Below are positions 1 through 59,774 of a stretch of 59,774 bases of DNA, piece by piece. A program made the position numbers and the translations under genes. The DNA comes from Acidobacteriota bacterium. Lineage in GTDB: Bacteria; Acidobacteriota; Terriglobia; Versatilivoradales; Versatilivoraceae. The stretch spans positions 1-59,774 of the forward strand of contig JAJDUG010000032.1 in assembly GCA_022826755.1 (NCBI GenBank), written 5' to 3'. The notes under the pieces are model-generated. The model worked only from the letters and a program-made list of their open reading frames with translations. It was not told the origin of the DNA and made no database searches. The first letter of the stretch is position 1; each line of letters starts with the position of its first letter.

Positions 1-180
1 CATCCATGTTCAATAGGTAGATATCCGGATCAACGGAACAGGGTCCTGGTTGCCGATAGGCCACGAGGAAAAACCGAAAGAGATCCATTCGGATTCGTGC
101 CTATTCGTGTTCATTCGTGGTTCGTCTTTATTAACGCCCCCCTGTTTTACCCTCGAATGATCCGCCCCGTCGTCGGGGCA
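1..180 (-). repeat. Partial copy of the 270-334 bp dispersed repeat (family 1)
   Basis: On the minus strand this stretch matches the first half of the elements at 30255-30585 and 55138-55471: a G-run followed by GCGTT, then short runs built on GAATGAACACGAATAG and GAACATGGATG. The end near 144-150 is a degenerate TGAAACA (TAAAACA). Outside it lies the GC-rich hairpin GCCCCG-TCGT-CGGGGC (164-179), which also flanks the other copies. The window edge truncates it. No gene is seen in 1-238. Confidence 0.7.
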
Positions 181-238
181 GGCCGCGTCAGGCGTTGAAG
201 GGTCGGTCAACCGCACCCGTTCGATCTGGAGAGGCCCT

Positions 239-1072
239 TCACTGGAGCTCCGAAGGACGACTGGTTTCCCGCAACGAGCCAAAGAGCTGCAGGAAGTGGG
301 CCAAAGAAATCTTCTCAGCGCGAACCGTTGCGGGATAGCCGAGCTCCCGCAAGGTTTCGGACAGCCGCGACCAGACTTCCGGCCGGACCTTGCCGAGGCA
401 ATTCCTGAGCGTTTTTCGCCTCTGGGAGAATGCCTGCTTGACGAATCCGAAGAAAAGGCTCTCCTCCGCGGGACTCAAGGGGCGGTGGGGCCGGGGAATG
501 AGACGAACCACCTTGGAGTCGACTTTGGGTTTGGGCTTGAAAGCCTGCGGTGGGACCACAAAAAGCGGCTCGGGACGGAAGTGGTACTGGACGATCAGAG
601 ACAGCACTCCATAATCCCGGCCGCCGGGGAGGGCCGCCAGGCGGTCGGCGACCTCGGCTTGCAACATGACCACCGCCAGGTCGATGACGGCGGCGTGACG
701 GGCGAGATGCTGCAGAATCGGGGACGAAATGGCGTAGGGGAGGTTGCCCACCACCTTGAAGCCGTGGCCGGCATGGCGCCGGCGAAGCTCGCCCAGGTCC
801 AGGGTCAGAATGTCGCGATTGAGGAATTTGATCCCAGGGCTGTTGAATCGCCGGCGCAACTGCGAACAGAGAACGGTATCCACCTCGACCCCGACGTAGC
901 GGCAGCCCAGGCCAACCAGGTCCCCGGTCAAGGCGCCGGTACCGCACCCGATCTCCAGGACAGTGTCGCTCTCTTCCAGTCCCAGGCCGGCCACGATCTT
1001 CCTGGCCAGGGAGGGGTGTTTCAGGAAGTGTTGCCCCAACCTCTTTTTGGCCCGCACGGGTTGCTGTTGCAT
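239..1072 (-). CDS. rsmA: 16S rRNA (adenine-1518/1519-N6)-dimethyltransferase RsmA (KsgA)
   Basis: RsmA uses S-adenosylmethionine to dimethylate two adjacent adenines in the 3'-terminal hairpin of 16S rRNA, a late step in 30S maturation. The 277-residue protein has the usual family length. It opens with the RLGQHFL signature (residues 11-17), has the SAM-binding loop EIGCGTGALTG (40-50) and the catalytic NLPY motif (110-113). A basic C-terminal half contains the family run FGFVKQAFSQRRKTLRNCL. It is transcribed away from glgA, with about 150 bp between the two starts. That gap holds a 7-bp hairpin (1130-1148) of no clear role. No strong Shine-Dalgarno is visible before this start. Identification is secure from motifs alone. 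Confidence 0.95.
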   Translation of the reverse strand: MQQQPVRAKKRLGQHFLKHPSLARKIVAGLGLEESDTVLEIGCGTGALTGDLVGLGCRYVGVEVDTVLCSQLRRRFNSPGIKFLNRDILTLDLGELRRRHAGHGFKVVGNLPYAISSPILQHLARHAAVIDLAVVMLQAEVADRLAALPGGRDYGVLSLIVQYHFRPEPLFVVPPQAFKPKPKVDSKVVRLIPRPHRPLSPAEESLFFGFVKQAFSQRRKTLRNCLGKVRPEVWSRLSETLRELGYPATVRAEKISLAHFLQLFGSLRETSRPSELQ

Positions 1073-1223
1073 CGATGGTCGAGAATTTGTAATCTGAACC
1101 GTTTGTGCTGTCCGGCGCTTCCCTGTCCGGCCTGCCGGTCGGGCAGGCGCGCGAGAAGTTTACAGCCGCATGGCCTGGGGTGAGCTTAACCCGGTGGAGT
1201 CGGATGGAGCAAGAAAGGGCGGC

Positions 1224-2672
1224 ATGCGCATTCTGTTCGTCGCTTCCGAGGTGGTACCGTGGGCCAAGACCGGCGGATTGGGAGATGTATTAGGCGCCCT
1301 GCCCAAGACCCTCCGCCAGCTCGGTCAGGATGTCTCGGTGGTTCTGCCCCGCTATCGCGGGATCGAAGCCGGGCGTCGCCGCATGGCCAGCCTCACGGTT
1401 CCTCTGGGAGACCAACTCAGGTTCTGTCCCGTCTATGAAACCACCCGCCGCCAGGTCAGGTGTTTCTTCATCGACTATCCCCCTTACTACGATCGCGACG
1501 GATTGTATCAGGCGGGCCGGCGGGACTACCCGGACAATGCCGAACGCTTTGCGCTGCTTTCGCTGGCTGCTCTGGAGCTTGCCAAGCGCTCGGCTTCCCC
1601 GCCCGACGTGATTCATTGCCACGACTGGCACACCGCCCTCATCCCGGCATATTTGAAAACGATTTATGCTTCCGACCCCTTTTTCCACCGCACCCGGACG
1701 CTTCTGACCATCCACAACCTGGCCTATCAGGGGAAGTTCCCCAAGGCGACGCTGCCAAAGATCTCACTCTCTGCCCGCGGATTGAACCCTGCGCAGCTCG
1801 AACTGTCGGGAAAGCTCAACTTCCTGAAAGCGGGACTGGTCTTTGCCGACAGGATCAACACGGTCAGCAGGAAGTACAGCCGGGAGATTCTCACCCCGGA
1901 ATACGGGTCGGGCCTGGAAGGTGTGCTGAAGACAAGAGCCGGAGAGCTGACCGGAATCCTCAACGGCGCCGACTACGATCAATGGGATCCCGAAACCGAT
2001 CGCAACCTGGCCGCCAACTATTCGGCTCGATCCCCGGAAGGCAAGCTGGCCTGCAAACGGGATCTGCTGGGGACTTACGGCCTGCCCCGGGACGGTCGCC
2101 GTCCGCTGGTCGGCATCGTCTCCCGCCTGACCGGTCAGAAGGGATTCGACCTCCTCCCCCATGCCGCCCCTGAATTCATCGCTGAAGGCTTTTCCATGGT
2201 GGTCCTGGGTACGGGCGAAGAGAGATACGCCCGCTTCTTTCGCGGCCTCCAAAAAAAATTCCCCGACTATGTCTCCGTCAAAATTATGTATCATGACGGT
2301 TTGGCTCACAAGGTCGAGGCGGGGGCCGATCTCTTTCTCATGCCTTCCCGCTACGAACCCTGCGGGCTCAACCAGATTTACTCGCTGAAGTACGGCACTG
2401 TGCCGGTGGTGAGAGCCACCGGCGGTCTGGACGACACCATCGAGGACTATCGGGAAGACGGCAGCGGCAACGGATTCAAGTTCAGCAACTACGATTCGGA
2501 AGAATTGCTGCAGACAATGCGTCGGGCCCTGCGCGTCTATCGTTCGCCGCAACGTTGGAAGCACCTGGTAGGCAACTGCATGGGACTGGATTTTTCCTGG
2601 GAGGTAGCCGCGCGCAGCTACCTGGAACTCTATCGCTCCCTGCTCGCCAAGGCGAACCAGGGGGCGGAATAA
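1224..2672 (+). CDS. glgA: Glycogen (starch) synthase GlgA
   Basis: GlgA is a GT5-family glucosyltransferase that elongates alpha-1,4-glucan from ADP-glucose. The start chosen is the ATG giving MRILFVASEVVPWAKTGG, because GT5 enzymes begin at this beta-strand and KTGG loop. The open frame extends 18 codons upstream without family similarity. The protein is 482 residues. The N-terminal domain carries the KTGGLGDV substrate loop and an HCHDWHTAL stretch. The C-terminal Rossmann domain has SRYEPCGLNQ, including the conserved catalytic Glu, and a YGTVPVVRATGGL segment. A weak AAGAAAGG lies just upstream. No other glg gene is in the window, so it is not part of a visible glycogen operon. purA follows on the same strand after about 130 bp. 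Confidence 0.95.
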   Translation: MRILFVASEVVPWAKTGGLGDVLGALPKTLRQLGQDVSVVLPRYRGIEAGRRRMASLTVPLGDQLRFCPVYETTRRQVRCFFIDYPPYYDRDGLYQAGRRDYPDNAERFALLSLAALELAKRSASPPDVIHCHDWHTALIPAYLKTIYASDPFFHRTRTLLTIHNLAYQGKFPKATLPKISLSARGLNPAQLELSGKLNFLKAGLVFADRINTVSRKYSREILTPEYGSGLEGVLKTRAGELTGILNGADYDQWDPETDRNLAANYSARSPEGKLACKRDLLGTYGLPRDGRRPLVGIVSRLTGQKGFDLLPHAAPEFIAEGFSMVVLGTGEERYARFFRGLQKKFPDYVSVKIMYHDGLAHKVEAGADLFLMPSRYEPCGLNQIYSLKYGTVPVVRATGGLDDTIEDYREDGSGNGFKFSNYDSEELLQTMRRALRVYRSPQRWKHLVGNCMGLDFSWEVAARSYLELYRSLLAKANQGAE

Positions 2673-2753
2673 GGGCGAGGGCGGACCGGCGGGAGCGGCC
2701 CGGTGGGTCCTGACCGCCGGCTTGTCCACCGAATGGGGCTGAACGAATCCTGA

Positions 2754-4112
<1,359 letters not shown>

Positions 4113-4122
4113 AAGCTGAAAC

Positions 4123-6057
4123 TCAGCGGCCAAGCACCCGGAGGCGAAGTCCGGCCCGGGCATAAATGCCGGGATGCGGGAACCCGATGAACTCGTGATA
4201 GTTGCTGTCGAAGACGTTGTCGACCCGCCCGAAGGCCTCCAGTCCATGGGGAAGCTGATAGCCGAAAACCACGCTCGAGGTGGAGTACCCGCCCACGGTT
4301 TCCATTTCCGGGACCGGAAGCTGGAAATCGAAGCGCTCGCCCACCCAGAGGATGTCCCATCGCAAGCGGGCTCGGGGATGGAGTTCCCAGTCCACGTAGG
4401 AGCCTCCCCTCCAGCGAGGGCGGTCCCTCAAGGGTTCAGCGGTCCCTTGCAGTTCCCAGTCCAGAAACTGCAGGTGGCCCCCCAACCGCCCCTTTCCCTT
4501 CAGTGGCAGGGCGGCTCCGAATTCCACTCCCCGGGTGGTGGCCCGGCTTCGGTTGACAAGCTGGAACAGTTGGGGGCTGAAGTCGACCAGGTCTCTGAAG
4601 GAGTTGTAGAAGACGGCCCCGGACAGATGCAACCGTGACTCCTGCAGGGTATGCTCGAAGCCAAGGTCGAAACCGCGGCTCCTCTCCGGCAGAAGATCGG
4701 GATTGCCGATATTCGGTTCCCCCAGGGCGTAGAAGGAGGGCAGCTTGAACCCGTCTCCCCAACTGGTCTTCAAGCGGGTTCGCTCTCCCAGGGAAACCAC
4801 CGCGCCTGCTCTGGGGGAGAACACGGCGTCGAAGCCCTGGGCGCCGTCCACCCGGCCGCCGAAGCTCAGGGTGAGCCGCCCGGCCCGATAGAGGATTTCT
4901 CCGCTGCCCGCCAGGGTTTGGCGCTCCAGCCCGAAGACACTGGGGATGAAACCGGCAATCAGAGTGTCGTTGGACCCGTCCTCGTTTCTGACTCGGGCTC
5001 CCAGGTTGAGCGACAACTCCGGCGTCAGGTCCAGTTGAGTGGTGAAACCGGCCCGCAGCCGGTGGAATCCGGTTTGGCTGCTCAGCGGCGGAAGGGCACG
5101 GGGGGACGGGGGCAAACCGTCCAGGACCGCGGGAGCCGTATCGTCCTGGTGGCGGGAGAACAGGTCGAAGTCGAAGCCGTAAAGCCATCCCGGGGAGACC
5201 TGCTGCTGGTAGCCCATTCGCAGGGTCAGTTGCTCGACGTCGGCAACCTTTGGATCCCGCAGAATGGAAAATCCGGGGCCGCCGCCGTTTTCCGGGAACC
5301 CTCTGGAGCGGCTGTCCTGGTAGCGGGTGGTGAACTGCAGCGCCTTGCCGTCGCCCAGGGGGAACGCCGACTTGAAGGATACCGTCCCCACCGAAAAGTC
5401 ATCGTTTTCGATCTGCTCGTCGATGTCGAACCAGGATCCGGACAAGGCCCAGTCGATCCCACCCAACCTGCCTCCAGACTGAAACCCGGCTCGGCCGGCG
5501 CCGAAGTTTCCCAGCGCCCCTTCCACGGAGAAGTGGGGCTCATCCCCTCCGCTTCGGGTGAGGATGTTGATGACTCCACCGATCCCCTCCGACCCGTAGA
5601 GGGAGGACACGGGACCGCGCACGATCTCGATCTGCTCGACGTTGTCGGTGCTCAGGGTCGAGAAGTCAACCGCGCCCCCAAGAAGGTTGGTGGTGTCATT
5701 CACGGGAACGCCGTCGATCATGACCAGGGTGAAGTTGGCTTCGCCTCCCCGCAGGGATACGGTCGTCAACCCGCCCCGCCCCCCGGTCTGAGACAAGTAG
5801 AGAAACGGGACCTGGCGCAGCAGGTCGGCCATGCTTTCGGCCCGGCTGTTTTCCACGAACTCCCGGGTGAGGATGGTTACCGAGGCCGAACTGGCCGAGA
5901 GCGGAATGGCCTCGGCCGAGACGGTGACCACGATGGGATCGGGCTGAATGGAGGGAGATCGGACCGAGGGCGGATTCTGGCAGAATCCTTCAGCGGCCAG
6001 GAGCAGAAGCATCGCCGAAGATGCCGCCAGTCCAGACCTGAAGCCGATCCGCGCCAT
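4123..6057 (-). CDS. TonB-dependent receptor, BtuB/siderophore type
   Basis: This is an outer-membrane active transporter gated by TonB-ExbBD, for a small chelate such as a cobamide or siderophore. With the start at MARIGFRSG the product is 644 residues with a clean signal peptide (hydrophobic AMLLLLAAEGFC). An ATG 12 codons upstream and a TTG further up are also open. After the signal comes a short TonB-box-like stretch. The plug domain follows, with SVTILTREFVENS, a TGGRGGLTTVSLRGGEAN stretch and the PVSSLYGSEGIGGVINI motif. A 22-strand-type barrel completes it. The size and plug resemble BtuB/CirA-like receptors rather than the large Oar-like receptor at 30953. The gene lies just downstream of an aldo/keto reductase gene and is probably cotranscribed. 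The ligand cannot be read from the sequence. Confidence 0.85.
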   Translation of the reverse strand: MARIGFRSGLAASSAMLLLLAAEGFCQNPPSVRSPSIQPDPIVVTVSAEAIPLSASSASVTILTREFVENSRAESMADLLRQVPFLYLSQTGGRGGLTTVSLRGGEANFTLVMIDGVPVNDTTNLLGGAVDFSTLSTDNVEQIEIVRGPVSSLYGSEGIGGVINILTRSGGDEPHFSVEGALGNFGAGRAGFQSGGRLGGIDWALSGSWFDIDEQIENDDFSVGTVSFKSAFPLGDGKALQFTTRYQDSRSRGFPENGGGPGFSILRDPKVADVEQLTLRMGYQQQVSPGWLYGFDFDLFSRHQDDTAPAVLDGLPPSPRALPPLSSQTGFHRLRAGFTTQLDLTPELSLNLGARVRNEDGSNDTLIAGFIPSVFGLERQTLAGSGEILYRAGRLTLSFGGRVDGAQGFDAVFSPRAGAVVSLGERTRLKTSWGDGFKLPSFYALGEPNIGNPDLLPERSRGFDLGFEHTLQESRLHLSGAVFYNSFRDLVDFSPQLFQLVNRSRATTRGVEFGAALPLKGKGRLGGHLQFLDWELQGTAEPLRDRPRWRGGSYVDWELHPRARLRWDILWVGERFDFQLPVPEMETVGGYSTSSVVFGYQLPHGLEAFGRVDNVFDSNYHEFIGFPHPGIYARAGLRLRVLGR

Positions 6058-6126
6058 GAACGCACGATGTCCGCCTGGACCCTTCGTAGCCATCGCTGGA
6101 ACCCCGCAACTCAATGTTTCACCGTT

Positions 6127-7548
6127 TCATCCGGGCAACGCCGGCCGCCTCCGGGAGAACTCCTGCAGAATGGAAAGAGCATCCACCGGAGGCAGTCCAA
6201 CGGCCCCCAACGCATCCTGCACGTAAGATACACGCCGCATTCCATTGAGGACACAGGAGACCCCTTTGAGGTTCAAGAGGAGGCTCATGGCGATCTGACT
6301 CAGCGAAGCCCGGTTACCCGGATAGCCGCACTCCTCCAGAAGGCCCCGAATCCGGTCGGACACCTCCTGCTGCCGGGAAAGCGAATAGCGCTCCAGGCCT
6401 TCCAAGACGGCTCGGATGGTCTGAAAAAAGCGCTGCTGCCATTCTTCCCAAAAGTCTTGGCCTTGACAAACTTTTTGGCAATCCTGAATCCACTGCTGAA
6501 GAGGAGGGGCCAGATATCTCTCCACCACCCAGTCCCAGTCGGAGGCGGCGCGGACCTGGGGAGCAATCTGGAGAATCAATCCGGCCAGGCCGAAGTCGGG
6601 CCCGCCGAGCAAGGGTATTTTCATCCGGTCAGCCAACGAACGCTCCAATCGTCGCAGCGGACCAACCAGCAACTCCAGGTCCCTTGGGCCGTCAGTCCCC
6701 TGACCGTGCCCGCGGAAATCGGCCAGCCGAAACATCCGATTCGCCCAGAAGGCGTTGAGGGGTCGATTGATGAGCACCCCCAATCCTTCCCTCCGGCAGA
6801 ATTCAAGGGCAGTCAGGCCGTCGTTGTTGCGCTCCAGGGCCCCCCCGCTCTCATAGAGGTTGAGCGGAAGCTGGACCACTCGGAAGCGGTGGGCGGAGGA
6901 AATCCGTACCGCCTGGCGGAGACACCGCTGGACGCTGGTCATGGTTGGATCCGCGCTGCCCAGGCCGTAATGGTTGGAGCTGATGCCGTACCAGCCGATG
7001 CGACCCTCCTTGGCCTGCTCCTCCAGGAAACTGAAGGCCTGGCCCACGCGGCGGTAAAACTCCTGGTGGTCCTGAGGGGTCGGGGTGCGGTGGTGGGCCT
7101 GGTGGCTGAGAAAGTATTCCGGATTGTGCAGTAGAAACACGTCCACCCGATCCCGCTTCAGCCGCCGGCAGGAGGCCCTGAGCTGGGTCTCCAGGAACCG
7201 GGGGTGAATGCAGTGCCAGATCCCCTCGCCGTACTCCACCACCTCCGGGAAGGATTGCTGCTGGGCCAGGGTCATGTTCTGCCCCTGGATGTACCCGGCC
7301 TTGGTGACCACCACCGTCCCGAGAGCCCCGTCCGAGGAGAGGGCCTTGCCCACCAGCGATTCCGACCGGCCGTCGGTGTAGTTGGCGCTGGTGTCGATCA
7401 GGTTCCCTCCCTGTCCCAGGTACTCCCGAAGCGAGGATTCGTGTTCTGCGACACCCTCGGCGATGCGGTAGCAGCCGAATCCCAGAGGATGGCACCGGAT
7501 GCCGGTATCCCCCAGAGGTCGAAAGTAGTTCGGAACAGGATGGCTCAA
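6127..7548 (-). CDS. Aldo/keto reductase family protein, long form
   Basis: This is an NAD(P)H-dependent carbonyl reductase of the aldo/keto reductase TIM-barrel superfamily. The N-terminal half gives the family pattern RPLGDTGIRCHPLGFGCYRI, the motif DTSANYTDGRSE and the strand VVVTKAGY. The catalytic tetrad can be assigned as Asp52, Tyr57, Lys83 and His141 (LLHNPEYF). The protein is 473 residues, against roughly 300-350 for most members. The extra C-terminal portion, about residues 330-440, is charged and helical and matches no domain I recognise. The stop lies just upstream of the TonB receptor gene on the same strand, suggesting an operon. The substrate is unknown. Confidence 0.85.
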   Translation of the reverse strand: MSHPVPNYFRPLGDTGIRCHPLGFGCYRIAEGVAEHESSLREYLGQGGNLIDTSANYTDGRSESLVGKALSSDGALGTVVVTKAGYIQGQNMTLAQQQSFPEVVEYGEGIWHCIHPRFLETQLRASCRRLKRDRVDVFLLHNPEYFLSHQAHHRTPTPQDHQEFYRRVGQAFSFLEEQAKEGRIGWYGISSNHYGLGSADPTMTSVQRCLRQAVRISSAHRFRVVQLPLNLYESGGALERNNDGLTALEFCRREGLGVLINRPLNAFWANRMFRLADFRGHGQGTDGPRDLELLVGPLRRLERSLADRMKIPLLGGPDFGLAGLILQIAPQVRAASDWDWVVERYLAPPLQQWIQDCQKVCQGQDFWEEWQQRFFQTIRAVLEGLERYSLSRQQEVSDRIRGLLEECGYPGNRASLSQIAMSLLLNLKGVSCVLNGMRRVSYVQDALGAVGLPPVDALSILQEFSRRRPALPG

Positions 7549-7577
7549 AGACGGAAACCTCGTCGAAACCGCGAAGA

Positions 7578-8957
7578 TCAGAGGTGGATCGCCCGGCCGA
7601 AGGCGGCGGCGCCGGCTTCATGAACGGCTTCACCCAGGGTGGGATGGGCCTGAATGGTGGCCTCGATGTCTTCGAAGGTGGCTCCCAGCGTCATGGCCAA
7701 CCCAAGCTCTCCGATCAGCTCGGTGGCCTCCGAACCAAACAGGTGAGCGCCCAGCAGTTCGCCGTCGGCTTCGCCGAAAATCAGCTTCACGAATCCCTCG
7801 CTCTCGCCAACTGCCAGGGCCTTGCCGTTGGCTCTGAAGGGGAAGCGGCCGACGCGGAAGGGCTCGCCCAACTCTCGGGCCGCCCGTTCGGTGAGCCCGA
7901 CACTGGCGACTTGCGGATTGCAGTAGGTGCAGCTCGGATAGTGGGGGAGCGGCATGGGCTTCCCGTTCCCGAAAAGGCCCTCGACGGCCTGAACGGCCTG
8001 GTAGCTGGCCACGTGAGCCAACCAGGGCGGCCCAATCACATCCCCGGCTGCATAGACGCCCTCGACCGAAGTCCGATAGTTGCCGTCCACCCGGATAAAG
8101 CCCCGATCGGTTTCCAGTTCCAGCCCGGGTGGCAGAAGCGCATCCACCCCCACGGCCACCAGGACCACCTCCGCCTCCACTCTGCCGGCCGTTTCACCAC
8201 TGAAGCCCACCTGAACACCGTATCGAGTGGCCACCCCCTCGTCCACCCGGGCGAAGGTATGGACCTCGATTCCCTGACGGCTGAAGGACCGGGCCAGAGC
8301 CTGCGACACTTCCTCATCTTCAACCGGCAGCAGATGCGGCATCATCTCCAGCAAGGTGACACGGGTGCCGAAGGCGTTGTAGAAGTAGGCGAACTCCACC
8401 CCGATGGCGCCGGCCCCTATGATCACCATGGATGCCGGAGGCGCGCTCAACGCCAAGGCTTCCTTGCTTCCGATGACCCTCTTTCCGTCGAAGGGCAGAC
8501 CCGGCAGCGGACGGGGACGGACCCCGGTGCTGACCAGGACTCGATCGGCTTCCAGTGAACGCCTGGAGCCGTCGGAAAGTTCCGCCGTGACCAGGCCCGG
8601 CTCAGTCAGTTCCGCCCTGGCCACCAGGTAATCGACCCGGTTTTTTCGAAACAGATAGGCAACACCGCCGGCGAGCTGGTCCGCCACTTTTCGGCTTCGT
8701 CCCATGATCCCGGACCACTCAAAGGACAATCCCTCGAACCTCAGTCCAAAGTCCCCGGCCCGGTCTTTCAGAAGCCGATAGAGCTCGGCGTTGCGCAGCA
8801 GCGACTTGCTGGGAATGCAGCCCCAGTTCAGGCAGGTTCCCCCGGCGCGGTCCATCTCGACGCAGGCCACCCTCCTGCCCAGCTTCGCCGCCCGAATGGC
8901 TGCCACGTATCCCGCGGGGCCGCCACCAATCACTACCAGGTCGTAGCGCTCAGACAT
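7578..8957 (-). CDS. lpdA: Dihydrolipoamide dehydrogenase (E3)
   Basis: This is the flavoprotein E3 component, which reoxidises dihydrolipoamide on E2 and reduces NAD+. The 459-residue protein begins with the FAD-binding glycine motif VVIGGGPAGYVAA (8-20). The redox-active disulfide GGTCLNWGCIPSK has cysteines 41 and 46. The second nucleotide fold is IIGAGAIGVEFA, followed by the late FAD motif GVYAAGDVIG. The dimer-interface base is in AHPTLGE, His438 and Glu443. Everything expected of an active enzyme is present. It is transcribed after the E2 gene at 9054-10223, about 95 bp apart, so it probably serves that complex and perhaps others. Confidence 0.95.
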   Translation of the reverse strand: MSERYDLVVIGGGPAGYVAAIRAAKLGRRVACVEMDRAGGTCLNWGCIPSKSLLRNAELYRLLKDRAGDFGLRFEGLSFEWSGIMGRSRKVADQLAGGVAYLFRKNRVDYLVARAELTEPGLVTAELSDGSRRSLEADRVLVSTGVRPRPLPGLPFDGKRVIGSKEALALSAPPASMVIIGAGAIGVEFAYFYNAFGTRVTLLEMMPHLLPVEDEEVSQALARSFSRQGIEVHTFARVDEGVATRYGVQVGFSGETAGRVEAEVVLVAVGVDALLPPGLELETDRGFIRVDGNYRTSVEGVYAAGDVIGPPWLAHVASYQAVQAVEGLFGNGKPMPLPHYPSCTYCNPQVASVGLTERAARELGEPFRVGRFPFRANGKALAVGESEGFVKLIFGEADGELLGAHLFGSEATELIGELGLAMTLGATFEDIEATIQAHPTLGEAVHEAGAAAFGRAIHL

Positions 8958-9053
8958 CGTGGGCCTTTCGAGATCGATGATTGGATGGATGGGTTTGGTT
9001 CACGGAAGGCATTCGGTGGGCTTTCGTTGGGACCGACTGTAACCGGCCGCCGT

Positions 9054-10223
9054 CTATAGCAGCAGCAACGCCGGTTGCTGCAGCAGCCTCCGCATCTGGC
9101 CCATGAATTCGGCGCCCACGGCCCCGTCGACGACCCGGTGATCGCAACTCAGTGTCAGGTTGAGCCGATGGCCCGGGCGAATGCGGTCGTCCTTGTCGAC
9201 CACGGGCTTTTTGACGATGGCGCCCACTCCAAGAATGGCCGCCTGAGGCGGGTCGATGATGGCCTGGAAACTGTCGATGCCCCTGGCGCCCAGGTTGGAG
9301 ACGGTAAAGGTGCCTCCACGATATTCATCGGGGTTCAACCGCTGAGCGCGCGCCCGTTCAATCAAGTCCCTTGCCTCCCGACTGATCTGGCGCAGGCTCT
9401 TGGATTCGGCCTTTCGGATCACAGGCGTCAACAACCCCTCTTCCAGGCTGACCGCGAACTCCAGGTCCACCTGACCATGGCGAAGAATACCCTCCCCCGT
9501 GAAGGAAGCATTGAGCTGTGGCGCCCGGGTCAGAGCCACGGCCGCCGCTTTCAATACCATGTCGTTGACACTCAGCTTGCCGCCCCACTCCTCCACGGCG
9601 GAGTTGACTTGACCCTGCAACTCCAGCAACGGTTCGGCGTCGATCTCCATCTGCAGGTAGAAATGGGGGATCCGGGTCTTGCTCTCCACCATGCGTTCAG
9701 CGATGAGCTGCCGCATGGAACTGAGGGGAACCCGTCGGCTCACGGCCGCGGGGGGCTGGTCCGTGGACTCCCCGGCGCGGCCGGCAGCCAGTACGTCTCG
9801 ATAGAGAATACGGCCCGAAGGCCCGGACCCCTCCACCCCGGCCAGATCCACATTCATTTCCCCGGCGGCCTTTCGAGCCCGGGGCGAGGCCTTGACCCTT
9901 TGCGAGGCAGCCGCCCTGCCGGCTGTTCCCACGCCTGTCTCGGGAGAGGCGATTTCCGCAACCGCCTCGGCGGATTGCAATGGTTGGCCTCCGGCATCGA
10001 TTGCAGCCATGGGTTGGCCAACGCTAACCCTTTGGCCTTCCTCGACATAGATTTCCGACAGCACGCCGGCCTCCAGGGACTCCATCTCCATGGTGGCCTT
10101 GTCGGTTTCGATTTCCGCCACCACTTCCCCCCTGGAAACAGCCTCTCCGATGCTCTTCAGCCAGCGCACCACCAGACCGTCTTCCATGGTGTCACTGAGT
10201 TTCGGCATGGTGATCTCAGCCAT
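9054..10223 (-). CDS. Dihydrolipoamide acyltransferase (E2) of a 2-oxoacid dehydrogenase complex
   Basis: This E2 core enzyme transfers the acyl group from lipoyl-lysine to CoA. The 389-residue protein has one lipoyl domain (about 1-78) with the modified lysine in ETDKATMEME (Lys42). A flexible linker rich in Ala/Glu follows. The peripheral subunit-binding domain is about 112-148 (ASPRARKAAGEMNVDL and GPSGRILYRDV). The C-terminal catalytic domain has the active-site motif DHRVVDG (His362, Asp366). The architecture fits pyruvate or branched-chain dehydrogenase E2. Neither E1 subunit is in the window, so the exact substrate cannot be assigned. The E3 gene follows on the same strand. Confidence 0.93.
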   Translation of the reverse strand: MAEITMPKLSDTMEDGLVVRWLKSIGEAVSRGEVVAEIETDKATMEMESLEAGVLSEIYVEEGQRVSVGQPMAAIDAGGQPLQSAEAVAEIASPETGVGTAGRAAASQRVKASPRARKAAGEMNVDLAGVEGSGPSGRILYRDVLAAGRAGESTDQPPAAVSRRVPLSSMRQLIAERMVESKTRIPHFYLQMEIDAEPLLELQGQVNSAVEEWGGKLSVNDMVLKAAAVALTRAPQLNASFTGEGILRHGQVDLEFAVSLEEGLLTPVIRKAESKSLRQISREARDLIERARAQRLNPDEYRGGTFTVSNLGARGIDSFQAIIDPPQAAILGVGAIVKKPVVDKDDRIRPGHRLNLTLSCDHRVVDGAVGAEFMGQMRRLLQQPALLLL

Positions 10224-10445
10224 GGCTGCTCCTGGCGTTCAGCGCCGACCCGCGAGCGGGGAGGTTTCCGCTCTTCCCTCCCCGCCGCCTGCCCGAGGAG
10301 CGGAAAGGTGCCGGCCCGTCTTCAGCGGTCGCGAACGTATTGTACTGTAGCACTCACTCCAATGAACAATGAGCCTTGTGCAAAATTCAACGTCCCCTTT
10401 TCACACTGGCCGACAGGCGGCGCCATAACCCTTCCGCAATCGGTT

Positions 10446-10510
10446 GCGCTTCGTGTCCCTTCGTAGTCCTTCGGGCCCCTTCGTGGATTTCTTTTTTGTT
10501 CTTTCCTCCA
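10446..10510. repeat. Short CTTCGTGG-rich dispersed repeat
   Basis: This is a run of imperfect CCTTCGTNN units ending in CTTCGTGGATTTCTTTTTT. Nearly the same arrangement occurs at 16500-16562, and a longer relative forms the right end of the family-1 repeat. It sits in the 293-bp gap between the O-antigen-ligase-like gene and the E2 gene. The rest of that gap shows nothing recognisable. Confidence 0.6.
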
Positions 10511-10516
10511 CGATTC

Positions 10517-11752
10517 TCAAGCGGCACCGGCCGGTTCGGGATGCGGTCGTCCGCCCCCGGCGGTTGGACCCAGGGCGTAGGGGGCCGTAACCAGGAACAG
10601 GAAGACCATCAATACTTCGGAGTCCCCGAAGTTGAACTCGAACAGCCCGGCCAGAAAGAGCGCCAGCAGGCCGAGGAATCCCCCGGCGTGGACGGATTTC
10701 TCCAGGGAGGGCAGCCTGGCCCGCCTGAATCCCAGCCAGTGGTCCCTCCCCAACCGCAGGATGAGCCACAGCCAGGCGAGGGCGCAGGGAATGCCCCGCT
10801 CGGCCGCGAACTGCAGCAGGTTGTTGTGCATGTGGATCCAGAAGAAACCTCCCCGTTTACGAGCTTCCGGGTCGGGGTGATAGTCGAAGAAGACCTTGGA
10901 GACTCGCTGGGGCCCCACTCCCACCCAGGGGTTCGACCGCACCATCTGCACTCCCGTACTCCAGATCTCCAGGCGGGCGGCGTTGGAGGGGTGCGCCGGA
11001 TCCCAGATGCTGGCCAGCCGCTGCTGAAGGGAATCGGGCAGGCACACCACCAGCACCAGGATGCCGGCGCCGCTGACGAGCACCGTCTTCAGGGTGGGGA
11101 ACCTCAACCAGGCGGCCACCAAGAGGCCGGCGAGACTGGCGATCCAGACGCTTCGGGTCAGGGTCAGGAGCAACGTCACACCCAGGAAGCAGACGGCCAA
11201 CAGCCACAGCCGCTGGCGCTTCGGGGCGGAGAAGAGCAGATAGCCCAGCATGGCCAGGAACACCAGCATCAGCCCTCCGCTCAAGGTCATCCAATGGCCC
11301 ATAAATCCGGTCAAGCGCCCCTCGACACTCCCGAGGGAAGGAACCAGGACCTGGACCAGGGCAAAAGCGGCCGCCACCAGTCCGGCTGCGAAAAGCGCCT
11401 GAAAGGCCAGACCCACCCTGGTCCCCGAGAAATAGTTGGCCACCAGCAGGACAATGGCAAACAGCCAGAACTTGTAGATGGGAGGCAAGCCGAGTTCCGG
11501 CTCAGGTGAGACCAGCCAAGAGACCAGGGTGGTCCCGACAAAGAGCAGCAGGGGGAACTTGATGGGAGGAAAACGAGGGATGGTCCGGCGATTCAGGAGG
11601 CAGTCAAGCAAAAACCCCAGAATCGCCAGCCCCAGGAAGGTTTGAGATACCGCAATGCTGATCACCGGAAAGACGACCGCCAGGGTCGTCAATCCGAAGA
11701 CGATGGAATCGAGATGGCTCTTGAACCAGTGCATGCCGGCGGAAACGGCCAC
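10517..11752 (-). CDS. O-antigen ligase / Wzy-like polytopic membrane protein
   Basis: This is an integral inner-membrane protein of 411 residues with about ten hydrophobic segments, starting near residue 13 (IVFGLTTLAVVFPVISIAV). A large periplasmic loop before the last helices contains WIHMHNNLLQFAAERGIP around residue 305. That His-x-His-Asn pattern is typical of the WaaL/RfaL/PglL (Wzy_C) family, which joins or polymerises undecaprenyl-linked glycans. The gene follows a methyltransferase gene and a dus gene on the same strand with short gaps, so it may share a transcript. Whether it is a ligase or a polymerase cannot be decided, because no other envelope-glycan genes are adjacent. Confidence 0.8.
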   Translation of the reverse strand: MAVSAGMHWFKSHLDSIVFGLTTLAVVFPVISIAVSQTFLGLAILGFLLDCLLNRRTIPRFPPIKFPLLLFVGTTLVSWLVSPEPELGLPPIYKFWLFAIVLLVANYFSGTRVGLAFQALFAAGLVAAAFALVQVLVPSLGSVEGRLTGFMGHWMTLSGGLMLVFLAMLGYLLFSAPKRQRLWLLAVCFLGVTLLLTLTRSVWIASLAGLLVAAWLRFPTLKTVLVSGAGILVLVVCLPDSLQQRLASIWDPAHPSNAARLEIWSTGVQMVRSNPWVGVGPQRVSKVFFDYHPDPEARKRGGFFWIHMHNNLLQFAAERGIPCALAWLWLILRLGRDHWLGFRRARLPSLEKSVHAGGFLGLLALFLAGLFEFNFGDSEVLMVFLFLVTAPYALGPTAGGGRPHPEPAGAA

Positions 11753-11810
11753 TCAGGCGACCTTTCGGGACCATGGAGCCTGGCCGAGGGCACTTGCCCG
11801 CGCCGGGTGC

Positions 11811-12542
11811 TTACTTGCGAGCCACCACGACCTGTCGGTCAAAGCCCCAGCCGGTCACGTCCTCTCCCCGGACCAGGCGGCGCTGGCTGAAGCCGGCCGC
11901 GCCGAGCCGATCCAGAATGTCGGTTCCATAATTGCGAAAACAGAGTACGGCCGCGGAACCTCGAATGCGGTCCCCATGATATTCCGGCGGCAGCAGGTGC
12001 TCCAGGCGGCCATTGACCAGACGGGCCCTCTCCACCGTCTTCTCGGCGCCGCCCATGGGAACGGTGAACAGCAGGAACCCGCCCGGCCTGAGAACCCGGT
12101 GGAGTTCCCGAAAGCCCTCCAGGTCACGGGGAACGTGTTCGAAGACCTCGGTCGAGGTGCAGACGTCGAAGCAGCCCTCCGGGTAGGTCAGTTGCTGCAC
12201 GTCCTGGCATTGGACCCCGGCCTTGTATTGCCCGGGAATCACGTCATCGAAATACTCCGAAAGCGTCAGCTTGCCGGCATGCCTGCGAAGATAGCCCACC
12301 AAAGGGCCTCTTGAGGACAACTCATACACGTGCCGGTGCGACAGATCGGGGAGGACACCCTTCAGCACGGTGACAAAGGAGAGGGTGGCCGCGCTGGAGC
12401 GGCACCTGAGGCAGCGGACGGCCATCTCGTAGTCATCCAGCTTGATGAACCCCGTCCGGCCGCATAGGGGACAATCGCCGACCCTCACCCCGACCTTGCG
12501 CCATTTCAGCAGCGCCGCGGCTGTCCGTATCTCCCTCAACAT
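11811..12542 (-). CDS. Class I SAM-dependent methyltransferase with N-terminal zinc ribbon
   Basis: The 243-residue protein has four cysteines arranged CPLC (24-27) and CLRC (44-47), a likely zinc ribbon. A class I methyltransferase core follows. The post-II region reads FDVCTSTEVFEHVPRDLEGF and the next strand LRPGGFLLFTVP, both typical of the Methyltransf_11/23 type. The glycine-rich SAM loop is weak: EYFDDVIPG replaces the usual DxGxGxG. This is common in glycan- and lipid-linked members of the group. It lies between the dus gene and the O-antigen-ligase-like gene on the same strand. A role in modifying a surface glycan is plausible but is inferred only from the neighbour. Confidence 0.78.
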   Translation of the reverse strand: MLREIRTAAALLKWRKVGVRVGDCPLCGRTGFIKLDDYEMAVRCLRCRSSAATLSFVTVLKGVLPDLSHRHVYELSSRGPLVGYLRRHAGKLTLSEYFDDVIPGQYKAGVQCQDVQQLTYPEGCFDVCTSTEVFEHVPRDLEGFRELHRVLRPGGFLLFTVPMGGAEKTVERARLVNGRLEHLLPPEYHGDRIRGSAAVLCFRNYGTDILDRLGAAGFSQRRLVRGEDVTGWGFDRQVVVARK

Positions 12543-12563
12543 GGTCTTGCCTCTGCCGAAGGG

Positions 12564-13625
12564 CTACTGGAGTCGAGTGCGGCCTTTCATCGGTTTGGGG
12601 GTGTCGAAAAAATCGTCAATCAGGCGGCGCGCCGACTTCAGGTCGCGGCAGCGGTTCACCTGGGTGGAAAGGTAGTGCCCAAAATGGATCCACTTGTGTC
12701 CCCAGGCCAGAAACAGCCGCAGGCGTGGCAATTGCTCGGCCGGAGTGAACCCGGCTTCCAGCCGATCGCAGAAAAAGGAAAGGGCCCGCTGGTATTCCCG
12801 GCCCTCCTCCGCCGCCGTGCGGGGAGCCCGCTGGCCCTCCCTTCCGCCGGGCTGGCCAAACCCCAACTGCTCGGCCACCTGCCAGAATATCCAGGGCCGC
12901 GCGGTGGCCGCCCGAGCCACCATCACGCCGTCACAACCCGTCTGTTGCAGCATTCGCACAATATCGGACGCCTGCTGGACATCTCCATTCCCGATGACCG
13001 GGATTCGCACCGCATCCCGCACCCTGCCGATGTACTCCCAGTTGGCCTGACCGCGCCGATGTTGAGACTGAATTCGCGGATGGAGGGTCACCCAGTCCGC
13101 TCCCGCCTCCTCCAGCATTCCGGCAAAATCCACCAGGTATTCGGGATCGTCCTTGAGGCCGGTCCTCATTTTCACCGATAGCGGCAGAGTGGTCAGCCGC
13201 CGGGTGGTGCGCACCACCTTTTCGGCGTACCGGATGTCCCCCATCAAGGCCACTCCCCAGTTGTGCTTGAGGACCTTGCTGACCGGACAGCCCATGTTGA
13301 TATCGATTCCGGCCGGCGAGAGGGTCATCAACTTTCTGAGCGAAGGCGCGATCCAACACTCATCGTTACCCAGCAGTTGGGGAATCAGGTCCCGCTCCCC
13401 CGGGGCTACCCGGGTCTTGGGCGTGAGGCCGACCTCCTCCCCGGGCAGAATGCGCGTGGATAACATCTCTGTAAACAGAAGTGTTCCAGCATTGGAGGGA
13501 AGGTAGGTTCGAACGAGCTGGCGAAAGGCCAGGTGCGACAATCCCGCCATGGGCGCGAAGATCACCGGAAAGTTGACACGCACCCCGTTTCCGAAAGGAA
13601 TGCGAAACAGGCGGCTGTCCCGCAC
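12564..13625 (-). CDS. tRNA-dihydrouridine synthase (Dus family)
   Basis: This flavoprotein reduces specific uridines in the tRNA D-loop with NADPH. The TIM barrel carries APMAGLSHLAFR at the FMN site, DINMGCPVSKV with the catalytic Cys, VKMRTGLKDDPEY, LHPRIQSQHRRG, and IGNGDVQQ with CDGVMVARAA near the end. All are family hallmarks. The open frame extends to 13835, but its first 70 codons translate dispersed repeat DNA. I take the GTG at 13625 as start because the following residues (RLFRIPFGNGVRVNFPVIF) fit the usual N-terminal strand before APMAG. A GTG at 13583 is an alternative. The length is then 353 residues. Which Dus subtype (A, B or C) is not resolved. Confidence 0.88.
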   Translation of the reverse strand: MRDSRLFRIPFGNGVRVNFPVIFAPMAGLSHLAFRQLVRTYLPSNAGTLLFTEMLSTRILPGEEVGLTPKTRVAPGERDLIPQLLGNDECWIAPSLRKLMTLSPAGIDINMGCPVSKVLKHNWGVALMGDIRYAEKVVRTTRRLTTLPLSVKMRTGLKDDPEYLVDFAGMLEEAGADWVTLHPRIQSQHRRGQANWEYIGRVRDAVRIPVIGNGDVQQASDIVRMLQQTGCDGVMVARAATARPWIFWQVAEQLGFGQPGGREGQRAPRTAAEEGREYQRALSFFCDRLEAGFTPAEQLPRLRLFLAWGHKWIHFGHYLSTQVNRCRDLKSARRLIDDFFDTPKPMKGRTRLQ

Positions 13626-14308
13626 CCTGGCGGGCGCCGCCTCCAACCCGCAGGTCGCACCGGACTGTGAGTAGTGGGACGAAGGAGGGTTTGTTCTAAA
13701 CAACAAAAGAGTTATCCACGAAGTTACACGAAGGACGACAAAGGGCCACCAAGGCGCTGAGATCGACCGCGACGGGGTCGCAACGTCCCGAAAGCATGGT
13801 CCTTTGATTTGCCTGAAACAACAGGGCCCTTTCAAAATTCGGGAGGGTGCGGGATTGCTGCCGGGAAGGGTCGTGCCCCCCGGGAGCGCGGGCGTCCCGC
13901 CCGCATCCTCTTCCTTCCGATGCTTCTACCGGCCCCTTCGGACTTGCACCCGAGGGTAGGTGCTGTCGCCGCCTACGCGGCTCGACTCTTGAGCCAACCC
14001 TTTCCCATGGGCTTACGCTGCCGTTCCCAAGGGGACGTTCCTTTTTTTGCCGAACGGGGAGGCCCCAAGGATCCTCCAGCTTCACCAGCGAGGCGAACTG
14101 CTGCCGCGGCTTCGCCGCTCGACTCGAATCCAGGCTACATCGATACACCGGATTTTTTCGGGAAACGGCTGGCTTGGTATCCCGCACATCGGCAAGCCCG
14201 CACCGGATCATCGCCCCAGCCGGCTTCCGGCGCAGGAACGTCTCGTCCTGTTTATCCTATGCATCCTGTGCATCGATGTTCACAAAATCGAACTGAAGCA
14301 CAGCCTCG
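13626..14308. other. Gene-free interval with remnants of both repeat families
   Basis: No gene is convincing in this stretch of about 680 bp. Near 13697-13760 it carries a piece of the right end of the family-1 repeat on the minus strand (AAAGAGTTATCCACGAAG). Near 14235-14285 it carries a piece of the same repeat's middle (CATCCTGTGCATCGATGTTC), in the same orientation. Between them lie one REP unit (13879-13905) and about 330 bp of unrecognised sequence. It looks like one decayed family-1 element split by other DNA. Confidence 0.5.
13879..13905 (+). repeat. Single REP-like unit (BIME end)
   Basis: This is a 27-bp unit beginning CCCGGGAGCG and continuing as the hairpin GCGGGCGTCCCGCCCGC. It is identical in form to the ends of the BIME-like elements at 37312-37525 and 54806-55018, but no inverted partner is found nearby. 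Confidence 0.75.
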
Positions 14309-14797
14309 CTAGTGGACGGTCATGTCCATGTTGCCGATGGCTTTGAGCGCCACCTCGTTCTCGGGATCGATTTCCAGCGCCTGCATGTACTCGTCCAGGG
14401 CCTTCATCTGCTCGCCCTTTGCCAGGTAGATGTGCCCCAGGTTCAGGTAGGGGAAGTGCTTGGGATCGTACCGCTTGGCCTTCTTGGCTTTTTCCAGCCA
14501 GTCGATGGCCTCGTCCATTTGACCCTGGCGCATCAGGTAGACCCCGATGTCGTTGTAGGGGTTGCCAAACTCGGGATCGACCGCAATCGCCAGGTGGCAA
14601 TCACGGATGGCCTGGTCGAGCATTCCCAGAAAAGATACGGCCCAACCCCGGTAGGTGTAGCCTTCGGCGGTTGGATGGACGGCGACGCTGCGGTTGAACA
14701 GTCCGACCGCCGTCAGGAAGCGGCCCTTGACCAAGTGTTTGACTCCCTCTTCCCAAAGGGTGCGAGCCTGTTTCCGGTTCTGGTCTTCGGAATTCAT
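14309..14797 (-). CDS. Tetratricopeptide-repeat protein
   Basis: This is a 162-residue soluble protein built almost entirely of TPR units from about residue 15 to 155. The third to fifth units show the usual Gly/Ala/Pro spacing (YNDIGVYLMRQGQMDEAIDWLEKA, here split as YNDIGVYLMRQGQMDEAI then DWLEKA). TPRs mediate protein-protein contacts; the partner is unknown. No signal peptide is present, so it is probably cytoplasmic. The ATG at 14797 (MNSEDQNRKQ) is preferred. The ten extra upstream codons lie in a short repeat (14803-14824) found again near ispG and are probably not translated. It is divergent from ispG. Confidence 0.8.
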   Translation of the reverse strand: MNSEDQNRKQARTLWEEGVKHLVKGRFLTAVGLFNRSVAVHPTAEGYTYRGWAVSFLGMLDQAIRDCHLAIAVDPEFGNPYNDIGVYLMRQGQMDEAIDWLEKAKKAKRYDPKHFPYLNLGHIYLAKGEQMKALDEYMQALEIDPENEVALKAIGNMDMTVH

Positions 14798-14802
14798 GAC
14801 AA

Positions 14803-14824
14803 GCCCGCATTTCTCACCAGGGGG
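14803..14824 (-). repeat. Short dispersed motif, copy 1 of 3
   Basis: Read on the minus strand this is CCCCTGGTGAGAAATGCGGG followed by C. Near-identical motifs occur at 15028-15046 and 16602-16620 on the plus strand. It lies directly in front of the TPR gene and inside the spurious upstream extension of that frame. Confidence 0.7.
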
Positions 14825-14843
14825 CATGATGATGGCGCAGGAT

Positions 14844-14925
14844 TTTTTTCTCCAGCGCGTGCTCGCGACCGAAGAGCGTAGCGGTTTCTACGGTTGAGGG
14901 AGCATGTGCGCGCTGGAGGAAAAAA
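14844..14925. repeat. Long imperfect inverted repeat upstream of the TPR gene
   Basis: The left arm (14844-14864) reads TTTTTTCTCCAGCGCGTGCTC. The right arm (14900-14925) is its reverse complement with a one-base and a four-base bulge. Because the arms start with T-runs and end with A-runs, the structure could act as a bidirectional terminator or a cruciform. It lies between the divergent TPR and ispG genes. The rest of 14798-15141 holds two short repeat copies and the ispG start region. Confidence 0.5.
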
Positions 14926-15027
14926 GACAAGCCAGGGCATGCCCAGCGCCGTCTGTTTATTTTGTACCCTCAATACATGACCCATAGCCCGCTGAATAGG
15001 AACAGACTCTTCAAATTTCGCCAGCGA

Positions 15028-15046
15028 CCTGGTGAGAATTGCGGGC
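15028..15046 (+). repeat. Short dispersed motif, copy 2 of 3
   Basis: CCTGGTGAGAATTGCGGGC matches the motifs at 14803-14824 and 16602-16620 with one or two differences. It is followed directly by a second partial unit, CTGGTGAG. Confidence 0.65.
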
Positions 15047-15080
15047 TCTGGTGAGTAGGATAACCAAAGCCGCGAAGCAA

Positions 15081-15089
15081 TGCTAGAAT
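15081..15089 (+). promoter_or_regulatory. Possible extended -10 promoter element for ispG
   Basis: TGCTAGAAT has the form of an extended -10 (TGnTAGAAT) about 50 bp before the ispG start. No good -35 lies 17 bp upstream. This is a weak prediction based on consensus only. Confidence 0.28.
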
Positions 15090-15128
15090 CTGTGTTGACA
15101 TTGGCCCGACATTACGTTGAGGTTGTCT

Positions 15129-15135
15129 GGAGAGG
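15129..15135 (+). promoter_or_regulatory. Ribosome binding site of ispG
   Basis: GGAGAGG lies six bases before the ATG at 15142 and supports that start. Confidence 0.6.
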
Positions 15136-15141
15136 CGCTGT

Positions 15142-16398
15142 ATGGATACGAATCAACGGCGGCAGACGGTGGCGGTCCGGGTAGGATCGGTCATGGTGGG
15201 TTCCGGGTACCCGGTGGCGGTGCAGTCCATGACAAACACCGACACTGCCGATGCGGCCGCGACCGCCAGCCAGGTGGCCGCCCTGGCCCTGTCGGGCTCG
15301 GAGCTGGTCCGGATCACGGTCAACAACGACCAGGCAGCCCTGGCCGTCCCCGAGATCGCGGCCCGGTTGCGCGACCTGGGAATCGAAGTCCCGCTGGTGG
15401 GAGACTTTCACTACAACGGGCATCTTCTGCTCAGCCGCTACCCCGACTGCGCCCGCACTCTGGCCAAGTACCGCATCAACCCCGGCAACGTGGGCGCCGG
15501 AAGGCACCGGGATGAGAACTTCCGGCGCATGATCGAGGTGGCCACCGAAAACGCCAAGCCCGTCAGGATCGGGGTGAACTGGGGATCGCTGGATCAGGCG
15601 CTGCTGGTCCGCCTCATGGACGAAAACGCGGCTTCTTCACAGCCGAAGGACTCCGCCGAGGTGACGCGGGACGCCATCGTCAGGAGCGGGCTGGAATCGG
15701 CCCGGTTGGCGGAAGAGTACGGGATGCCTCACGACCGCATCATCCTGAGCGCCAAGGTCTCGGGAGTGCAGGATCTCATCCGGGTCTACCGGGACTTGGC
15801 GGGCCGCTGCAACTATCCCCTGCACCTGGGACTGACCGAGGCGGGCATGGGGACCAAGGGAATCGTTGCCAGCACGGCCGCCCTGTCGGTGCTTCTGCAG
15901 GAGGGGATCGGAGATACCATTCGGGTCTCCCTGACCCCTGCTCCCGGGGGGGATCGCACCGAAGAGGTCCAAGTCTGCCAGCAAATCCTCCAGTCCATGG
16001 GAATTCGCAGCTTTCTGCCTCAAGTGACCGCCTGCCCGGGATGCGGCCGCACCACCAGCACCTTCTTTCAGGAAATGGCCGAGGAAATCCAGGACTATTT
16101 GAAGACACGCATGCCGGCCTGGAAGGACCGGCACGAGGGTGTCGAAGACTTCAAGGTCGCGGTCATGGGCTGCATTGTCAACGGCCCCGGGGAATCCAAG
16201 CACGCCCACATCGGCATTTCCCTTCCGGGAACGGGAGAAGACCCCAAGGCGCCCGTGTTTGTCGACGGCAAACTCGAGACCACCCTGCGCGGCGCGGGAC
16301 TGGTGGCCGAGTTTCTGGAGCTGATCGATGAATACGTGGAGTCGCACTACTCCAGGAAAGAGGCCGCGCTTCCGGTGGTGCGGGAGCCTGGTATTTAG
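15142..16398 (+). CDS. ispG: 4-hydroxy-3-methylbut-2-enyl diphosphate synthase IspG (GcpE)
   Basis: IspG is the [4Fe-4S] enzyme of the MEP isoprenoid pathway that converts the cyclic diphosphate MEcPP to HMBPP. The 418-residue protein has the TIM-barrel start [20 protein letters not shown] and the phosphate-binding lysine/arginine regions. The C-terminal ferredoxin-like domain ligates the cluster through Cys298, Cys301 (ACPGCGRT), Cys344 ([10 protein letters not shown]) and Glu351. The length is typical of the bacterial form without the plant-type insert. The start is supported by a ribosome binding site. The window contains no other MEP genes. A DUF3108 gene lies about 210 bp downstream on the same strand. 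Confidence 0.96.
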
Positions 16399-16499
16399 GC
16401 TGTCAGGTAGGAACCATCACATTCAAGGATCAGGTGACACCGAACCCCTTTGCCGTCTGAAACTCAATGGCCACAAAAGGCACAAAAGGCTCCATTTTC

Positions 16500-16562
16500 T
16501 TTCGGTTGTTCTTCGTGGCCCTTCGTCGTTCTTCGTGCCCCTTCGTGGATTTCTTTTTTCCT
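16500..16562. repeat. Short CTTCGTGG-rich dispersed repeat, second copy
   Basis: Imperfect CTTCGTNN units end in CTTCGTGGATTTCTTTTTT, as at 10446-10510. It lies in the gap between ispG and the DUF3108 gene. Confidence 0.6.
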
Positions 16563-16601
16563 GAGCGCCGATTGGTGGATTGAGAACCGACGTTGCCAGC
16601 C

Positions 16602-16620
16602 CCTGGTGAGATATGCGGGC
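16602..16620 (+). repeat. Short dispersed motif, copy 3 of 3
   Basis: CCTGGTGAGATATGCGGGC is the third copy of the motif near ispG. It contains the ATG proposed as the start of the DUF3108 gene, so that start is uncertain. Confidence 0.65.
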
Positions 16621-17818
16621 GAGCTCCCCAATCTCGGCACCGGTCCTGCTTGCGGCTTGGATGCTTGCCTTTTCGGGATCGGCCCGGCTCCACGCCTCCG
16701 ATCTGCCGAACCCTTCCGAAGTCATTCCCGGCGGAGAGACCCTGGTCTACGAGGTGCGTTGGGATCCCCCGGCCTGGCTGTTCTTCATCCCCACCATCAG
16801 CGCCGGCGAGATGACGCTCAAGTTCGATAAGGGAGTCGACGACCAGGGCAGGCCAATTTTCAGGATCACGGCCGATGCGGTCTCTGCAGGAATACTGCCG
16901 CGCCTGACCGGCATTACCGTCAAGGACCACTTCGAGTCGCTGGTGGCGGCCGAGGGCTTCTGCTCCAATCGCTTCACCAAGATCACACGGGAAGGCAGGC
17001 GGCACCGCGACGTGGTGCTCACTTTCGACCAGGAGTCCCATCGGGGCCGGTACCTGGCCTACGACGCCGGCCAGACCCCACCCAGGGAATTGAAGAACGA
17101 GGAACTGGAAGACCTTCCTCCCTGCGTGCAGGACTTCCTGTCGGCCATTTACCGCACTCGGCTGCGAGGACTCCGGGTGGGAGAAAACTATCCGTTGAAC
17201 GTGAGCGACAACGGGGTGGTCAAGGAAGTCGACATCCGGGCAGTGAGGCGCGAGCGGGTGGAGGCCATTGCGGGAACCTGGTCCACCATCAGAATCGACA
17301 CCGTTTCGGTGGGAGGGCTTTTCAAGGGGGGCGGAAGCTTCGTGCTCTGGTTCAGCGATGACCGGGCGAGAGTTCCCGTCAAGTACGAGGCCGAGGTCAG
17401 ATTCGGAAGGCTCTTCGGCACCATCAAGCACATGGAGGGCGCCGCGGGCAAGCGGGTCGATCCGCCCGCCGCGAACGCGGAGCCGCCCGCAGGCAAGTTA
17501 CACCAGTTCCTCGATGGGCGTTCCGGTCTCGTCGTTGATGGAGTTGGCGATCTTGAGAGGACGGCCGATGGGATGCATGTATTCCTTGGTCCAATCGATG
17601 CCGAACGCCTTGTAGATGGTCGCCAGCAGGTCCCCCACGGTCACCATCCGATCGGCCACATAGGCCCCGCGCTCGTCGCTGGCCCCGATCACCTGGCCGC
17701 CTCGGATTCCTCCGCCGCCCAACACCACCGAGAAACAATGGCACCAGTGGTCCCGGCCGCCGCCGACATTGAGGTCATGGGTCCGGCCGAACTCGCCCGT
17801 CACCACCACCATCGTTGA
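16613..17818 (+). CDS. DUF3108 domain-containing exported protein with antisense C-terminal extension
   Basis: Residues 1-28 form a signal peptide (PVLLAAWMLAFSG). Residues about 35-277 match the DUF3108 pattern of alternating beta-strands: GGETLVYEVRWDPPAWLFFI near the start, VTFDQESHRG-like strands in the middle and AEVRFGRLFGTIKHMEG at the end. Family members end about here, and their periplasmic role is unknown. In this frame no stop occurs until 17818. About 124 further residues are encoded by intergenic DNA plus 321 bp antisense to the 3' end of the convergent DUF1501 gene. The added residues are low-quality, ending in a His run. The biological stop may have been lost, or a frameshift may be present. 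The start ATG lies in a short repeat; no strong RBS is visible. Confidence 0.7.
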   Translation: MRASSPISAPVLLAAWMLAFSGSARLHASDLPNPSEVIPGGETLVYEVRWDPPAWLFFIPTISAGEMTLKFDKGVDDQGRPIFRITADAVSAGILPRLTGITVKDHFESLVAAEGFCSNRFTKITREGRRHRDVVLTFDQESHRGRYLAYDAGQTPPRELKNEELEDLPPCVQDFLSAIYRTRLRGLRVGENYPLNVSDNGVVKEVDIRAVRRERVEAIAGTWSTIRIDTVSVGGLFKGGGSFVLWFSDDRARVPVKYEAEVRFGRLFGTIKHMEGAAGKRVDPPAANAEPPAGKLHQFLDGRSGLVVDGVGDLERTADGMHVFLGPIDAERLVDGRQQVPHGHHPIGHIGPALVAGPDHLAASDSSAAQHHRETMAPVVPAAADIEVMGPAELARHHHHR

Positions 17819-18844
17819 CTCCAGCAGGCCTCTCTGCTCGAGATCCTCCAGCAAGGTCGACAGCGCCCGGTCCACCACCGGCACCAGGTAGTCGCGGTGC
17901 TGGTAGTCGTTGCCGAAATGGGTGTCCCAATCGCGGCCGGTCTCGGGCCGGTTCAGGTCCAGAGCCGTCACGAAGCGGCTGCCGGCCTCCACCATGCGCC
18001 GCGCGATCAGCACGCTCTGGCCAAAGGTATTGCGGCCGTAGGCATCCCGGGTCGCCTCCGACTCCTTGGAGAGATCGAAGGCCTCGCGGACCGCCGGTGA
18101 CAGGATCATGTTCCAGGCCTGGGCCCGAAAGGCATCCATGCTGGTATGCTCGGCCCTCTCCACCTTCCGGCGGTAGAGTTGGTCCACCACCCCCAGGAAG
18201 GTGCGCCGCGACTCCATGCGCTCTACCGTGAGCCAGTCCGGCAGGCTCAGGTCGGGCACCTCGAACCCCTGGTCGTTGGGATCGGGGATCTCCAGGGGTT
18301 CATATCGGGCTCCCAGAAAGTGGGCCTTGTAGTAGTTCCGGTACCCCGGATGAATCTTGGGGACGATGATGTTGGCCGGCACGCCCTCCCGCGGCCCCAT
18401 CTCTTTGGTGATGATGGAGCTGAAGGCCGGAAATTTCATGGAGGGGTTGGGCCGGTGCCCGGTCATGACATAGTGGTGCCCCATGCCGTGGTTGTTCTCT
18501 TCGGTATGCATGGAGCGAATGACCGCCAGCTTGTCCATGTGCCTGGCGGAACGGGGCAGAAGCTCGGAGATCTGAACTCCGGGCACGTTGGTGGAGATCG
18601 GCTTGAAGGAGCTGTTGGCCTTGGGGTCCCACATGTCGATGTGGCTGGGGCCTCCGTTGAGCCAGAGCAGGATGCAGGCCTGGGCCTTGCCCGGCAGAGC
18701 CGTCGCACCGCTCGAGCTTGCGAGCGGAGCTGCCTGCAGGTAACGGCTCAGGTTCATTCCCATGAAGCTCAGGGCGCCCACCCGCAGCATGGAACGGCGG
18801 CTGAGATCGGCTCCGTCAACAATCCAACGACTTGATTTTTTCAT
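17498..18844 (-). CDS. DUF1501 family exported protein (cassette B)
   Basis: DUF1501 proteins have an alkaline-phosphatase/sulfatase-like fold and are usually exported by the Tat route. Their substrate is unknown. The N-terminus carries SRRSMLRVGALSF, a twin-arginine-like signal. Family landmarks are LLWLNGGPSHIDMWDPK, the SMHTEENNHGMGHHYVMTGH segment with several potential metal-binding His, VTALDLNRPETGRDWDTHFGND, and the late VVTGEFGRTHDLNVGGGRDHWCH. The 448-residue length is normal. It follows the DUF1549/DUF1553 gene by about 21 bp on the same strand, as is usual for the pair. Its 3' end overlaps the convergent DUF3108 frame. It is a paralogue of the gene at 23905-25230. Confidence 0.88.
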   Translation of the reverse strand: MKKSSRWIVDGADLSRRSMLRVGALSFMGMNLSRYLQAAPLASSSGATALPGKAQACILLWLNGGPSHIDMWDPKANSSFKPISTNVPGVQISELLPRSARHMDKLAVIRSMHTEENNHGMGHHYVMTGHRPNPSMKFPAFSSIITKEMGPREGVPANIIVPKIHPGYRNYYKAHFLGARYEPLEIPDPNDQGFEVPDLSLPDWLTVERMESRRTFLGVVDQLYRRKVERAEHTSMDAFRAQAWNMILSPAVREAFDLSKESEATRDAYGRNTFGQSVLIARRMVEAGSRFVTALDLNRPETGRDWDTHFGNDYQHRDYLVPVVDRALSTLLEDLEQRGLLESTMVVVTGEFGRTHDLNVGGGRDHWCHCFSVVLGGGGIRGGQVIGASDERGAYVADRMVTVGDLLATIYKAFGIDWTKEYMHPIGRPLKIANSINDETGTPIEELV

Positions 18845-18865
18845 GGAACTGCCTCGTTAGGTCCC

Positions 18866-21436
18866 TCAGTGGTTTTCCGCAAACTCCCGGGAGGTAATCA
18901 GAGCCCACAGCAGGTCTTCCAGGGCCTCCCCGCGTTGGGGGTGGGAGCCAACCAGCCCGGTCAGCCGCTCCAGCTCCTCGTCCGCGGGAAAGCGGGAGAG
19001 GGTGGCCAGATAGAGTTCCTCGATCGCCTCCCGGTCGGAGGCTCTACTGTTGAGCAACGCCGCAAGGCGGCCCCCCGGCTGTCCGAGCTTGCGGTTGTAG
19101 GTCGAGCCCACCAGGATGTGCAGCGCCTGGCTGAGATTGGCCTTGTTGTCCCGTCCTCCCACCGAATCCCGCTGAGGCCGGCCATAGATGTCCAGGAACC
19201 GGGATCGATAGCTGGCGGGGAACTTCAGATTGATGGCCCGTGTTCCCGGAGCCGCCGTTTCGTAGGCGTAGATTTCACCCCCCGGAGGCACGAAATCCTC
19301 GGGGACGCCGGTCGCGGTCGAAATGGCATCCAACAGCACTTCGGCTTCCAGGGATCGAGGCAGCGCGTGGGAATAGTTGATGCCGTCTTCCCGATTCCCG
19401 GGATTGGTCCGGCTGGAGAGTTGATAGGTCCCGGACAGCACGATGCGCCGGATCAGGTGCTTCAGGTCGTAGCCGTGCTCCCGGAAATCCTCGGCCAGCC
19501 GTTGCAGCAGGCGGGGATGGGTGGCCGGATTCCCCAAGCGGAAATCGTCCACCGGTTCCACCAACCCTCTTCCAAAGAAGTGGCCCCAGTAACGATTGAC
19601 CGTGGCCCTGGCAAAGTCCGGATGGTCCGTCATCCAGCGAGCCAGCTCCAGCCGCTGATCGGTTCTGGAAGCAGGTGCCAGAACCGTCCCGTCCAGGAAG
19701 GCGGGTTCCACCCGGGTCCTGCTCCGGGGATGCGTGACCGGCTTGAAGACCAGCGCCGTTTGTCCCATCTCCCCGTAGTCCTGTTCCTGTCCCGCCGGAT
19801 CGTCATAGACGACCTGGTTCGACCCGCTCCCGATGTTGGTGGCTCGACCGAAGAAGGCGGCCAGGCCCCAGAACTGGTTCTGGGTCCAAAGGTCATAGGG
19901 ATGGTTGTGGCACTGGGCGCAATCCATGCGGCGGCCGAAGAAGACCCGGAACTGCTCTGCCGCCACCCGTTCCACGTTGGCTCCGGCCCGAATGAGGTGC
20001 TTGGAGGCCCCGGCGGCTCCCTGGGCGGCGATCCTCTCCTGGGCGACCAGGTCGTATGGCTTGTTGGAAGCCAGGCTCTGCCGCACCCACTCCCAGTAGT
20101 CGTAGGCGGAGAGCCGGATCCGAAACAGATCCGCCCAGCGAAAGGTCCAGAAGTCAACGTACTCGTCGGAATCGAGCAGGATTTCGACCAGCTTCTCCCG
20201 CTTGTCCGGGTGGCGGCTGGCCAGGAATTCCCGGACCCGCTCGGGAGGCGGCAGCGTCCCCGTTACATCCAGGCAGACGCGACGCAGAAACTCGGCATCG
20301 TCCGCCGGCGGAGAGGGAAGGATGTGGAAGCGCTCCAGCTTGTCAAAGACTTCCTCATCGACAAGGTTGTTCCGCGCCACTTGAGGAAAGCTGTCCAGGG
20401 TCCGGCGGATCACGCCGAAGCGGGCATGGCCCACCTTGCCCGCCGCCCGAACCAGGACCACGGCTTCGCCCACGCGCCTGCCCTGCACCCGGCCGCCGGA
20501 ACTCACCTCCAACACCTCCCGATCCAACGATTCAAAGCGAACCTGCTCGGTAAGGTCTTGGCTGCGGCCGTCGGAGAAATGAGCCGTGACCAGCACCTGG
20601 TAGCGGCCGTCCTCGAGCACCACTGCCTCTTGCGGAAACACTTCCAGCCGCTGGATGACCGGATCCGCCCCCGATGCCCGGCCGTAGGGGGCACCGGCTC
20701 GAATCCAGCTCAGAATGGTCCGGTAGTCCGCCGAGCCTTTTTCGAAGCGCATTCCTCCGCCATGGGGTTGGGCCATGGTCGGTTTCAGCAGGAGGAGGCT
20801 GTTTTCGGGTGCTTGGCGGTCGATGCGGGGATTTCGGGGCCCGCGGGGCTGGTCGGTGAGAACCTGGTAGCCGCCGCCCCGGACAATCCAGTCGTAATCC
20901 TCAGCGGGATGCATGGCATTGGAGGAGAGCCGAAACCCTCCCCGGCCCTTCACGCCCCCGTGACAACTGCTGCCATTGCAACCCTGCCTGGTCAGTATTC
21001 GGGTAATGTCGGTGATGAAGCTGACCGGTTCGGTCCTCCCGGATTGGCTGGTCCGGACCTCGGCCAGGGCGCTCCGGCCGCTCAGCGTGGCCCTGAGAGT
21101 GGCCTCGCCATCGGAAATCGAAACCAGCTTGCCTTCCGGACCCAGGCCGGCGACCTCGGGGCGGGAAATCGAGAGGCCGGCTTGCGCCGTCGCGTCCCGC
21201 TCCAGGCCGTCGGGGCCCGTCGCCAGCACCAGAACGCGCTGGCTGGCGCCGGCACCCTCCAGCACCACCTGTTCCGGCACCAGGCGCAGGGAGACGATTT
21301 CGGCGGAGGACGGTCGATCCTCGGCCAAGGCGCGGCTCGGACCCAGGGTTAAGAACAGGCCGAACGCCAAGCCGAGAGACCCGGCAAGGAGGTTGGCGCG
21401 GAACGGTCTATTTCGCCTGGCTGGCGCCATGATCAT
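18866..21436 (-). CDS. DUF1549/DUF1553 cytochrome-like protein with two Ig-like domains (cassette B)
   Basis: The 856-residue exported protein has a signal sequence near 14-37. A bacterial Ig-like domain (about 46-130) follows, then a cytochrome-like segment with CNGSSCH (Cys153, Cys158, His159), a CX4CH haem motif. A second Ig-like domain (about 262-345) precedes the DUF1549 region (about 355-565) and DUF1553 (about 600-850). A CAQCHNHP motif sits at about residue 506, a possible second haem or metal site. Function is unknown; these proteins travel with DUF1501 partners and are suspected to act on polymers in the periplasm or at the surface. Its counterpart at 25320-27869 has the same domain order. 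A 270-bp repeat lies between it and the PPC gene upstream. Confidence 0.87.
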   Translation of the reverse strand: MIMAPARRNRPFRANLLAGSLGLAFGLFLTLGPSRALAEDRPSSAEIVSLRLVPEQVVLEGAGASQRVLVLATGPDGLERDATAQAGLSISRPEVAGLGPEGKLVSISDGEATLRATLSGRSALAEVRTSQSGRTEPVSFITDITRILTRQGCNGSSCHGGVKGRGGFRLSSNAMHPAEDYDWIVRGGGYQVLTDQPRGPRNPRIDRQAPENSLLLLKPTMAQPHGGGMRFEKGSADYRTILSWIRAGAPYGRASGADPVIQRLEVFPQEAVVLEDGRYQVLVTAHFSDGRSQDLTEQVRFESLDREVLEVSSGGRVQGRRVGEAVVLVRAAGKVGHARFGVIRRTLDSFPQVARNNLVDEEVFDKLERFHILPSPPADDAEFLRRVCLDVTGTLPPPERVREFLASRHPDKREKLVEILLDSDEYVDFWTFRWADLFRIRLSAYDYWEWVRQSLASNKPYDLVAQERIAAQGAAGASKHLIRAGANVERVAAEQFRVFFGRRMDCAQCHNHPYDLWTQNQFWGLAAFFGRATNIGSGSNQVVYDDPAGQEQDYGEMGQTALVFKPVTHPRSRTRVEPAFLDGTVLAPASRTDQRLELARWMTDHPDFARATVNRYWGHFFGRGLVEPVDDFRLGNPATHPRLLQRLAEDFREHGYDLKHLIRRIVLSGTYQLSSRTNPGNREDGINYSHALPRSLEAEVLLDAISTATGVPEDFVPPGGEIYAYETAAPGTRAINLKFPASYRSRFLDIYGRPQRDSVGGRDNKANLSQALHILVGSTYNRKLGQPGGRLAALLNSRASDREAIEELYLATLSRFPADEELERLTGLVGSHPQRGEALEDLLWALITSREFAENH

Positions 21437-21451
21437 CGCCGCTGCCTTGAT

Positions 21452-21721
21452 TGAAACAACAGAAAAAAAGAGTTATCCACGAAGACACACGAAGGACGAC
21501 GAAGGGCCACCAAGAAAGACCATGTTCTTGACCCACTCGAAGGCAACGCCCCTTGGGTTCGGATGAGGGGAAACACAGCGAATCAGCTTCCCGCGCAACA
21601 GCTTCTCATTCTGTTTTCCGTTTATCCTGTCCATCCTGTATATCCATGTTCAATAAGTAGAAAACCAGTTTAACGGGACATTGTCCTCGTTCCCGAAAGG
21701 CCGCGATCCTCCGTTGTTTCA
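21452..21721 (-). mobile_element. Family-1 repeat, 270-bp copy with short terminal inverted repeats
   Basis: It begins TGAAACA (21452-21458) and ends TGTTTCA (21715-21721). Read on the minus strand it contains the same modules as the elements at 30255 and 55138: GAACATGGAT, ACAGGATGGACAGGAT, the CCCAAGGGGCGTTGCC block, CTTCGTGTGTCTTCGTGG and ATAACTCTTTTT. It lacks the roughly 60-bp GAACACGAATAG module. No coding capacity is seen. It fills most of the 326-bp gap between the PPC gene and the DUF1549/DUF1553 gene. Confidence 0.65.
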
Positions 21722-21762
21722 CCCTCGAATGATCCACCCCGTCGAATGCAACGGGGGCGTGG

Positions 21763-23679
21763 CTAATCTCCCTCTGCCAGTTGACTGACCGTCTTGGGCG
21801 TAACCGGGTCGATTACCGTCAGGAAGAGGTCCTTCAGGGGAAATTCTTGACCCGGCCGCCCCTCCGCCACCACCCGGGCAGTCAATCTCACCGGATGAGG
21901 CCGCAATCCAGCCGGAGTATTTCCCTCCGCCAACAGGGTCAAGGATACTTCCTGCTTGCGCGGGAAAAACCGGTCCGGATGGACTTCGTTCCGCGTGTTC
22001 CTGGCCTTCCCCGATTCTTGCTCCGGGACGACTGTCGGGAGCACCTGAATCCCCGGGGGCAGATTCTCCAGATGCAGCGTCACCATCTGGTCCAACCCTT
22101 CTTCCCTCTCCAGGGTCAGCTTCAGGGTTCTGGCTTCACCCGGAACCAGGTTGATGTGATCCCCGCCCGCCAGGGTCACCACGCCGATGTGGGGCACCTG
22201 AGGACGAACCAGCACCCGGTAGGTGAATCCCTTCCCTCCTCGCCGGGAAGTCAGGTCTCGCAGCCGCAAAATGTAGTCTCCGCCTTCCTCGAAGGTAAAG
22301 ATCGTCTTGGACTGGAGAAATCTCTGCCAGTAGGCGGAATTGTTCTCCACGCTTCGGTAGATGTTGGAGCAGACGGTTTGACCGGAGGCATCCAGCACCT
22401 CCAGCCAGGGGCTGAGGTCCGGGAACATCCGGTCCACGGTCTGGATCTCGAAGGCGACTCTCTGCCCCGCCTGAACCGAAAAACGGAAGTGGTCGAGGTC
22501 CCCGGGAGCATCGATCCTGCCTTGGAGAATGACGGGAAGCGAGACGGAAGAAGCCAACCCGGGGGTTTCGTCGGGTTCGGATTCCACCAGGGATGGATAC
22601 GCGGCCAGGGGTCGATTCCGACCGCCGGAACCGGAATCGGATGGGCCCGGCTTCCGGGTGTCCTCTCCCGCGGGAACCGCATCCGGATTACGGTCAGGGA
22701 CAGCGGCGCCACGGACCCGGAGTTGTTGCCGCCGTTCGGGATGGATCTCCCGCCCGAAGCCTCTTTCCCGCCAGTCGAGAAGGGGGGCGTCACGGGCTGG
22801 ACGGAAACGGGTCCAGTGGTCCTGACCTTGCCGGGGGCTTGCCCCGACCGGAGCGATCCGCAACTGGTAGTTGTGGCCGGGACCCCCTTTTTGAGCCAGG
22901 CTTCCGACGGCAACCAGGTAGCGGCCCGGTTTGCCGAAGCGGTGCCGCAGCCGGGGCCTCAGGATCCCGCCTTCTTTCGGCAGGAGAAAGATGGTGGAAT
23001 CCACGCGGGTTTCCAGGCGCCGGGCCTTGCCCTGGAACCAACCCCGGGAAGGCCGGTAGAGAATCAGTTCGGGATCGCGGAAGTGAATGGGAGAGTCCGG
23101 CAGGATTCCGCCGGCAACCAGGACTTCCAACTGCAGCTCCTGGTTCTCCAGCACCTCGAAGGCGTAGAAATCCACCTCCCCGTTCCGGCCGATTGTGCCG
23201 TTGAGATTGGCCGGCAACTCCAGAAGCTGAGCGCTGTCGGGGTCGTGGTGAGGGTCCTGCTGTTCCTGAACGACCTTCCCGTCGCTTACCACCAAAGTCA
23301 CCGGCCCCGACAGGCCCCACTCGGTGAGGAGTCGGAGGGAGTGAGCTCCGACGGGGGCATCCTCGGCGATATCGACCTGGATGAACACTTCCTGTCCCGG
23401 GGCGTAGGTCCTTCTCGAAAACCTGGCCTTTTCGAGCTTGATCTCCTTGACCGCCTTCACTTTGGCGGTCAGACGATCGCAACTCAGCCAGACGGACCGG
23501 ATCCCCTCCAGATCTTCTCCGCGCACTCGCAATTCCAGGGAGGAACCCGGAGAGCCCCCCAAGGGAGACATGGAGAGCAGTTTGGGATTTCTTTTCCGAT
23601 TCTCCGGGGCTTCCTTGGCCCAAAGCCCCCCGGCGGTCACAACCAGAACGATGGAGAGCAACCCTGCGAACCGCTTCAC
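21763..23679 (-). CDS. Exported PPC-domain protein (cassette B)
   Basis: This is a 638-residue secreted protein. The start is the GTG at 23679, giving a signal peptide with the core LLSIVLVVTAGGLWA. A perfect GGGAGG lies five bases upstream. The longer open frame to 23868 has no signal peptide and is rejected. The first part (about 25-110) resembles an IPT/TIG-like beta-sandwich (SPLGGSPGSSLELRVRGEDL). Three bacterial pre-peptidase (PPC) domains follow, recognised by repeats such as NGTIGRNGEVDFYAFEV, RIDAPGDLDHFRFSV and GGDYILRLRDLTSR. PPC domains bind or present substrate in secreted enzymes, but no catalytic domain is attached here. It pairs with DUF1549/DUF1553 and DUF1501 genes, and its paralogue is at 27875-29848. 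Confidence 0.82.
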   Translation of the reverse strand: MKRFAGLLSIVLVVTAGGLWAKEAPENRKRNPKLLSMSPLGGSPGSSLELRVRGEDLEGIRSVWLSCDRLTAKVKAVKEIKLEKARFSRRTYAPGQEVFIQVDIAEDAPVGAHSLRLLTEWGLSGPVTLVVSDGKVVQEQQDPHHDPDSAQLLELPANLNGTIGRNGEVDFYAFEVLENQELQLEVLVAGGILPDSPIHFRDPELILYRPSRGWFQGKARRLETRVDSTIFLLPKEGGILRPRLRHRFGKPGRYLVAVGSLAQKGGPGHNYQLRIAPVGASPRQGQDHWTRFRPARDAPLLDWRERGFGREIHPERRQQLRVRGAAVPDRNPDAVPAGEDTRKPGPSDSGSGGRNRPLAAYPSLVESEPDETPGLASSVSLPVILQGRIDAPGDLDHFRFSVQAGQRVAFEIQTVDRMFPDLSPWLEVLDASGQTVCSNIYRSVENNSAYWQRFLQSKTIFTFEEGGDYILRLRDLTSRRGGKGFTYRVLVRPQVPHIGVVTLAGGDHINLVPGEARTLKLTLEREEGLDQMVTLHLENLPPGIQVLPTVVPEQESGKARNTRNEVHPDRFFPRKQEVSLTLLAEGNTPAGLRPHPVRLTARVVAEGRPGQEFPLKDLFLTVIDPVTPKTVSQLAEGD

Positions 23680-23684
23680 GTTGA

Positions 23685-23690
23685 CCTCCC
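23685..23690 (-). promoter_or_regulatory. Ribosome binding site fixing the GTG start of the PPC gene
   Basis: GGGAGG on the minus strand, five bases before the GTG at 23679. It decides between this start and the 63-codon-longer open frame. Confidence 0.65.
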
Positions 23691-23904
23691 AACCCGTGTT
23701 TGTCACGCGGGTAGTGAAGATTCTACCGAACCCTGCACTTTCCCGAACAGGTGCGCCCGCCCAGCGAGCACACCTGCGATGAGAAACGCAAGGCCTGAAA
23801 ATGGAATTGGGAAGTAGGAACGGACGGCAGGCGCGGCAGCAGGAAAGGCGATCAGCGCACAGCCTCACCGGGACGGGCCGAACTCCGCGCTCGCCTGACC
23901 TGGG

Positions 23905-25230
23905 CTAGACCAGCTCGTGAACCGGATGGCCCTGCTTGTCCCCGATGGAATTGGCGATGTAGAGGGGCCGACCGTCCAGACCGGTATAGGTCTTGGTCCA
24001 ATCCACGCCCAAGGCCTTGTAAACCGTGGCGAAGAGATCACCGATGGTGACCTGGCGCTCGGCCACGTAAGCCGCTCGTTCATCGCTGGCGCCCACGATC
24101 TGTCCGCCCTTGATTCCGCCACCTCCCAACACCATGGACCAGCAATGGGCCCAGTGATCTCGACCGGCCCTGGCGTTGATTTTCGGAGTTCGCCCGAATT
24201 CGCCCATGGCCATGACCACCGTCGTCTCCAGCAGGCCTCTCTCCTCCAGTTCGGTCAGCAGCATCGAAAGCGCCTGATCGAAGCGAGGGGCCAGGTTTTC
24301 CGACAGCTTCTTGTCGTTGTCGAAATGGATATCCCATTCGCTGTGGTTGAAGCCCTCGGCGGTTACGAAGCGGCACCCCGCTTCCACCAGGCGACGGGCC
24401 AGCAGGACCGACTGTCCAAAGCGCGTCTTGCCGTAGGCTTCCCGGACCCCGTCCGGCTCCGCCGACAGGTCGAAGGCCTTCTTGACGTTGGGCGAGAGGA
24501 TCATTCTCAGGGCCTGCTCCTGGTAGGTGTCCATCTTGGAAAACCGGGCAAACTCCTCCTGTTGCCGGTAATGGTGATCGACCACCTTCAGGAAGGATTG
24601 ACGGTCCTGAAGCAGCTCGGCGGAGAGTGACTTGGGCAAGGTCAGATCGGGAATCTTGAAATCTTCCTTGCTGGGATCGGGAACGATCATGGGGTTGTAC
24701 TGGGGCCCCATGTTCCCCGCCATGTAGGAGTGCCCGTAGGAAAGGGGCGGAGTCACCACGTAGGGCGGGATATTGTTGCGCCCTCCGAGCTCTCGGGAGA
24801 CGATCGACCCCAGGCTGGGAAAGCGGAAGGCCGGACTGGGACGATGCCCGGTCATCCCATAATAGGTGCCTTCGGGATGATTCCCTTCTTCGCTGTGCAT
24901 GGAGCGGATGATGGACAACTTGTCCATGTGCCGCGCCACCCGGGGAAGCGTCTCGGAGATCTGAATCCCGGCCACGTTGGTCGAGATGGGCTTGAAATTG
25001 CTGTTGGGCTTGGGATCCCACATGTCCATGTGGGGCGGACCGCCGGAAAGCCAGATGAGAATGACCGACTCGGCCTTCTTGCGCGCACCGGTGCCGGTGG
25101 CGGCCATCGTGTCGGCCAGCCTGAAGTAGTCGCTCAGCGTAATTCCGAGGAACGTCAGGCCGCCCACCCTGAGGAACTGGCGACGCTCATAGTTTCCTCC
25201 GGTGCAGGAAAAACATTCCGGCAGGTTCAT
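23905..25230 (-). CDS. DUF1501 family exported protein (cassette A)
   Basis: This is a 441-residue relative of the product at 17498-18844. The start is the ATG giving MNLPECFSCTGG, with a GGGGGG run seven bases upstream; the frame opens 12 codons earlier. The signal region is ERRQFLRVGGLTFLGITLSDY, shown here as ERRQFLRVGG then LTFLGITL. Matching landmarks are LIWLSGGPPHMDMWDPK, SMHSEEGNHPEGTYYGMTGH, AEGFNHSEWDIHFDND and AMGEFGRTPKINARAGRDHW. Both copies end in the same motif, (P/V)(I/V)(E/H)ELV, after an (N/D)-rich loop. It is transcribed after the DUF1549/DUF1553 gene and before the PPC gene of cassette B, about 225 bp away. Confidence 0.88.
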   Translation of the reverse strand: MNLPECFSCTGGNYERRQFLRVGGLTFLGITLSDYFRLADTMAATGTGARKKAESVILIWLSGGPPHMDMWDPKPNSNFKPISTNVAGIQISETLPRVARHMDKLSIIRSMHSEEGNHPEGTYYGMTGHRPSPAFRFPSLGSIVSRELGGRNNIPPYVVTPPLSYGHSYMAGNMGPQYNPMIVPDPSKEDFKIPDLTLPKSLSAELLQDRQSFLKVVDHHYRQQEEFARFSKMDTYQEQALRMILSPNVKKAFDLSAEPDGVREAYGKTRFGQSVLLARRLVEAGCRFVTAEGFNHSEWDIHFDNDKKLSENLAPRFDQALSMLLTELEERGLLETTVVMAMGEFGRTPKINARAGRDHWAHCWSMVLGGGGIKGGQIVGASDERAAYVAERQVTIGDLFATVYKALGVDWTKTYTGLDGRPLYIANSIGDKQGHPVHELV

Positions 25231-25319
25231 CACTACCCCCCAATGTTGCTGCTTGCGAAGGGGCAAAGGCTGAATCGCCCGAACCCCTGATTCTCATGGA
25301 GCTTGCCAGCCCCCAATTA

Positions 25320-27869
25320 TCAATGATTGTGGGCAAATTGTCGAGAACTAATCAGGCCCCAGGTCAGACTCTCGACAGCTTCTCTTCGAGGGCGCTCGGC
25401 GATCATTTCTTCCAGCCGCGTCCGCTCCTCGGTGGTGGGAAACCGCGACAGGGCAGCCAGATAGAGCTCTTCCACGATTTCCCCGTCTCCGGCGCCGCTC
25501 CGGATCAGCCGGTCCACCCGCCCTCCGGCACTCGCCAGCTTTTCCGTAAACGTCTTCCCCGTCAACATGTGCAAGGCCTGGGCCAGGGCGGGCTCGGGCT
25601 TGCCTTCGGGAAGCGTCTTGCGCTCATTGCGTTCGAAGACGTCCATGAACTGGGAGGGCATGCTCGGCATCAGGGCGATGGCCCGAGTGCCCGCGGCAAA
25701 GCCCCGGTCGCCGCTGGCAAACGTCTCGGGAACCTCGGTCACCTGCGAGATGGCATCCAGCAGCACCGCCGCCGGCAGCGGCTTCGGCAGCGCGTGAGAG
25801 AAGTTCAGGCGATCGCCCCGGTTGGTCTCATTGGGGACGCCCGACAACTGGTAGGTCCTGGACTGGACGATCACCCGCATCAGGTGTTTCACGTCATGAC
25901 CGTTGACCCTGAAGTCCTCGGCCAGGGCTTTGAGCAATTCCGGGTGGGTGGGCGGATTGGTGGAGCGGAAGTCGTCCACGGGATCGACGATTCCCTTGCC
26001 CAGGAACCAGTCCCAGACGCGATTGACAAAGGCTTCGGCGAAATAGGGGTGGGACACGATCCACCGGGCCAGCTTCATCCGCAAATCGGTTCGCTCGCCT
26101 TCCGGCAATTCCCGCCCATCCAGAAAGCGCGGCTGGACCACCTTCTTGGTTTTGGGATGAACCACCCGATCCTTCAGTGCGGGGTCGTCCACCAGCAGCG
26201 AATCGTCCATGGCCGAATCCCGCAGATCCACCATCCTGCCGTAAAAGGCGGCCATCCCCCAGAATTGATCCTGGCTCCAGGCTTCGAAGGGATGGTTGTG
26301 GCAGCGGGCGCAGTCCAGCCGTCGGGCCAGGTAGATCCTCACCTGCTCGGCGATCATTTCCGCCGGGGGGATGATGAACCGCAACTGGTAGAAGAAGCGG
26401 GAGGGGCCGTCGTAGCCCTGGGCCGCAATCCTGTCCACCGCCAGTTGGTCGTAGGGCTTGTTGATGGCGATGCTCTGTCTCAACCACTCGCCGTAGAGCT
26501 GGGTATCCTTGCCCAACTGGGTGGCGCCGCCGTACCAGCGGAAGATCTCCCCGTACCGATAGAAGAGAAACTCTTCGAACTCGGGCGAATTCAGCAGGAT
26601 CTCGATGATCCGGTTGCGCTTGTCGGGATCCTTGGAAGCCAGAAATTCGCGGACCCGGTTGGGCGGCGGCAAGGTCCCGGTCAGGTCCAGACAGACCCGC
26701 CGGAGAAACTCGGCATCGCTGGAGAGCTCCGAGGGAACGATATTGAATTTCTTCAGCTTGGCGAAGACATGCCGGTCGATGAAGTTGTTCTCCGGCACCT
26801 CGGGATAGCTGGGAAGCGGATCGGCGATCACGCCGAAACGGACGGCTGCGGCCCGGCCCGGCGCTCGAACCAGGACGCTGGTCTCCCCGGTCTTGTGGGC
26901 CTTGACCAAGCCCCCTTCGTCGACGTCCACAACCGATCGGTTGATGGACTCGTAGACGACCTGCTGGGTGACATCCTCCCGCCGGCCGTCGCTGAGGCGG
27001 GCCGTGACCAGAATCTGCTGCTTGCCATCCAGATCCAGTACGCTTTCCCTGGGATGGACTTCCAGGCTCTCGATCTGGATGTTCTCGGACTCACCTTCCT
27101 CGCCGTAAGGCGCCCCGTCCTGAATCCACTGGAGGATCCTGGCGTACTGGGGGGAGTCGGGACCGAATCGGAGCCCGCCTCCGTGCGGTACCTGGAGAGT
27201 GGCCTTCTGCAGAATCAGGCTCTTCTCCGGATCCTTGAGATTCACCCGCGGATGGGGAGGTTCCTCCATTTCGGCCGTGAGGACTTCGAACTTCCCTCCC
27301 TCCACGATCCACTTGTAGTCGTCGCGCGGATAGGTGGCGTTGGTGGAAAGCTTGAAACCGCCCTGGCCGGGAACGGCGCCATGGCAGGTGGTGTTGTTGC
27401 AACCCTGCTGGGTCAAAAGCGACCCGATATCCCGGGGAAAGCTGAAGGGGCGCTTGTCCTGGGACCCCCCGATGGCGATGGCGGCGGTGGCCTTTCGGCC
27501 GGCCACTTCGGCGGTGAGAACCAGCTCGCCGTCCGCAAGCGGCTGGATGCGGCTGTGAGCGGCGAACCGGATCAACCCGGGCCTGGAGCCGGAAAACTCG
27601 GCCTGCGCGGTGAGATCGCGCTCCAGGCCGTCCGAGAACTTTCCCATCACCAGGAACTGTTGAGAAGCATCGGCTCCCAGCAGCCGGACCTCGGAGGGCA
27701 CCAGGCGGAGTGACACCAGTCGGGTGGAAGCCTCCTGGGCATTTCCCCCAGCCTCACCAGCCTGGGCAAAGGCCACCACCAAGCAGACTGCCCCCAGGGT
27801 CAGCACCGCAATCAGAGCGGCCGGCGTTCGGCGGCCAGCCGTGGTCTTTCTGCAGGATTTCCTTTCCAT
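25320..27869 (-). CDS. DUF1549/DUF1553 cytochrome-like protein with two Ig-like domains (cassette A)
   Basis: The 849-residue exported protein has the same plan as the product at 18866-21436. It has a signal anchor (about 17-38), an Ig-like domain (about 50-132), the haem motif CNNTTCH (Cys157, Cys162, His163), a second Ig-like domain, DUF1549, the CARCHNHPFEAW motif and DUF1553. Shared stretches include the CHGxxxGxGGFxLSxNAxxPxxDYxWIV pattern around the haem site and GTLPPPxRVREFLAS. The CX4CH spacing is therefore conserved between paralogues. The gene starts 5 bp after the stop of the PPC gene upstream, so the two are probably translationally linked. The DUF1501 gene follows after about 90 bp. 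Confidence 0.88.
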   Translation of the reverse strand: MERKSCRKTTAGRRTPAALIAVLTLGAVCLVVAFAQAGEAGGNAQEASTRLVSLRLVPSEVRLLGADASQQFLVMGKFSDGLERDLTAQAEFSGSRPGLIRFAAHSRIQPLADGELVLTAEVAGRKATAAIAIGGSQDKRPFSFPRDIGSLLTQQGCNNTTCHGAVPGQGGFKLSTNATYPRDDYKWIVEGGKFEVLTAEMEEPPHPRVNLKDPEKSLILQKATLQVPHGGGLRFGPDSPQYARILQWIQDGAPYGEEGESENIQIESLEVHPRESVLDLDGKQQILVTARLSDGRREDVTQQVVYESINRSVVDVDEGGLVKAHKTGETSVLVRAPGRAAAVRFGVIADPLPSYPEVPENNFIDRHVFAKLKKFNIVPSELSSDAEFLRRVCLDLTGTLPPPNRVREFLASKDPDKRNRIIEILLNSPEFEEFLFYRYGEIFRWYGGATQLGKDTQLYGEWLRQSIAINKPYDQLAVDRIAAQGYDGPSRFFYQLRFIIPPAEMIAEQVRIYLARRLDCARCHNHPFEAWSQDQFWGMAAFYGRMVDLRDSAMDDSLLVDDPALKDRVVHPKTKKVVQPRFLDGRELPEGERTDLRMKLARWIVSHPYFAEAFVNRVWDWFLGKGIVDPVDDFRSTNPPTHPELLKALAEDFRVNGHDVKHLMRVIVQSRTYQLSGVPNETNRGDRLNFSHALPKPLPAAVLLDAISQVTEVPETFASGDRGFAAGTRAIALMPSMPSQFMDVFERNERKTLPEGKPEPALAQALHMLTGKTFTEKLASAGGRVDRLIRSGAGDGEIVEELYLAALSRFPTTEERTRLEEMIAERPRREAVESLTWGLISSRQFAHNH

Positions 27870-27874
27870 GCGCG

Positions 27875-29848
27875 TTACTTTTCACCCCCGGTTTGCTGGC
27901 TCGCCAGTTGGCTCAGCTTCCTGGCGGGATTGGGATCCAGAATCGTCAATGGGATCTTCTTCACCGTCAGCCTGGGACCCAGCCGGCCCCCGACAATGGG
28001 CCGGGCGGTCACCGTGATCCAGACGGGCAGATGGGTGGGCGCCACGTCGTCCCGGGAATGAAGCACCACGCTGATGGTCTGGACCTTTGGCAGGTGGTGG
28101 TCGGGCCCCTTGATGACCGGCGGCCTGGGAGAGCCCGGCAACCTGTAGCTGCTGGCGCCGGCAAGAGCCTCGACCCCCGCCGGCAGGCCTTCAACCGACA
28201 CCGCGATCTGATTGGAGGGCAGGAAGAAACCCTCTTCCTGCTCCATGATCAAGGTGAGCTTGGCGGCTTCACCGGCCATCAGGTTGACGCGGTGGGGATC
28301 CACACGGCCATCCTCAAAGTCTCGCGTCCGGGTTTCCAGGTGGATGTCGCCCACGTGGGGGATCTGCGGCCGGACCAGCACCCGGTAGCGGAATCCCGGA
28401 TCGCCCTTCCTGAGAGTCACATCCCGGACCCGCAAGTAGTAGTCCCCCCCTTTTTCAAACGTGCCGATCACCTTGGCATCCACCGCGACCAGGTGAATGG
28501 CGGTGACGCTCCTGTACTTCTCGGTTCGGCGCAGGCTGCTGAACTGGTCCCGTCCCCTGGAATCGATGATCTGCAACAGGGGGTTGAAATCCGGCCGGCT
28601 GGCCTGGGGAGTCTCGACCTCAAAGGCCAGCTTCTGTCCAGAGTGGACCTTGAACTTGAAGAGGTCCCTGTCCCCCGGGTGCTGCACCACCCCTTCGACG
28701 ATTGACGGCACCGGAATCTCCACGGCGTCTTCCAACCGGTCGCCGGGTTCCTTTTCCGAATGGACGCCGAGGACAATGGCAGGGTCGGAGAGCTTCAGGT
28801 CAAGCTGGGCCGGGTCGGGCTCCTTGCCGCTCTCGTCTTCCTGGTCGCCCTCCGGCTGTTTGTCCGGGGCCGGACGCTCGTCCCTGACTCCCCTCGACCA
28901 CAACTGCCTGAGCCGGTCAGCGGTGAGTTTCCGGACGAAACTCCGCTCTGTCCAGTCGCTGAGCCCCGGAGTCTCACGGGAAGGCTGGTCGGGCGGCGCC
29001 ACCCGCAGTTGATAGACGAAGCCGGCCTTGGCCTGTCCGCCCAGCGAGCCGACCTCCACCAGGTAACGGCCCGCCTCCGGAAAACGGTGGCGCAAGCTGA
29101 CTCGTGTTCCTGTTCTCTGCCTCGGATCCCGGTCCGCGATGACGCGCTTCCCCTCATCCTTGTCGCTGAACGCCAGGCGGACCACCCGATCAGGATCGAA
29201 CCAGCTTCCCCGGCGGCCATGGATCGATATCTGGGAGCGAAAGACATTGGCCGCCGATTCCTGGCTGCGAGTCACTTCAAAAAGGAGCTCCTGCCCCCCG
29301 ACCACCTCGACCTGGTAGAAATCCATCTCCGCGGGCGTGTCGATCTGTCCGTTGACCACTACCGGGTATTCGATCGCCTGGGCCCTGTCGGGCTGGTCAT
29401 GGGGATCGGCCGACTCACGGATCACCCGGTCCGCGTTCACCCGAAAGTGGACCCGGTCGCTGATTCCCCCGGGAGTGACCACCCGCAACCAGTGGTCCCC
29501 CGGGCGGGCCGCCGCATCGATTTCCACGCCCACCCGCACCCGATACTCAGGCTCCTTCTTGTCCGCCTGCTTCTCTGCACCTTCTTTACTCTCCTCCACG
29601 ATCTCTTCAACAGCCCGAAACAGGGTCCGGATTCCCTCTTCCTCGGCAACCACCGCATAGGCCGACTGCAGCCCTTTCCCCCGGATCTCCACTTCCAGAG
29701 AGGTCCCGCGCTGTCCCCCCAGGGGAAACAGCCACATGGCCTCCGGCTCCTGCTTCGTTTTGGCCTCCTCAGCCGCCCCGGGATCGGCGCTAACCCAAAG
29801 CAGACAGCAGAGGGTCAACAGGACAGGGATTCTGAAGCGAGGCGCCAT
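27875..29848 (-). CDS. Exported PPC-domain protein (cassette A)
   Basis: This 657-residue secreted protein starts at ATG 29848 (MAPRFRIPVLLTLCCLLWVS), giving a typical signal peptide. The open frame to 30148 reads through a REP unit and is rejected. After the signal comes a sandwich domain with FPLGGQRGTSLEVEIRGKGL. PPC-type domains follow: NGQIDTPAEMDFYQVEV, GVVQHPGDRDLFKFKV and GGDYYLRVRDVTLR. An acidic/lysine-rich loop lies near 90-110, and another charged insert (DKQPEGDQEDESGKEPD) near 335. The architecture parallels the product at 21763-23679. It is the first gene of the cassette and is closely followed by the DUF1549/DUF1553 gene. Confidence 0.82.
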   Translation of the reverse strand: MAPRFRIPVLLTLCCLLWVSADPGAAEEAKTKQEPEAMWLFPLGGQRGTSLEVEIRGKGLQSAYAVVAEEEGIRTLFRAVEEIVEESKEGAEKQADKKEPEYRVRVGVEIDAAARPGDHWLRVVTPGGISDRVHFRVNADRVIRESADPHDQPDRAQAIEYPVVVNGQIDTPAEMDFYQVEVVGGQELLFEVTRSQESAANVFRSQISIHGRRGSWFDPDRVVRLAFSDKDEGKRVIADRDPRQRTGTRVSLRHRFPEAGRYLVEVGSLGGQAKAGFVYQLRVAPPDQPSRETPGLSDWTERSFVRKLTADRLRQLWSRGVRDERPAPDKQPEGDQEDESGKEPDPAQLDLKLSDPAIVLGVHSEKEPGDRLEDAVEIPVPSIVEGVVQHPGDRDLFKFKVHSGQKLAFEVETPQASRPDFNPLLQIIDSRGRDQFSSLRRTEKYRSVTAIHLVAVDAKVIGTFEKGGDYYLRVRDVTLRKGDPGFRYRVLVRPQIPHVGDIHLETRTRDFEDGRVDPHRVNLMAGEAAKLTLIMEQEEGFFLPSNQIAVSVEGLPAGVEALAGASSYRLPGSPRPPVIKGPDHHLPKVQTISVVLHSRDDVAPTHLPVWITVTARPIVGGRLGPRLTVKKIPLTILDPNPARKLSQLASQQTGGEK

Positions 29849-30032
29849 GGGAATGTCGAATCGTTGGAAAGGGGCCCCAAGGGCAGAAGTGACTAACAAG
29901 AGTATATCAAAGAGGATACCCGGCAGCAATCGACACCGGGACTCTGCTTCGGCCGAGTCGATGGCGTCGACGCCGGCAGGGTGGCCCGGCGCGACATCGC
30001 AGGGAAACTGAGCGAAACGCATCGGCATAGCA

Positions 30033-30059
30033 TGCGGGCGGGACGCCCGCGCTCCCGGG
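30033..30059 (-). repeat. Single REP-like unit (BIME end)
   Basis: On the minus strand this is the 27-bp CCCGGGAGCG + GCGGGCGTCCCGCCCGC unit. It lies about 180 bp upstream of the PPC gene start, with no partner within 1 kb. Confidence 0.75.
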
Positions 30060-30167
30060 TGGGGCCTCCTTCCATCGCTCTTGCTCCTCACGGGGGCACG
30101 CGCCCACTTGCCGGGCCGCAGGCCGCGCCGATGAGGCAGTGCCATCACGTTCGCTGACCCCTCGTAT

Positions 30168-30209
30168 TCCTTCGTGTCTTCGTGAACAACTCTTTTTCTG
30201 CTGTTTCAG
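30168..30209 (+). repeat. Isolated right end of the family-1 repeat
   Basis: CCTTCGTGTCTTCGTG followed by AACAACTCTTTTTCTGCTG and TTTCAG matches the last 40 bp of the complete elements. It lies 45 bp before the complete copy at 30255 in the same orientation, suggesting tandem copies with one mostly deleted. Confidence 0.6.
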
Positions 30210-30254
30210 TCAAGCCGCGCCCCTGCCCCCCACGACGGGCGGATCATTCGAGAG

Positions 30255-30585
30255 TGAAACAGGGGGGCGTTGATAAAGACGAACCACCAATGAACACGAA
30301 TAGGCACGAATCCGTATGGATCTGTTTCGGTTTTTCTTCATGGCCATCGGGAACAAGGAGCCTGTTCCGTTAAACCGGTGTGCTACCTATTGAACATCGA
30401 TGCACAGGATGCACAGGATTAACAGGACGAGACGCTGTGGCACGGGAAGCTGACTCGCTACGTTTCCCCTCACCCGAACCCAAGGGGCGTTCCCTTTGAG
30501 TGGGTCAAGAGAATTAGTCTTTCTTCGTGTGTCTTCGTCGTCCTTCGTGTGTCTTCGTGGATAACTCTTTTTCCCCGTTGTTTCA
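30255..30585 (+). mobile_element. Family-1 repeat, complete 331-bp copy
   Basis: It starts TGAAACAGGGGGGCGTTG and ends CCCCGTTGTTTCA, so the outer 7 bp are inverted repeats. Internal modules match the 334-bp copy at 55138-55471 almost base for base over long stretches (for example CACAGGATGCACAGGATTAA and GGCACGGGAAGCTGACTCGC). No open frame longer than a few dozen codons is plausible. The size and ends suggest a non-autonomous MITE-like element. No flanking target duplication was established. Confidence 0.65.
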
Positions 30586-30902
30586 AACAAGCCGGGCCCC
30601 CGACGACGGGGCGGATCATTCGCCGGTTAAACCACCCGACATCATGAGATTTTGGCAACAGGGAAATGTTCCGCCAAACCGGTCGGCTGCATCAGGGAAC
30701 ATGGATAGACAGGATGAACAGGGTATAGAGGACGAAACGCTGCTGCAAAGGAAGCTGACTCGCGCGAAACAAGACGCAGGATGACTGCAATCGGGGCAAG
30801 GCGGTTGAGGACGGTAATCCCGTAAATCCTGTCCATCCATGTAAACCAATCTTTTTGCGCTCGGGGCCGAGACCAAACGCCGGAACTTGAAGCAAAAAAA
30901 AA

Positions 30903-30929
30903 CCAGGCAGCCGGGGACCGGCTGCCTGG
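30903..30929 (-). terminator. Rho-independent terminator of the Oar-like receptor gene
   Basis: A perfect 12-bp stem (CCAGGCAGCCGG / CCGGCTGCCTGG) has a three-base loop. On the minus strand it is followed by eight or nine T residues. It lies just 24 bp past the receptor stop codon at 30953. Confidence 0.92.
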
Positions 30930-30952
30930 TGAGGAGGAAAACTCTCGACTTG

Positions 30953-33900
30953 CTAGAATCCGAGACGCAAGCGGAAGAATACTCTCCGAGTGTGCCAACT
31001 GGCGGCATACTGCCCGAATCTCGGATCATTGAAGGTCAGAGAATTGGGCCCGCTGGGGTTGGTGTGGTTCAGCACGTTGGTGATATAGGCCTCCAGCTTG
31101 AAGTAGGGGCCATTCTCGTAAGGCGTCAACGGGAACACCTTGAAGACGTTCATGTTGAACTGAGGATCCCGCGGCTGCTGCAACACGCCTCTCGTCGCCG
31201 TTCCATAGGTTCCACTTCGAGGAATGGAGAAGCAGGAGGAATTCCAGTACGAGGTGTAGGGTACGGTGTTGTCCCCGAACCCGTTGGGATTACAGCCCGG
31301 CGTAATGTCCGGACGGCCTCCCGAACGGCCGACGTTGGGTGAATCGAAACCGCCGAAGTTCGGCGTGCTGCGTCCGCCCATGTTCATGGTCAGGATAGGC
31401 GTAACCGTCCACTGGCTGACCAACTGGTTGATCACGCCCGAGGCCCCCGAGAGGTACCGCTGCCCCTTGCCCAAGGGCAAGGAATAGACGGCCACGAGAC
31501 GGGATCGGAAGGGGAGGTTGCCATCCGTCCAACCCTTGTCGCGGGAGCGGTTGTAGGGATCCTCGGTGGCGAACCCACCGGGACCCACCCAGCCGAAGCG
31601 GCCGCCTTCCACGTCATTGAGAATGGACCGGTACTCGGCCCAGGCGCGAAGGTAGAGGCCGCTGGAGAACTGCCGCAGCAACTCGGCTTCCCAGCCGTGG
31701 TAGTTGGAGTTTCCGCCCAGGCGGTAGTCGGTGATGGAACCGTAGGGTTCCGCCCCGAACACCTTGCGGGATGCCGTGAAGGGAATGGTGCTGGCCCGGG
31801 GAATCTGCACGTTGACGTTGTAGGGCCAATGGGTCCCCTTGGAAGCCACATAGGAAAGACGGCCGGTCATGCCGCTGCCCAACTCCCTCTCCAAGGTAAG
31901 GTTCCACTGCTTGTCGGTGGGCCAGTTCTCGCTGCGGGTGTTGAGCAGAATGGCTCTTGGGTTTTGCAGCGAAGTGGCGCCCGTCCCGGGAGCCGGGAAG
32001 GCCTTGCTGAAGGTCAGGTTGGGAACACCGTTGATGATCTCGGTGGGCCCAAAGCTCTCGTTGAGCTCGAAGGGACCGCTGGTGAACCCGGAGATGGCCT
32101 GCTGCATGTTGTCCGGAGGGGTCAGTGGCACGGTATAGACCCCGAAACCGGCTCGGATCACCATCTTGTCGGTCAGGCGGTAGGCCACGCCGACACGCGG
32201 CTGGACGTGGACCAGCTTGTACTGCATCAGATCGGCGGGAAAGCCCGCGTCGCCGTTTCCGACCACCGGAATGCTCGGGGCAAAGCCGGCCACAACCCGA
32301 TGCAGCGACTGCTGGGGCACCACGAACCGGCCGGTGCCGCCATCCAGCAGGTGCTGGAGGTCGAAGTTGTACCACTGCCCCTGGGCATCCCGACCAGCGG
32401 TGTAATGCTGGAAGCGGAGACCCGGAGTGATGGTCAACCTGGGCGTCACCTTCCAGTCATCCTGGAAGAAGATCCCGAACTGTTGCGACCGCGGGCTCAG
32501 TTCCCCTCGCGCCTGGGCTATGGCGGTGGAGCGGGGCAGGCCCAGCAGGATGTCGCCGTAATCCCAGCCGGTGTAGTTGCCGGAGAAATCCCAGCGGCCG
32601 TAAGCATTGTTGGTGGGCCGGTAGCGATCGTCCAGACCCCAGATGTTGGAGAACCCCATCTTGAACAGGTGGGTGCCCTTGGTGACGGAGATGTTGTTCT
32701 TCAGGTGAACGGCATTGGCGTCGGTCCGGCTGCCGTATCCGGCGGCGCCGCCCCCCAGCGCATTGGTCAGACGGGCGTCGAAGGCGCCGCTGATGTTGGA
32801 GAGGTTGCCGATGGAACGGGCCGTGATCTGAGGCGCTCCCGCGAAGCCCTGCGGAATCTTGCCTTCACGTCCGCCGAAGTCGATCAGCCCCTGGGGGTCG
32901 ATCAGCCTCAGCAGGTCGCTTCCGGCGCAACCGCTCTCGATCAGGTAGAGCTGCTCGTTGTAGCCGATCGAGAATTCGTTGATCACCGAAGGCGAGAAGA
33001 CGTGGCTGTCCAGAATGCTCCAGGCGCGGGTGGGATCGTGACCGGTACGCCCGCAATCCAGCGGCCCGTGGTCCCACTTCGTCTCGCTGCTGTTGCGGGT
33101 GTAGCGGAAGTGGTTGAACGAAATGGTGTTGGACTCGTGGATCTGGTGGTCGAAGCGGTAGTGCCAGTACTCCTCGTCACCGCTGTTCTCGTTTATCCCG
33201 GTTCGGTTGGTCGTCAGACCGGGTCGTTCCGGCAGGGGCAGCAACTCGGTGAAGCGAACTCCCAGCGGATGGAACATGTCGCTGGGAATGGTGTTGTTGG
33301 GGAAGGGCGTCATGGTGTAGGGATTCATGATCACGCCCTTGCCCGAGGCATCCCTGAGCCCCGAGAATTCGGCGACTTCGCTCAAGTTTCCCGTTCTCAT
33401 CAGAGGAGTGGGATAGGTGAGGTTGGGGTTGATCTCCAGGGTGAACCTGCTGCTCGGCTGCCACAGGAAGTGGAAGAAGCTCCTGTTGCGGCCATCATAG
33501 ATCTTGGGGATCCAGATGGGCCCGGCGGCTTCGTAGGACCACTTCAAGTTGGGCGTCTCCGGCTTGGGCCTGCTCTTCAGAGAACGGTTCTTGCCGATCA
33601 GGCGAGCATGCCTGAAATCGTTCCAGATCTCGCCGTGGAACTGGTTGGTTCCGCTGCGCCCCACGCCGATGATGTTGTTGGCGTGCTGGAACTCGGCCGG
33701 CGCGTTCAGGGTCTTCAAATGGACTTCCTGCAGCACTTCCTGCGGAAAACGGAAGGTGCCGTAGGCCAGAGTCAGAATCCCGTCCTGGGAAGCCGAGACG
33801 TTGTTGGCGTAGGCCCCGTGAATCTCGTTCCGGTTCTGAACTCCGGGGGCCGCACCCACCGTGTAGATCAGGCTGGCCGCCACGTTGGTGTAATAGACTT

Positions 33901-34342
33901 CCTTGTTGGGAGTCTTGTAGGTCACCGAGGGCGTATCGGTCTCGATGCGAGCCCCTTCCTCGGTCACCGTGATGGCATCGGCCAACTCGCCGATCTCCAT
34001 GGTGATGTCCACCCGCCGGGGCGACTGGGAGTAGACGATCACGCCCGTGTTCTCATAGCGCTTGAACCCGGTGGCCTCGGCGGTCAGGGTGTAGGTGTCG
34101 GGCAGAATGCCGCGCAACTCGTACTCCCCAACCTCGTTGGTCACCGTCGAGTAGGTCAGACCCTTGGACTCGTTGATAGCCGTAATGCTGACGCCGACCA
34201 TCACGGCCCCGGTCGTGTCAACGACCCTGCCGCGAAAACCGGTGACGTCCTGCGCTACCGTCAAGGTGGGAATGACCAACAGGCCCAAGAGAGCAATCAG
34301 CCCGACACTCCAGACCGATCTTCTTAGTGCTTGTTTCGTCAT
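30953..34342 (-). CDS. Oar-like TonB-dependent receptor with carboxypeptidase-regulatory N-domain
   Basis: This very large outer-membrane receptor has about 1,129 residues. The start ATG at 34342 (MTKQALRRSV) has an AAGGAGG eight bases upstream; two further codons upstream are open from a TTG. A signal peptide (LIALLGLLVIPTLTVAQ) is followed by a CarboxypepD_reg beta-sandwich (about 35-115; FRGRVVDTTGAVMVGVSITA). Next comes a plug-like domain containing VTVTEEGARIETDTPSVTYK-type strands, and then a long barrel ending in Phe (FFRLRLGF), as expected for BamA-dependent insertion. Such receptors are abundant in Acidobacteriota and are thought to import large or complex substrates. The upstream neighbour is a multihaem cytochrome gene. 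It has its own strong terminator. Confidence 0.9.
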   Translation of the reverse strand: MTKQALRRSVWSVGLIALLGLLVIPTLTVAQDVTGFRGRVVDTTGAVMVGVSITAINESKGLTYSTVTNEVGEYELRGILPDTYTLTAEATGFKRYENTGVIVYSQSPRRVDITMEIGELADAITVTEEGARIETDTPSVTYKTPNKEVYYTNVAASLIYTVGAAPGVQNRNEIHGAYANNVSASQDGILTLAYGTFRFPQEVLQEVHLKTLNAPAEFQHANNIIGVGRSGTNQFHGEIWNDFRHARLIGKNRSLKSRPKPETPNLKWSYEAAGPIWIPKIYDGRNRSFFHFLWQPSSRFTLEINPNLTYPTPLMRTGNLSEVAEFSGLRDASGKGVIMNPYTMTPFPNNTIPSDMFHPLGVRFTELLPLPERPGLTTNRTGINENSGDEEYWHYRFDHQIHESNTISFNHFRYTRNSSETKWDHGPLDCGRTGHDPTRAWSILDSHVFSPSVINEFSIGYNEQLYLIESGCAGSDLLRLIDPQGLIDFGGREGKIPQGFAGAPQITARSIGNLSNISGAFDARLTNALGGGAAGYGSRTDANAVHLKNNISVTKGTHLFKMGFSNIWGLDDRYRPTNNAYGRWDFSGNYTGWDYGDILLGLPRSTAIAQARGELSPRSQQFGIFFQDDWKVTPRLTITPGLRFQHYTAGRDAQGQWYNFDLQHLLDGGTGRFVVPQQSLHRVVAGFAPSIPVVGNGDAGFPADLMQYKLVHVQPRVGVAYRLTDKMVIRAGFGVYTVPLTPPDNMQQAISGFTSGPFELNESFGPTEIINGVPNLTFSKAFPAPGTGATSLQNPRAILLNTRSENWPTDKQWNLTLERELGSGMTGRLSYVASKGTHWPYNVNVQIPRASTIPFTASRKVFGAEPYGSITDYRLGGNSNYHGWEAELLRQFSSGLYLRAWAEYRSILNDVEGGRFGWVGPGGFATEDPYNRSRDKGWTDGNLPFRSRLVAVYSLPLGKGQRYLSGASGVINQLVSQWTVTPILTMNMGGRSTPNFGGFDSPNVGRSGGRPDITPGCNPNGFGDNTVPYTSYWNSSCFSIPRSGTYGTATRGVLQQPRDPQFNMNVFKVFPLTPYENGPYFKLEAYITNVLNHTNPSGPNSLTFNDPRFGQYAASWHTRRVFFRLRLGF

Positions 34343-34350
34343 TAGCAAAA

Positions 34351-34357
34351 CCTCCTT
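34351..34357 (-). promoter_or_regulatory. Ribosome binding site of the Oar-like receptor gene
   Basis: AAGGAGG on the minus strand, eight bases before the ATG at 34342. Confidence 0.75.
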
Positions 34358-34774
34358 GTGTTAATGAGGCTCCCAAGCTGGACACCAGCTAGAAAGCTGA
34401 ATACTGGTTAGGCGTCCAACCCGGAAACCTACCAGACAGACTAAAAACCTCACGTGCGCGTAAGGTGCAACTGTGTTGCCAAACTTCTCGAGCGAACAAA
34501 GTTTTTTGGGGGGCTTTATTTTGAGTGACTTGCGGAGGCTCTATAGAGGATCGATTCTTCAATGGCAATCCGCACAAGAGCCCCCTACTCGAAAATTCGG
34601 ATTGCAATACGAAATTTCGGAAGGCTCAAGAGAAGATATCCACCAAGGACCACCCAGGGCGACGAAGAACACTGCGGTTTCCCGGCAAGCGCGAGATGTC
34701 ACAAGCAGTCACGACATACATGATGTTTCCGGCGTCGGATCTCTGTGCTGAGCAGGAGTAGAGGCCTGATTACC
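34358..34774. other. Leader/intergenic region upstream of the receptor gene
   Basis: About 420 bp separate the cytochrome stop from the receptor start. The stretch is less GC-rich than its surroundings and contains runs such as TTTTTTGGGGGG. No gene, repeat copy or clear terminator is recognised. It presumably holds the receptor promoter and leader, but no convincing -35/-10 pair was identified. Confidence 0.4.
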
Positions 34775-36982
34775 TCACCGTGAGGGGGTGAGGCTGGAGC
34801 CGTTCCGCGCCAGGGCACGCTTGCGATGCCACAGCTCCGCCCGGATTTCAGCTATGGGCCCCCGGCGCTCCCGCGGGGTCATGTAGAACCGGTAACCGAA
34901 ATCCTGCAGGCGCACCTCCAGCATCTTGTCGAGCCACCTCCGGGTAAACTGCCGGTTGATCAGGAAGGGGTCATCCAGCATTCCGATCAGCTCCGGCAGC
35001 GCCCAGCCGGCGCCGGTGCGGCTAAGGACGTCCGCCCCCACCAGGCGAACCGCCGGGGACTCGCTCTGCAGCCAGCCCAATGCGGCCGACCGCTCCCGGT
35101 CCGGGTAGTTCTCAGCCAGCTTCTCTTCCGAATACGCGGCGCCGTACCATTCCTTCAGATAGCCCACCGTCCAGTCGATGGCCCGGTCGGTGTGGCACAT
35201 GTTGCAGGCATTGGGGTGGTTGGCCTCGATCATGGCCTTGTCGGTGGGCGAGAAGATGGTGTGGGTGCGCACCAGGTCCTGGATGCCTTCGTTGATCCGC
35301 GGACGGTGGCAGTTCATGCAGCGTGCTCCGCTGCTGCCGGCAGGATGGCGGGTGTGATTCCGCCTGGCCTGCGCCGGCTCCAACTGCTGGTGGCACCTGA
35401 GACACAGCCGGTCATCCTGGTCGGGAGATCCGGACCAGCGAGGACCGATGGTCTCGTGGGGGTTGTGGCAGTCGATGCAGCGAAGCTGAGAGAAACAGCT
35501 TCCCTGGACGGCGTCGCTGTACTCGGTGGAATTCCAGGTGGAGATCCCGTTGGCATAGGTCGGCCGCGTGCCCACGTGGCAACGGCCACAGGCCCAGTTC
35601 AGGTTGTCGTGGGTCCGCCCAAAGGAGATGTCCCTTTCGCGGGCATCCACGTACAGGAAGGGACTGGAGGGGAAAAAACCGGGAGGTTCCTTGCCCCCGG
35701 AGGCCACGTGTTCCCTCCCGCCCAGGTGGCAGGCTTCACAGCTCACCCCCAGGGTGGCCGCGTGCTGCGGAGCCTCCAGCTTTACGAGGTCCTGGCGGAT
35801 TCTCAGGATGTCCTGGTCGCTGGCCTCGGCGGGGCTTTGAAGGAATTCCAGGATGCCCGGCTGGTTCTGATCCAGATAGTGGCCCAGGGAAAAGTGCAGA
35901 GGCACCGGGACGTGACGGGCCATGCGGGAGGGATTGCGGGCCAGCATGTCTCCCAGCGGAAAGGTGGTGTGGCAAAAGTTGCAGCGGCTGGAGTAGCGGG
36001 CCAGGAAGGGCTGGGAGGCGGGCGGATCGAAGGGGTCGGGCCGTTCCCCGTCGGGCAGCTCGGGACCCACGTGCACGATGGGCACCCATTGCCGCTGCTC
36101 CAGCCAGTAGCCGAAGAACAGCACGTGATCCTGATGATAAAAGAGGTGGTCGCGGGGCTCGGGACCTTCGGTCTGCTTGCCGATGTAATACTGGAAGAAG
36201 CGCGACCCGATGGTCTGGTTTACCTGGTAGACGCGTCGAACCTCTCCCCGCTGCAGCCGCATCTTGTAGCGCCCGCCTTCCTTGTAAAAGACTGCATTCC
36301 CACCGAGGTAGGCAATCCTCGCCTTGCCGGAGAAATCTCCCTCGACGGTGGAATCGTCGGCCAGGGCGTTCATCCGGCGATGGGCGTGCCGGAACCATGA
36401 CTGGTACTCCGACTCGTGACAGCCCTTGCAGGTCTCCGGGCCGACGTAGTCCTCGGGATGGATGTTGCTCGCGCTGCCGGTCGCTCGGGAATTCGTGCGA
36501 ACCTCCTCCGGCAGGTCTTCCCACCACAGCGTCACCTGCTCCCGTTCGTCCGTGTCGCCGACCAGGGAACGGATGGGTTGTTCCGCCCTTCTTCTCGCGG
36601 CCGCAAGCTCCTTCAGAGTGGATTGATACAGGCTGTTATGAGGCTCCAGAGCCACTGCTCGTCGAAGCTCAACTTCAGCCTCGGAATACTGTTTCAGCTT
36701 CAGCAGGATCGACCCGTAAAGATGCCGGTACGCGGCGTTGCCGCCATCCTCTTCAACCGCCTTCTGGGCCGGCAACATGGCGGCCAGATACTCCTGCCTT
36801 TCATATTTCTGTCGGGCTTCCAGGTAGGCGGGGGATTGGGCCTGCAGGGAAAGACCGGTCCAAAGAAGGGACACAAGCCCGAGCAGTATTGCTGCCTTCC
36901 AAGGATGCTTCCAACCGCCACCTGCCGCACGGGAACGATTGTGGAACTTGCCGGATTCCAATTTGCGCTTCTCCGGTCTCAT
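34775..36982 (-). CDS. TPR-containing octahaem cytochrome c
   Basis: This exported electron-transfer protein has about 735 residues from the ATG at 36982 (MRPEKRKLES). The frame opens 27 codons earlier from a TTG. A signal anchor (AILLGLVSLLWTGLSLQAQS) is followed by TPR units (LEARQKYERQEYLAA; RHLYGSILLKLKQYSEAEVE). Eight CXXCH haem sites come next, in order: CKGCH, CNFCH, CEACH, CGRCH, CIDCH, CLRCH, CMNCH and CNMCH. The C-terminal 100 residues look like HEAT-type helical repeats (RLVGADVLSRTGAGWALPEL). The haem spacing recalls cytochrome c554/NrfB-like families, but the combination with TPR and HEAT is not one I can name. It lies upstream of the Oar-like receptor gene with a 430-bp gap, so shared transcription is uncertain. 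Confidence 0.85.
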   Translation of the reverse strand: MRPEKRKLESGKFHNRSRAAGGGWKHPWKAAILLGLVSLLWTGLSLQAQSPAYLEARQKYERQEYLAAMLPAQKAVEEDGGNAAYRHLYGSILLKLKQYSEAEVELRRAVALEPHNSLYQSTLKELAAARRRAEQPIRSLVGDTDEREQVTLWWEDLPEEVRTNSRATGSASNIHPEDYVGPETCKGCHESEYQSWFRHAHRRMNALADDSTVEGDFSGKARIAYLGGNAVFYKEGGRYKMRLQRGEVRRVYQVNQTIGSRFFQYYIGKQTEGPEPRDHLFYHQDHVLFFGYWLEQRQWVPIVHVGPELPDGERPDPFDPPASQPFLARYSSRCNFCHTTFPLGDMLARNPSRMARHVPVPLHFSLGHYLDQNQPGILEFLQSPAEASDQDILRIRQDLVKLEAPQHAATLGVSCEACHLGGREHVASGGKEPPGFFPSSPFLYVDARERDISFGRTHDNLNWACGRCHVGTRPTYANGISTWNSTEYSDAVQGSCFSQLRCIDCHNPHETIGPRWSGSPDQDDRLCLRCHQQLEPAQARRNHTRHPAGSSGARCMNCHRPRINEGIQDLVRTHTIFSPTDKAMIEANHPNACNMCHTDRAIDWTVGYLKEWYGAAYSEEKLAENYPDRERSAALGWLQSESPAVRLVGADVLSRTGAGWALPELIGMLDDPFLINRQFTRRWLDKMLEVRLQDFGYRFYMTPRERRGPIAEIRAELWHRKRALARNGSSLTPSR

Positions 36983-37063
36983 CACCGTCACAGCCGAGTT
37001 CAGGCCTGTTGCATCCGCCGGGCTCTGCGATCTGTAGAATCCCGCGCCAAGGTACCGAACCAA

Positions 37064-37852
37064 GTTGATTATGAAACCCTATCGGTGCCGAAATCAAGAC
37101 TGCAGCACCCGTCGGGTGCACCCCGGATCTGGTGGGCGAGGAGCGCGGGAGGTCGGTTTGCCGCCCTCCGCATCAGCCTTCGCCATTCGGCTCGACTTCT
37201 GCGACTCCCCCTCGAGGGGGGAGTGATACGTGAGGCTTGCAAACGGCCCCGTGCCCCATTCCTGGGCGTGGTGTAAATCATGTTCCCGGTTTGTTGTGTG
37301 GATGATGCCCACCCGGGAACGCGGGCGTCCCGCCCGCACATTTACCCGGCACAGCCTTGGCCGACTGCGCCGCAGGGATGGAACGGCAACGGGGCCTTGC
37401 CCTTCATTCGGACTGGCCAGCGCGGTTCACGCCGGCAGGGTGGCTGCCTGCCGGCAACCTTGCGCCGACGCTCCATCTCCTCCAACGAGGAATAAGGATG
37501 CGGGCGAGACGCCCGCGTTCCCGGGTGGGGGGCCAACGCGGCGTCCCGTAAGAGCAGGTCAGCGTCGGACTGGGGGCGTGTGAGCTTACGCCGCCCCAGG
37601 CCACAACCTCCCGCCGTGGTTGGAGAGGCAGGTGGCGATCGCCCCCTCCGCATCAGCGTTCGCCTGTAACTTGGCTGGCGCGAACCCGCGACGGCGCACA
37701 AGTCCTCGCCATTGGGCTCGGCTTCTGCGACAGGGGACCCCTCCTGCCTTGTGATCGCCTCGGCCGGCGACCTATAATGTCCCCCTTTCTTGCGGCGGCC
37801 GGTCCCGCGGGCCCGCCGGAAGCGGGTCCTCTTCCCACAGCCATTCAAGGCC
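37064..37852. other. Gene-free interval around a BIME-like element
   Basis: No gene is credible between the cytochrome and the sulfatase, which are divergent. Besides the BIME at 37312-37525, a further repeat occurs: CATCAGCCTTCGCCATTCGG at 37171-37190. It recurs in broken form at 37651-37731, with about 45 bp inserted, and inverted at 55047-55066 beside another BIME. The sulfatase promoter should lie in the last 100 bp, but no consensus is evident. Confidence 0.5.
37312..37525. mobile_element. BIME-like element, complete 214-bp copy
   Basis: Two 27-bp ends (37312-37338 and 37499-37525) are inverted copies with one mismatch, and each folds as a GCGGGCG...CGCCCGC hairpin. The core contains GGCACAGCCTTGG and TTCACGCCGGCAGGGTGGCTG. 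The same core is found at 59592 onward and, more diverged, at 54806-55018. About 40 bp to the left (TGTTCCCGGTTTGTTGTGTG) is also shared with the 54806 copy. The element is non-coding. Confidence 0.75.
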
Positions 37853-39325
37853 ATGAGCACCCCCTCCAAGCCCAATATCGTCCTCCTGATCAGTGACAAT
37901 CAGCGGTTGGATACGCTTGGAATCCTTGGCAGGACCGCCTGTCGAACCCCCACCTGGGACCGGGTGGCCCGGGAGGGGGTCCTGGTGGAGAACCTGCGCA
38001 CCACCAGCCCCATCTGCTCGCCGGCCCGCGCTTCCTTCTTCACCGGGTTCCAGCCCCACCAGGCCGGCATGCCCCATCTGCCCTACCTGGGGGCGCTTCG
38101 GGTGGGCCAAGAGGACGAATATCCCGACATGGAGATCACCCGGCCTCCCATCTCCCACTATCTGCGGGAGGAGGGATACCAGTGCCTCTACGCCGGCAAG
38201 TGGCACCTGGGGACCCGCAACGTTCAGCGATGGTTCGATTGGGTCAGCGCCTGCGACAACGGGGAACGCTCCTATTCCGAGTGGTGCCGCTGGCAGGGTG
38301 TCCCCGACGGCTTCATCTTTCACGACGACCAGCGCAGCGGCCCCTATCGCTCCGCCCACTATCCGCGAATGACGGTGCCCCGGACCGGAATCCTGGATAT
38401 CCCTCCGGACAAGGAGCACAACCGCTGGATCCTGGGCCACGGCTTCGAGATGTTCGGTTTGCGGGACCCCGACAGGCCCTTTTTCCTGGTGATCAGCCTG
38501 GAGGGTCCCCATCCTCCCCTGGTGGTTCCCGAGGCGTGGTACCGTCTCTACGAGCCCGAGGACATCCCCGAACCGGAGAACTGGAATCCGGGCCCGGGTG
38601 AGCCCGGGTTCCTGGAGGGAAGCTACTACCGCCGCTTGAGAAACGAGTGGGGGGAAGACTTTTCGGCCTGGCGCAAGTCCATTGCCGTCTACTGGGGCTA
38701 CGCCACCTACATCGACTCCCTCTTCGGCCAGTTCGTCCAGCGCCTGGAAGAGTGCGATCTGCTGGACGACACGCTGCTGGTGATGCTCTCCGACCATGCC
38801 GAGATGATGGGACAGCACGGGCTTTGGCAGAAGTTCTGTCCCTACGAGGAGGCGATCCGGGTGCCCTGGACCATGCGTTGGCCGGCGGCCTTCAAGCCCG
38901 GGACCCGGTGCCGGGTGGACGCCAGCCACGTGGACGTGGCCGCCACGCTGCTGGACCTGGCGGGCGCCGAGGTCGAGTCGCTGGAGCTGGAAGGAGAGAG
39001 CCTGGTTCCCTACTTGACGGGAGCCGAACCCGAGCCCGAGGCGCGCGACTGTTTCGTGCAATACAACGTGGCGCGCAACTTCGCCAGTTGGCACGGGGTG
39101 GAGAACTGGCGTGCCGTGGTGCGCCGGCCCTGGAAGTACGTGCTGCACGAGAACGGGGAGACCGAGCTCTACCACCTGGCCGATGATCCCGGCGAGTTGG
39201 CCAACCTGGCGGGCTGTCCCGACAGCGCGGCAACGGCGAACACCCTCAGGGAGGCCTTGATGGCCTGGTCGCGTCGCACCGGAGATCCCTTTGTGAAACA
39301 ATTGGAGACTCGGACCGGGAGTTGA
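37853..39325 (+). CDS. Type I sulfatase (formylglycine-dependent)
   Basis: This enzyme hydrolyses sulfate esters from a small molecule or glycan. The start at ATG 37853 (MSTPSKPNIVLLISDNQ) fits the family N-terminal strand; the upstream 21 codons lack similarity. The 490-residue protein has the formylglycine signature CSPAR (55-59). The first metal-site motif is SDNQ (Asp15 followed by Asn, as in DQ-type sulfatases, rather than Asp-Asp). GKWHLG and the second metal motif LSDHAEMMGQHG (Asp314, His315) follow. No signal peptide is visible, so it is probably cytoplasmic unless the start lies upstream. An anaerobic or FGE-type maturase is needed but not in the window. It is followed by GNAT and sialidase genes on the same strand. 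Confidence 0.9.
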   Translation: MSTPSKPNIVLLISDNQRLDTLGILGRTACRTPTWDRVAREGVLVENLRTTSPICSPARASFFTGFQPHQAGMPHLPYLGALRVGQEDEYPDMEITRPPISHYLREEGYQCLYAGKWHLGTRNVQRWFDWVSACDNGERSYSEWCRWQGVPDGFIFHDDQRSGPYRSAHYPRMTVPRTGILDIPPDKEHNRWILGHGFEMFGLRDPDRPFFLVISLEGPHPPLVVPEAWYRLYEPEDIPEPENWNPGPGEPGFLEGSYYRRLRNEWGEDFSAWRKSIAVYWGYATYIDSLFGQFVQRLEECDLLDDTLLVMLSDHAEMMGQHGLWQKFCPYEEAIRVPWTMRWPAAFKPGTRCRVDASHVDVAATLLDLAGAEVESLELEGESLVPYLTGAEPEPEARDCFVQYNVARNFASWHGVENWRAVVRRPWKYVLHENGETELYHLADDPGELANLAGCPDSAATANTLREALMAWSRRTGDPFVKQLETRTGS

Positions 39326-39349
39326 CCCGATCCGTTGGTGAGGGTGTCG

Positions 39350-40381
39350 ATGGAAGACCATTATTCCATTCCGCTGAGAGACGGACGCAGCCTGGAAGTC
39401 GAGGTCCTGACCTTTCCCATCGACTCAGCCGGCCAGAACGCGCTCATCGGGTTGTGGCGGACCGAGTGGACCGGGGGGGACTACGACTGGCTGCGGTCCA
39501 TGAATGGCGACTACAGCCGGCATCTCAAGATCCAGGCGGTCCTGGGAACCATCGAGGGCCGTCCGGCGGGAACGGCCTCAGTCTGCTACCCCTGCCGGGA
39601 ACCGGAAGTCTCGGTGGTCGGATCGGTCCTCACCCACCCGGGCTGCCGCAGACTGGGAGTGGCCGAAGCCCTGACTTCGGCCGTGGCGGACCTCTCCTTC
39701 CGGGCCGGCTGCCGGGTGTCCTACCTGGGGGCCACCCGAGATCCCCGGAACGTCTATCTCCGCTGCGGGTTCCGCTGGTGGAACGGAGGCGTCATGCGGC
39801 TGGAGCGGGAGGATTCGTCCGGGTGCGAGGAGTCCTTTTTCGCACCGGGCCAGACCACCTCGGTTCGCCAGTCCAGTTGGGGGGACCTGCCCGCCTTCGC
39901 CTGCTTCGTGGTTCAGCCCTGGAACACCCTGGTGCTGGATTATCCGCGGGCCCTGCTTTCAGGGAAGTACGTCAAGCTGCAGCGGTGCGTCTCCAACTTT
40001 CCGGCGGTCCACGAAGAAGCGGCGCCGCGTGGAGGCGTGCTGGGCGTCCTGGTGGGGGAGTCGGCCCATCGGATTCTGGGCTTTGGCTCCATTACCCCCG
40101 AACCCGGGGAATATCGGCGCCACAAGGCGGTCATCGACGTCTGCAGTCACGATGACTATGCCGAGGGGGCCGACTCCCTGGCCCGATGGCTGATGTCGGA
40201 GGCCGCCGGGCGCGGGATCGAGCGCCTCCAGGCCTACGTGGTGGCTTCGGACACGGACAAGCAGGAATGCTTCCGCAGATTCGGCTTGCAGCCTCTGGCC
40301 CGGCTGCCGGGCCAGATCAGGCTGGAGGGCCGGGAAGTGGATGTCCTGGTGTTGGAAGGACCGACAAGTAGGGGGAAATAG
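39350..40381 (+). CDS. GNAT family N-acetyltransferase-like protein
   Basis: The 343-residue protein starts at ATG 39350 (MEDHYSIPLRDG), with a purine-rich GGTGAGGGTG a few bases upstream. The N-terminal half has a GNAT fold: TASVCYPCREPEVSVVGSVL-like strands, then the acetyl-CoA loop CRRLGVAEAL around residue 99, and GCRVSYLGATRDPRNVYLRC. The C-terminal half (about 180-340) may be a second, degenerate GNAT-like domain (SLARWLMSEAAGRGIERLQA). The substrate is unknown. It starts 24 bp after the sulfatase stop and ends 22 bp before the sialidase start, so the three genes are probably one operon. Its place there suggests a link with aminosugar or acylated-glycan metabolism, which is inference. 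Confidence 0.72.
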   Translation: MEDHYSIPLRDGRSLEVEVLTFPIDSAGQNALIGLWRTEWTGGDYDWLRSMNGDYSRHLKIQAVLGTIEGRPAGTASVCYPCREPEVSVVGSVLTHPGCRRLGVAEALTSAVADLSFRAGCRVSYLGATRDPRNVYLRCGFRWWNGGVMRLEREDSSGCEESFFAPGQTTSVRQSSWGDLPAFACFVVQPWNTLVLDYPRALLSGKYVKLQRCVSNFPAVHEEAAPRGGVLGVLVGESAHRILGFGSITPEPGEYRRHKAVIDVCSHDDYAEGADSLARWLMSEAAGRGIERLQAYVVASDTDKQECFRRFGLQPLARLPGQIRLEGREVDVLVLEGPTSRGK

Positions 40382-40403
40382 CCTGAGCCAGAGGAGAAAT
40401 TTC

Positions 40404-42161
40404 ATGTCGACCGGTGGCAATTTGCCGAGAAGGGAATTCATCAAGGGCGCCATGGTCGGGGCTCTGAGCGGCCTGAGCGGCTGCGTCGGGGGTTCCCCGG
40501 TTGAAGTATCCCTGCAGCCGCGGCTCAACGGGGACCGCGACTCCTGGACCTTCGCCGGCAGCGAGGATTGGTCCCAGGACAGTCGGGGAATCCTCTATTC
40601 GCCGGTCTGGAATCAGAGGAAGGCCCGCTACAGCGATCTGCTGAAGCGCGAGGACCTGGCCTTTCCCAGCAAGGAGGTCCTGACCGACACGGACCTGAGC
40701 CTGGAGTTTCAGACCTTCTACTGGTCGGTGACCAGCCTGTCGATCGTGGTGCGGGCACAGGACGACCGGCGATTCTATTGCGTCGAGTTCAACGACATGG
40801 GGCGCAAGGGGTCGAAGTACTCGGTTCGACTCTTTGTCCAGGACGGTTCCGGCTACCGGCGCGACATTGCCGGCGGCTTTGCTCCTCATCCCGAGCTGCC
40901 GGAGCGCTGGGTGCAGCGTGGACCCCGGCCGGAAGAGTGGGAAGAGGCGACGCCCGGCTGGATGAAGGCTCGGGTCCTGGCCGAGGGAGACCGGATTCGC
41001 ATTTTCGTCGACGGAAAACCAGTGCTGGAGGCCCGGGACGGGACCTGGCGGGCCGGTCGGGCAGGTGTGATGGCCCGGGGGCCGGTCAAGATGCGGCGCC
41101 TGTCCCTGCGGGGAAGGAGAGGCCGACTGGACTCTCCCTGGAGAGCTTCCGGCGGGGAGCATCCCCGCTACTTCTATCCCTACCCCGACCCGGACAAGGA
41201 TTATGGCGACAACCAGACCTATCCCGGGGTTTGCCGGACGGCCGAAGGCGACCTGCTGGTGTGGATGAGCGTCAACGGGGCCCCGCACCACTTCAACGAC
41301 TTCCTGCTGGTCCGCTCTCGGGACGAGGGCACGAGCTGGGGGGAGCCGGTGCTGGTCGAGAAGTTGCCGGACGGGGGCAGGCCGGGCTTTTTCTTCGGAC
41401 ACCGGGACGGACGCCTCTCCTGCCTCTACACCTACGAATGGGACTCCGGGGTGGCCGGACCCAAGGTCGCTTTCTCGGAAGACGAGGGAAGAACCTGGAC
41501 GCCGGCCAGGCGCTTGGAGGTGAGCGGGAAACCGCTGCAGTCCACGGCCAGGGAAGGAAAGATCGGTCCCTACTCTCCCATCACCCGTTACTCGGATGGC
41601 ACCCTGCTTCAGTTCTACTACCACGTGCAAACAGTGGAGGGGGGAAGCGTGGAGTCGAACGCCGAGCGGCGAGACCGCTCGCTGGCCATTCGCTCCACCG
41701 ACGACGGCCGCACCTGGACCGGTCCCTACTATCTCGACCCCGAGAACTTCGACAGCAACGAGTGCATGGGGGTGGAATGCGGCGACGGCAGCATCGTGGC
41801 CTTCGCCCGCACGCTGCGGGCCCCCTTCATGTGGATGAGCCGCTCCCGGGACAAGGGACTCACCTGGTCCCGGCAGGTTCCCTCCGACTGCACCGGCGAG
41901 TGCCCCCAGTTGCTGAGCCACAGTTCCGGAGTGCTGATCATGGGTAGCCGCGGGAATGGCATCTTCATGAAGACCAGTGTGGACGAGGGCCGGAGCTGGT
42001 CTCGGGAAACCCGCATTTCCCTTTGTTCGGGGATGATGGGGATGACCGAGATGAAGGACGGCCGGGTGCTGGTGGTCTTCCACGAGGCCTACCGCACCCC
42101 CACCCGCATTCGCGGGCACTACATGAAGGTAAGGCCCGACGGCAGCCTGACCGCCGCCTGA
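40404..42161 (+). CDS. Exported BNR-repeat sialidase-like lipoprotein
   Basis: This is a 585-residue protein. The start at ATG 40404 gives a twin-arginine motif (PRREFIKG) and a lipobox-like GLSGC with Cys27, so it is predicted to be Tat-exported and lipidated. The frame opens 21 codons earlier without support. Residues about 40-240 form a lectin/laminin-like beta-sandwich (LSLEFQTFYWSVTSLSIVVR; RIRIFVDGKPVLEARDGTWR). The rest is a six-bladed propeller with five Asp-boxes: SRDEGTSW, SEDEGRTW, STDDGRTW, SRDKGLTW and SVDEGRSW. An exo-alpha-sialidase or related glycosidase role is the natural guess, but many acidobacterial BNR proteins are uncharacterised. It lies downstream of the sulfatase and GNAT genes. 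Confidence 0.82.
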   Translation: MSTGGNLPRREFIKGAMVGALSGLSGCVGGSPVEVSLQPRLNGDRDSWTFAGSEDWSQDSRGILYSPVWNQRKARYSDLLKREDLAFPSKEVLTDTDLSLEFQTFYWSVTSLSIVVRAQDDRRFYCVEFNDMGRKGSKYSVRLFVQDGSGYRRDIAGGFAPHPELPERWVQRGPRPEEWEEATPGWMKARVLAEGDRIRIFVDGKPVLEARDGTWRAGRAGVMARGPVKMRRLSLRGRRGRLDSPWRASGGEHPRYFYPYPDPDKDYGDNQTYPGVCRTAEGDLLVWMSVNGAPHHFNDFLLVRSRDEGTSWGEPVLVEKLPDGGRPGFFFGHRDGRLSCLYTYEWDSGVAGPKVAFSEDEGRTWTPARRLEVSGKPLQSTAREGKIGPYSPITRYSDGTLLQFYYHVQTVEGGSVESNAERRDRSLAIRSTDDGRTWTGPYYLDPENFDSNECMGVECGDGSIVAFARTLRAPFMWMSRSRDKGLTWSRQVPSDCTGECPQLLSHSSGVLIMGSRGNGIFMKTSVDEGRSWSRETRISLCSGMMGMTEMKDGRVLVVFHEAYRTPTRIRGHYMKVRPDGSLTAA

Positions 42162-42168
42162 AGCGCCC

Positions 42169-42325
42169 CCCGGGAGCGCGGGCGTCCCGCCCGCAACCTT
42201 ATTCCTGGCTGGAGGTCACGGAGCGTCAGCGGGACGTTGCAGGCCGGCAGCGGGCCTTTCGGCGTGAACCGCAATCGCAAGGCCCAAGGAGACCCACGAC
42301 ACCGTTGCCGGTCGATGCAAGCGGC
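42169..42325 (+). repeat. Truncated BIME-like element between the two sialidase genes
   Basis: A 27-bp REP end (42169-42195) is followed by about 130 bp that match the inverted core of the 54806-55018 element (GGAGCGTCAGCGGGACGTTG; GCGTGAACCGCAAT). The match fades before a second end is reached, so the element is a half copy. It begins 8 bp after the sialidase stop and extends to within 60 bp of the next start. Confidence 0.7.
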
Positions 42326-42370
42326 GGCAGCAAGTGGCTGCGTGCACAATCCATTTCAATACGTTGATTC

Positions 42371-42375
42371 GGAGG
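42371..42375 (+). promoter_or_regulatory. Ribosome binding site of the second sialidase gene
   Basis: GGAGG, eight bases before the ATG at 42384. It rules out the 49-codon-longer open frame, which reads through repeat DNA. Confidence 0.65.
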
Positions 42376-42383
42376 TTCCATCG

Positions 42384-43523
42384 ATGAAGGTCGACATTCT
42401 TTCCGATCGGGCGGTCTCATACAACCTGGCCGCGGGCGACGGCAACAGCGCCTGCGCCTATCCCCTCTCCATCCGCCTCGAGGACGGGTCGGTCTGCTGC
42501 GCTTACCGGCAGGGGTCGAGCAAGCACAGCGTCGACAGCCTGTTGCTGATGCAGACCTCTCGGGACCAGGGAGAGACCTGGTCGGCTCCTCGGGTGGTGT
42601 TTGACGGTCTCAAGCGCACCCCTCCCACCACGCTGGTCTCGCCCGGCCTGTGTCAGACCGCCGATGGGCATCTGCTGGTGATTTTCGGTTCCATCGAGGG
42701 ATTGAAGCCGGGCGTCTACATGTTCACCCAGGAGGGGAGAGCCCTGCCGCACCCGCTCCTGGTGACGCGCAGCGCCGACGGCGGACAAAGCTGGTCGGAA
42801 CCCCGGCTGGTCCCCCACCCGACGCTGGCCAGCGCGGGAGTCACCTCCCGGCCCTTCCCGCTGGCCGATGGCAAGATCTGCGTGCCCCTGGAGTACAAGC
42901 TGACCCCCACCGGCCCCAACGGCTCGGCCATGATCTTCTCGCGGGACCACGGCCAGACCTTCGATCCTCCCGCCATCGTTGCGGCCGACCACTCGGGGGA
43001 ATTGAATCTCTGCGACGCCCGTTACGAAATCCTCCCCGACGGACGGATCCTGGCGCTGCTCTGGACCTTTCGCGAGGACACCGAAGAGACCATCGAGGTC
43101 CGCCGCTCCTGGTCTTCGGACGGAGGACAGACCTGGACCGAGCCCGAGGAAATCGGTTTCGTGGGCCAGGTCACGGCGCCGGTAGTGCTTCCCGACGGCT
43201 CGGTGGTGGCGGCCAGCAACTACCGCCTGCCGCCGGAGGGTATCAGGCTCTGGGGATCACGGGACGGCGGAGAGAGCTGGGCCGGGTCGGGCCCCATCCA
43301 GATGTGGGACCCTGTCGCTAACCGCATGGTGGGAGAGCCGGTGGTCCCGGCGAAGGAGGCCGCCGTGGATGCGGGAGGGCTTTGGGACGCCCTGGACCGC
43401 TTCACCTTCGGAACGCCCGACCTGGTGCTCTTGGGCGACGGCAGCCTGCTGATGACCTACTACGCCACCCTGGACGGCATCACCCATGTCCGGGCCTGCC
43501 GCTTCCGGGTAGAGTGGGAGTAG
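42384..43523 (+). CDS. Sialidase family protein without signal peptide
   Basis: The 379-residue protein starts at ATG 42384 (MKVDILSDRAVSYN), supported by GGAGG upstream. It is a beta-propeller with Asp-boxes SRDQGETW, SADGGQSW, SRDHGQTF, SSDGGQTW and SRDGGESW. A FRIP-like arginine strand (SACAYPLSIRLEDGSVCCAYR) lies near the start. No signal peptide or lipobox is present, in contrast to the sialidase-like lipoprotein just upstream. It is probably cytoplasmic or exported by other means. The catalytic arginine triad cannot be confirmed by eye. It converges with the EEP-family gene 10 bp downstream. Confidence 0.8.
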   Translation: MKVDILSDRAVSYNLAAGDGNSACAYPLSIRLEDGSVCCAYRQGSSKHSVDSLLLMQTSRDQGETWSAPRVVFDGLKRTPPTTLVSPGLCQTADGHLLVIFGSIEGLKPGVYMFTQEGRALPHPLLVTRSADGGQSWSEPRLVPHPTLASAGVTSRPFPLADGKICVPLEYKLTPTGPNGSAMIFSRDHGQTFDPPAIVAADHSGELNLCDARYEILPDGRILALLWTFREDTEETIEVRRSWSSDGGQTWTEPEEIGFVGQVTAPVVLPDGSVVAASNYRLPPEGIRLWGSRDGGESWAGSGPIQMWDPVANRMVGEPVVPAKEAAVDAGGLWDALDRFTFGTPDLVLLGDGSLLMTYYATLDGITHVRACRFRVEWE

Positions 43524-43533
43524 CGCCGCCAGG

Positions 43534-44442
43534 TCAATCGACCTCCCATTCAACCAGTTTCGGGAGCTTCTCGCGAAAGCTGAGCCTGGTCCACATGGCC
43601 GAGTGGTCGCTCCACCCCTTTTTGCGCCATTCGTGGTAGTAGCCGCATTCCACCACTTCGAAGTGTCTTGAGACGAAGGTGTGGTCGAAACATCGCGGGT
43701 TGTTGCGGGTGGTGCGGTGGGTGACGGGGGTGGCCGTCTCGAATCCGTGATGGTCGCGATAGGCGTCGCGCAGACCGTGCTGAGAGGCCCCCGCGAGGAC
43801 CGAACGCACGCCATTGACCCGTTCCTTATTGGGGCGCCGGACTCCGAACTTGGTGTGACAGCCCCGGATGGAGGTACCACAGTCGTCGTGAATCTTCTCT
43901 CCAAAAGGCACGATCTGTCCCGATTGCCGGAACCGCTTGGGTTCGTTGAAGTCGCCGGTCAGGATGCGGGGCGCGTCGTTTTGCCGGCGTAGCGTTGCCG
44001 ACAGCACGTTGAAGGTGTCGATCTTTCGCCAGCCATTGCCGGAGCCGTTGGGGATGTGCGCAGTGAACACGTCGATTTTCTGCTCATCGGGCGTAGAAAC
44101 CGTGACCCGAGCCAGCAGCTCCGGGTAGGGTGCGCGGCGCCGCCAGCGGTTGCCGCCAGCCGTCATCGGCCAGCGGCTTGCAATCAGGCACTGGTAGGTT
44201 TTCCGCTTCAAGTTTCGGATCGGAGGCCGCTCGCGCATTGCCGTGGGCGGGGCATCCTTGCCGCTGCAGTAGGCGTGCGCAAGACCGATGTCGGCGAGGC
44301 GGCGCGCCACGTCGTCCGCGAGGCTCGTCTTGACCTCCTGCAGCGTCACGACGTCCGGGCTTGCGGAACGGATCGCCTCAATGACGTTTTGCAATCGACC
44401 GGGCAGCGATTGGAAGCGGACGTTCCAGGAGAGGAGCAGCAT
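43534..44442 (-). CDS. Endonuclease/exonuclease/phosphatase (EEP) family protein
   Basis: This is a 302-residue metal-dependent hydrolase of the DNase I-like fold. Catalytic landmarks are all present: SWNV (Asn7), LQEVK (Glu36), LTGDFNEPK with the Asp/Asn pair, and the terminal SDHSAMW (Asp279, His280). Possible substrates include nucleic acids, phosphoinositides and other phosphodiesters; nothing in the sequence decides. No signal peptide is seen. Its neighbours (sialidase and DUF1501 genes) are unrelated, and it stands alone on the minus strand, downstream of the terminator at 44518-44542. It may be a recent acquisition, though composition was not measured. Confidence 0.83.
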   Translation of the reverse strand: MLLLSWNVRFQSLPGRLQNVIEAIRSASPDVVTLQEVKTSLADDVARRLADIGLAHAYCSGKDAPPTAMRERPPIRNLKRKTYQCLIASRWPMTAGGNRWRRRAPYPELLARVTVSTPDEQKIDVFTAHIPNGSGNGWRKIDTFNVLSATLRRQNDAPRILTGDFNEPKRFRQSGQIVPFGEKIHDDCGTSIRGCHTKFGVRRPNKERVNGVRSVLAGASQHGLRDAYRDHHGFETATPVTHRTTRNNPRCFDHTFVSRHFEVVECGYYHEWRKKGWSDHSAMWTRLSFREKLPKLVEWEVD

Positions 44443-44517
44443 GGGAGTCTCCTTCCGACTGATTCGAAGGTGAAATCGATGAATGTGAACAACAGGCTGC
44501 AGAAAAACAAAGAAAAA

Positions 44518-44542
44518 GGCCAGTCAAAAAACCTGACTGGCC
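44518..44542 (-). terminator. Rho-independent terminator of the third DUF1549/DUF1501 operon
   Basis: A perfect 9-bp stem (GGCCAGTCA / TGACTGGCC) has a seven-base loop. On the minus strand it is followed by TTTTTCTTTG. It lies 35 bp past the DUF1501 stop at 44577. Confidence 0.85.
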
Positions 44543-44576
44543 CTTGTGCTGACAGGAACTTCCGGGTGGAGTGGGC

Positions 44577-46031
44577 TTAGACCAGAATCTCCTTGATCTG
44601 CTTGCCGCCCAGGTCGGTGAGGCGCTTGAATCTTCCGGAGTGGTAGTAGGTCAGGCGCATGTCGTCCAGGCCCATGAGCCCCAGCATGGTGGCGTGCAGG
44701 TCATGGGTGTGATAGACGTCCTCGGCGCAGTTGATCCCCAGTTCGTCGGTTTCGCCGACGACCGTCCCGCCCTTGATGCCGGCTCCGGCCAGCCACATCA
44801 CCATGGCGTTCTTGTTGTGGTCGCGCCCGGGACCGGTGCGGAAGAAGTCCATGGTGTTGTCGGCGGTTCTTCCGAATTCGCCTCCCCAGACCACCAGGGT
44901 CTGGTCGAGCAGGCCCCGCTGCTTGAGGTCCTTGAGCAAGGCGGCCATGGGCCTGTCGGTCTCCATCCCCCGCTTCTTGTGCTCTCCCGCGATGTTCTCG
45001 TGGGAATCCCAGCCGCCGCAGTAGATCTGCACGAAGCGCACGCCGCGCTCCACCAGGCGCCGGGCCATCAGGCATTTGCGCGCCATGGGCTCGGTGATCT
45101 TGTTGTCGAGGCCGTACATCTCCCGAATCTTTTGGGGCTCGCTGTTCAGGTCCAGGCTCTCGGGAACCGCGGCCTGCATGCGGAAGGCCAGCTCGTAGTT
45201 CCTCATGCGGGCCAGGAGATTGGGATTCCTGGGATGGACGTCCAGGTAGGACTCATTGAACTGGTTCAGCAGGGACAGATTCTTTTCCTGCCGTCGGGTG
45301 GTGACGCCCGCCGGAGGACTCAGGTCGACAATGGGGTCCCCTTCCGAGTTGAGCAGCGTTCCCTGGGTGGCGGCCGGCAGGTAGCCGTTGGCCCAGTTGA
45401 TGGGACCGCCAAAGATCCGGGTACGGTTGTCGGGCAGCACCACGAAGGCCGGCAGGTTCTGATTTTCGGTCCCCAGGCCGAAGATGGTCCAGGCCCCCAC
45501 CGAGGGGCTCCCCGGGATGGTGACGCCGGTGTTCATGAAAAAGGTGGCCGTGGTATGGGCTTGCGAACTGGTGTGCATGGCGCGCACCACCGCAATGTCA
45601 TCGGCGCAGGTCCCCAGCTCCGAGAACATGTCGGACATCTCCACTCCCGATTGCCCGTGCCGCTTGAAGGTGAAGGGACTGCCCACGTACATCCGCTTTT
45701 CCAGGCTCCCGTACTTGCGGAGGATGGGTTTGCCGTGGAGCTCATTCAGCTTGGGCTTGGGATCGAAGGTGTCCATCTGGCTGGGAGCTCCCTGCATGAA
45801 CATGAAGATGCAGGACTTGGCCTTGGGCGTGAAATGGGGCTTCTTGGGGAGCAGGGGGTTTTCGGACCGGGCCGCGGCAGCCAGCCGGCCGTCGCCGAAG
45901 AGCAGCGAGGTGAGGGCCAGGCTTCCCAGTCCCTTGCCGAACCGGTAGACGAAATCTCTCCGGCCCATCTCGCCGAGCCTCGGATCGAACTGCTCGACCT
46001 GGTTGCAGAATTCAAACTCTCCCTTGCGCAT
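44577..46031 (-). CDS. DUF1501 family protein (third locus, divergent subtype)
   Basis: This is a 484-residue protein of the DUF1501 family. The N-terminus has GRRDFVYRFGKGLGSLAL, a twin-arginine-like export signal displaced by about 22 residues (MRKGEFEFCNQVEQF precedes it). Landmarks are CIFMFMQGAPSQMDTFDPKP, RAMHTSSQAHTTATFFMNTG, VQIYCGGWDSHENIAGEHKK and VVWGGEFGRTADN. The family metal-binding pattern is kept, but the sequence is clearly distant from the two copies at 17498 and 23905, with MFMQGAPSQ replacing LWLNGGPSH. It is transcribed after the cytochrome-like gene at 46104-48941, about 70 bp apart, and ends at a strong terminator. Confidence 0.87.
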   Translation of the reverse strand: MRKGEFEFCNQVEQFDPRLGEMGRRDFVYRFGKGLGSLALTSLLFGDGRLAAAARSENPLLPKKPHFTPKAKSCIFMFMQGAPSQMDTFDPKPKLNELHGKPILRKYGSLEKRMYVGSPFTFKRHGQSGVEMSDMFSELGTCADDIAVVRAMHTSSQAHTTATFFMNTGVTIPGSPSVGAWTIFGLGTENQNLPAFVVLPDNRTRIFGGPINWANGYLPAATQGTLLNSEGDPIVDLSPPAGVTTRRQEKNLSLLNQFNESYLDVHPRNPNLLARMRNYELAFRMQAAVPESLDLNSEPQKIREMYGLDNKITEPMARKCLMARRLVERGVRFVQIYCGGWDSHENIAGEHKKRGMETDRPMAALLKDLKQRGLLDQTLVVWGGEFGRTADNTMDFFRTGPGRDHNKNAMVMWLAGAGIKGGTVVGETDELGINCAEDVYHTHDLHATMLGLMGLDDMRLTYYHSGRFKRLTDLGGKQIKEILV

Positions 46032-46103
46032 GATGACCGTTACTCCTTGTAGTCTTCCTTCCGAAGTTGGATGAAAAGGTGCGCCAGCGGCCGCCGGCGC
46101 GGC

Positions 46104-48941
46104 CTACTCCAGGTAGACGAACTCGTTCATGTTGATGAGGATGAGACAGAGTTCCGCAAGCGAGCCTGTCTCTCCCCGTCCCTTATCGGTGTGCCCGCTC
46201 TCGCCATTCCGAACCAGGGAAACCTGTTTCAGTGAGAGGTGCTCCCCGTGCTCGGGCGCAGCTCCGGACCCCGTCAGAAATGCCAGGCTGCGGGTCTTTT
46301 CCTCCGGTGAGGGATCGCGCTGGAAAGCCAGTTGAAAGGCCCTGACCACCTGCTTGAGCGGGTCCGGCCCCGCCTCGGCCCGGATGCGCTCCGCCATGGC
46401 CCGGCTCTGCCGGTGGGGGAACTTGCCGTTGAACAGCGAGAACACCTGGGGCGTCACGGTGGTGTTTCCCCGGACGACACAGCTCTCATCCAGGTTGGGT
46501 CCGTCGAATACCTTGATCAACGGAATCGGATAGGAGCGGCTCTGGATCATGTAGACGGTGCGCCGGTTGACCTCCTCCTGACCGGAGGATATCCACCAGG
46601 TTCCGGCCCGGGCCATCTGCTCCAGGTTTTCCTCGGGAAAGTAGGGAGGTCCGCCCATGGTCAGCTTGAGCTGGCCGCTGACCGCCAGGATGGTGTCGCG
46701 CAGCGATTCCGCCGGGATGCGGACCGGGTCGCGGACCCAGAGGTGGCGGTTGTCGGGATCCACCTTCTCGTATTCCTCGGACCTGGGATGGGTCATGGAT
46801 ATGGCATAGACGTTCGAGTCCAGGATCAGCCGGTGGATCTCCTTGATGCTCCACCCGCTCTCCATGAACTCCCAGGCCAGCCAGTCGACCAGGTCCTGGT
46901 GGACGGTTCCGCTGCCGTTGGAGCCGAAATCGCTGGGGGTGGATACCAGGCCCTTGCCGAAGTGGTACTGCCAGATGCGGTTGACCATCACCCGGGCCGT
47001 CAGGGGATTGTCCCGGCTGGCAATCCACTTGGCCAGCAGTTGCCGGCGGCTGCCCACCAGGCCGTCCATGTCGACCGGGTCGGAGTTGCCCGTAATGGCG
47101 CTCAGGAATCCTGGCTTCACCTGCTCGGCCCGCAGTCTCCAGTTGCCCCCGGTCAGGACGTAGGTGGCGATGTTGTGCTGGAGGGGCGAGTCCCTCACCA
47201 CGTAGGCCTTGGGGTCGTAGTAACCGTCGACGTTGGGGTTGGCGAAGCGGCCGGTCATGAGTGCGATCTTGCGTGACCGCTCCTTTTCTTCCTCGCTGCG
47301 CAAGGTGTCCTTGGGGAAGGGGATCTTCTTCTGGCCGGCGTGGGCCCAGTCCTTGAGGTCCTGGGGATTGACCAGCAACTGGTGCTCGATCGCCCGTTGG
47401 GAAATCTCCTTATTGAAAGCCTCGGCGTTCTTCTTGATCTTTTCGAGGTGTTCCTTCCAGGCCTTCTTGCGGACTTCCCACCGCTCCGGGTCCTGCAGCG
47501 GCATCTCGTACTGGTGGAAGGCCATGTCCTGCTTGTCGAAATTCACCGGCGAGAAGAAGGCTTCGATCCGGAAGTAATCCGCTTGAGGAAGCGGGTCGTA
47601 CTTGTGGTCATGGCACTGGGCGCATCCCAGGGTCAGGCCCATGAACACCGAGCTGGTGGTGTTGACCACGTCCGTGATGTAATTTCGCCGCCCCTGTGGC
47701 CCCTCGGCTTCAACCTTGACCCACAAGCCCAGAAAGCCCAGCCCCAGCTTCCCCTCGTCCCCGTAGGCCCGGAAGGCATCCGCCGCCAGTTGCTCCTTGA
47801 TGAAGCGGTCATAGGGACGGTCCTGGTTGAAGGCCCTGATGACGTAGTCGCGGTACCGCCACAAGTGGGGTTGGGGATCGTCGATGGCCCCGCCGCGGGT
47901 GTCGGAATAGCGGGCCAGGTCCAGCCAGTGCCGGCCCCAGTGCTCCCCGTAGCGGGAATCGGCCAGCAGCTTTTCCACCTCCAGCCGGTACGCCTCCGGA
48001 GAAGGATCGGCCAGGAACCGCTCCATGGCTTCCGGCGTGGGGGGAAGTCCGATCAAGCCGAAGTAGAGGCGCCGCAGCAAGCCGCGGGGAGAAACCGGCG
48101 CGGCCGGTTCCAGCTTTTGCTTTTCCAGCTTGGCCAGAACGAAGGCATCGATCGGGTTTCTCACCCATTCCTTGTTCCTGACCGATGGGACCTCGGGTTG
48201 GACCACGGGGGTCCAGGGCCAACCCGGCTTCCCGGAATCCTCTGCAGCCTCGGCCATGAGGGCAGGATCCAGTCCATCGATCCAGCCGGCGATGCGGCCG
48301 ATCTGCTCCTCGGAAAGCGGTTGCCCGTTCATGGGCATCCGAGGGGCTCGGGTGCCGCGCAGGCGCTGGATCAGGGGGCTTTCGTCGCTCTTGCCGGCAA
48401 CGATGGCCGCTCCCTGGATCGCGCCTCCCTTCAGAAGGGCCGTAAGCGTTTCCACCACCAGCCCGCTCTGGTGAGTCTGGGAGCTGTGGCAGGCGAGGCA
48501 GTTCTGCTCCAGCAGCGGCTTGACGTGGGTTTCGAAATCGTGGGAGGACGCGGTTTGGGCGGCCCCGTCCTGGCCTGCCGGTGGAGCCATCTGGTCGATC
48601 CACCTGGCTATCAGGGCGATCTGGGCTTCCGGCAGCGGGTCGCCGCCGATCGGCATCCGAGGCTCAAGCTCGCCCCGCAGGTGCCGGACCAGTGGACTTG
48701 CGGCGCTGTCGCCGGCCAGGATCGACGGCCCCGACTTCTCGCCGCCCTCGAGCATGGCCTCTAGCGATTCCATGACCAGGCCGCTCTGGGGTGTGGACGC
48801 CGTGTGACAGGCGAGACACTTTTCCTCAAGGACGGGCCGGACGTCTCTCTCAAAGTCGACCGGGGACTCTCCCAGGAGTTGGCTTCCCGCCAAAACCGCC
48901 AGAATCGACCCCAGTGAAACCGCAACCGCTCGCCACTTCAT
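46104..48941 (-). CDS. DUF1549/DUF1553 protein with duplicated cytochrome c domain (third locus)
   Basis: This is a 945-residue exported protein. After a signal sequence (about 4-24) come two tandem planctomycete-type cytochrome c domains, residues about 29-118 and 135-224. Their motifs are CLACH (Cys42-His46) and CLACH (Cys148-His152), each followed by a likely axial Met in PRMP. The two share the same internal pattern (QSGLVxExLxAxLxGG; AGxSxxSPLxxxLRG), so this is an internal duplication. DUF1549 (about 255-465) follows, with CAQCHDHKYDP as a third site, and then DUF1553 (to about 900). Unlike the two other copies in the window it has no Ig-like domains and uses CXXCH, not CX4CH. GGAGGAG lies nine bases before the ATG. 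Confidence 0.88.
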   Translation of the reverse strand: MKWRAVAVSLGSILAVLAGSQLLGESPVDFERDVRPVLEEKCLACHTASTPQSGLVMESLEAMLEGGEKSGPSILAGDSAASPLVRHLRGELEPRMPIGGDPLPEAQIALIARWIDQMAPPAGQDGAAQTASSHDFETHVKPLLEQNCLACHSSQTHQSGLVVETLTALLKGGAIQGAAIVAGKSDESPLIQRLRGTRAPRMPMNGQPLSEEQIGRIAGWIDGLDPALMAEAAEDSGKPGWPWTPVVQPEVPSVRNKEWVRNPIDAFVLAKLEKQKLEPAAPVSPRGLLRRLYFGLIGLPPTPEAMERFLADPSPEAYRLEVEKLLADSRYGEHWGRHWLDLARYSDTRGGAIDDPQPHLWRYRDYVIRAFNQDRPYDRFIKEQLAADAFRAYGDEGKLGLGFLGLWVKVEAEGPQGRRNYITDVVNTTSSVFMGLTLGCAQCHDHKYDPLPQADYFRIEAFFSPVNFDKQDMAFHQYEMPLQDPERWEVRKKAWKEHLEKIKKNAEAFNKEISQRAIEHQLLVNPQDLKDWAHAGQKKIPFPKDTLRSEEEKERSRKIALMTGRFANPNVDGYYDPKAYVVRDSPLQHNIATYVLTGGNWRLRAEQVKPGFLSAITGNSDPVDMDGLVGSRRQLLAKWIASRDNPLTARVMVNRIWQYHFGKGLVSTPSDFGSNGSGTVHQDLVDWLAWEFMESGWSIKEIHRLILDSNVYAISMTHPRSEEYEKVDPDNRHLWVRDPVRIPAESLRDTILAVSGQLKLTMGGPPYFPEENLEQMARAGTWWISSGQEEVNRRTVYMIQSRSYPIPLIKVFDGPNLDESCVVRGNTTVTPQVFSLFNGKFPHRQSRAMAERIRAEAGPDPLKQVVRAFQLAFQRDPSPEEKTRSLAFLTGSGAAPEHGEHLSLKQVSLVRNGESGHTDKGRGETGSLAELCLILINMNEFVYLE

Positions 48942-49284
48942 CGGCTACACTCCTCCATATAGGTATACAGATACACCCTAAATCTATCTCACCCGGCAAG
49001 GACCTGTCAACGAATGTCGCTTCGAAAATGACCGGAAACGAGGATTTGCGAACCGTCTTCGGGAGGACGCGGCCCGGGGCGGCGCAGCCTTCACACGACC
49101 CCGATCCGACGCTGATCTGCTCTTGGAGGACGCCGCGTTGCCCCCCCACCGGCTCGACCGCCGACGTGCACCCTTGTGCGCCGTCGCGTTTACGCACCGG
49201 CCAACCTACGGGCGAAGGCCGAAACGGTGGGGGCGAAACCGGGCCGGCCGGTCTTTGGCGAAAATCGCAGGCCACCCGACCCGC
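48942..49284. other. Gene-free interval upstream of the third DUF1549 gene
   Basis: About 340 bp lie between two minus-strand genes. The 60 bp next to the DUF1549 start are AT-richer (GTATACCTATATGGAGG on the minus strand) and could hold its promoter. The rest is GC-rich with no repeat copy or hairpin terminator recognised. Confidence 0.4.
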
Positions 49285-49626
49285 TCAGGAATCCCTCTTG
49301 ACCGGCGTGTAGATGGCGGGGGGCAACTGATGAATCTTCCCGTCCCGGTCGGGGAGGTCGTGAATCTTGCCGGTTCCTCTCTTCTCTACTTCGTCGATTC
49401 GGATCACCGAGTGGAGAGGGATGTAGGTCCGCCGCACGCCTTCGAAGGCGGTGCGCAGCGTTTCCTCGGAGGGATCGACCACCACCGAGGTTTTCTGACC
49501 GAAAAGCAACTGCTCGACTTCCACGAAGCCGAACAGGCCGCCCTGGCCCACCCGCTTGGCATAGATCTCGTAGACCTTGCCTTCGTTCAGAAAGGTAATC
49601 TTGTAGACGTGCTTTTTTTCGCTCAT
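49285..49626 (-). CDS. DUF1820 family protein
   Basis: This small cytoplasmic protein has 113 residues from the ATG at 49626 (MSEKKHVYKITFLNEGK). The family pattern is clear: YEIYAKRVGQGGLFGFVEVE, then QKTSVVVDPSEETLR and RTYIPLHSVIRIDEV. Members are found mainly in Proteobacteria and have no assigned function. The frame opens 14 codons further upstream, but family proteins start near MSEK/MTKK. It follows the DUF4340 gene by about 75 bp on the same strand, and the functional link is unclear. Confidence 0.8.
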   Translation of the reverse strand: MSEKKHVYKITFLNEGKVYEIYAKRVGQGGLFGFVEVEQLLFGQKTSVVVDPSEETLRTAFEGVRRTYIPLHSVIRIDEVEKRGTGKIHDLPDRDGKIHQLPPAIYTPVKRDS

Positions 49627-49701
49627 GGTCTCGATAGAGTCTAACCCATTCGGGCGACCCCGATCCAATGAGACCGGCGGCGCCCGACTCGGGCGGAACG
49701 G

Positions 49702-50961
49702 CTAGCCGCGGGTGAGTTCTCGACGGCTGGGTCGCAGCTTGCCGAAATCGGCGCCCGAGATGATGTAGTACCAGTCGGCGAAGCGATGGCGCAGCTCGCG
49801 CTCCAGCGTCTTCCCCTCCTCGCCGGGAGTTTCCCCATCGGCGTACTTTCGGGCCCGGGCGGCGCTGTAGTGGACGGTGATGAACAGGTAGCGGCGCTCT
49901 TCCGTCCCCCCGGCCTTGGCTGCCTGGGTCCCTTCCTTCTCGGAAGACCCCGCCGGAGCACCCGTTCCACCGGGCGCCACCTCCCCGAAGCGCAGCGTGT
50001 ATTGAATCCCGTTGGCCGTTTCCACCAGGATCTCCCCCTCATTGGACAGGAGCTGGCCTAGTGGAGTGATGAAGAAACCCTTCCGGCGCAGGGAGAGGAC
50101 CGACTCCATGGACAGACGGATGCCTTCCGGGGTCTTGAGGTCCCGGGTCAGGTTCTCGGGCTTGGGCTGGACATCGACAATTCTCAGATTGTCCAGCGCC
50201 TCGGTCAGGGCGTCGATCCTTTTTCCCTGCAGCCTGCGCCGCCCCATCTGCCAGCGTTCTTTCCGCTTGGTGAGAACCGTCCGCTCGGAATTCTCCAGCC
50301 GCCCCAGCCGCTCGTTGATGGAGTAGCTGTTGATGGTGATCTTTCGAATGTCCCCGGCGCTTAGCTTGAGCAGATCCGTCTCGATCCAGTCCTCGAACCG
50401 GGAAGACACCTGGGCGTCGGTCTTGACCGAGTAGGTCCGTCGCCGGGCGGGGACCCGCATGTAGTGGTAACCGGGCTTGCCCTCGGCCGGCTTGCCGATC
50501 ACGAAGTCGGCCAGCACCCGATCGTTTTCGTCCTTGAGGGTCACTCGTTTGCCGCGGCCTGTCAGACTGGCGGTCCGGTCGTCGAGCGGGTCGATCACCC
50601 CGTAACGGCCGTGATCCTGGATGCGTTCGGACACCACCATGTCCTTCCTGAGGGCCATGAGCGCCGCGGCCGTGTCGGCCAGGCGGTTTTCGGCATCGGC
50701 CGGATAGTGGTGGTGAGAGGGGATGCCCCACTTGTTGTCCTTGAACTCCACTTTCAGGGGGCTGGCGGTGGCGGTGACTTCGTCGTAGTCGATGACCTCG
50801 ATGGTCTTGGGGGCCTGGGGGTCGGAAAACTCCGGATAGAAGGGCTCCCCCTGATCGTCGAAAATCCCGGAAGCTCTTCGGCCGGGATCGACCAGCACCG
50901 CGGCCGTGGAAATGGCCACGGCCAGCACCCAGAAAATTCCGGTTCTCAACCATTCCGTCAT
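49702..50961 (-). CDS. DUF4340 domain-containing membrane-anchored protein
   Basis: This is a 419-residue protein with one N-terminal membrane segment (residues about 6-25, GIFWVLAVAISTAAVLV) and a large extracytoplasmic part. The DUF4340 pattern is seen twice: SPLKVEFKDNKWGIPSHHHY with RKDMVVSERIQDHGRYGV, and later a weaker repeat. DUF4340 proteins usually follow GldG-type ABC genes. That is the case here: the gene starts about 50 bp after the stop of the GldF-GldG fusion gene. It is therefore probably an accessory subunit of that transporter. The transported substrate is unknown. Confidence 0.82.
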   Translation of the reverse strand: MTEWLRTGIFWVLAVAISTAAVLVDPGRRASGIFDDQGEPFYPEFSDPQAPKTIEVIDYDEVTATASPLKVEFKDNKWGIPSHHHYPADAENRLADTAAALMALRKDMVVSERIQDHGRYGVIDPLDDRTASLTGRGKRVTLKDENDRVLADFVIGKPAEGKPGYHYMRVPARRRTYSVKTDAQVSSRFEDWIETDLLKLSAGDIRKITINSYSINERLGRLENSERTVLTKRKERWQMGRRRLQGKRIDALTEALDNLRIVDVQPKPENLTRDLKTPEGIRLSMESVLSLRRKGFFITPLGQLLSNEGEILVETANGIQYTLRFGEVAPGGTGAPAGSSEKEGTQAAKAGGTEERRYLFITVHYSAARARKYADGETPGEEGKTLERELRHRFADWYYIISGADFGKLRPSRRELTRG

Positions 50962-51012
50962 GGCCGTTTTACCTCGGGGAGGGAATTGCCTTGCGTTTTC
51001 ATCGGACCTTGC

Positions 51013-53637
51013 CTACTCCACCAGGCGGTCGGCCTCCGCGCCGATCTTCTCCCGGCGCAGCCTGCGTACCGAAACCACCAGGAAGAGCGCAAAGGCGGGA
51101 ACCGGCGGCAGGGCCGCCGCCAGGATCTTGATGGCGTTCTGGATGTCCCGGATGGAAGACTCCATGTCGGAGCGGCTCTTTCCGATCAGCCGCTGCTTTT
51201 CCTCTTCGATATTGGTCCGCGCCACGGCCAGGCGGCGGTTCTCGGCCTTTTCCTGGTTGGCGATCATGATGCGCCTGGTCTGTTCGTCCAGGTCGCGGCG
51301 CTGGCGCAACGCCTCCACCGCCCGATCCAGCCGGGCCTGGGCTTCCTGCAGCCGCTGGGCCGCCGTGGCTTCGGCCTGCCGGGACTCCTCCAGCCGCTGC
51401 TCCTCGTAGACCTTGGTTCGGGACTCCACGGCCTCCAGGGTGCGGTGCCGCCGCCGGCGCTTGCGCAGGGCGATGAAGGACTCGTCGCCCACCAACTGAT
51501 CCACCGCGTTCAGCAGGAAGGTCACGTTGTCGAACTGCAGGGTTTCAATGCCCTGGCGCCGTATGGAAAAGAACTGCTCCCCCATCAGGTCGACATCGGT
51601 GATCAGGATGGCCCGAACCGGCTGGTCCGGCCCTATTCCGGCCAGGCGGGCCGCCAGGGTGTAGCGGTCGGGATCGGGTTCGTGGGGGAGATTGGCGGCC
51701 AACTGCACCCCGAAGAGGGAGCGTTGCACCAGCCGATTCCAGTCCGTCAGTCCGGAATCGGCGCCGGTCTGAAGCAGGGGAATCAGCGTGGTGCGGCTGC
51801 CGGCCGCCAGCTTGATCGAACCCGGATAGATCGCTACCAGTTCCTGAAGCCCGGAGGTGACGGCCTCATCCGGATTGAAAGGGGGACTCTCGCCGCTCCC
51901 GGAGCCCAGAAAGACGACTTCCGGAGGCAGGGAGCGGAACTGTGGATGGGGATTGTACTTGTCCCAGGCGATGCGGCCCGGGTCCCAGTCCACCCCCAGC
52001 ACCTCCATCAGGGGCTGGAGGTCGGCCGGGGTCCTGGGCGGTGGGCCCTGGCGAAAGGGGCCTTGAGGCATCGGCTGCGCCGAGAGCTCGGGATTGAATG
52101 CCGGCAGGGGGTCCACCAGGATCAGGGTCGGGTTCCCCTCCTTGACGTAGTCCGTCAGCCGGTCGACCTGGTCCTGCTCCAGGGTGTTGGGCAACACCAC
52201 CATCAGGGCGTCCAGGTTTTTCGGGTAGTCCTGGCCGGGCTGCACCCTTTCCACCTGGTACTGCTTGCGCAGCTCGGCCACGATGGCCCAGTCGGTGGAG
52301 TGCTGGCGGGACTGGAAGTCGAATCCGCCGAAGAGCTTGGCTCCCGTCTCCAGGACCCCGACCCTTCTGCGTTCCGCCCGCGAGACCACCCGAATGGAGC
52401 GCATCAACTCGTATTCCACCGGCAGTCCGGGATCCAGGAAGGGAATGACGAATTCCTCGGCGCCGCAGTTGAAGGCGATGCCCAGGAAGATCTCGTCGGG
52501 AGTTCCCGAGCTCTGCCGGGAGGCGGGCACCGGCCGGGGGCGGATGTCGAAACGCTCCTGGGCTTCACGAGCCTGCGGCGAATACCTCTCGGTTTCCACG
52601 ATCCGGGTCTGCAGCCGGTCCCCGCCCAGGGCAGACAGCTCCCGGAGCAGGTTGATCAGGTTGTTGCGGGTCGGAAGGTGGCTGCGGGGCACCTCCGGGC
52701 TCAGGTAAGCCTGAATGAAGACCGGCCGGGCCGGGTCCAGCCCCTCGATCAGCGCCCGCGTGTCGGGCGAGAGAGAATGGATCCGTTCGGCGGTGACGTC
52801 GACCCGCCCTCCCAGGCGGTCCAGCAGCAGCGTCAGACCGGCCAGGGCGACCACCAGGGCCAGCCCCCGCGCCAGCAGGTGGGCGCCCATGGCCGGGGCC
52901 TTGCGGCCGCTGGGCCAGTGGCGCCGTCCCAGCAGTTCCACGTTGAGATAGATCATGGCTGCCGCAAAGGCCAGGAAGTAGACCAGCGAGGATAGGGAGA
53001 CCACTCCCGCGGCCAGGTCCTGGAACTGCTGGTTGAAGGAAAAGCCGGCCGCCAGCCGCTCGACGCCGCCGGTCAGGACAGCGCCCGCATGGTCGATGAA
53101 GACGGGAACGGCGCAGAGCAGAGCGCCCAGGATGAAGGCCACGGTGATGTTGTCGGTCAGGAGGGACCCGACCATTCCCAGGGCCAGCAGGGCCACTCCC
53201 ATGAGCCAGTAGCCCAGGTAGGTTGAGGCCATCAGGCCGGGGTCCGGGTTGCCCAGCCACCCCAGCACCAGCACGTGGGTCAGGGAAAAGAGGAGGGCCA
53301 CGGTGTAGATGCCGGCGGCGGCCAGGTATTTCCCCAGCACGATGCCGAAGTCGGTGGCCGGCAGGGTCAGCAGCAGTTCGTCGGTTCCGTTGCGCTTCTC
53401 CTCGGCCCAGATGTTCATGGTGATGGAGGGGACCAGAAAGACCAGCAGGTAGGGGAAGACGCGGTTGAGCTGGTCCAGGTTGGCCAGGTTGTCGGCGAAG
53501 AACCCGTCCTGCCAGAAGGCCGCCAGGGCGCTGAGGAAGACGAAGAGGGTGATGAAGACGTAGCCGGTGGGGCTGCTGAAATAGCTGGTCAGTTCCCGCT
53601 TGCAGACGACCCTGGCCAGCCGCCAATGACTCTTCAC
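51013..53637 (-). CDS. GldF-GldG fusion: ABC-2 permease joined to a Gldg-family substrate domain
   Basis: This is an 874-residue membrane protein. Residues 1-240 are an ABC-2 permease with six helices; its start (ELTSYFSSPTGYVFITLFVF) and WAEEKRNGTDELLLTLPATD loop are typical of GldF. After a further helix (about 258-280) comes a Gldg-type extracytoplasmic domain (IHSLSPDTRALIEGLDPARP; a DALMVVLPNTLEQDQVDRL region). A charged coiled coil follows (about 725-830), then a last helix (ILAAALPPVPAFALFLVV). In Bacteroidota the two parts are separate gliding-motility proteins; outside that phylum the role is unknown. The first codon overlaps the stop of the ATPase gene (ATGA), indicating coupled translation. 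DUF4340 follows. Confidence 0.88.
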   Translation of the reverse strand: MKSHWRLARVVCKRELTSYFSSPTGYVFITLFVFLSALAAFWQDGFFADNLANLDQLNRVFPYLLVFLVPSITMNIWAEEKRNGTDELLLTLPATDFGIVLGKYLAAAGIYTVALLFSLTHVLVLGWLGNPDPGLMASTYLGYWLMGVALLALGMVGSLLTDNITVAFILGALLCAVPVFIDHAGAVLTGGVERLAAGFSFNQQFQDLAAGVVSLSSLVYFLAFAAAMIYLNVELLGRRHWPSGRKAPAMGAHLLARGLALVVALAGLTLLLDRLGGRVDVTAERIHSLSPDTRALIEGLDPARPVFIQAYLSPEVPRSHLPTRNNLINLLRELSALGGDRLQTRIVETERYSPQAREAQERFDIRPRPVPASRQSSGTPDEIFLGIAFNCGAEEFVIPFLDPGLPVEYELMRSIRVVSRAERRRVGVLETGAKLFGGFDFQSRQHSTDWAIVAELRKQYQVERVQPGQDYPKNLDALMVVLPNTLEQDQVDRLTDYVKEGNPTLILVDPLPAFNPELSAQPMPQGPFRQGPPPRTPADLQPLMEVLGVDWDPGRIAWDKYNPHPQFRSLPPEVVFLGSGSGESPPFNPDEAVTSGLQELVAIYPGSIKLAAGSRTTLIPLLQTGADSGLTDWNRLVQRSLFGVQLAANLPHEPDPDRYTLAARLAGIGPDQPVRAILITDVDLMGEQFFSIRRQGIETLQFDNVTFLLNAVDQLVGDESFIALRKRRRRHRTLEAVESRTKVYEEQRLEESRQAEATAAQRLQEAQARLDRAVEALRQRRDLDEQTRRIMIANQEKAENRRLAVARTNIEEEKQRLIGKSRSDMESSIRDIQNAIKILAAALPPVPAFALFLVVSVRRLRREKIGAEADRLVE

Positions 53638-54494
53638 TCTTGCGTCTCCCTTTTCTCCGGACCCGGACCCGGCTTCGGCTCCGCGCCCCGGACCGCCCCC
53701 TCCGCGGGGGCCGGGCCATGCGGCCCCGGGGCGGAAGCTTCAGGGTCGGAGGAACCGTCCCGGCCGTTTCTGTCCGTCAGGCGGTAGAAGGCCTCGGCCA
53801 GGCTGTGACCGGCCGCCATCCGGCCGGGCGTGCCGTCAAAGACGATCCGGCCCTCGTGAATGAGAATGACGTGGTCGGCCACGGCTTCCACTTCCTGCAG
53901 GATGTGGGTCGAAAGCAGCACCGTCCTGGTTTCGCCCAACTGCCGGATCAACTCTCGGACCTCGCGGATCTGGTTGGGATCCAGGCCGCTGGTGGGCTCG
54001 TCCATGATGAGGATGTCGGGCTCGTGGAGCAGGACCTGGGCCATTCCCAGGCGCTGGCGGTAGCCCTTGGAGAGCTTGTAGACGCTCTTTTCCAGGACGG
54101 CTTCCAGGTGGCACTGCTCAACCACGGCCTCGATGCGCGCGTCCAGCCGGACCCGGGTCAGCCCGCGGGCCTCGCCGAAGAAACGCAGCAGCTCCAGAGG
54201 AGTCATCTCCGGATAGAGGGGACCGTTCTCCGGGAGATACCCGATCCGGGCGGCCGCCTCGATGCGGTGGCGCGAGACATCCCGGCCCGCAATGCGAGCC
54301 ACGCCCGCGGTGGGCGTGAGATAGCCGGTCAGGATCCGCAGAGTGGTCGACTTGCCGGCTCCGTTGGGACCCAGGAAGGCGGCCACCTGTCCGCGGGGAA
54401 TCGAGAAGGAGACGTCCTGCAGCGCGGCAAAGGTCCCGAAGATCTTGCTCAGCCCCAGGGCCTCGATCATGGGTGAGGCGTCGGGTTCTGTCAT
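53634..54494 (-). CDS. ABC transporter ATP-binding protein (GldA-like)
   Basis: This 286-residue ATPase powers the adjacent ABC-2 transporter. Walker A is LGPNGAGKST (41-50). The Q-loop region is IGYLPENGPLYPEMT. The signature reads LSKGYRQRLGMAQ, Walker B plus D-loop is ILIMDEPTSGLDP, and the H-loop His is in LLSTHILQEVE. After about residue 240 there is a Pro/Gly/Glu-rich tail with no recognised domain. The stop overlaps the fusion permease start by 4 bp. ATPase, permease-GldG and DUF4340 together form a standard three-part locus. The promoter would lie within 54495-54800, where nothing clear was recognised. Confidence 0.93.
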   Translation of the reverse strand: MTEPDASPMIEALGLSKIFGTFAALQDVSFSIPRGQVAAFLGPNGAGKSTTLRILTGYLTPTAGVARIAGRDVSRHRIEAAARIGYLPENGPLYPEMTPLELLRFFGEARGLTRVRLDARIEAVVEQCHLEAVLEKSVYKLSKGYRQRLGMAQVLLHEPDILIMDEPTSGLDPNQIREVRELIRQLGETRTVLLSTHILQEVEAVADHVILIHEGRIVFDGTPGRMAAGHSLAEAFYRLTDRNGRDGSSDPEASAPGPHGPAPAEGAVRGAEPKPGPGPEKRETQE

Positions 54495-54805
54495 GGCGGT
54501 GACACCAAATCCCGGTTCACGGCGGCGGTTCCGAAACCCATCTCGGGCTGCGCCCCCGCGCTCCCGACCTTATCTCCGCATCCACCGCCGAGACCTGCGG
54601 GCCCGCCCCGGGCTGTCCAGGGCGCCATGGGAAGGGTTGTGCGCGGGGTGAACTGCGAATTCGAAGGTGCATCCTCGATGGCAAGAATCGCCTTCCACTG
54701 CTCAGGAGATCAACCCCCGAGGCAGGTGCTTCGTTCAACATTCCAAGGTTAACCCCAACCCGATTTTTTTTCAATGTTCCCGATTTGTGGTGTGGAGGAT
54801 GCCCC

Positions 54806-55018
54806 CCCGGGAACGCGGGCGTCCCGCCCGCACCATTTCCGGCACGGCCTTGCCCTCTGCGCCACACGGATCGACCCGGAACAGCGCCGTGGATCCGCGT
54901 GGGCCTTGCTATTGCGGTTCACGCGGAAGGGCCTGTTGCCTGCCTGCAACGTCCCGCTGACGCTCCGCAACCTCCAGCCAGGCATAAGGATGCGGGCGGG
55001 ACGCCCGCGCTCCCGGGT
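54806..55018. mobile_element. BIME-like element, complete 213-bp copy
   Basis: The inverted ends are at 54806-54832 and 54992-55018, 27 bp each with one mismatch (A/G in CCCGGGAACG versus CCCGGGAGCG). Each end is a GCGGGCGTCCCGCCCGC hairpin. The core (TTGCGGTTCACGCGGAAGGG; GCAACGTCCCGCTGACGCTC) corresponds to the core of the 37312 copy and, inverted, to the half copy at 42169. Confidence 0.75.
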
Positions 55019-55137
55019 GGGCGCCCTAGGGGCGGACTGTGCAGATCCGAATGGCGAAGGCTGATGCGGTGGGGGGGACGGACGCCGCGCCGCCCAGCAG
55101 CGGCCGCCGTCCGTGCTAGAATTTTGGTCTGTGAGAA

Positions 55138-55471
55138 CTGAAACAGGGGGGCGTTGATAAAGACGAACCACGAATGAACACGAATAGACAAGAATACGAA
55201 TGGATCTCTTTCCGTTTCTCTTCGTGGCCTATCGGCAACAAGGACCCTGTCCCGTTGATCCGGTTATCGAACTATTGAACATGGATACACAGGATGCACA
55301 GGATTAACAGGACGAGAGGCTGTGGCACGGGAAGCTGACTCGCTACGTTTTCCCTCACCCGAACCCAAGGGGCGTTCCCTTTGAGTGGGTAAAGAACATT
55401 AGTCTTTCTTCGTGTGTCTTCGTCGTCCTTCGTGTGTCTTCGTGGATAACTCTTTTTTTCTGTTGTTTCAG
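55138..55471 (+). mobile_element. Family-1 repeat, complete 334-bp copy
   Basis: The outer 8 bp are CTGAAACA (55138-55145) and TGTTTCAG (55464-55471), exact inverted repeats. The interior is nearly the same as the copy at 30255-30585, including the GGGGCGTTCCCTTTGAGTGG block and the CTTCGTGTGTCTTCGTCGTC run. It carries no gene. It ends about 110 bp before the CRTAC1 start. Confidence 0.68.
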
Positions 55472-55584
55472 TCGAGCTTTGTGAACTCCGGATCGTAGAT
55501 TAATTGTAGATGGGATTCAGGGCATCATCAGTGGTCACAATCCCCCAATCAACCATTCGCCCATCAGTTGATTCGTCTCCATTC

Positions 55585-57330
55585 GTGTCCATTCGTGGTT
55601 CCTCACTCTCCACTCTCCGCTCTCCACTCTCCACTCTGCTGGTGTTCTGCATGGCCCTGCCCGCCCTGTATTCCCCGGTCTCCCCCGCCGACACCCTGCG
55701 GGCGGACCCAAAGGCGCCCTTCAGCGACCGGGCCCGGGCGATGGGCATCGATTTTCGGCACCAGAACGGCGCCTCGGCCCAGAAGCACCTGGTGGAGACC
55801 ATGGGATCGGGTTGCGCCTTGCTGGACTACGACGGCGACGGCAGGCTGGACGTGCTGCTCGTCAACGGAGGCCGGACGCCGGATTCCCGGCCGTTCGAGC
55901 CGAGACCCCACGCGCTCTATCGCAACCTGGGCGGCGGGCGCCTGGAGGAGGTGACCGCTGAAGCCGGCCTGGAGCCGGCCGCCGATTACGGCATGGGAGT
56001 CGCCGTGGGCGACTACGACAACGACGGGGACGCCGATCTCTACCTCACCCATTTCGGCCCCAATCGGCTCTACCGCAACAACGGCGACGGCACCTTCAGC
56101 GACGTCACCGGCAGGGCCGGCGTTGCCGGCGCCGAATGGAGCAGCAGCGCCGCCTTCTTCGATTACGACAGGGACGGAGCCCCCGACCTCTACGTGGTCA
56201 ACTACCTGGATGCGGCCTTCGAGCGCAATCCGCCCTGCGAGATGAAGGGGGTCCGGGCCTATTGCCATCCGCGCCACTACGCCGGGGTGGCGGACCGTCT
56301 CTACCGGAACCTGGGCGACGGCCGGTTCCGCGATGTCAGCCGGTCCAGCGGAATCCTGAACCCCGAGGGCAAGGGCCTGGGAGTGGTGGCGGCCGATTTC
56401 GACCAGGACGGCTGGGTGGACCTCTACGTGGCCAACGACTCCGTGCGCAACCTGCTGTTCAGGAACAACAGGGACGGGACCTTTGCCGACGTGACGCTTC
56501 TCTCGGGCACCGGCTACAACAGCCAGGCCCAGCCGGAAGCCGGAATGGGCGTGGATGCGGCCGACTACGACGGGGACCGCCTGCTGGACATTGTCGTGAC
56601 CAACTACGACCTGGAGACCAACGCCCTCTACCGCTACCAGGGAAACTGGCTGTTCGGGGACGAGCGCTGGAGGTCCGGCCTGGCGCGGAAGGACCGCTTC
56701 CTGCTGGGCTTCGGCGCCGGTTTTCTGGACTTCGACAACGATGGAGACCGGGACCTGCTGGTGGTCAACGGGCATGTGGTGGACAACATCGAACGGATCC
56801 AGCCCGACCTCTCCCATGCTCAGCCGGATCAGTTGTTCGAGAACCGGAACGGGCGTTTCCTGGAGCACGAGCCCTTCTACCGCTGGTCTTCCCGGCAGCC
56901 GCGGGTAGGGCGGGGCATGGCCCTGGGAGACATCGACAACGACGGCGACATCGACGTCCTCATCAGCAACTGCGGGGCCGAGCCGGCCCTTCTCCTCAAC
57001 CGGGTCGGCGCCCGCAAGAACTGGATCCAGCTCCGATTGACCGGCACCGACAGCAGCCGCGACGCCGTGGGAACCCGCTTGACCCTCACCACCGTCGCCG
57101 GAAGGCAGACCGACCAGGTCACGGGTGGGGGAAGCTATCTGTCGGCCGGCGATCCGCGCGCCCATTTCGGGTTGGGAGAGGCCGCCAGGGTGGAGCAGAT
57201 CCGGATCCGTTGGCCCAGCGGAAAAGAGGAAGTCCTCGAGGAAATTCCCGCCAATCGCATCCTGCAGGTGACCGAGGGACGCGCCTCCGAGTATTCGACC
57301 TCCCCCGGTCTCCTCCCGGTAGCGGAGTAG
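55585..57330 (+). CDS. CRTAC1 family protein (FG-GAP/VCBS repeats with ASPIC/UnbV C-domain), first of pair
   Basis: This secreted beta-propeller protein has about 581 residues. Repeated calcium-binding DxDxDG loops are present: DYDGDGRLDV, DYDNDGDADL, DYDRDGAPDL, DFDQDGWVDL, DFDNDGDRDL and DIDNDGDIDV. The ASPIC/UnbV domain occupies the last 80 residues (GSYLSAGDPRAHFGLGEAA; IRIRWPSGKEEV). Such proteins bind calcium and probably glycans or matrix. The start is uncertain. I take GTG 55585, which gives a signal peptide (STLLVFCMALPALYSPVSPA) encoded partly by a CTCTCCACT microsatellite. An upstream ATG (55510) and ATG 55651 are alternatives. The second gene starts 6 bp after its stop. Confidence 0.85.
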   Translation: MSIRGSSLSTLRSPLSTLLVFCMALPALYSPVSPADTLRADPKAPFSDRARAMGIDFRHQNGASAQKHLVETMGSGCALLDYDGDGRLDVLLVNGGRTPDSRPFEPRPHALYRNLGGGRLEEVTAEAGLEPAADYGMGVAVGDYDNDGDADLYLTHFGPNRLYRNNGDGTFSDVTGRAGVAGAEWSSSAAFFDYDRDGAPDLYVVNYLDAAFERNPPCEMKGVRAYCHPRHYAGVADRLYRNLGDGRFRDVSRSSGILNPEGKGLGVVAADFDQDGWVDLYVANDSVRNLLFRNNRDGTFADVTLLSGTGYNSQAQPEAGMGVDAADYDGDRLLDIVVTNYDLETNALYRYQGNWLFGDERWRSGLARKDRFLLGFGAGFLDFDNDGDRDLLVVNGHVVDNIERIQPDLSHAQPDQLFENRNGRFLEHEPFYRWSSRQPRVGRGMALGDIDNDGDIDVLISNCGAEPALLLNRVGARKNWIQLRLTGTDSSRDAVGTRLTLTTVAGRQTDQVTGGGSYLSAGDPRAHFGLGEAARVEQIRIRWPSGKEEVLEEIPANRILQVTEGRASEYSTSPGLLPVAE

Positions 57331-57336
57331 CCCACC

Positions 57337-59586
57337 GTGTTCGGAAGATTTCCGATTGCCGCCCTGCCGAGCTGCCTGATCGCCGTCGTATGCCTTCAAG
57401 GCGATGCGGCGGCTGAGGACGGCTCCGGCACCCGGCGCATGGCCTCCCGGCTGGCCCAGTTGGCCCGCAACGCCGACTTCTTTCCGGACCATCCCATGAA
57501 TACCCGGGCGGTGGCGCAACTGCGCCGCCGCCTGCAGGCGGTCGAAGACCCCCGCCGGAGGGTGAGCCTGCGGCTTCAACTGGCGCTGAAAATGCTGCGC
57601 CGCGGGCAGAGCCGCGCTGCCATCGAGGAGTTGACCGATCTGCAGTTCTGGGTCGAACGGCAGCCCTGGCACCTGTCGCCGGAGACCGTTGCCGTGATCC
57701 GGGATTTGCTGGCGGTTTCCTATCTGCGGCTGGGCGAGCAGGAGAACTGCATCGCCGCCCACGGAGAACACTCCTGTTTTCTTCCGGTGCGGGAATCCGG
57801 CCGGCACCGGGTGCAGCGAGGTTCCCGCGGGGCCATCCCCCTCCTGCTCCAGCTCCTGTCGGATGATCCGGGCAATATGGGGTTTCGCTGGCTGCTCAAC
57901 CTGGCCCACATGACCCTGGGGGAGCACCCGGCCAAGGTCCCGCCCCAGTGGGTGATTCCGGCTGATACGCTGACCTCCGACTACGATATCGGGCATTTCC
58001 GGGAGGTGGCGCCTCAAGTGGGCGTGGATGTCACGGCGCTGTCCGGAGGCAGCATCCTGGAAGACTTCGACCGGGACGGCGCCCTGGACATCATGGCTTC
58101 CTCCTGGGGGATGGGGGATCCGCTGCGCTACTTCCGCAACAACGGAGACGGCACCTTCGGCGATCGCACCCGCGCGGCCGGCCTGGAAGGGCAGGTCGGC
58201 GGTCTCAACATCGCCCAGGCCGACTACGACAACGACGGCTATCCGGACGTGCTGGTGCTGCGCGGGGCCTGGCTGCAGGGTCTGGGAGACCATCCCAACT
58301 CCCTGCTGCGCAACAACGGAGACGGCACCTTCGAAGATGTCACCGAAGCGGCCGGACTGCTCAGCTACCACCCCACCCAGGCAGCCGCCTGGGCCGACTA
58401 CGACAACGACGGCCACCTGGACCTCTTCATCGGCAACGAGTCCACCGGCAGCGAGATTCATCCCTGCGAGCTCTATCGCAACAACGGGGACGGGACCTTC
58501 TCCAACCTGGCCGTCTCCCTGGGACTGGCCCGGGCCGGCTATGTCAAGGGGGTGGCCTGGGGAGACATCGACAACGACGGAGACCCGGACCTCTACCTGT
58601 CCCGCATGGACGCCGGCAACCTGCTCTATCGCAATGACGGGCCCGGCCCCTCCGCGGGAGAGGGCGCCGCAGGGCATCCGTCCTGGAGATTCGTGGAGGT
58701 GGGGCAGCAGGCCGGGGTCCGGGAGCCGCGGAAGAGCTTCGCCACCTGGTTCTGGGACTACGACAACGACGGGTGGCAGGACCTGTTCGCGGCCGGGTAC
58801 TCGCTCAAGCCCGACTTCTCGGGCTCGCTGGCGGAGGCGGTCAAGGCGTTCCTGGGACTGCCCCACCAGGGCGAGTTCTCACGGCTCTTCCGCAACAACG
58901 GCGATGGCACCTTTAGCGACGTTTCCCGGGAAGCGGGTCTCGAGCGAGCCCTGCTGACCATGGGAGCCAATTTCGGGGACCTGGACAACGACGGGTTCCC
59001 GGATTGCTACCTGGGAACGGGGGAGCCCGACCTGCGGACGCTCATTCCCAACCAGATGTTCCGCAACCACCAGGGGAAAGTCTTTCAGAACGTCACCACC
59101 TCGGGCGGATTCGGCCATCTCCAGAAAGGCCACGGCGTCTCCTTCGGCGATATCGACAACGACGGCGACCAGGACATCTACACGGTGATGGGGGGGTGGT
59201 ATTCGGGGGATGTCTACCGGAATCTGCTCTTCCTCAATCCGGGGCACGGAAACCACTGGATCACTCTTCTCCTGGAAGGAGTGAAGACCAACCGCATGGC
59301 GTTGGGAGCGCGCATCAAGGTGACGGTGGAGACCGAGGAGGGAGATCGGGACATCCACGCCGCCGTATCCAGCGGGGGCAGCTTCGGGGCCTCCAGCCTG
59401 CAGCAGGAGATCGGACTGGGCCGGGCGATCGGGATCAAGGCCGTGGAGGTCGACTGGCCCGTGACCGGCAGGACCCGGATCGTTTCCAATCTCTCCCTGG
59501 ACGGGTTCTACAGGATTCGCGAGGGAGAGTCCCGCGCCACCCCCCTGGAGCGGCCCTCCTTCGAACTGGCCCCGCCGCCCCCCTGA
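57337..59586 (+). CDS. CRTAC1 family protein with helical N-domain, second of pair
   Basis: This is a 749-residue exported protein. It starts with GTG at 57337, six bases after the preceding stop, with GCGGAG upstream. The signal peptide is AALPSCLIAVVCLQGDAAA. Residues about 30-195 are helical and TPR-like (RRRLQAVEDPRRRVSLRLQL). Then come seven or so FG-GAP repeats with loops such as DFDRDGALDI, DYDNDGYPDV, DYDNDGHLDL, DIDNDGDPDL, DYDNDGWQDL, DLDNDGFPDC and DIDNDGDQDI. A final ASPIC/UnbV domain has GGSFGASSLQQEIGLGRA and VEVDWPVTG. It is cotranscribed with the previous gene and probably works with it at the cell surface. It ends next to a BIME element. Confidence 0.87.
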   Translation: MFGRFPIAALPSCLIAVVCLQGDAAAEDGSGTRRMASRLAQLARNADFFPDHPMNTRAVAQLRRRLQAVEDPRRRVSLRLQLALKMLRRGQSRAAIEELTDLQFWVERQPWHLSPETVAVIRDLLAVSYLRLGEQENCIAAHGEHSCFLPVRESGRHRVQRGSRGAIPLLLQLLSDDPGNMGFRWLLNLAHMTLGEHPAKVPPQWVIPADTLTSDYDIGHFREVAPQVGVDVTALSGGSILEDFDRDGALDIMASSWGMGDPLRYFRNNGDGTFGDRTRAAGLEGQVGGLNIAQADYDNDGYPDVLVLRGAWLQGLGDHPNSLLRNNGDGTFEDVTEAAGLLSYHPTQAAAWADYDNDGHLDLFIGNESTGSEIHPCELYRNNGDGTFSNLAVSLGLARAGYVKGVAWGDIDNDGDPDLYLSRMDAGNLLYRNDGPGPSAGEGAAGHPSWRFVEVGQQAGVREPRKSFATWFWDYDNDGWQDLFAAGYSLKPDFSGSLAEAVKAFLGLPHQGEFSRLFRNNGDGTFSDVSREAGLERALLTMGANFGDLDNDGFPDCYLGTGEPDLRTLIPNQMFRNHQGKVFQNVTTSGGFGHLQKGHGVSFGDIDNDGDQDIYTVMGGWYSGDVYRNLLFLNPGHGNHWITLLLEGVKTNRMALGARIKVTVETEEGDRDIHAAVSSGGSFGASSLQQEIGLGRAIGIKAVEVDWPVTGRTRIVSNLSLDGFYRIREGESRATPLERPSFELAPPPP

Positions 59587-59591
59587 CGCCC

Positions 59592-59774
59592 CCCGGGAAC
59601 GCGGGCGTCCCGCCCGCACATTAGCCCGGCACAGCCTTGGCCAACTGCGCCACTGGGATGGAACGGTAGCGGGGCCTTGCCTTTGATTCGGCCTGGCCAA
59701 TGCCGTTCACGCCGGCAGGGTGGCTGCCTGCCTGCAACGTTGCGCTGTCGCTCCATCTCCTCCAGGCAGGAATA
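59592..59774. mobile_element. BIME-like element cut by the window edge
   Basis: The left 27-bp end (59592-59618) starts 5 bp after the CRTAC1 stop. The core follows that of the 37312 copy closely (CACAGCCTTGGCC, CACGCCGGCAGGGTGGCTGC, CTCCATCTCCTCC). The sequence stops at GGCAGGAATA, just before the expected second end. Confidence 0.75.

Follow-up and report, generated by a model that had tools for sequence, protein, structure and literature searches.

Two adjacent PPC, DUF1549/DUF1553 and DUF1501 gene trios in an Acidobacteriota bacterium: an old tandem of what may be a secreted three-gene module

The window, meaning the whole stretch of DNA that was analysed (59,774 nucleotides), belongs to the 4.62 Mb, 81-contig genome of an Acidobacteriota bacterium of the Terriglobia. 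Six intact open reading frames on the minus strand between positions 17498 and 29848 form two trios, cassette A and then cassette B, and both are transcribed in the order PPC, DUF1549/DUF1553, DUF1501. A preliminary description had placed two same-strand trios here with this order of transcription, and the open reading frames and Pfam assignments agree with it. The features are as follows.

27875-29848, minus strand: PPC-A, exported, with an N-terminal Ig/TIG-like domain and two PPC beta-sandwich units
About 29416-28994 and about 28747-28349, minus strand: the two PPC units of PPC-A
25320-27869, minus strand: DUF1549/DUF1553-A (PSCyt2-PSD1), with signal peptide, Ig-like, CX4CH cytochrome-like, Big_2, PSCyt2 and PSD1 regions
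27381-27401, minus strand: CX4CH motif of DUF1549-A (C157, C162, H163), a probable c-heme site
26298-26312, minus strand: CXXCH motif of DUF1549-A (C520-H524, then xHP), within PSCyt2
23905-25266, minus strand: DUF1501-A, with twin-arginine signal RRQFL and a predicted alkaline phosphatase superfamily fold
21763-23682, minus strand: PPC-B, with a probable GTG start; the reading frame is open to 23868
21446-21740, minus strand: copy of an interspersed repeat found genome-wide, between PPC-B and DUF1549-B
18866-21436, minus strand: DUF1549/DUF1553-B
20960-20980, minus strand: CX4CH motif of DUF1549-B
19907-19921, minus strand: CXXCH motif of DUF1549-B (CAQCH, residues 506-510)
17498-18844, minus strand: DUF1501-B, with twin-arginine signal RRSMLR
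44577-48941: third DUF1549-DUF1501 pair in the window, of the classical class, in which PSCyt1 with CXXCH is present

Pairwise alignment of the two trios matched each protein with its counterpart over nearly its full length, at 34% identity for PPC (662 columns, E 9e-92), 49% for DUF1549/DUF1553 (E 0) and 55% for DUF1501 (E 7e-170). An Rfam search of the window at gathering thresholds returned no RNA element or riboswitch. The repeat copy at 21446-21740 is missing at the PPC-B/DUF1549-B junction of another genome of the same genus (G003).

The DUF1549/DUF1553 proteins of the window matched PSCyt2/DUF1549 (E 1.1e-35 and 3.1e-39) and PSD1/DUF1553 (E 3.9e-38 and 3.5e-45), with both domains of the PSCyt2-PSD1 arrangement (PF07583-PF07587) above cut-off and in the right order. 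In the cassette A protein these domains are preceded by an Ig-like domain (residues about 47-130), a cytochrome-like domain (about 140-253) and a Big_2 domain (about 264-349), and its predicted model is of good quality (pLDDT 87, pTM 0.87). Every cassette DUF1549 protein carries two motifs of cytochrome c type, CX4CH and CXXCH, which are invariant in the 13 own-genome copies and present in 52 of 52 sequences drawn from several phyla. In this multi-phylum set C157, C162, H163 and H229 of the cytochrome-like domain are invariant, as are C520, C523, H524, H526 and P527 of PSCyt2. Because the cytochrome-like domain resembles PSCyt1 domains, we infer that CX4CH binds heme, with His229 as the candidate second ligand; cytochrome c assembly genes were found in the genome. 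Assignment of the cassette proteins to the classical PSCyt1-PSCyt2-PSD1 class was rejected, as their PSCyt1 score reaches at most 11 bits (cut-off 22) and CX4CH stands in place of CXXCH. The Ig-like domains match those of LigA and of S-layer proteins, and whole-protein structure and sequence searches returned only such Ig-like matches, with no solved homologue of the helical PSCyt2-PSD1 half, for which a known fold is possible.

DUF1501 was assigned with Pfam E-values of 1.7e-99 and 2.6e-98 and whole-domain profile scores (PF07394) of 334.1 and 330.2 bits against a cut-off of 27. Its twin-arginine residues R28 and R29 are invariant in the 13 own-genome copies. The predicted model of DUF1501-A (pLDDT 86) found its best fold match in a phosphodiesterase (Z 19.6, 3.2 A over 245 residues), with 490 chains at Z 8 or more, and the protein is thus predicted to fold like the phosphodiesterases and sulfatases of the alkaline phosphatase superfamily. 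The likeness lies in this predicted fold, whereas sequence identity to the superfamily is about 15% and the canonical metal-binding Asp-His pair is absent from its expected place, as judged from a weak alignment. In that alignment (E 0.028, probability 1.8%) the Ser-Asp-His-Gly segment of the superfamily lies opposite GEFGRT (Gly-Glu-Phe-Gly) of DUF1501, so that catalysis should not be assumed, and conservation across the 13 own copies and the multi-phylum set makes no nucleophile evident. D312, H314, D330, D370, H371 and H130 are invariant across phyla, and this Asp/His set could form a metal site.

The window copies of PPC scored below the Pfam cut-off of 25.9 bits (19.1 and 19.8 bits, E 0.0026 and 0.0015). 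The family label nevertheless appears appropriate, since PF04151 matched 35 of 40 homologues with E-values no higher than 0.01 (the best being 2.8e-18) and the Ig-like N-terminal domain is followed by two PPC units (hhalign 99.6%, E 7e-25). A PPC profile also matched the binding domain of clostridial collagenase (E 6.6e-11). The cassette proteins share this beta-sandwich binding domain with the collagenase and other PPC-bearing secreted hydrolases, but here the PPC units stand in a protein of their own, in which no catalytic domain is recognised.

Many Planctomycetota, Verrucomicrobiota and Acidobacteriota carry dozens of DUF1549, DUF1553 and DUF1501 genes, to which, to our knowledge, no function has been assigned. 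The genome studied here gave 51 DUF1549 and 52 DUF1501 matches, mainly as adjacent pairs (about 50), and its DUF1549 genes fall into two classes by score. The classical class, comprising about 35 pairs, has PSCyt1 with CXXCH followed by PSCyt2 and PSD1, an architecture verified by Pfam on the window pair at 44577-48941 and one further locus (L064) and by motifs on two more. The smaller class, including cassettes A and B, has Ig-like domains flanking a CX4CH cytochrome-like domain. A profile built from PPC-A and PPC-B identified 13 loci in the genome, all 13 adjoining pairs of the smaller class, and none next to the roughly 35 classical pairs. There are thus 13 trios in total, 11 of them outside cassettes A and B. 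Two weaker DUF1549 genes (C9 and C77) are accompanied by DUF1501 and not by PPC, and a closely related DUF1501 gene (C46) has neither DUF1549 nor PPC beside it.

A scan of named genomes with a DUF1549 alignment found at least 80 loci, labelled Acidobacteria, Planctomycetes, Verrucomicrobia, Poribacteria, Hydrogenedentota and others. Among the matches listed, 47 had at least 4 kb on each side and were counted as anchors: 37 of these had PPC nearby, 33 had DUF1501 and 30 had both, while the 10 without PPC comprised three that keep DUF1501 and seven with neither, indicating that DUF1549 can stand alone. PPC accompanies the CX4CH class of DUF1549 as often as DUF1501 does, albeit among anchors that were the top-scoring hits of a query itself taken from PPC-bearing cassettes, so that the association may be overstated. 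The preliminary description had regarded PPC as an obligate third member. Its standing as a regular partner of the CX4CH subclass is borne out (13 of 13 own loci and 37 of the 47 anchors listed), but the word obligate does not hold, given the anchors that lack PPC and the majority-class pairs without it.

The members of a trio always share one strand, in four different orders. PPC-1549-1501 is the order of the Acidobacteriota and 1501-PPC-1549 that of the Planctomycetota and Verrucomicrobiota, while 1549-1501-PPC was seen at two loci (one from Poribacteria) and 1501-1549-PPC at three among the matches listed. Because the three genes keep company while their order is permuted, shared function is a better explanation than an inherited block of DNA, and chance adjacency was rejected on the same permutation across phyla. 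In the 1501-PPC-1549 arrangement, 20 of 23 downstream genes examined in Planctomycetota and Verrucomicrobiota encode PSCyt1-WD40 fusions, and this protein is likely a fourth member there. Genes following the Acidobacteriota trios vary by cassette and their flanks point to no single substrate. Within the phylum, strong relatives of PPC have a scattered distribution: of 149 genomes sampled, 8 carry them, in many copies in the genome studied here and in one other family, and in single copies in a third family.

The trios are also inherited together. For eight of the own cassettes a reciprocal best partner was identified in G008, a genome from a different genus within the family, and in seven of the eight PPC, DUF1549 and DUF1501 agree on a single cassette; the one gene that departs from this is the DUF1501 gene of the C65 trio. 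Distance matrices across the own trios were correlated for DUF1549 and DUF1501 (r 0.61, p 0.0002) and for PPC and DUF1549 (r 0.43, p 0.017), and more weakly for PPC and DUF1501 (r 0.23, p 0.10). Each trio is inherited as a set, its members hardly being swapped between cassettes, which is the co-evolution that the preliminary description had proposed to look for. Identity between cross-genus orthologues in G008 was 44-58% for PPC, 62-74% for DUF1549/DUF1553 and 77-88% for DUF1501. All six window genes are under purifying selection in comparison to same-genus orthologues, with dN/dS of 0.20-0.27, 0.14-0.18 and 0.06-0.07 for the three families in the same order, and PPC is the least constrained member of the trio.

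Related gene sets have been described in other bacteria. In Verrucomicrobia, PSCyt2 genes are paired with a family of unknown function at high copy number and include architectures containing Big_2 (He et al. 2017, PMC5615132), and Rhodopirellula baltica has 41 copies of each domain, in connection with an ECF sigma factor and a suggested redox function (PMC2754498). Genes of the planctomycete PSCyt1-PSCyt2-PSD1 type share with the cassettes the PSCyt2 and PSD1 core, a regular neighbour and many copies per genome; the cassettes differ from them in an N-terminal CX4CH domain that falls below the PSCyt1 cut-off and is framed by Ig-like domains, and in adding a PPC gene as a regular third member. 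DUF1501 also occurs in DUF1501-DUF1800 gene pairs, some beside bacterial chitin synthase genes, and Agrobacterium vitis has two such pairs in tandem that are of different origins (PMC5122149). The likeness here is a DUF1501 protein with a twin-arginine signal beside a partner, and PSD1 shows a weak relationship to DUF1800 (in 10 of 52 members, with a best E of 1.6e-4), but no PSCyt2 or PPC member was described for those pairs (PMC5122149). The DUF1549-DUF1501 pair is already known. In the searchable literature outside subscription papers we saw neither the PPC member nor the permuted trio described, nor the CX4CH subclass recognised as the carrier of PPC, and the third member and the permuted trio are apparently undescribed.

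The interpretation that we favour, albeit with something short of even confidence, is that cassettes A and B are old, separately maintained paralogues of a secreted three-gene module whose products form matched extracytoplasmic sets. Signals and domains suggest an extracytoplasmic site of action for all three proteins, where the products of a trio would assemble as a matched set. The PPC protein would be the binding and specificity subunit, the DUF1549/DUF1553 protein a two-site c-type heme redox protein, and the DUF1501 protein, exported already folded, would hold a metal site unlike the one found in ordinary phosphatases and sulfatases. The ligand or polymer would differ between cassettes, and with 13 paralogues the range would become wider. 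It is plausible that PPC would present substrate to its two partners, a role in keeping with how fast it diverges and with its resemblance to the collagenase binding fold. Recognising a trio in which PPC evolves fast offers a subunit to pull on and a prediction of matched specificity; the 13 paralogues with their cross-genus orthologues constitute a natural experiment, in which a problem of domains of unknown function becomes that of a testable complex.

Alternatively, the trio may serve redox chemistry or electron transfer: the hemes of DUF1549 would hand on electrons, PPC would do no more than anchor or dock the complex, and substrate binding would be incidental. The two c-type motifs of each DUF1549 protein, the PSCyt1-WD40 fusions encoded by 20 of the 23 downstream genes examined and a multiheme cytochrome gene near the cassettes in the window (34775-37063) are consistent with this reading, which we nonetheless consider rather unlikely, as it leaves the 13 diversified paralogues and the fast divergence of PPC unexplained and the genes after the Acidobacteriota trios differ between cassettes. 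A non-catalytic envelope complex with a structural or adhesive role, in which Ig-like and PPC domains make up a surface layer or an array for binding and DUF1501 is degenerate and likewise non-catalytic, would account for the LigA and S-layer matches, for Gly-Glu-Phe-Gly in the weakly aligned place of Ser-Asp-His-Gly and for the lack of an evident nucleophile position in the conservation of DUF1501. This we judge to be unlikely, since DUF1501 keeps its six Asp and His residues across phyla and shows a lower dN/dS than either of its partners, and the invariant cytochrome-type motifs point toward redox chemistry.

The favoured reading of matched, separately maintained sets has a more ambitious form, in which a secreted three-part redox machine, so far undescribed and spread over several phyla, would have its substrate set by a swappable PPC, while a two-heme DUF1549/DUF1553 protein and a re-tooled phosphatase-fold protein would attack polymers oxidatively. 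We regard this as improbable; if true, one genome would keep 13 matched versions of such a machine, a logic comparable to that of the substrate-specific loci of Bacteroidota.

The age of the tandem was addressed by gene trees over the 13 own trios and by concatenated-trio trees (FastTree, and IQ-TREE with 20 rows). Cassette A was sister to the C65 trio, with support of 94/98 (DUF1549), 99/98 (DUF1501) and 91/95 (PPC), and cassette B to the C1 trio (100/99 for DUF1549 and 100/100 for DUF1501), the PPC tree leaving B without a resolved position. In G008 two trios lie side by side as orthologues of A and then B, each by reciprocal best hit for all three genes. A recent tandem duplication of one three-gene unit into two redundant copies, a form of the tandem duplication proposed in the preliminary description, would fit the shared order, strand and direct adjacency of cassettes that are 34-55% identical. 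It was rejected and is very improbable, because gene and concatenated trees place A and B in different clades, the best tree that holds A and B together with their orthologues as a single clade loses 247 log units (p-AU 7e-46), and each cassette has its own orthologue in the same tandem order in the other genus. The tandem is thus old. Either two distinct paralogues were joined, or one unit was duplicated in the distant past and both of its halves went on to seed further trios; such an ancient duplication, with copies of each half later dispersed, is possible. The same tandem was also found in other genomes of the genus, at L066 and in G003 and G006 (L196, L197).

The PPC and DUF1549/DUF1553 genes of cassette B were found to be separated by one copy of an interspersed repeat with a unit of ~250–295 bases, which was present in at least 40 copies in the window's own genome, including two in the window.

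Copies of the interspersed repeat in the window
21446-21740, copy 1, between PPC-B and DUF1549-B
30347-30763, copy 2, inverted relative to copy 1

The corresponding PPC/DUF1549-B junction in a genome of the same genus (G003, locus L196) lacked the repeat, and only 3 bases lay from the PPC stop to a DUF1549 start codon. Because of this empty and compact junction, the repeat looks like a mobile element that appears to have split a formerly tightly coupled gene pair.

Upstream of cassettes A and B, a TonB-dependent-type outer membrane protein gene (30953-34348) adjoined a gene encoding a TPR protein whose C-terminal region is a Cytochrome_C7-like multiheme cytochrome (34775-37063). The window also held a third DUF1549-DUF1501 pair (44577-48941, with 37790-39325 and 40341-43523); this pair lacked PPC, belonged to the classical PSCyt1 class and lay close to a sulfatase and two BNR-repeat proteins.

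Elsewhere in the same genome, a PD-(D/E)XK nuclease-like gene (L056:10991-12064) separated DUF1549 from DUF1501 in the trio of contig C34, and on contig C46 a trio-class DUF1501 gene (L061:7887-9227) had neither DUF1549 nor PPC adjoining and is possibly a cassette remnant. Trios at loci L068 and L069, labelled Planctomycetia and Acidimicrobiia, clustered with acidobacterial trios; these contigs are probably misbinned or mislabelled. Among Planctomycetota and Verrucomicrobiota, a PSCyt1-WD40 gene was regularly located downstream of the 1501-PPC-1549 trio, in 20 of 23 cases examined (including loci L087, L090, L096 and L122).
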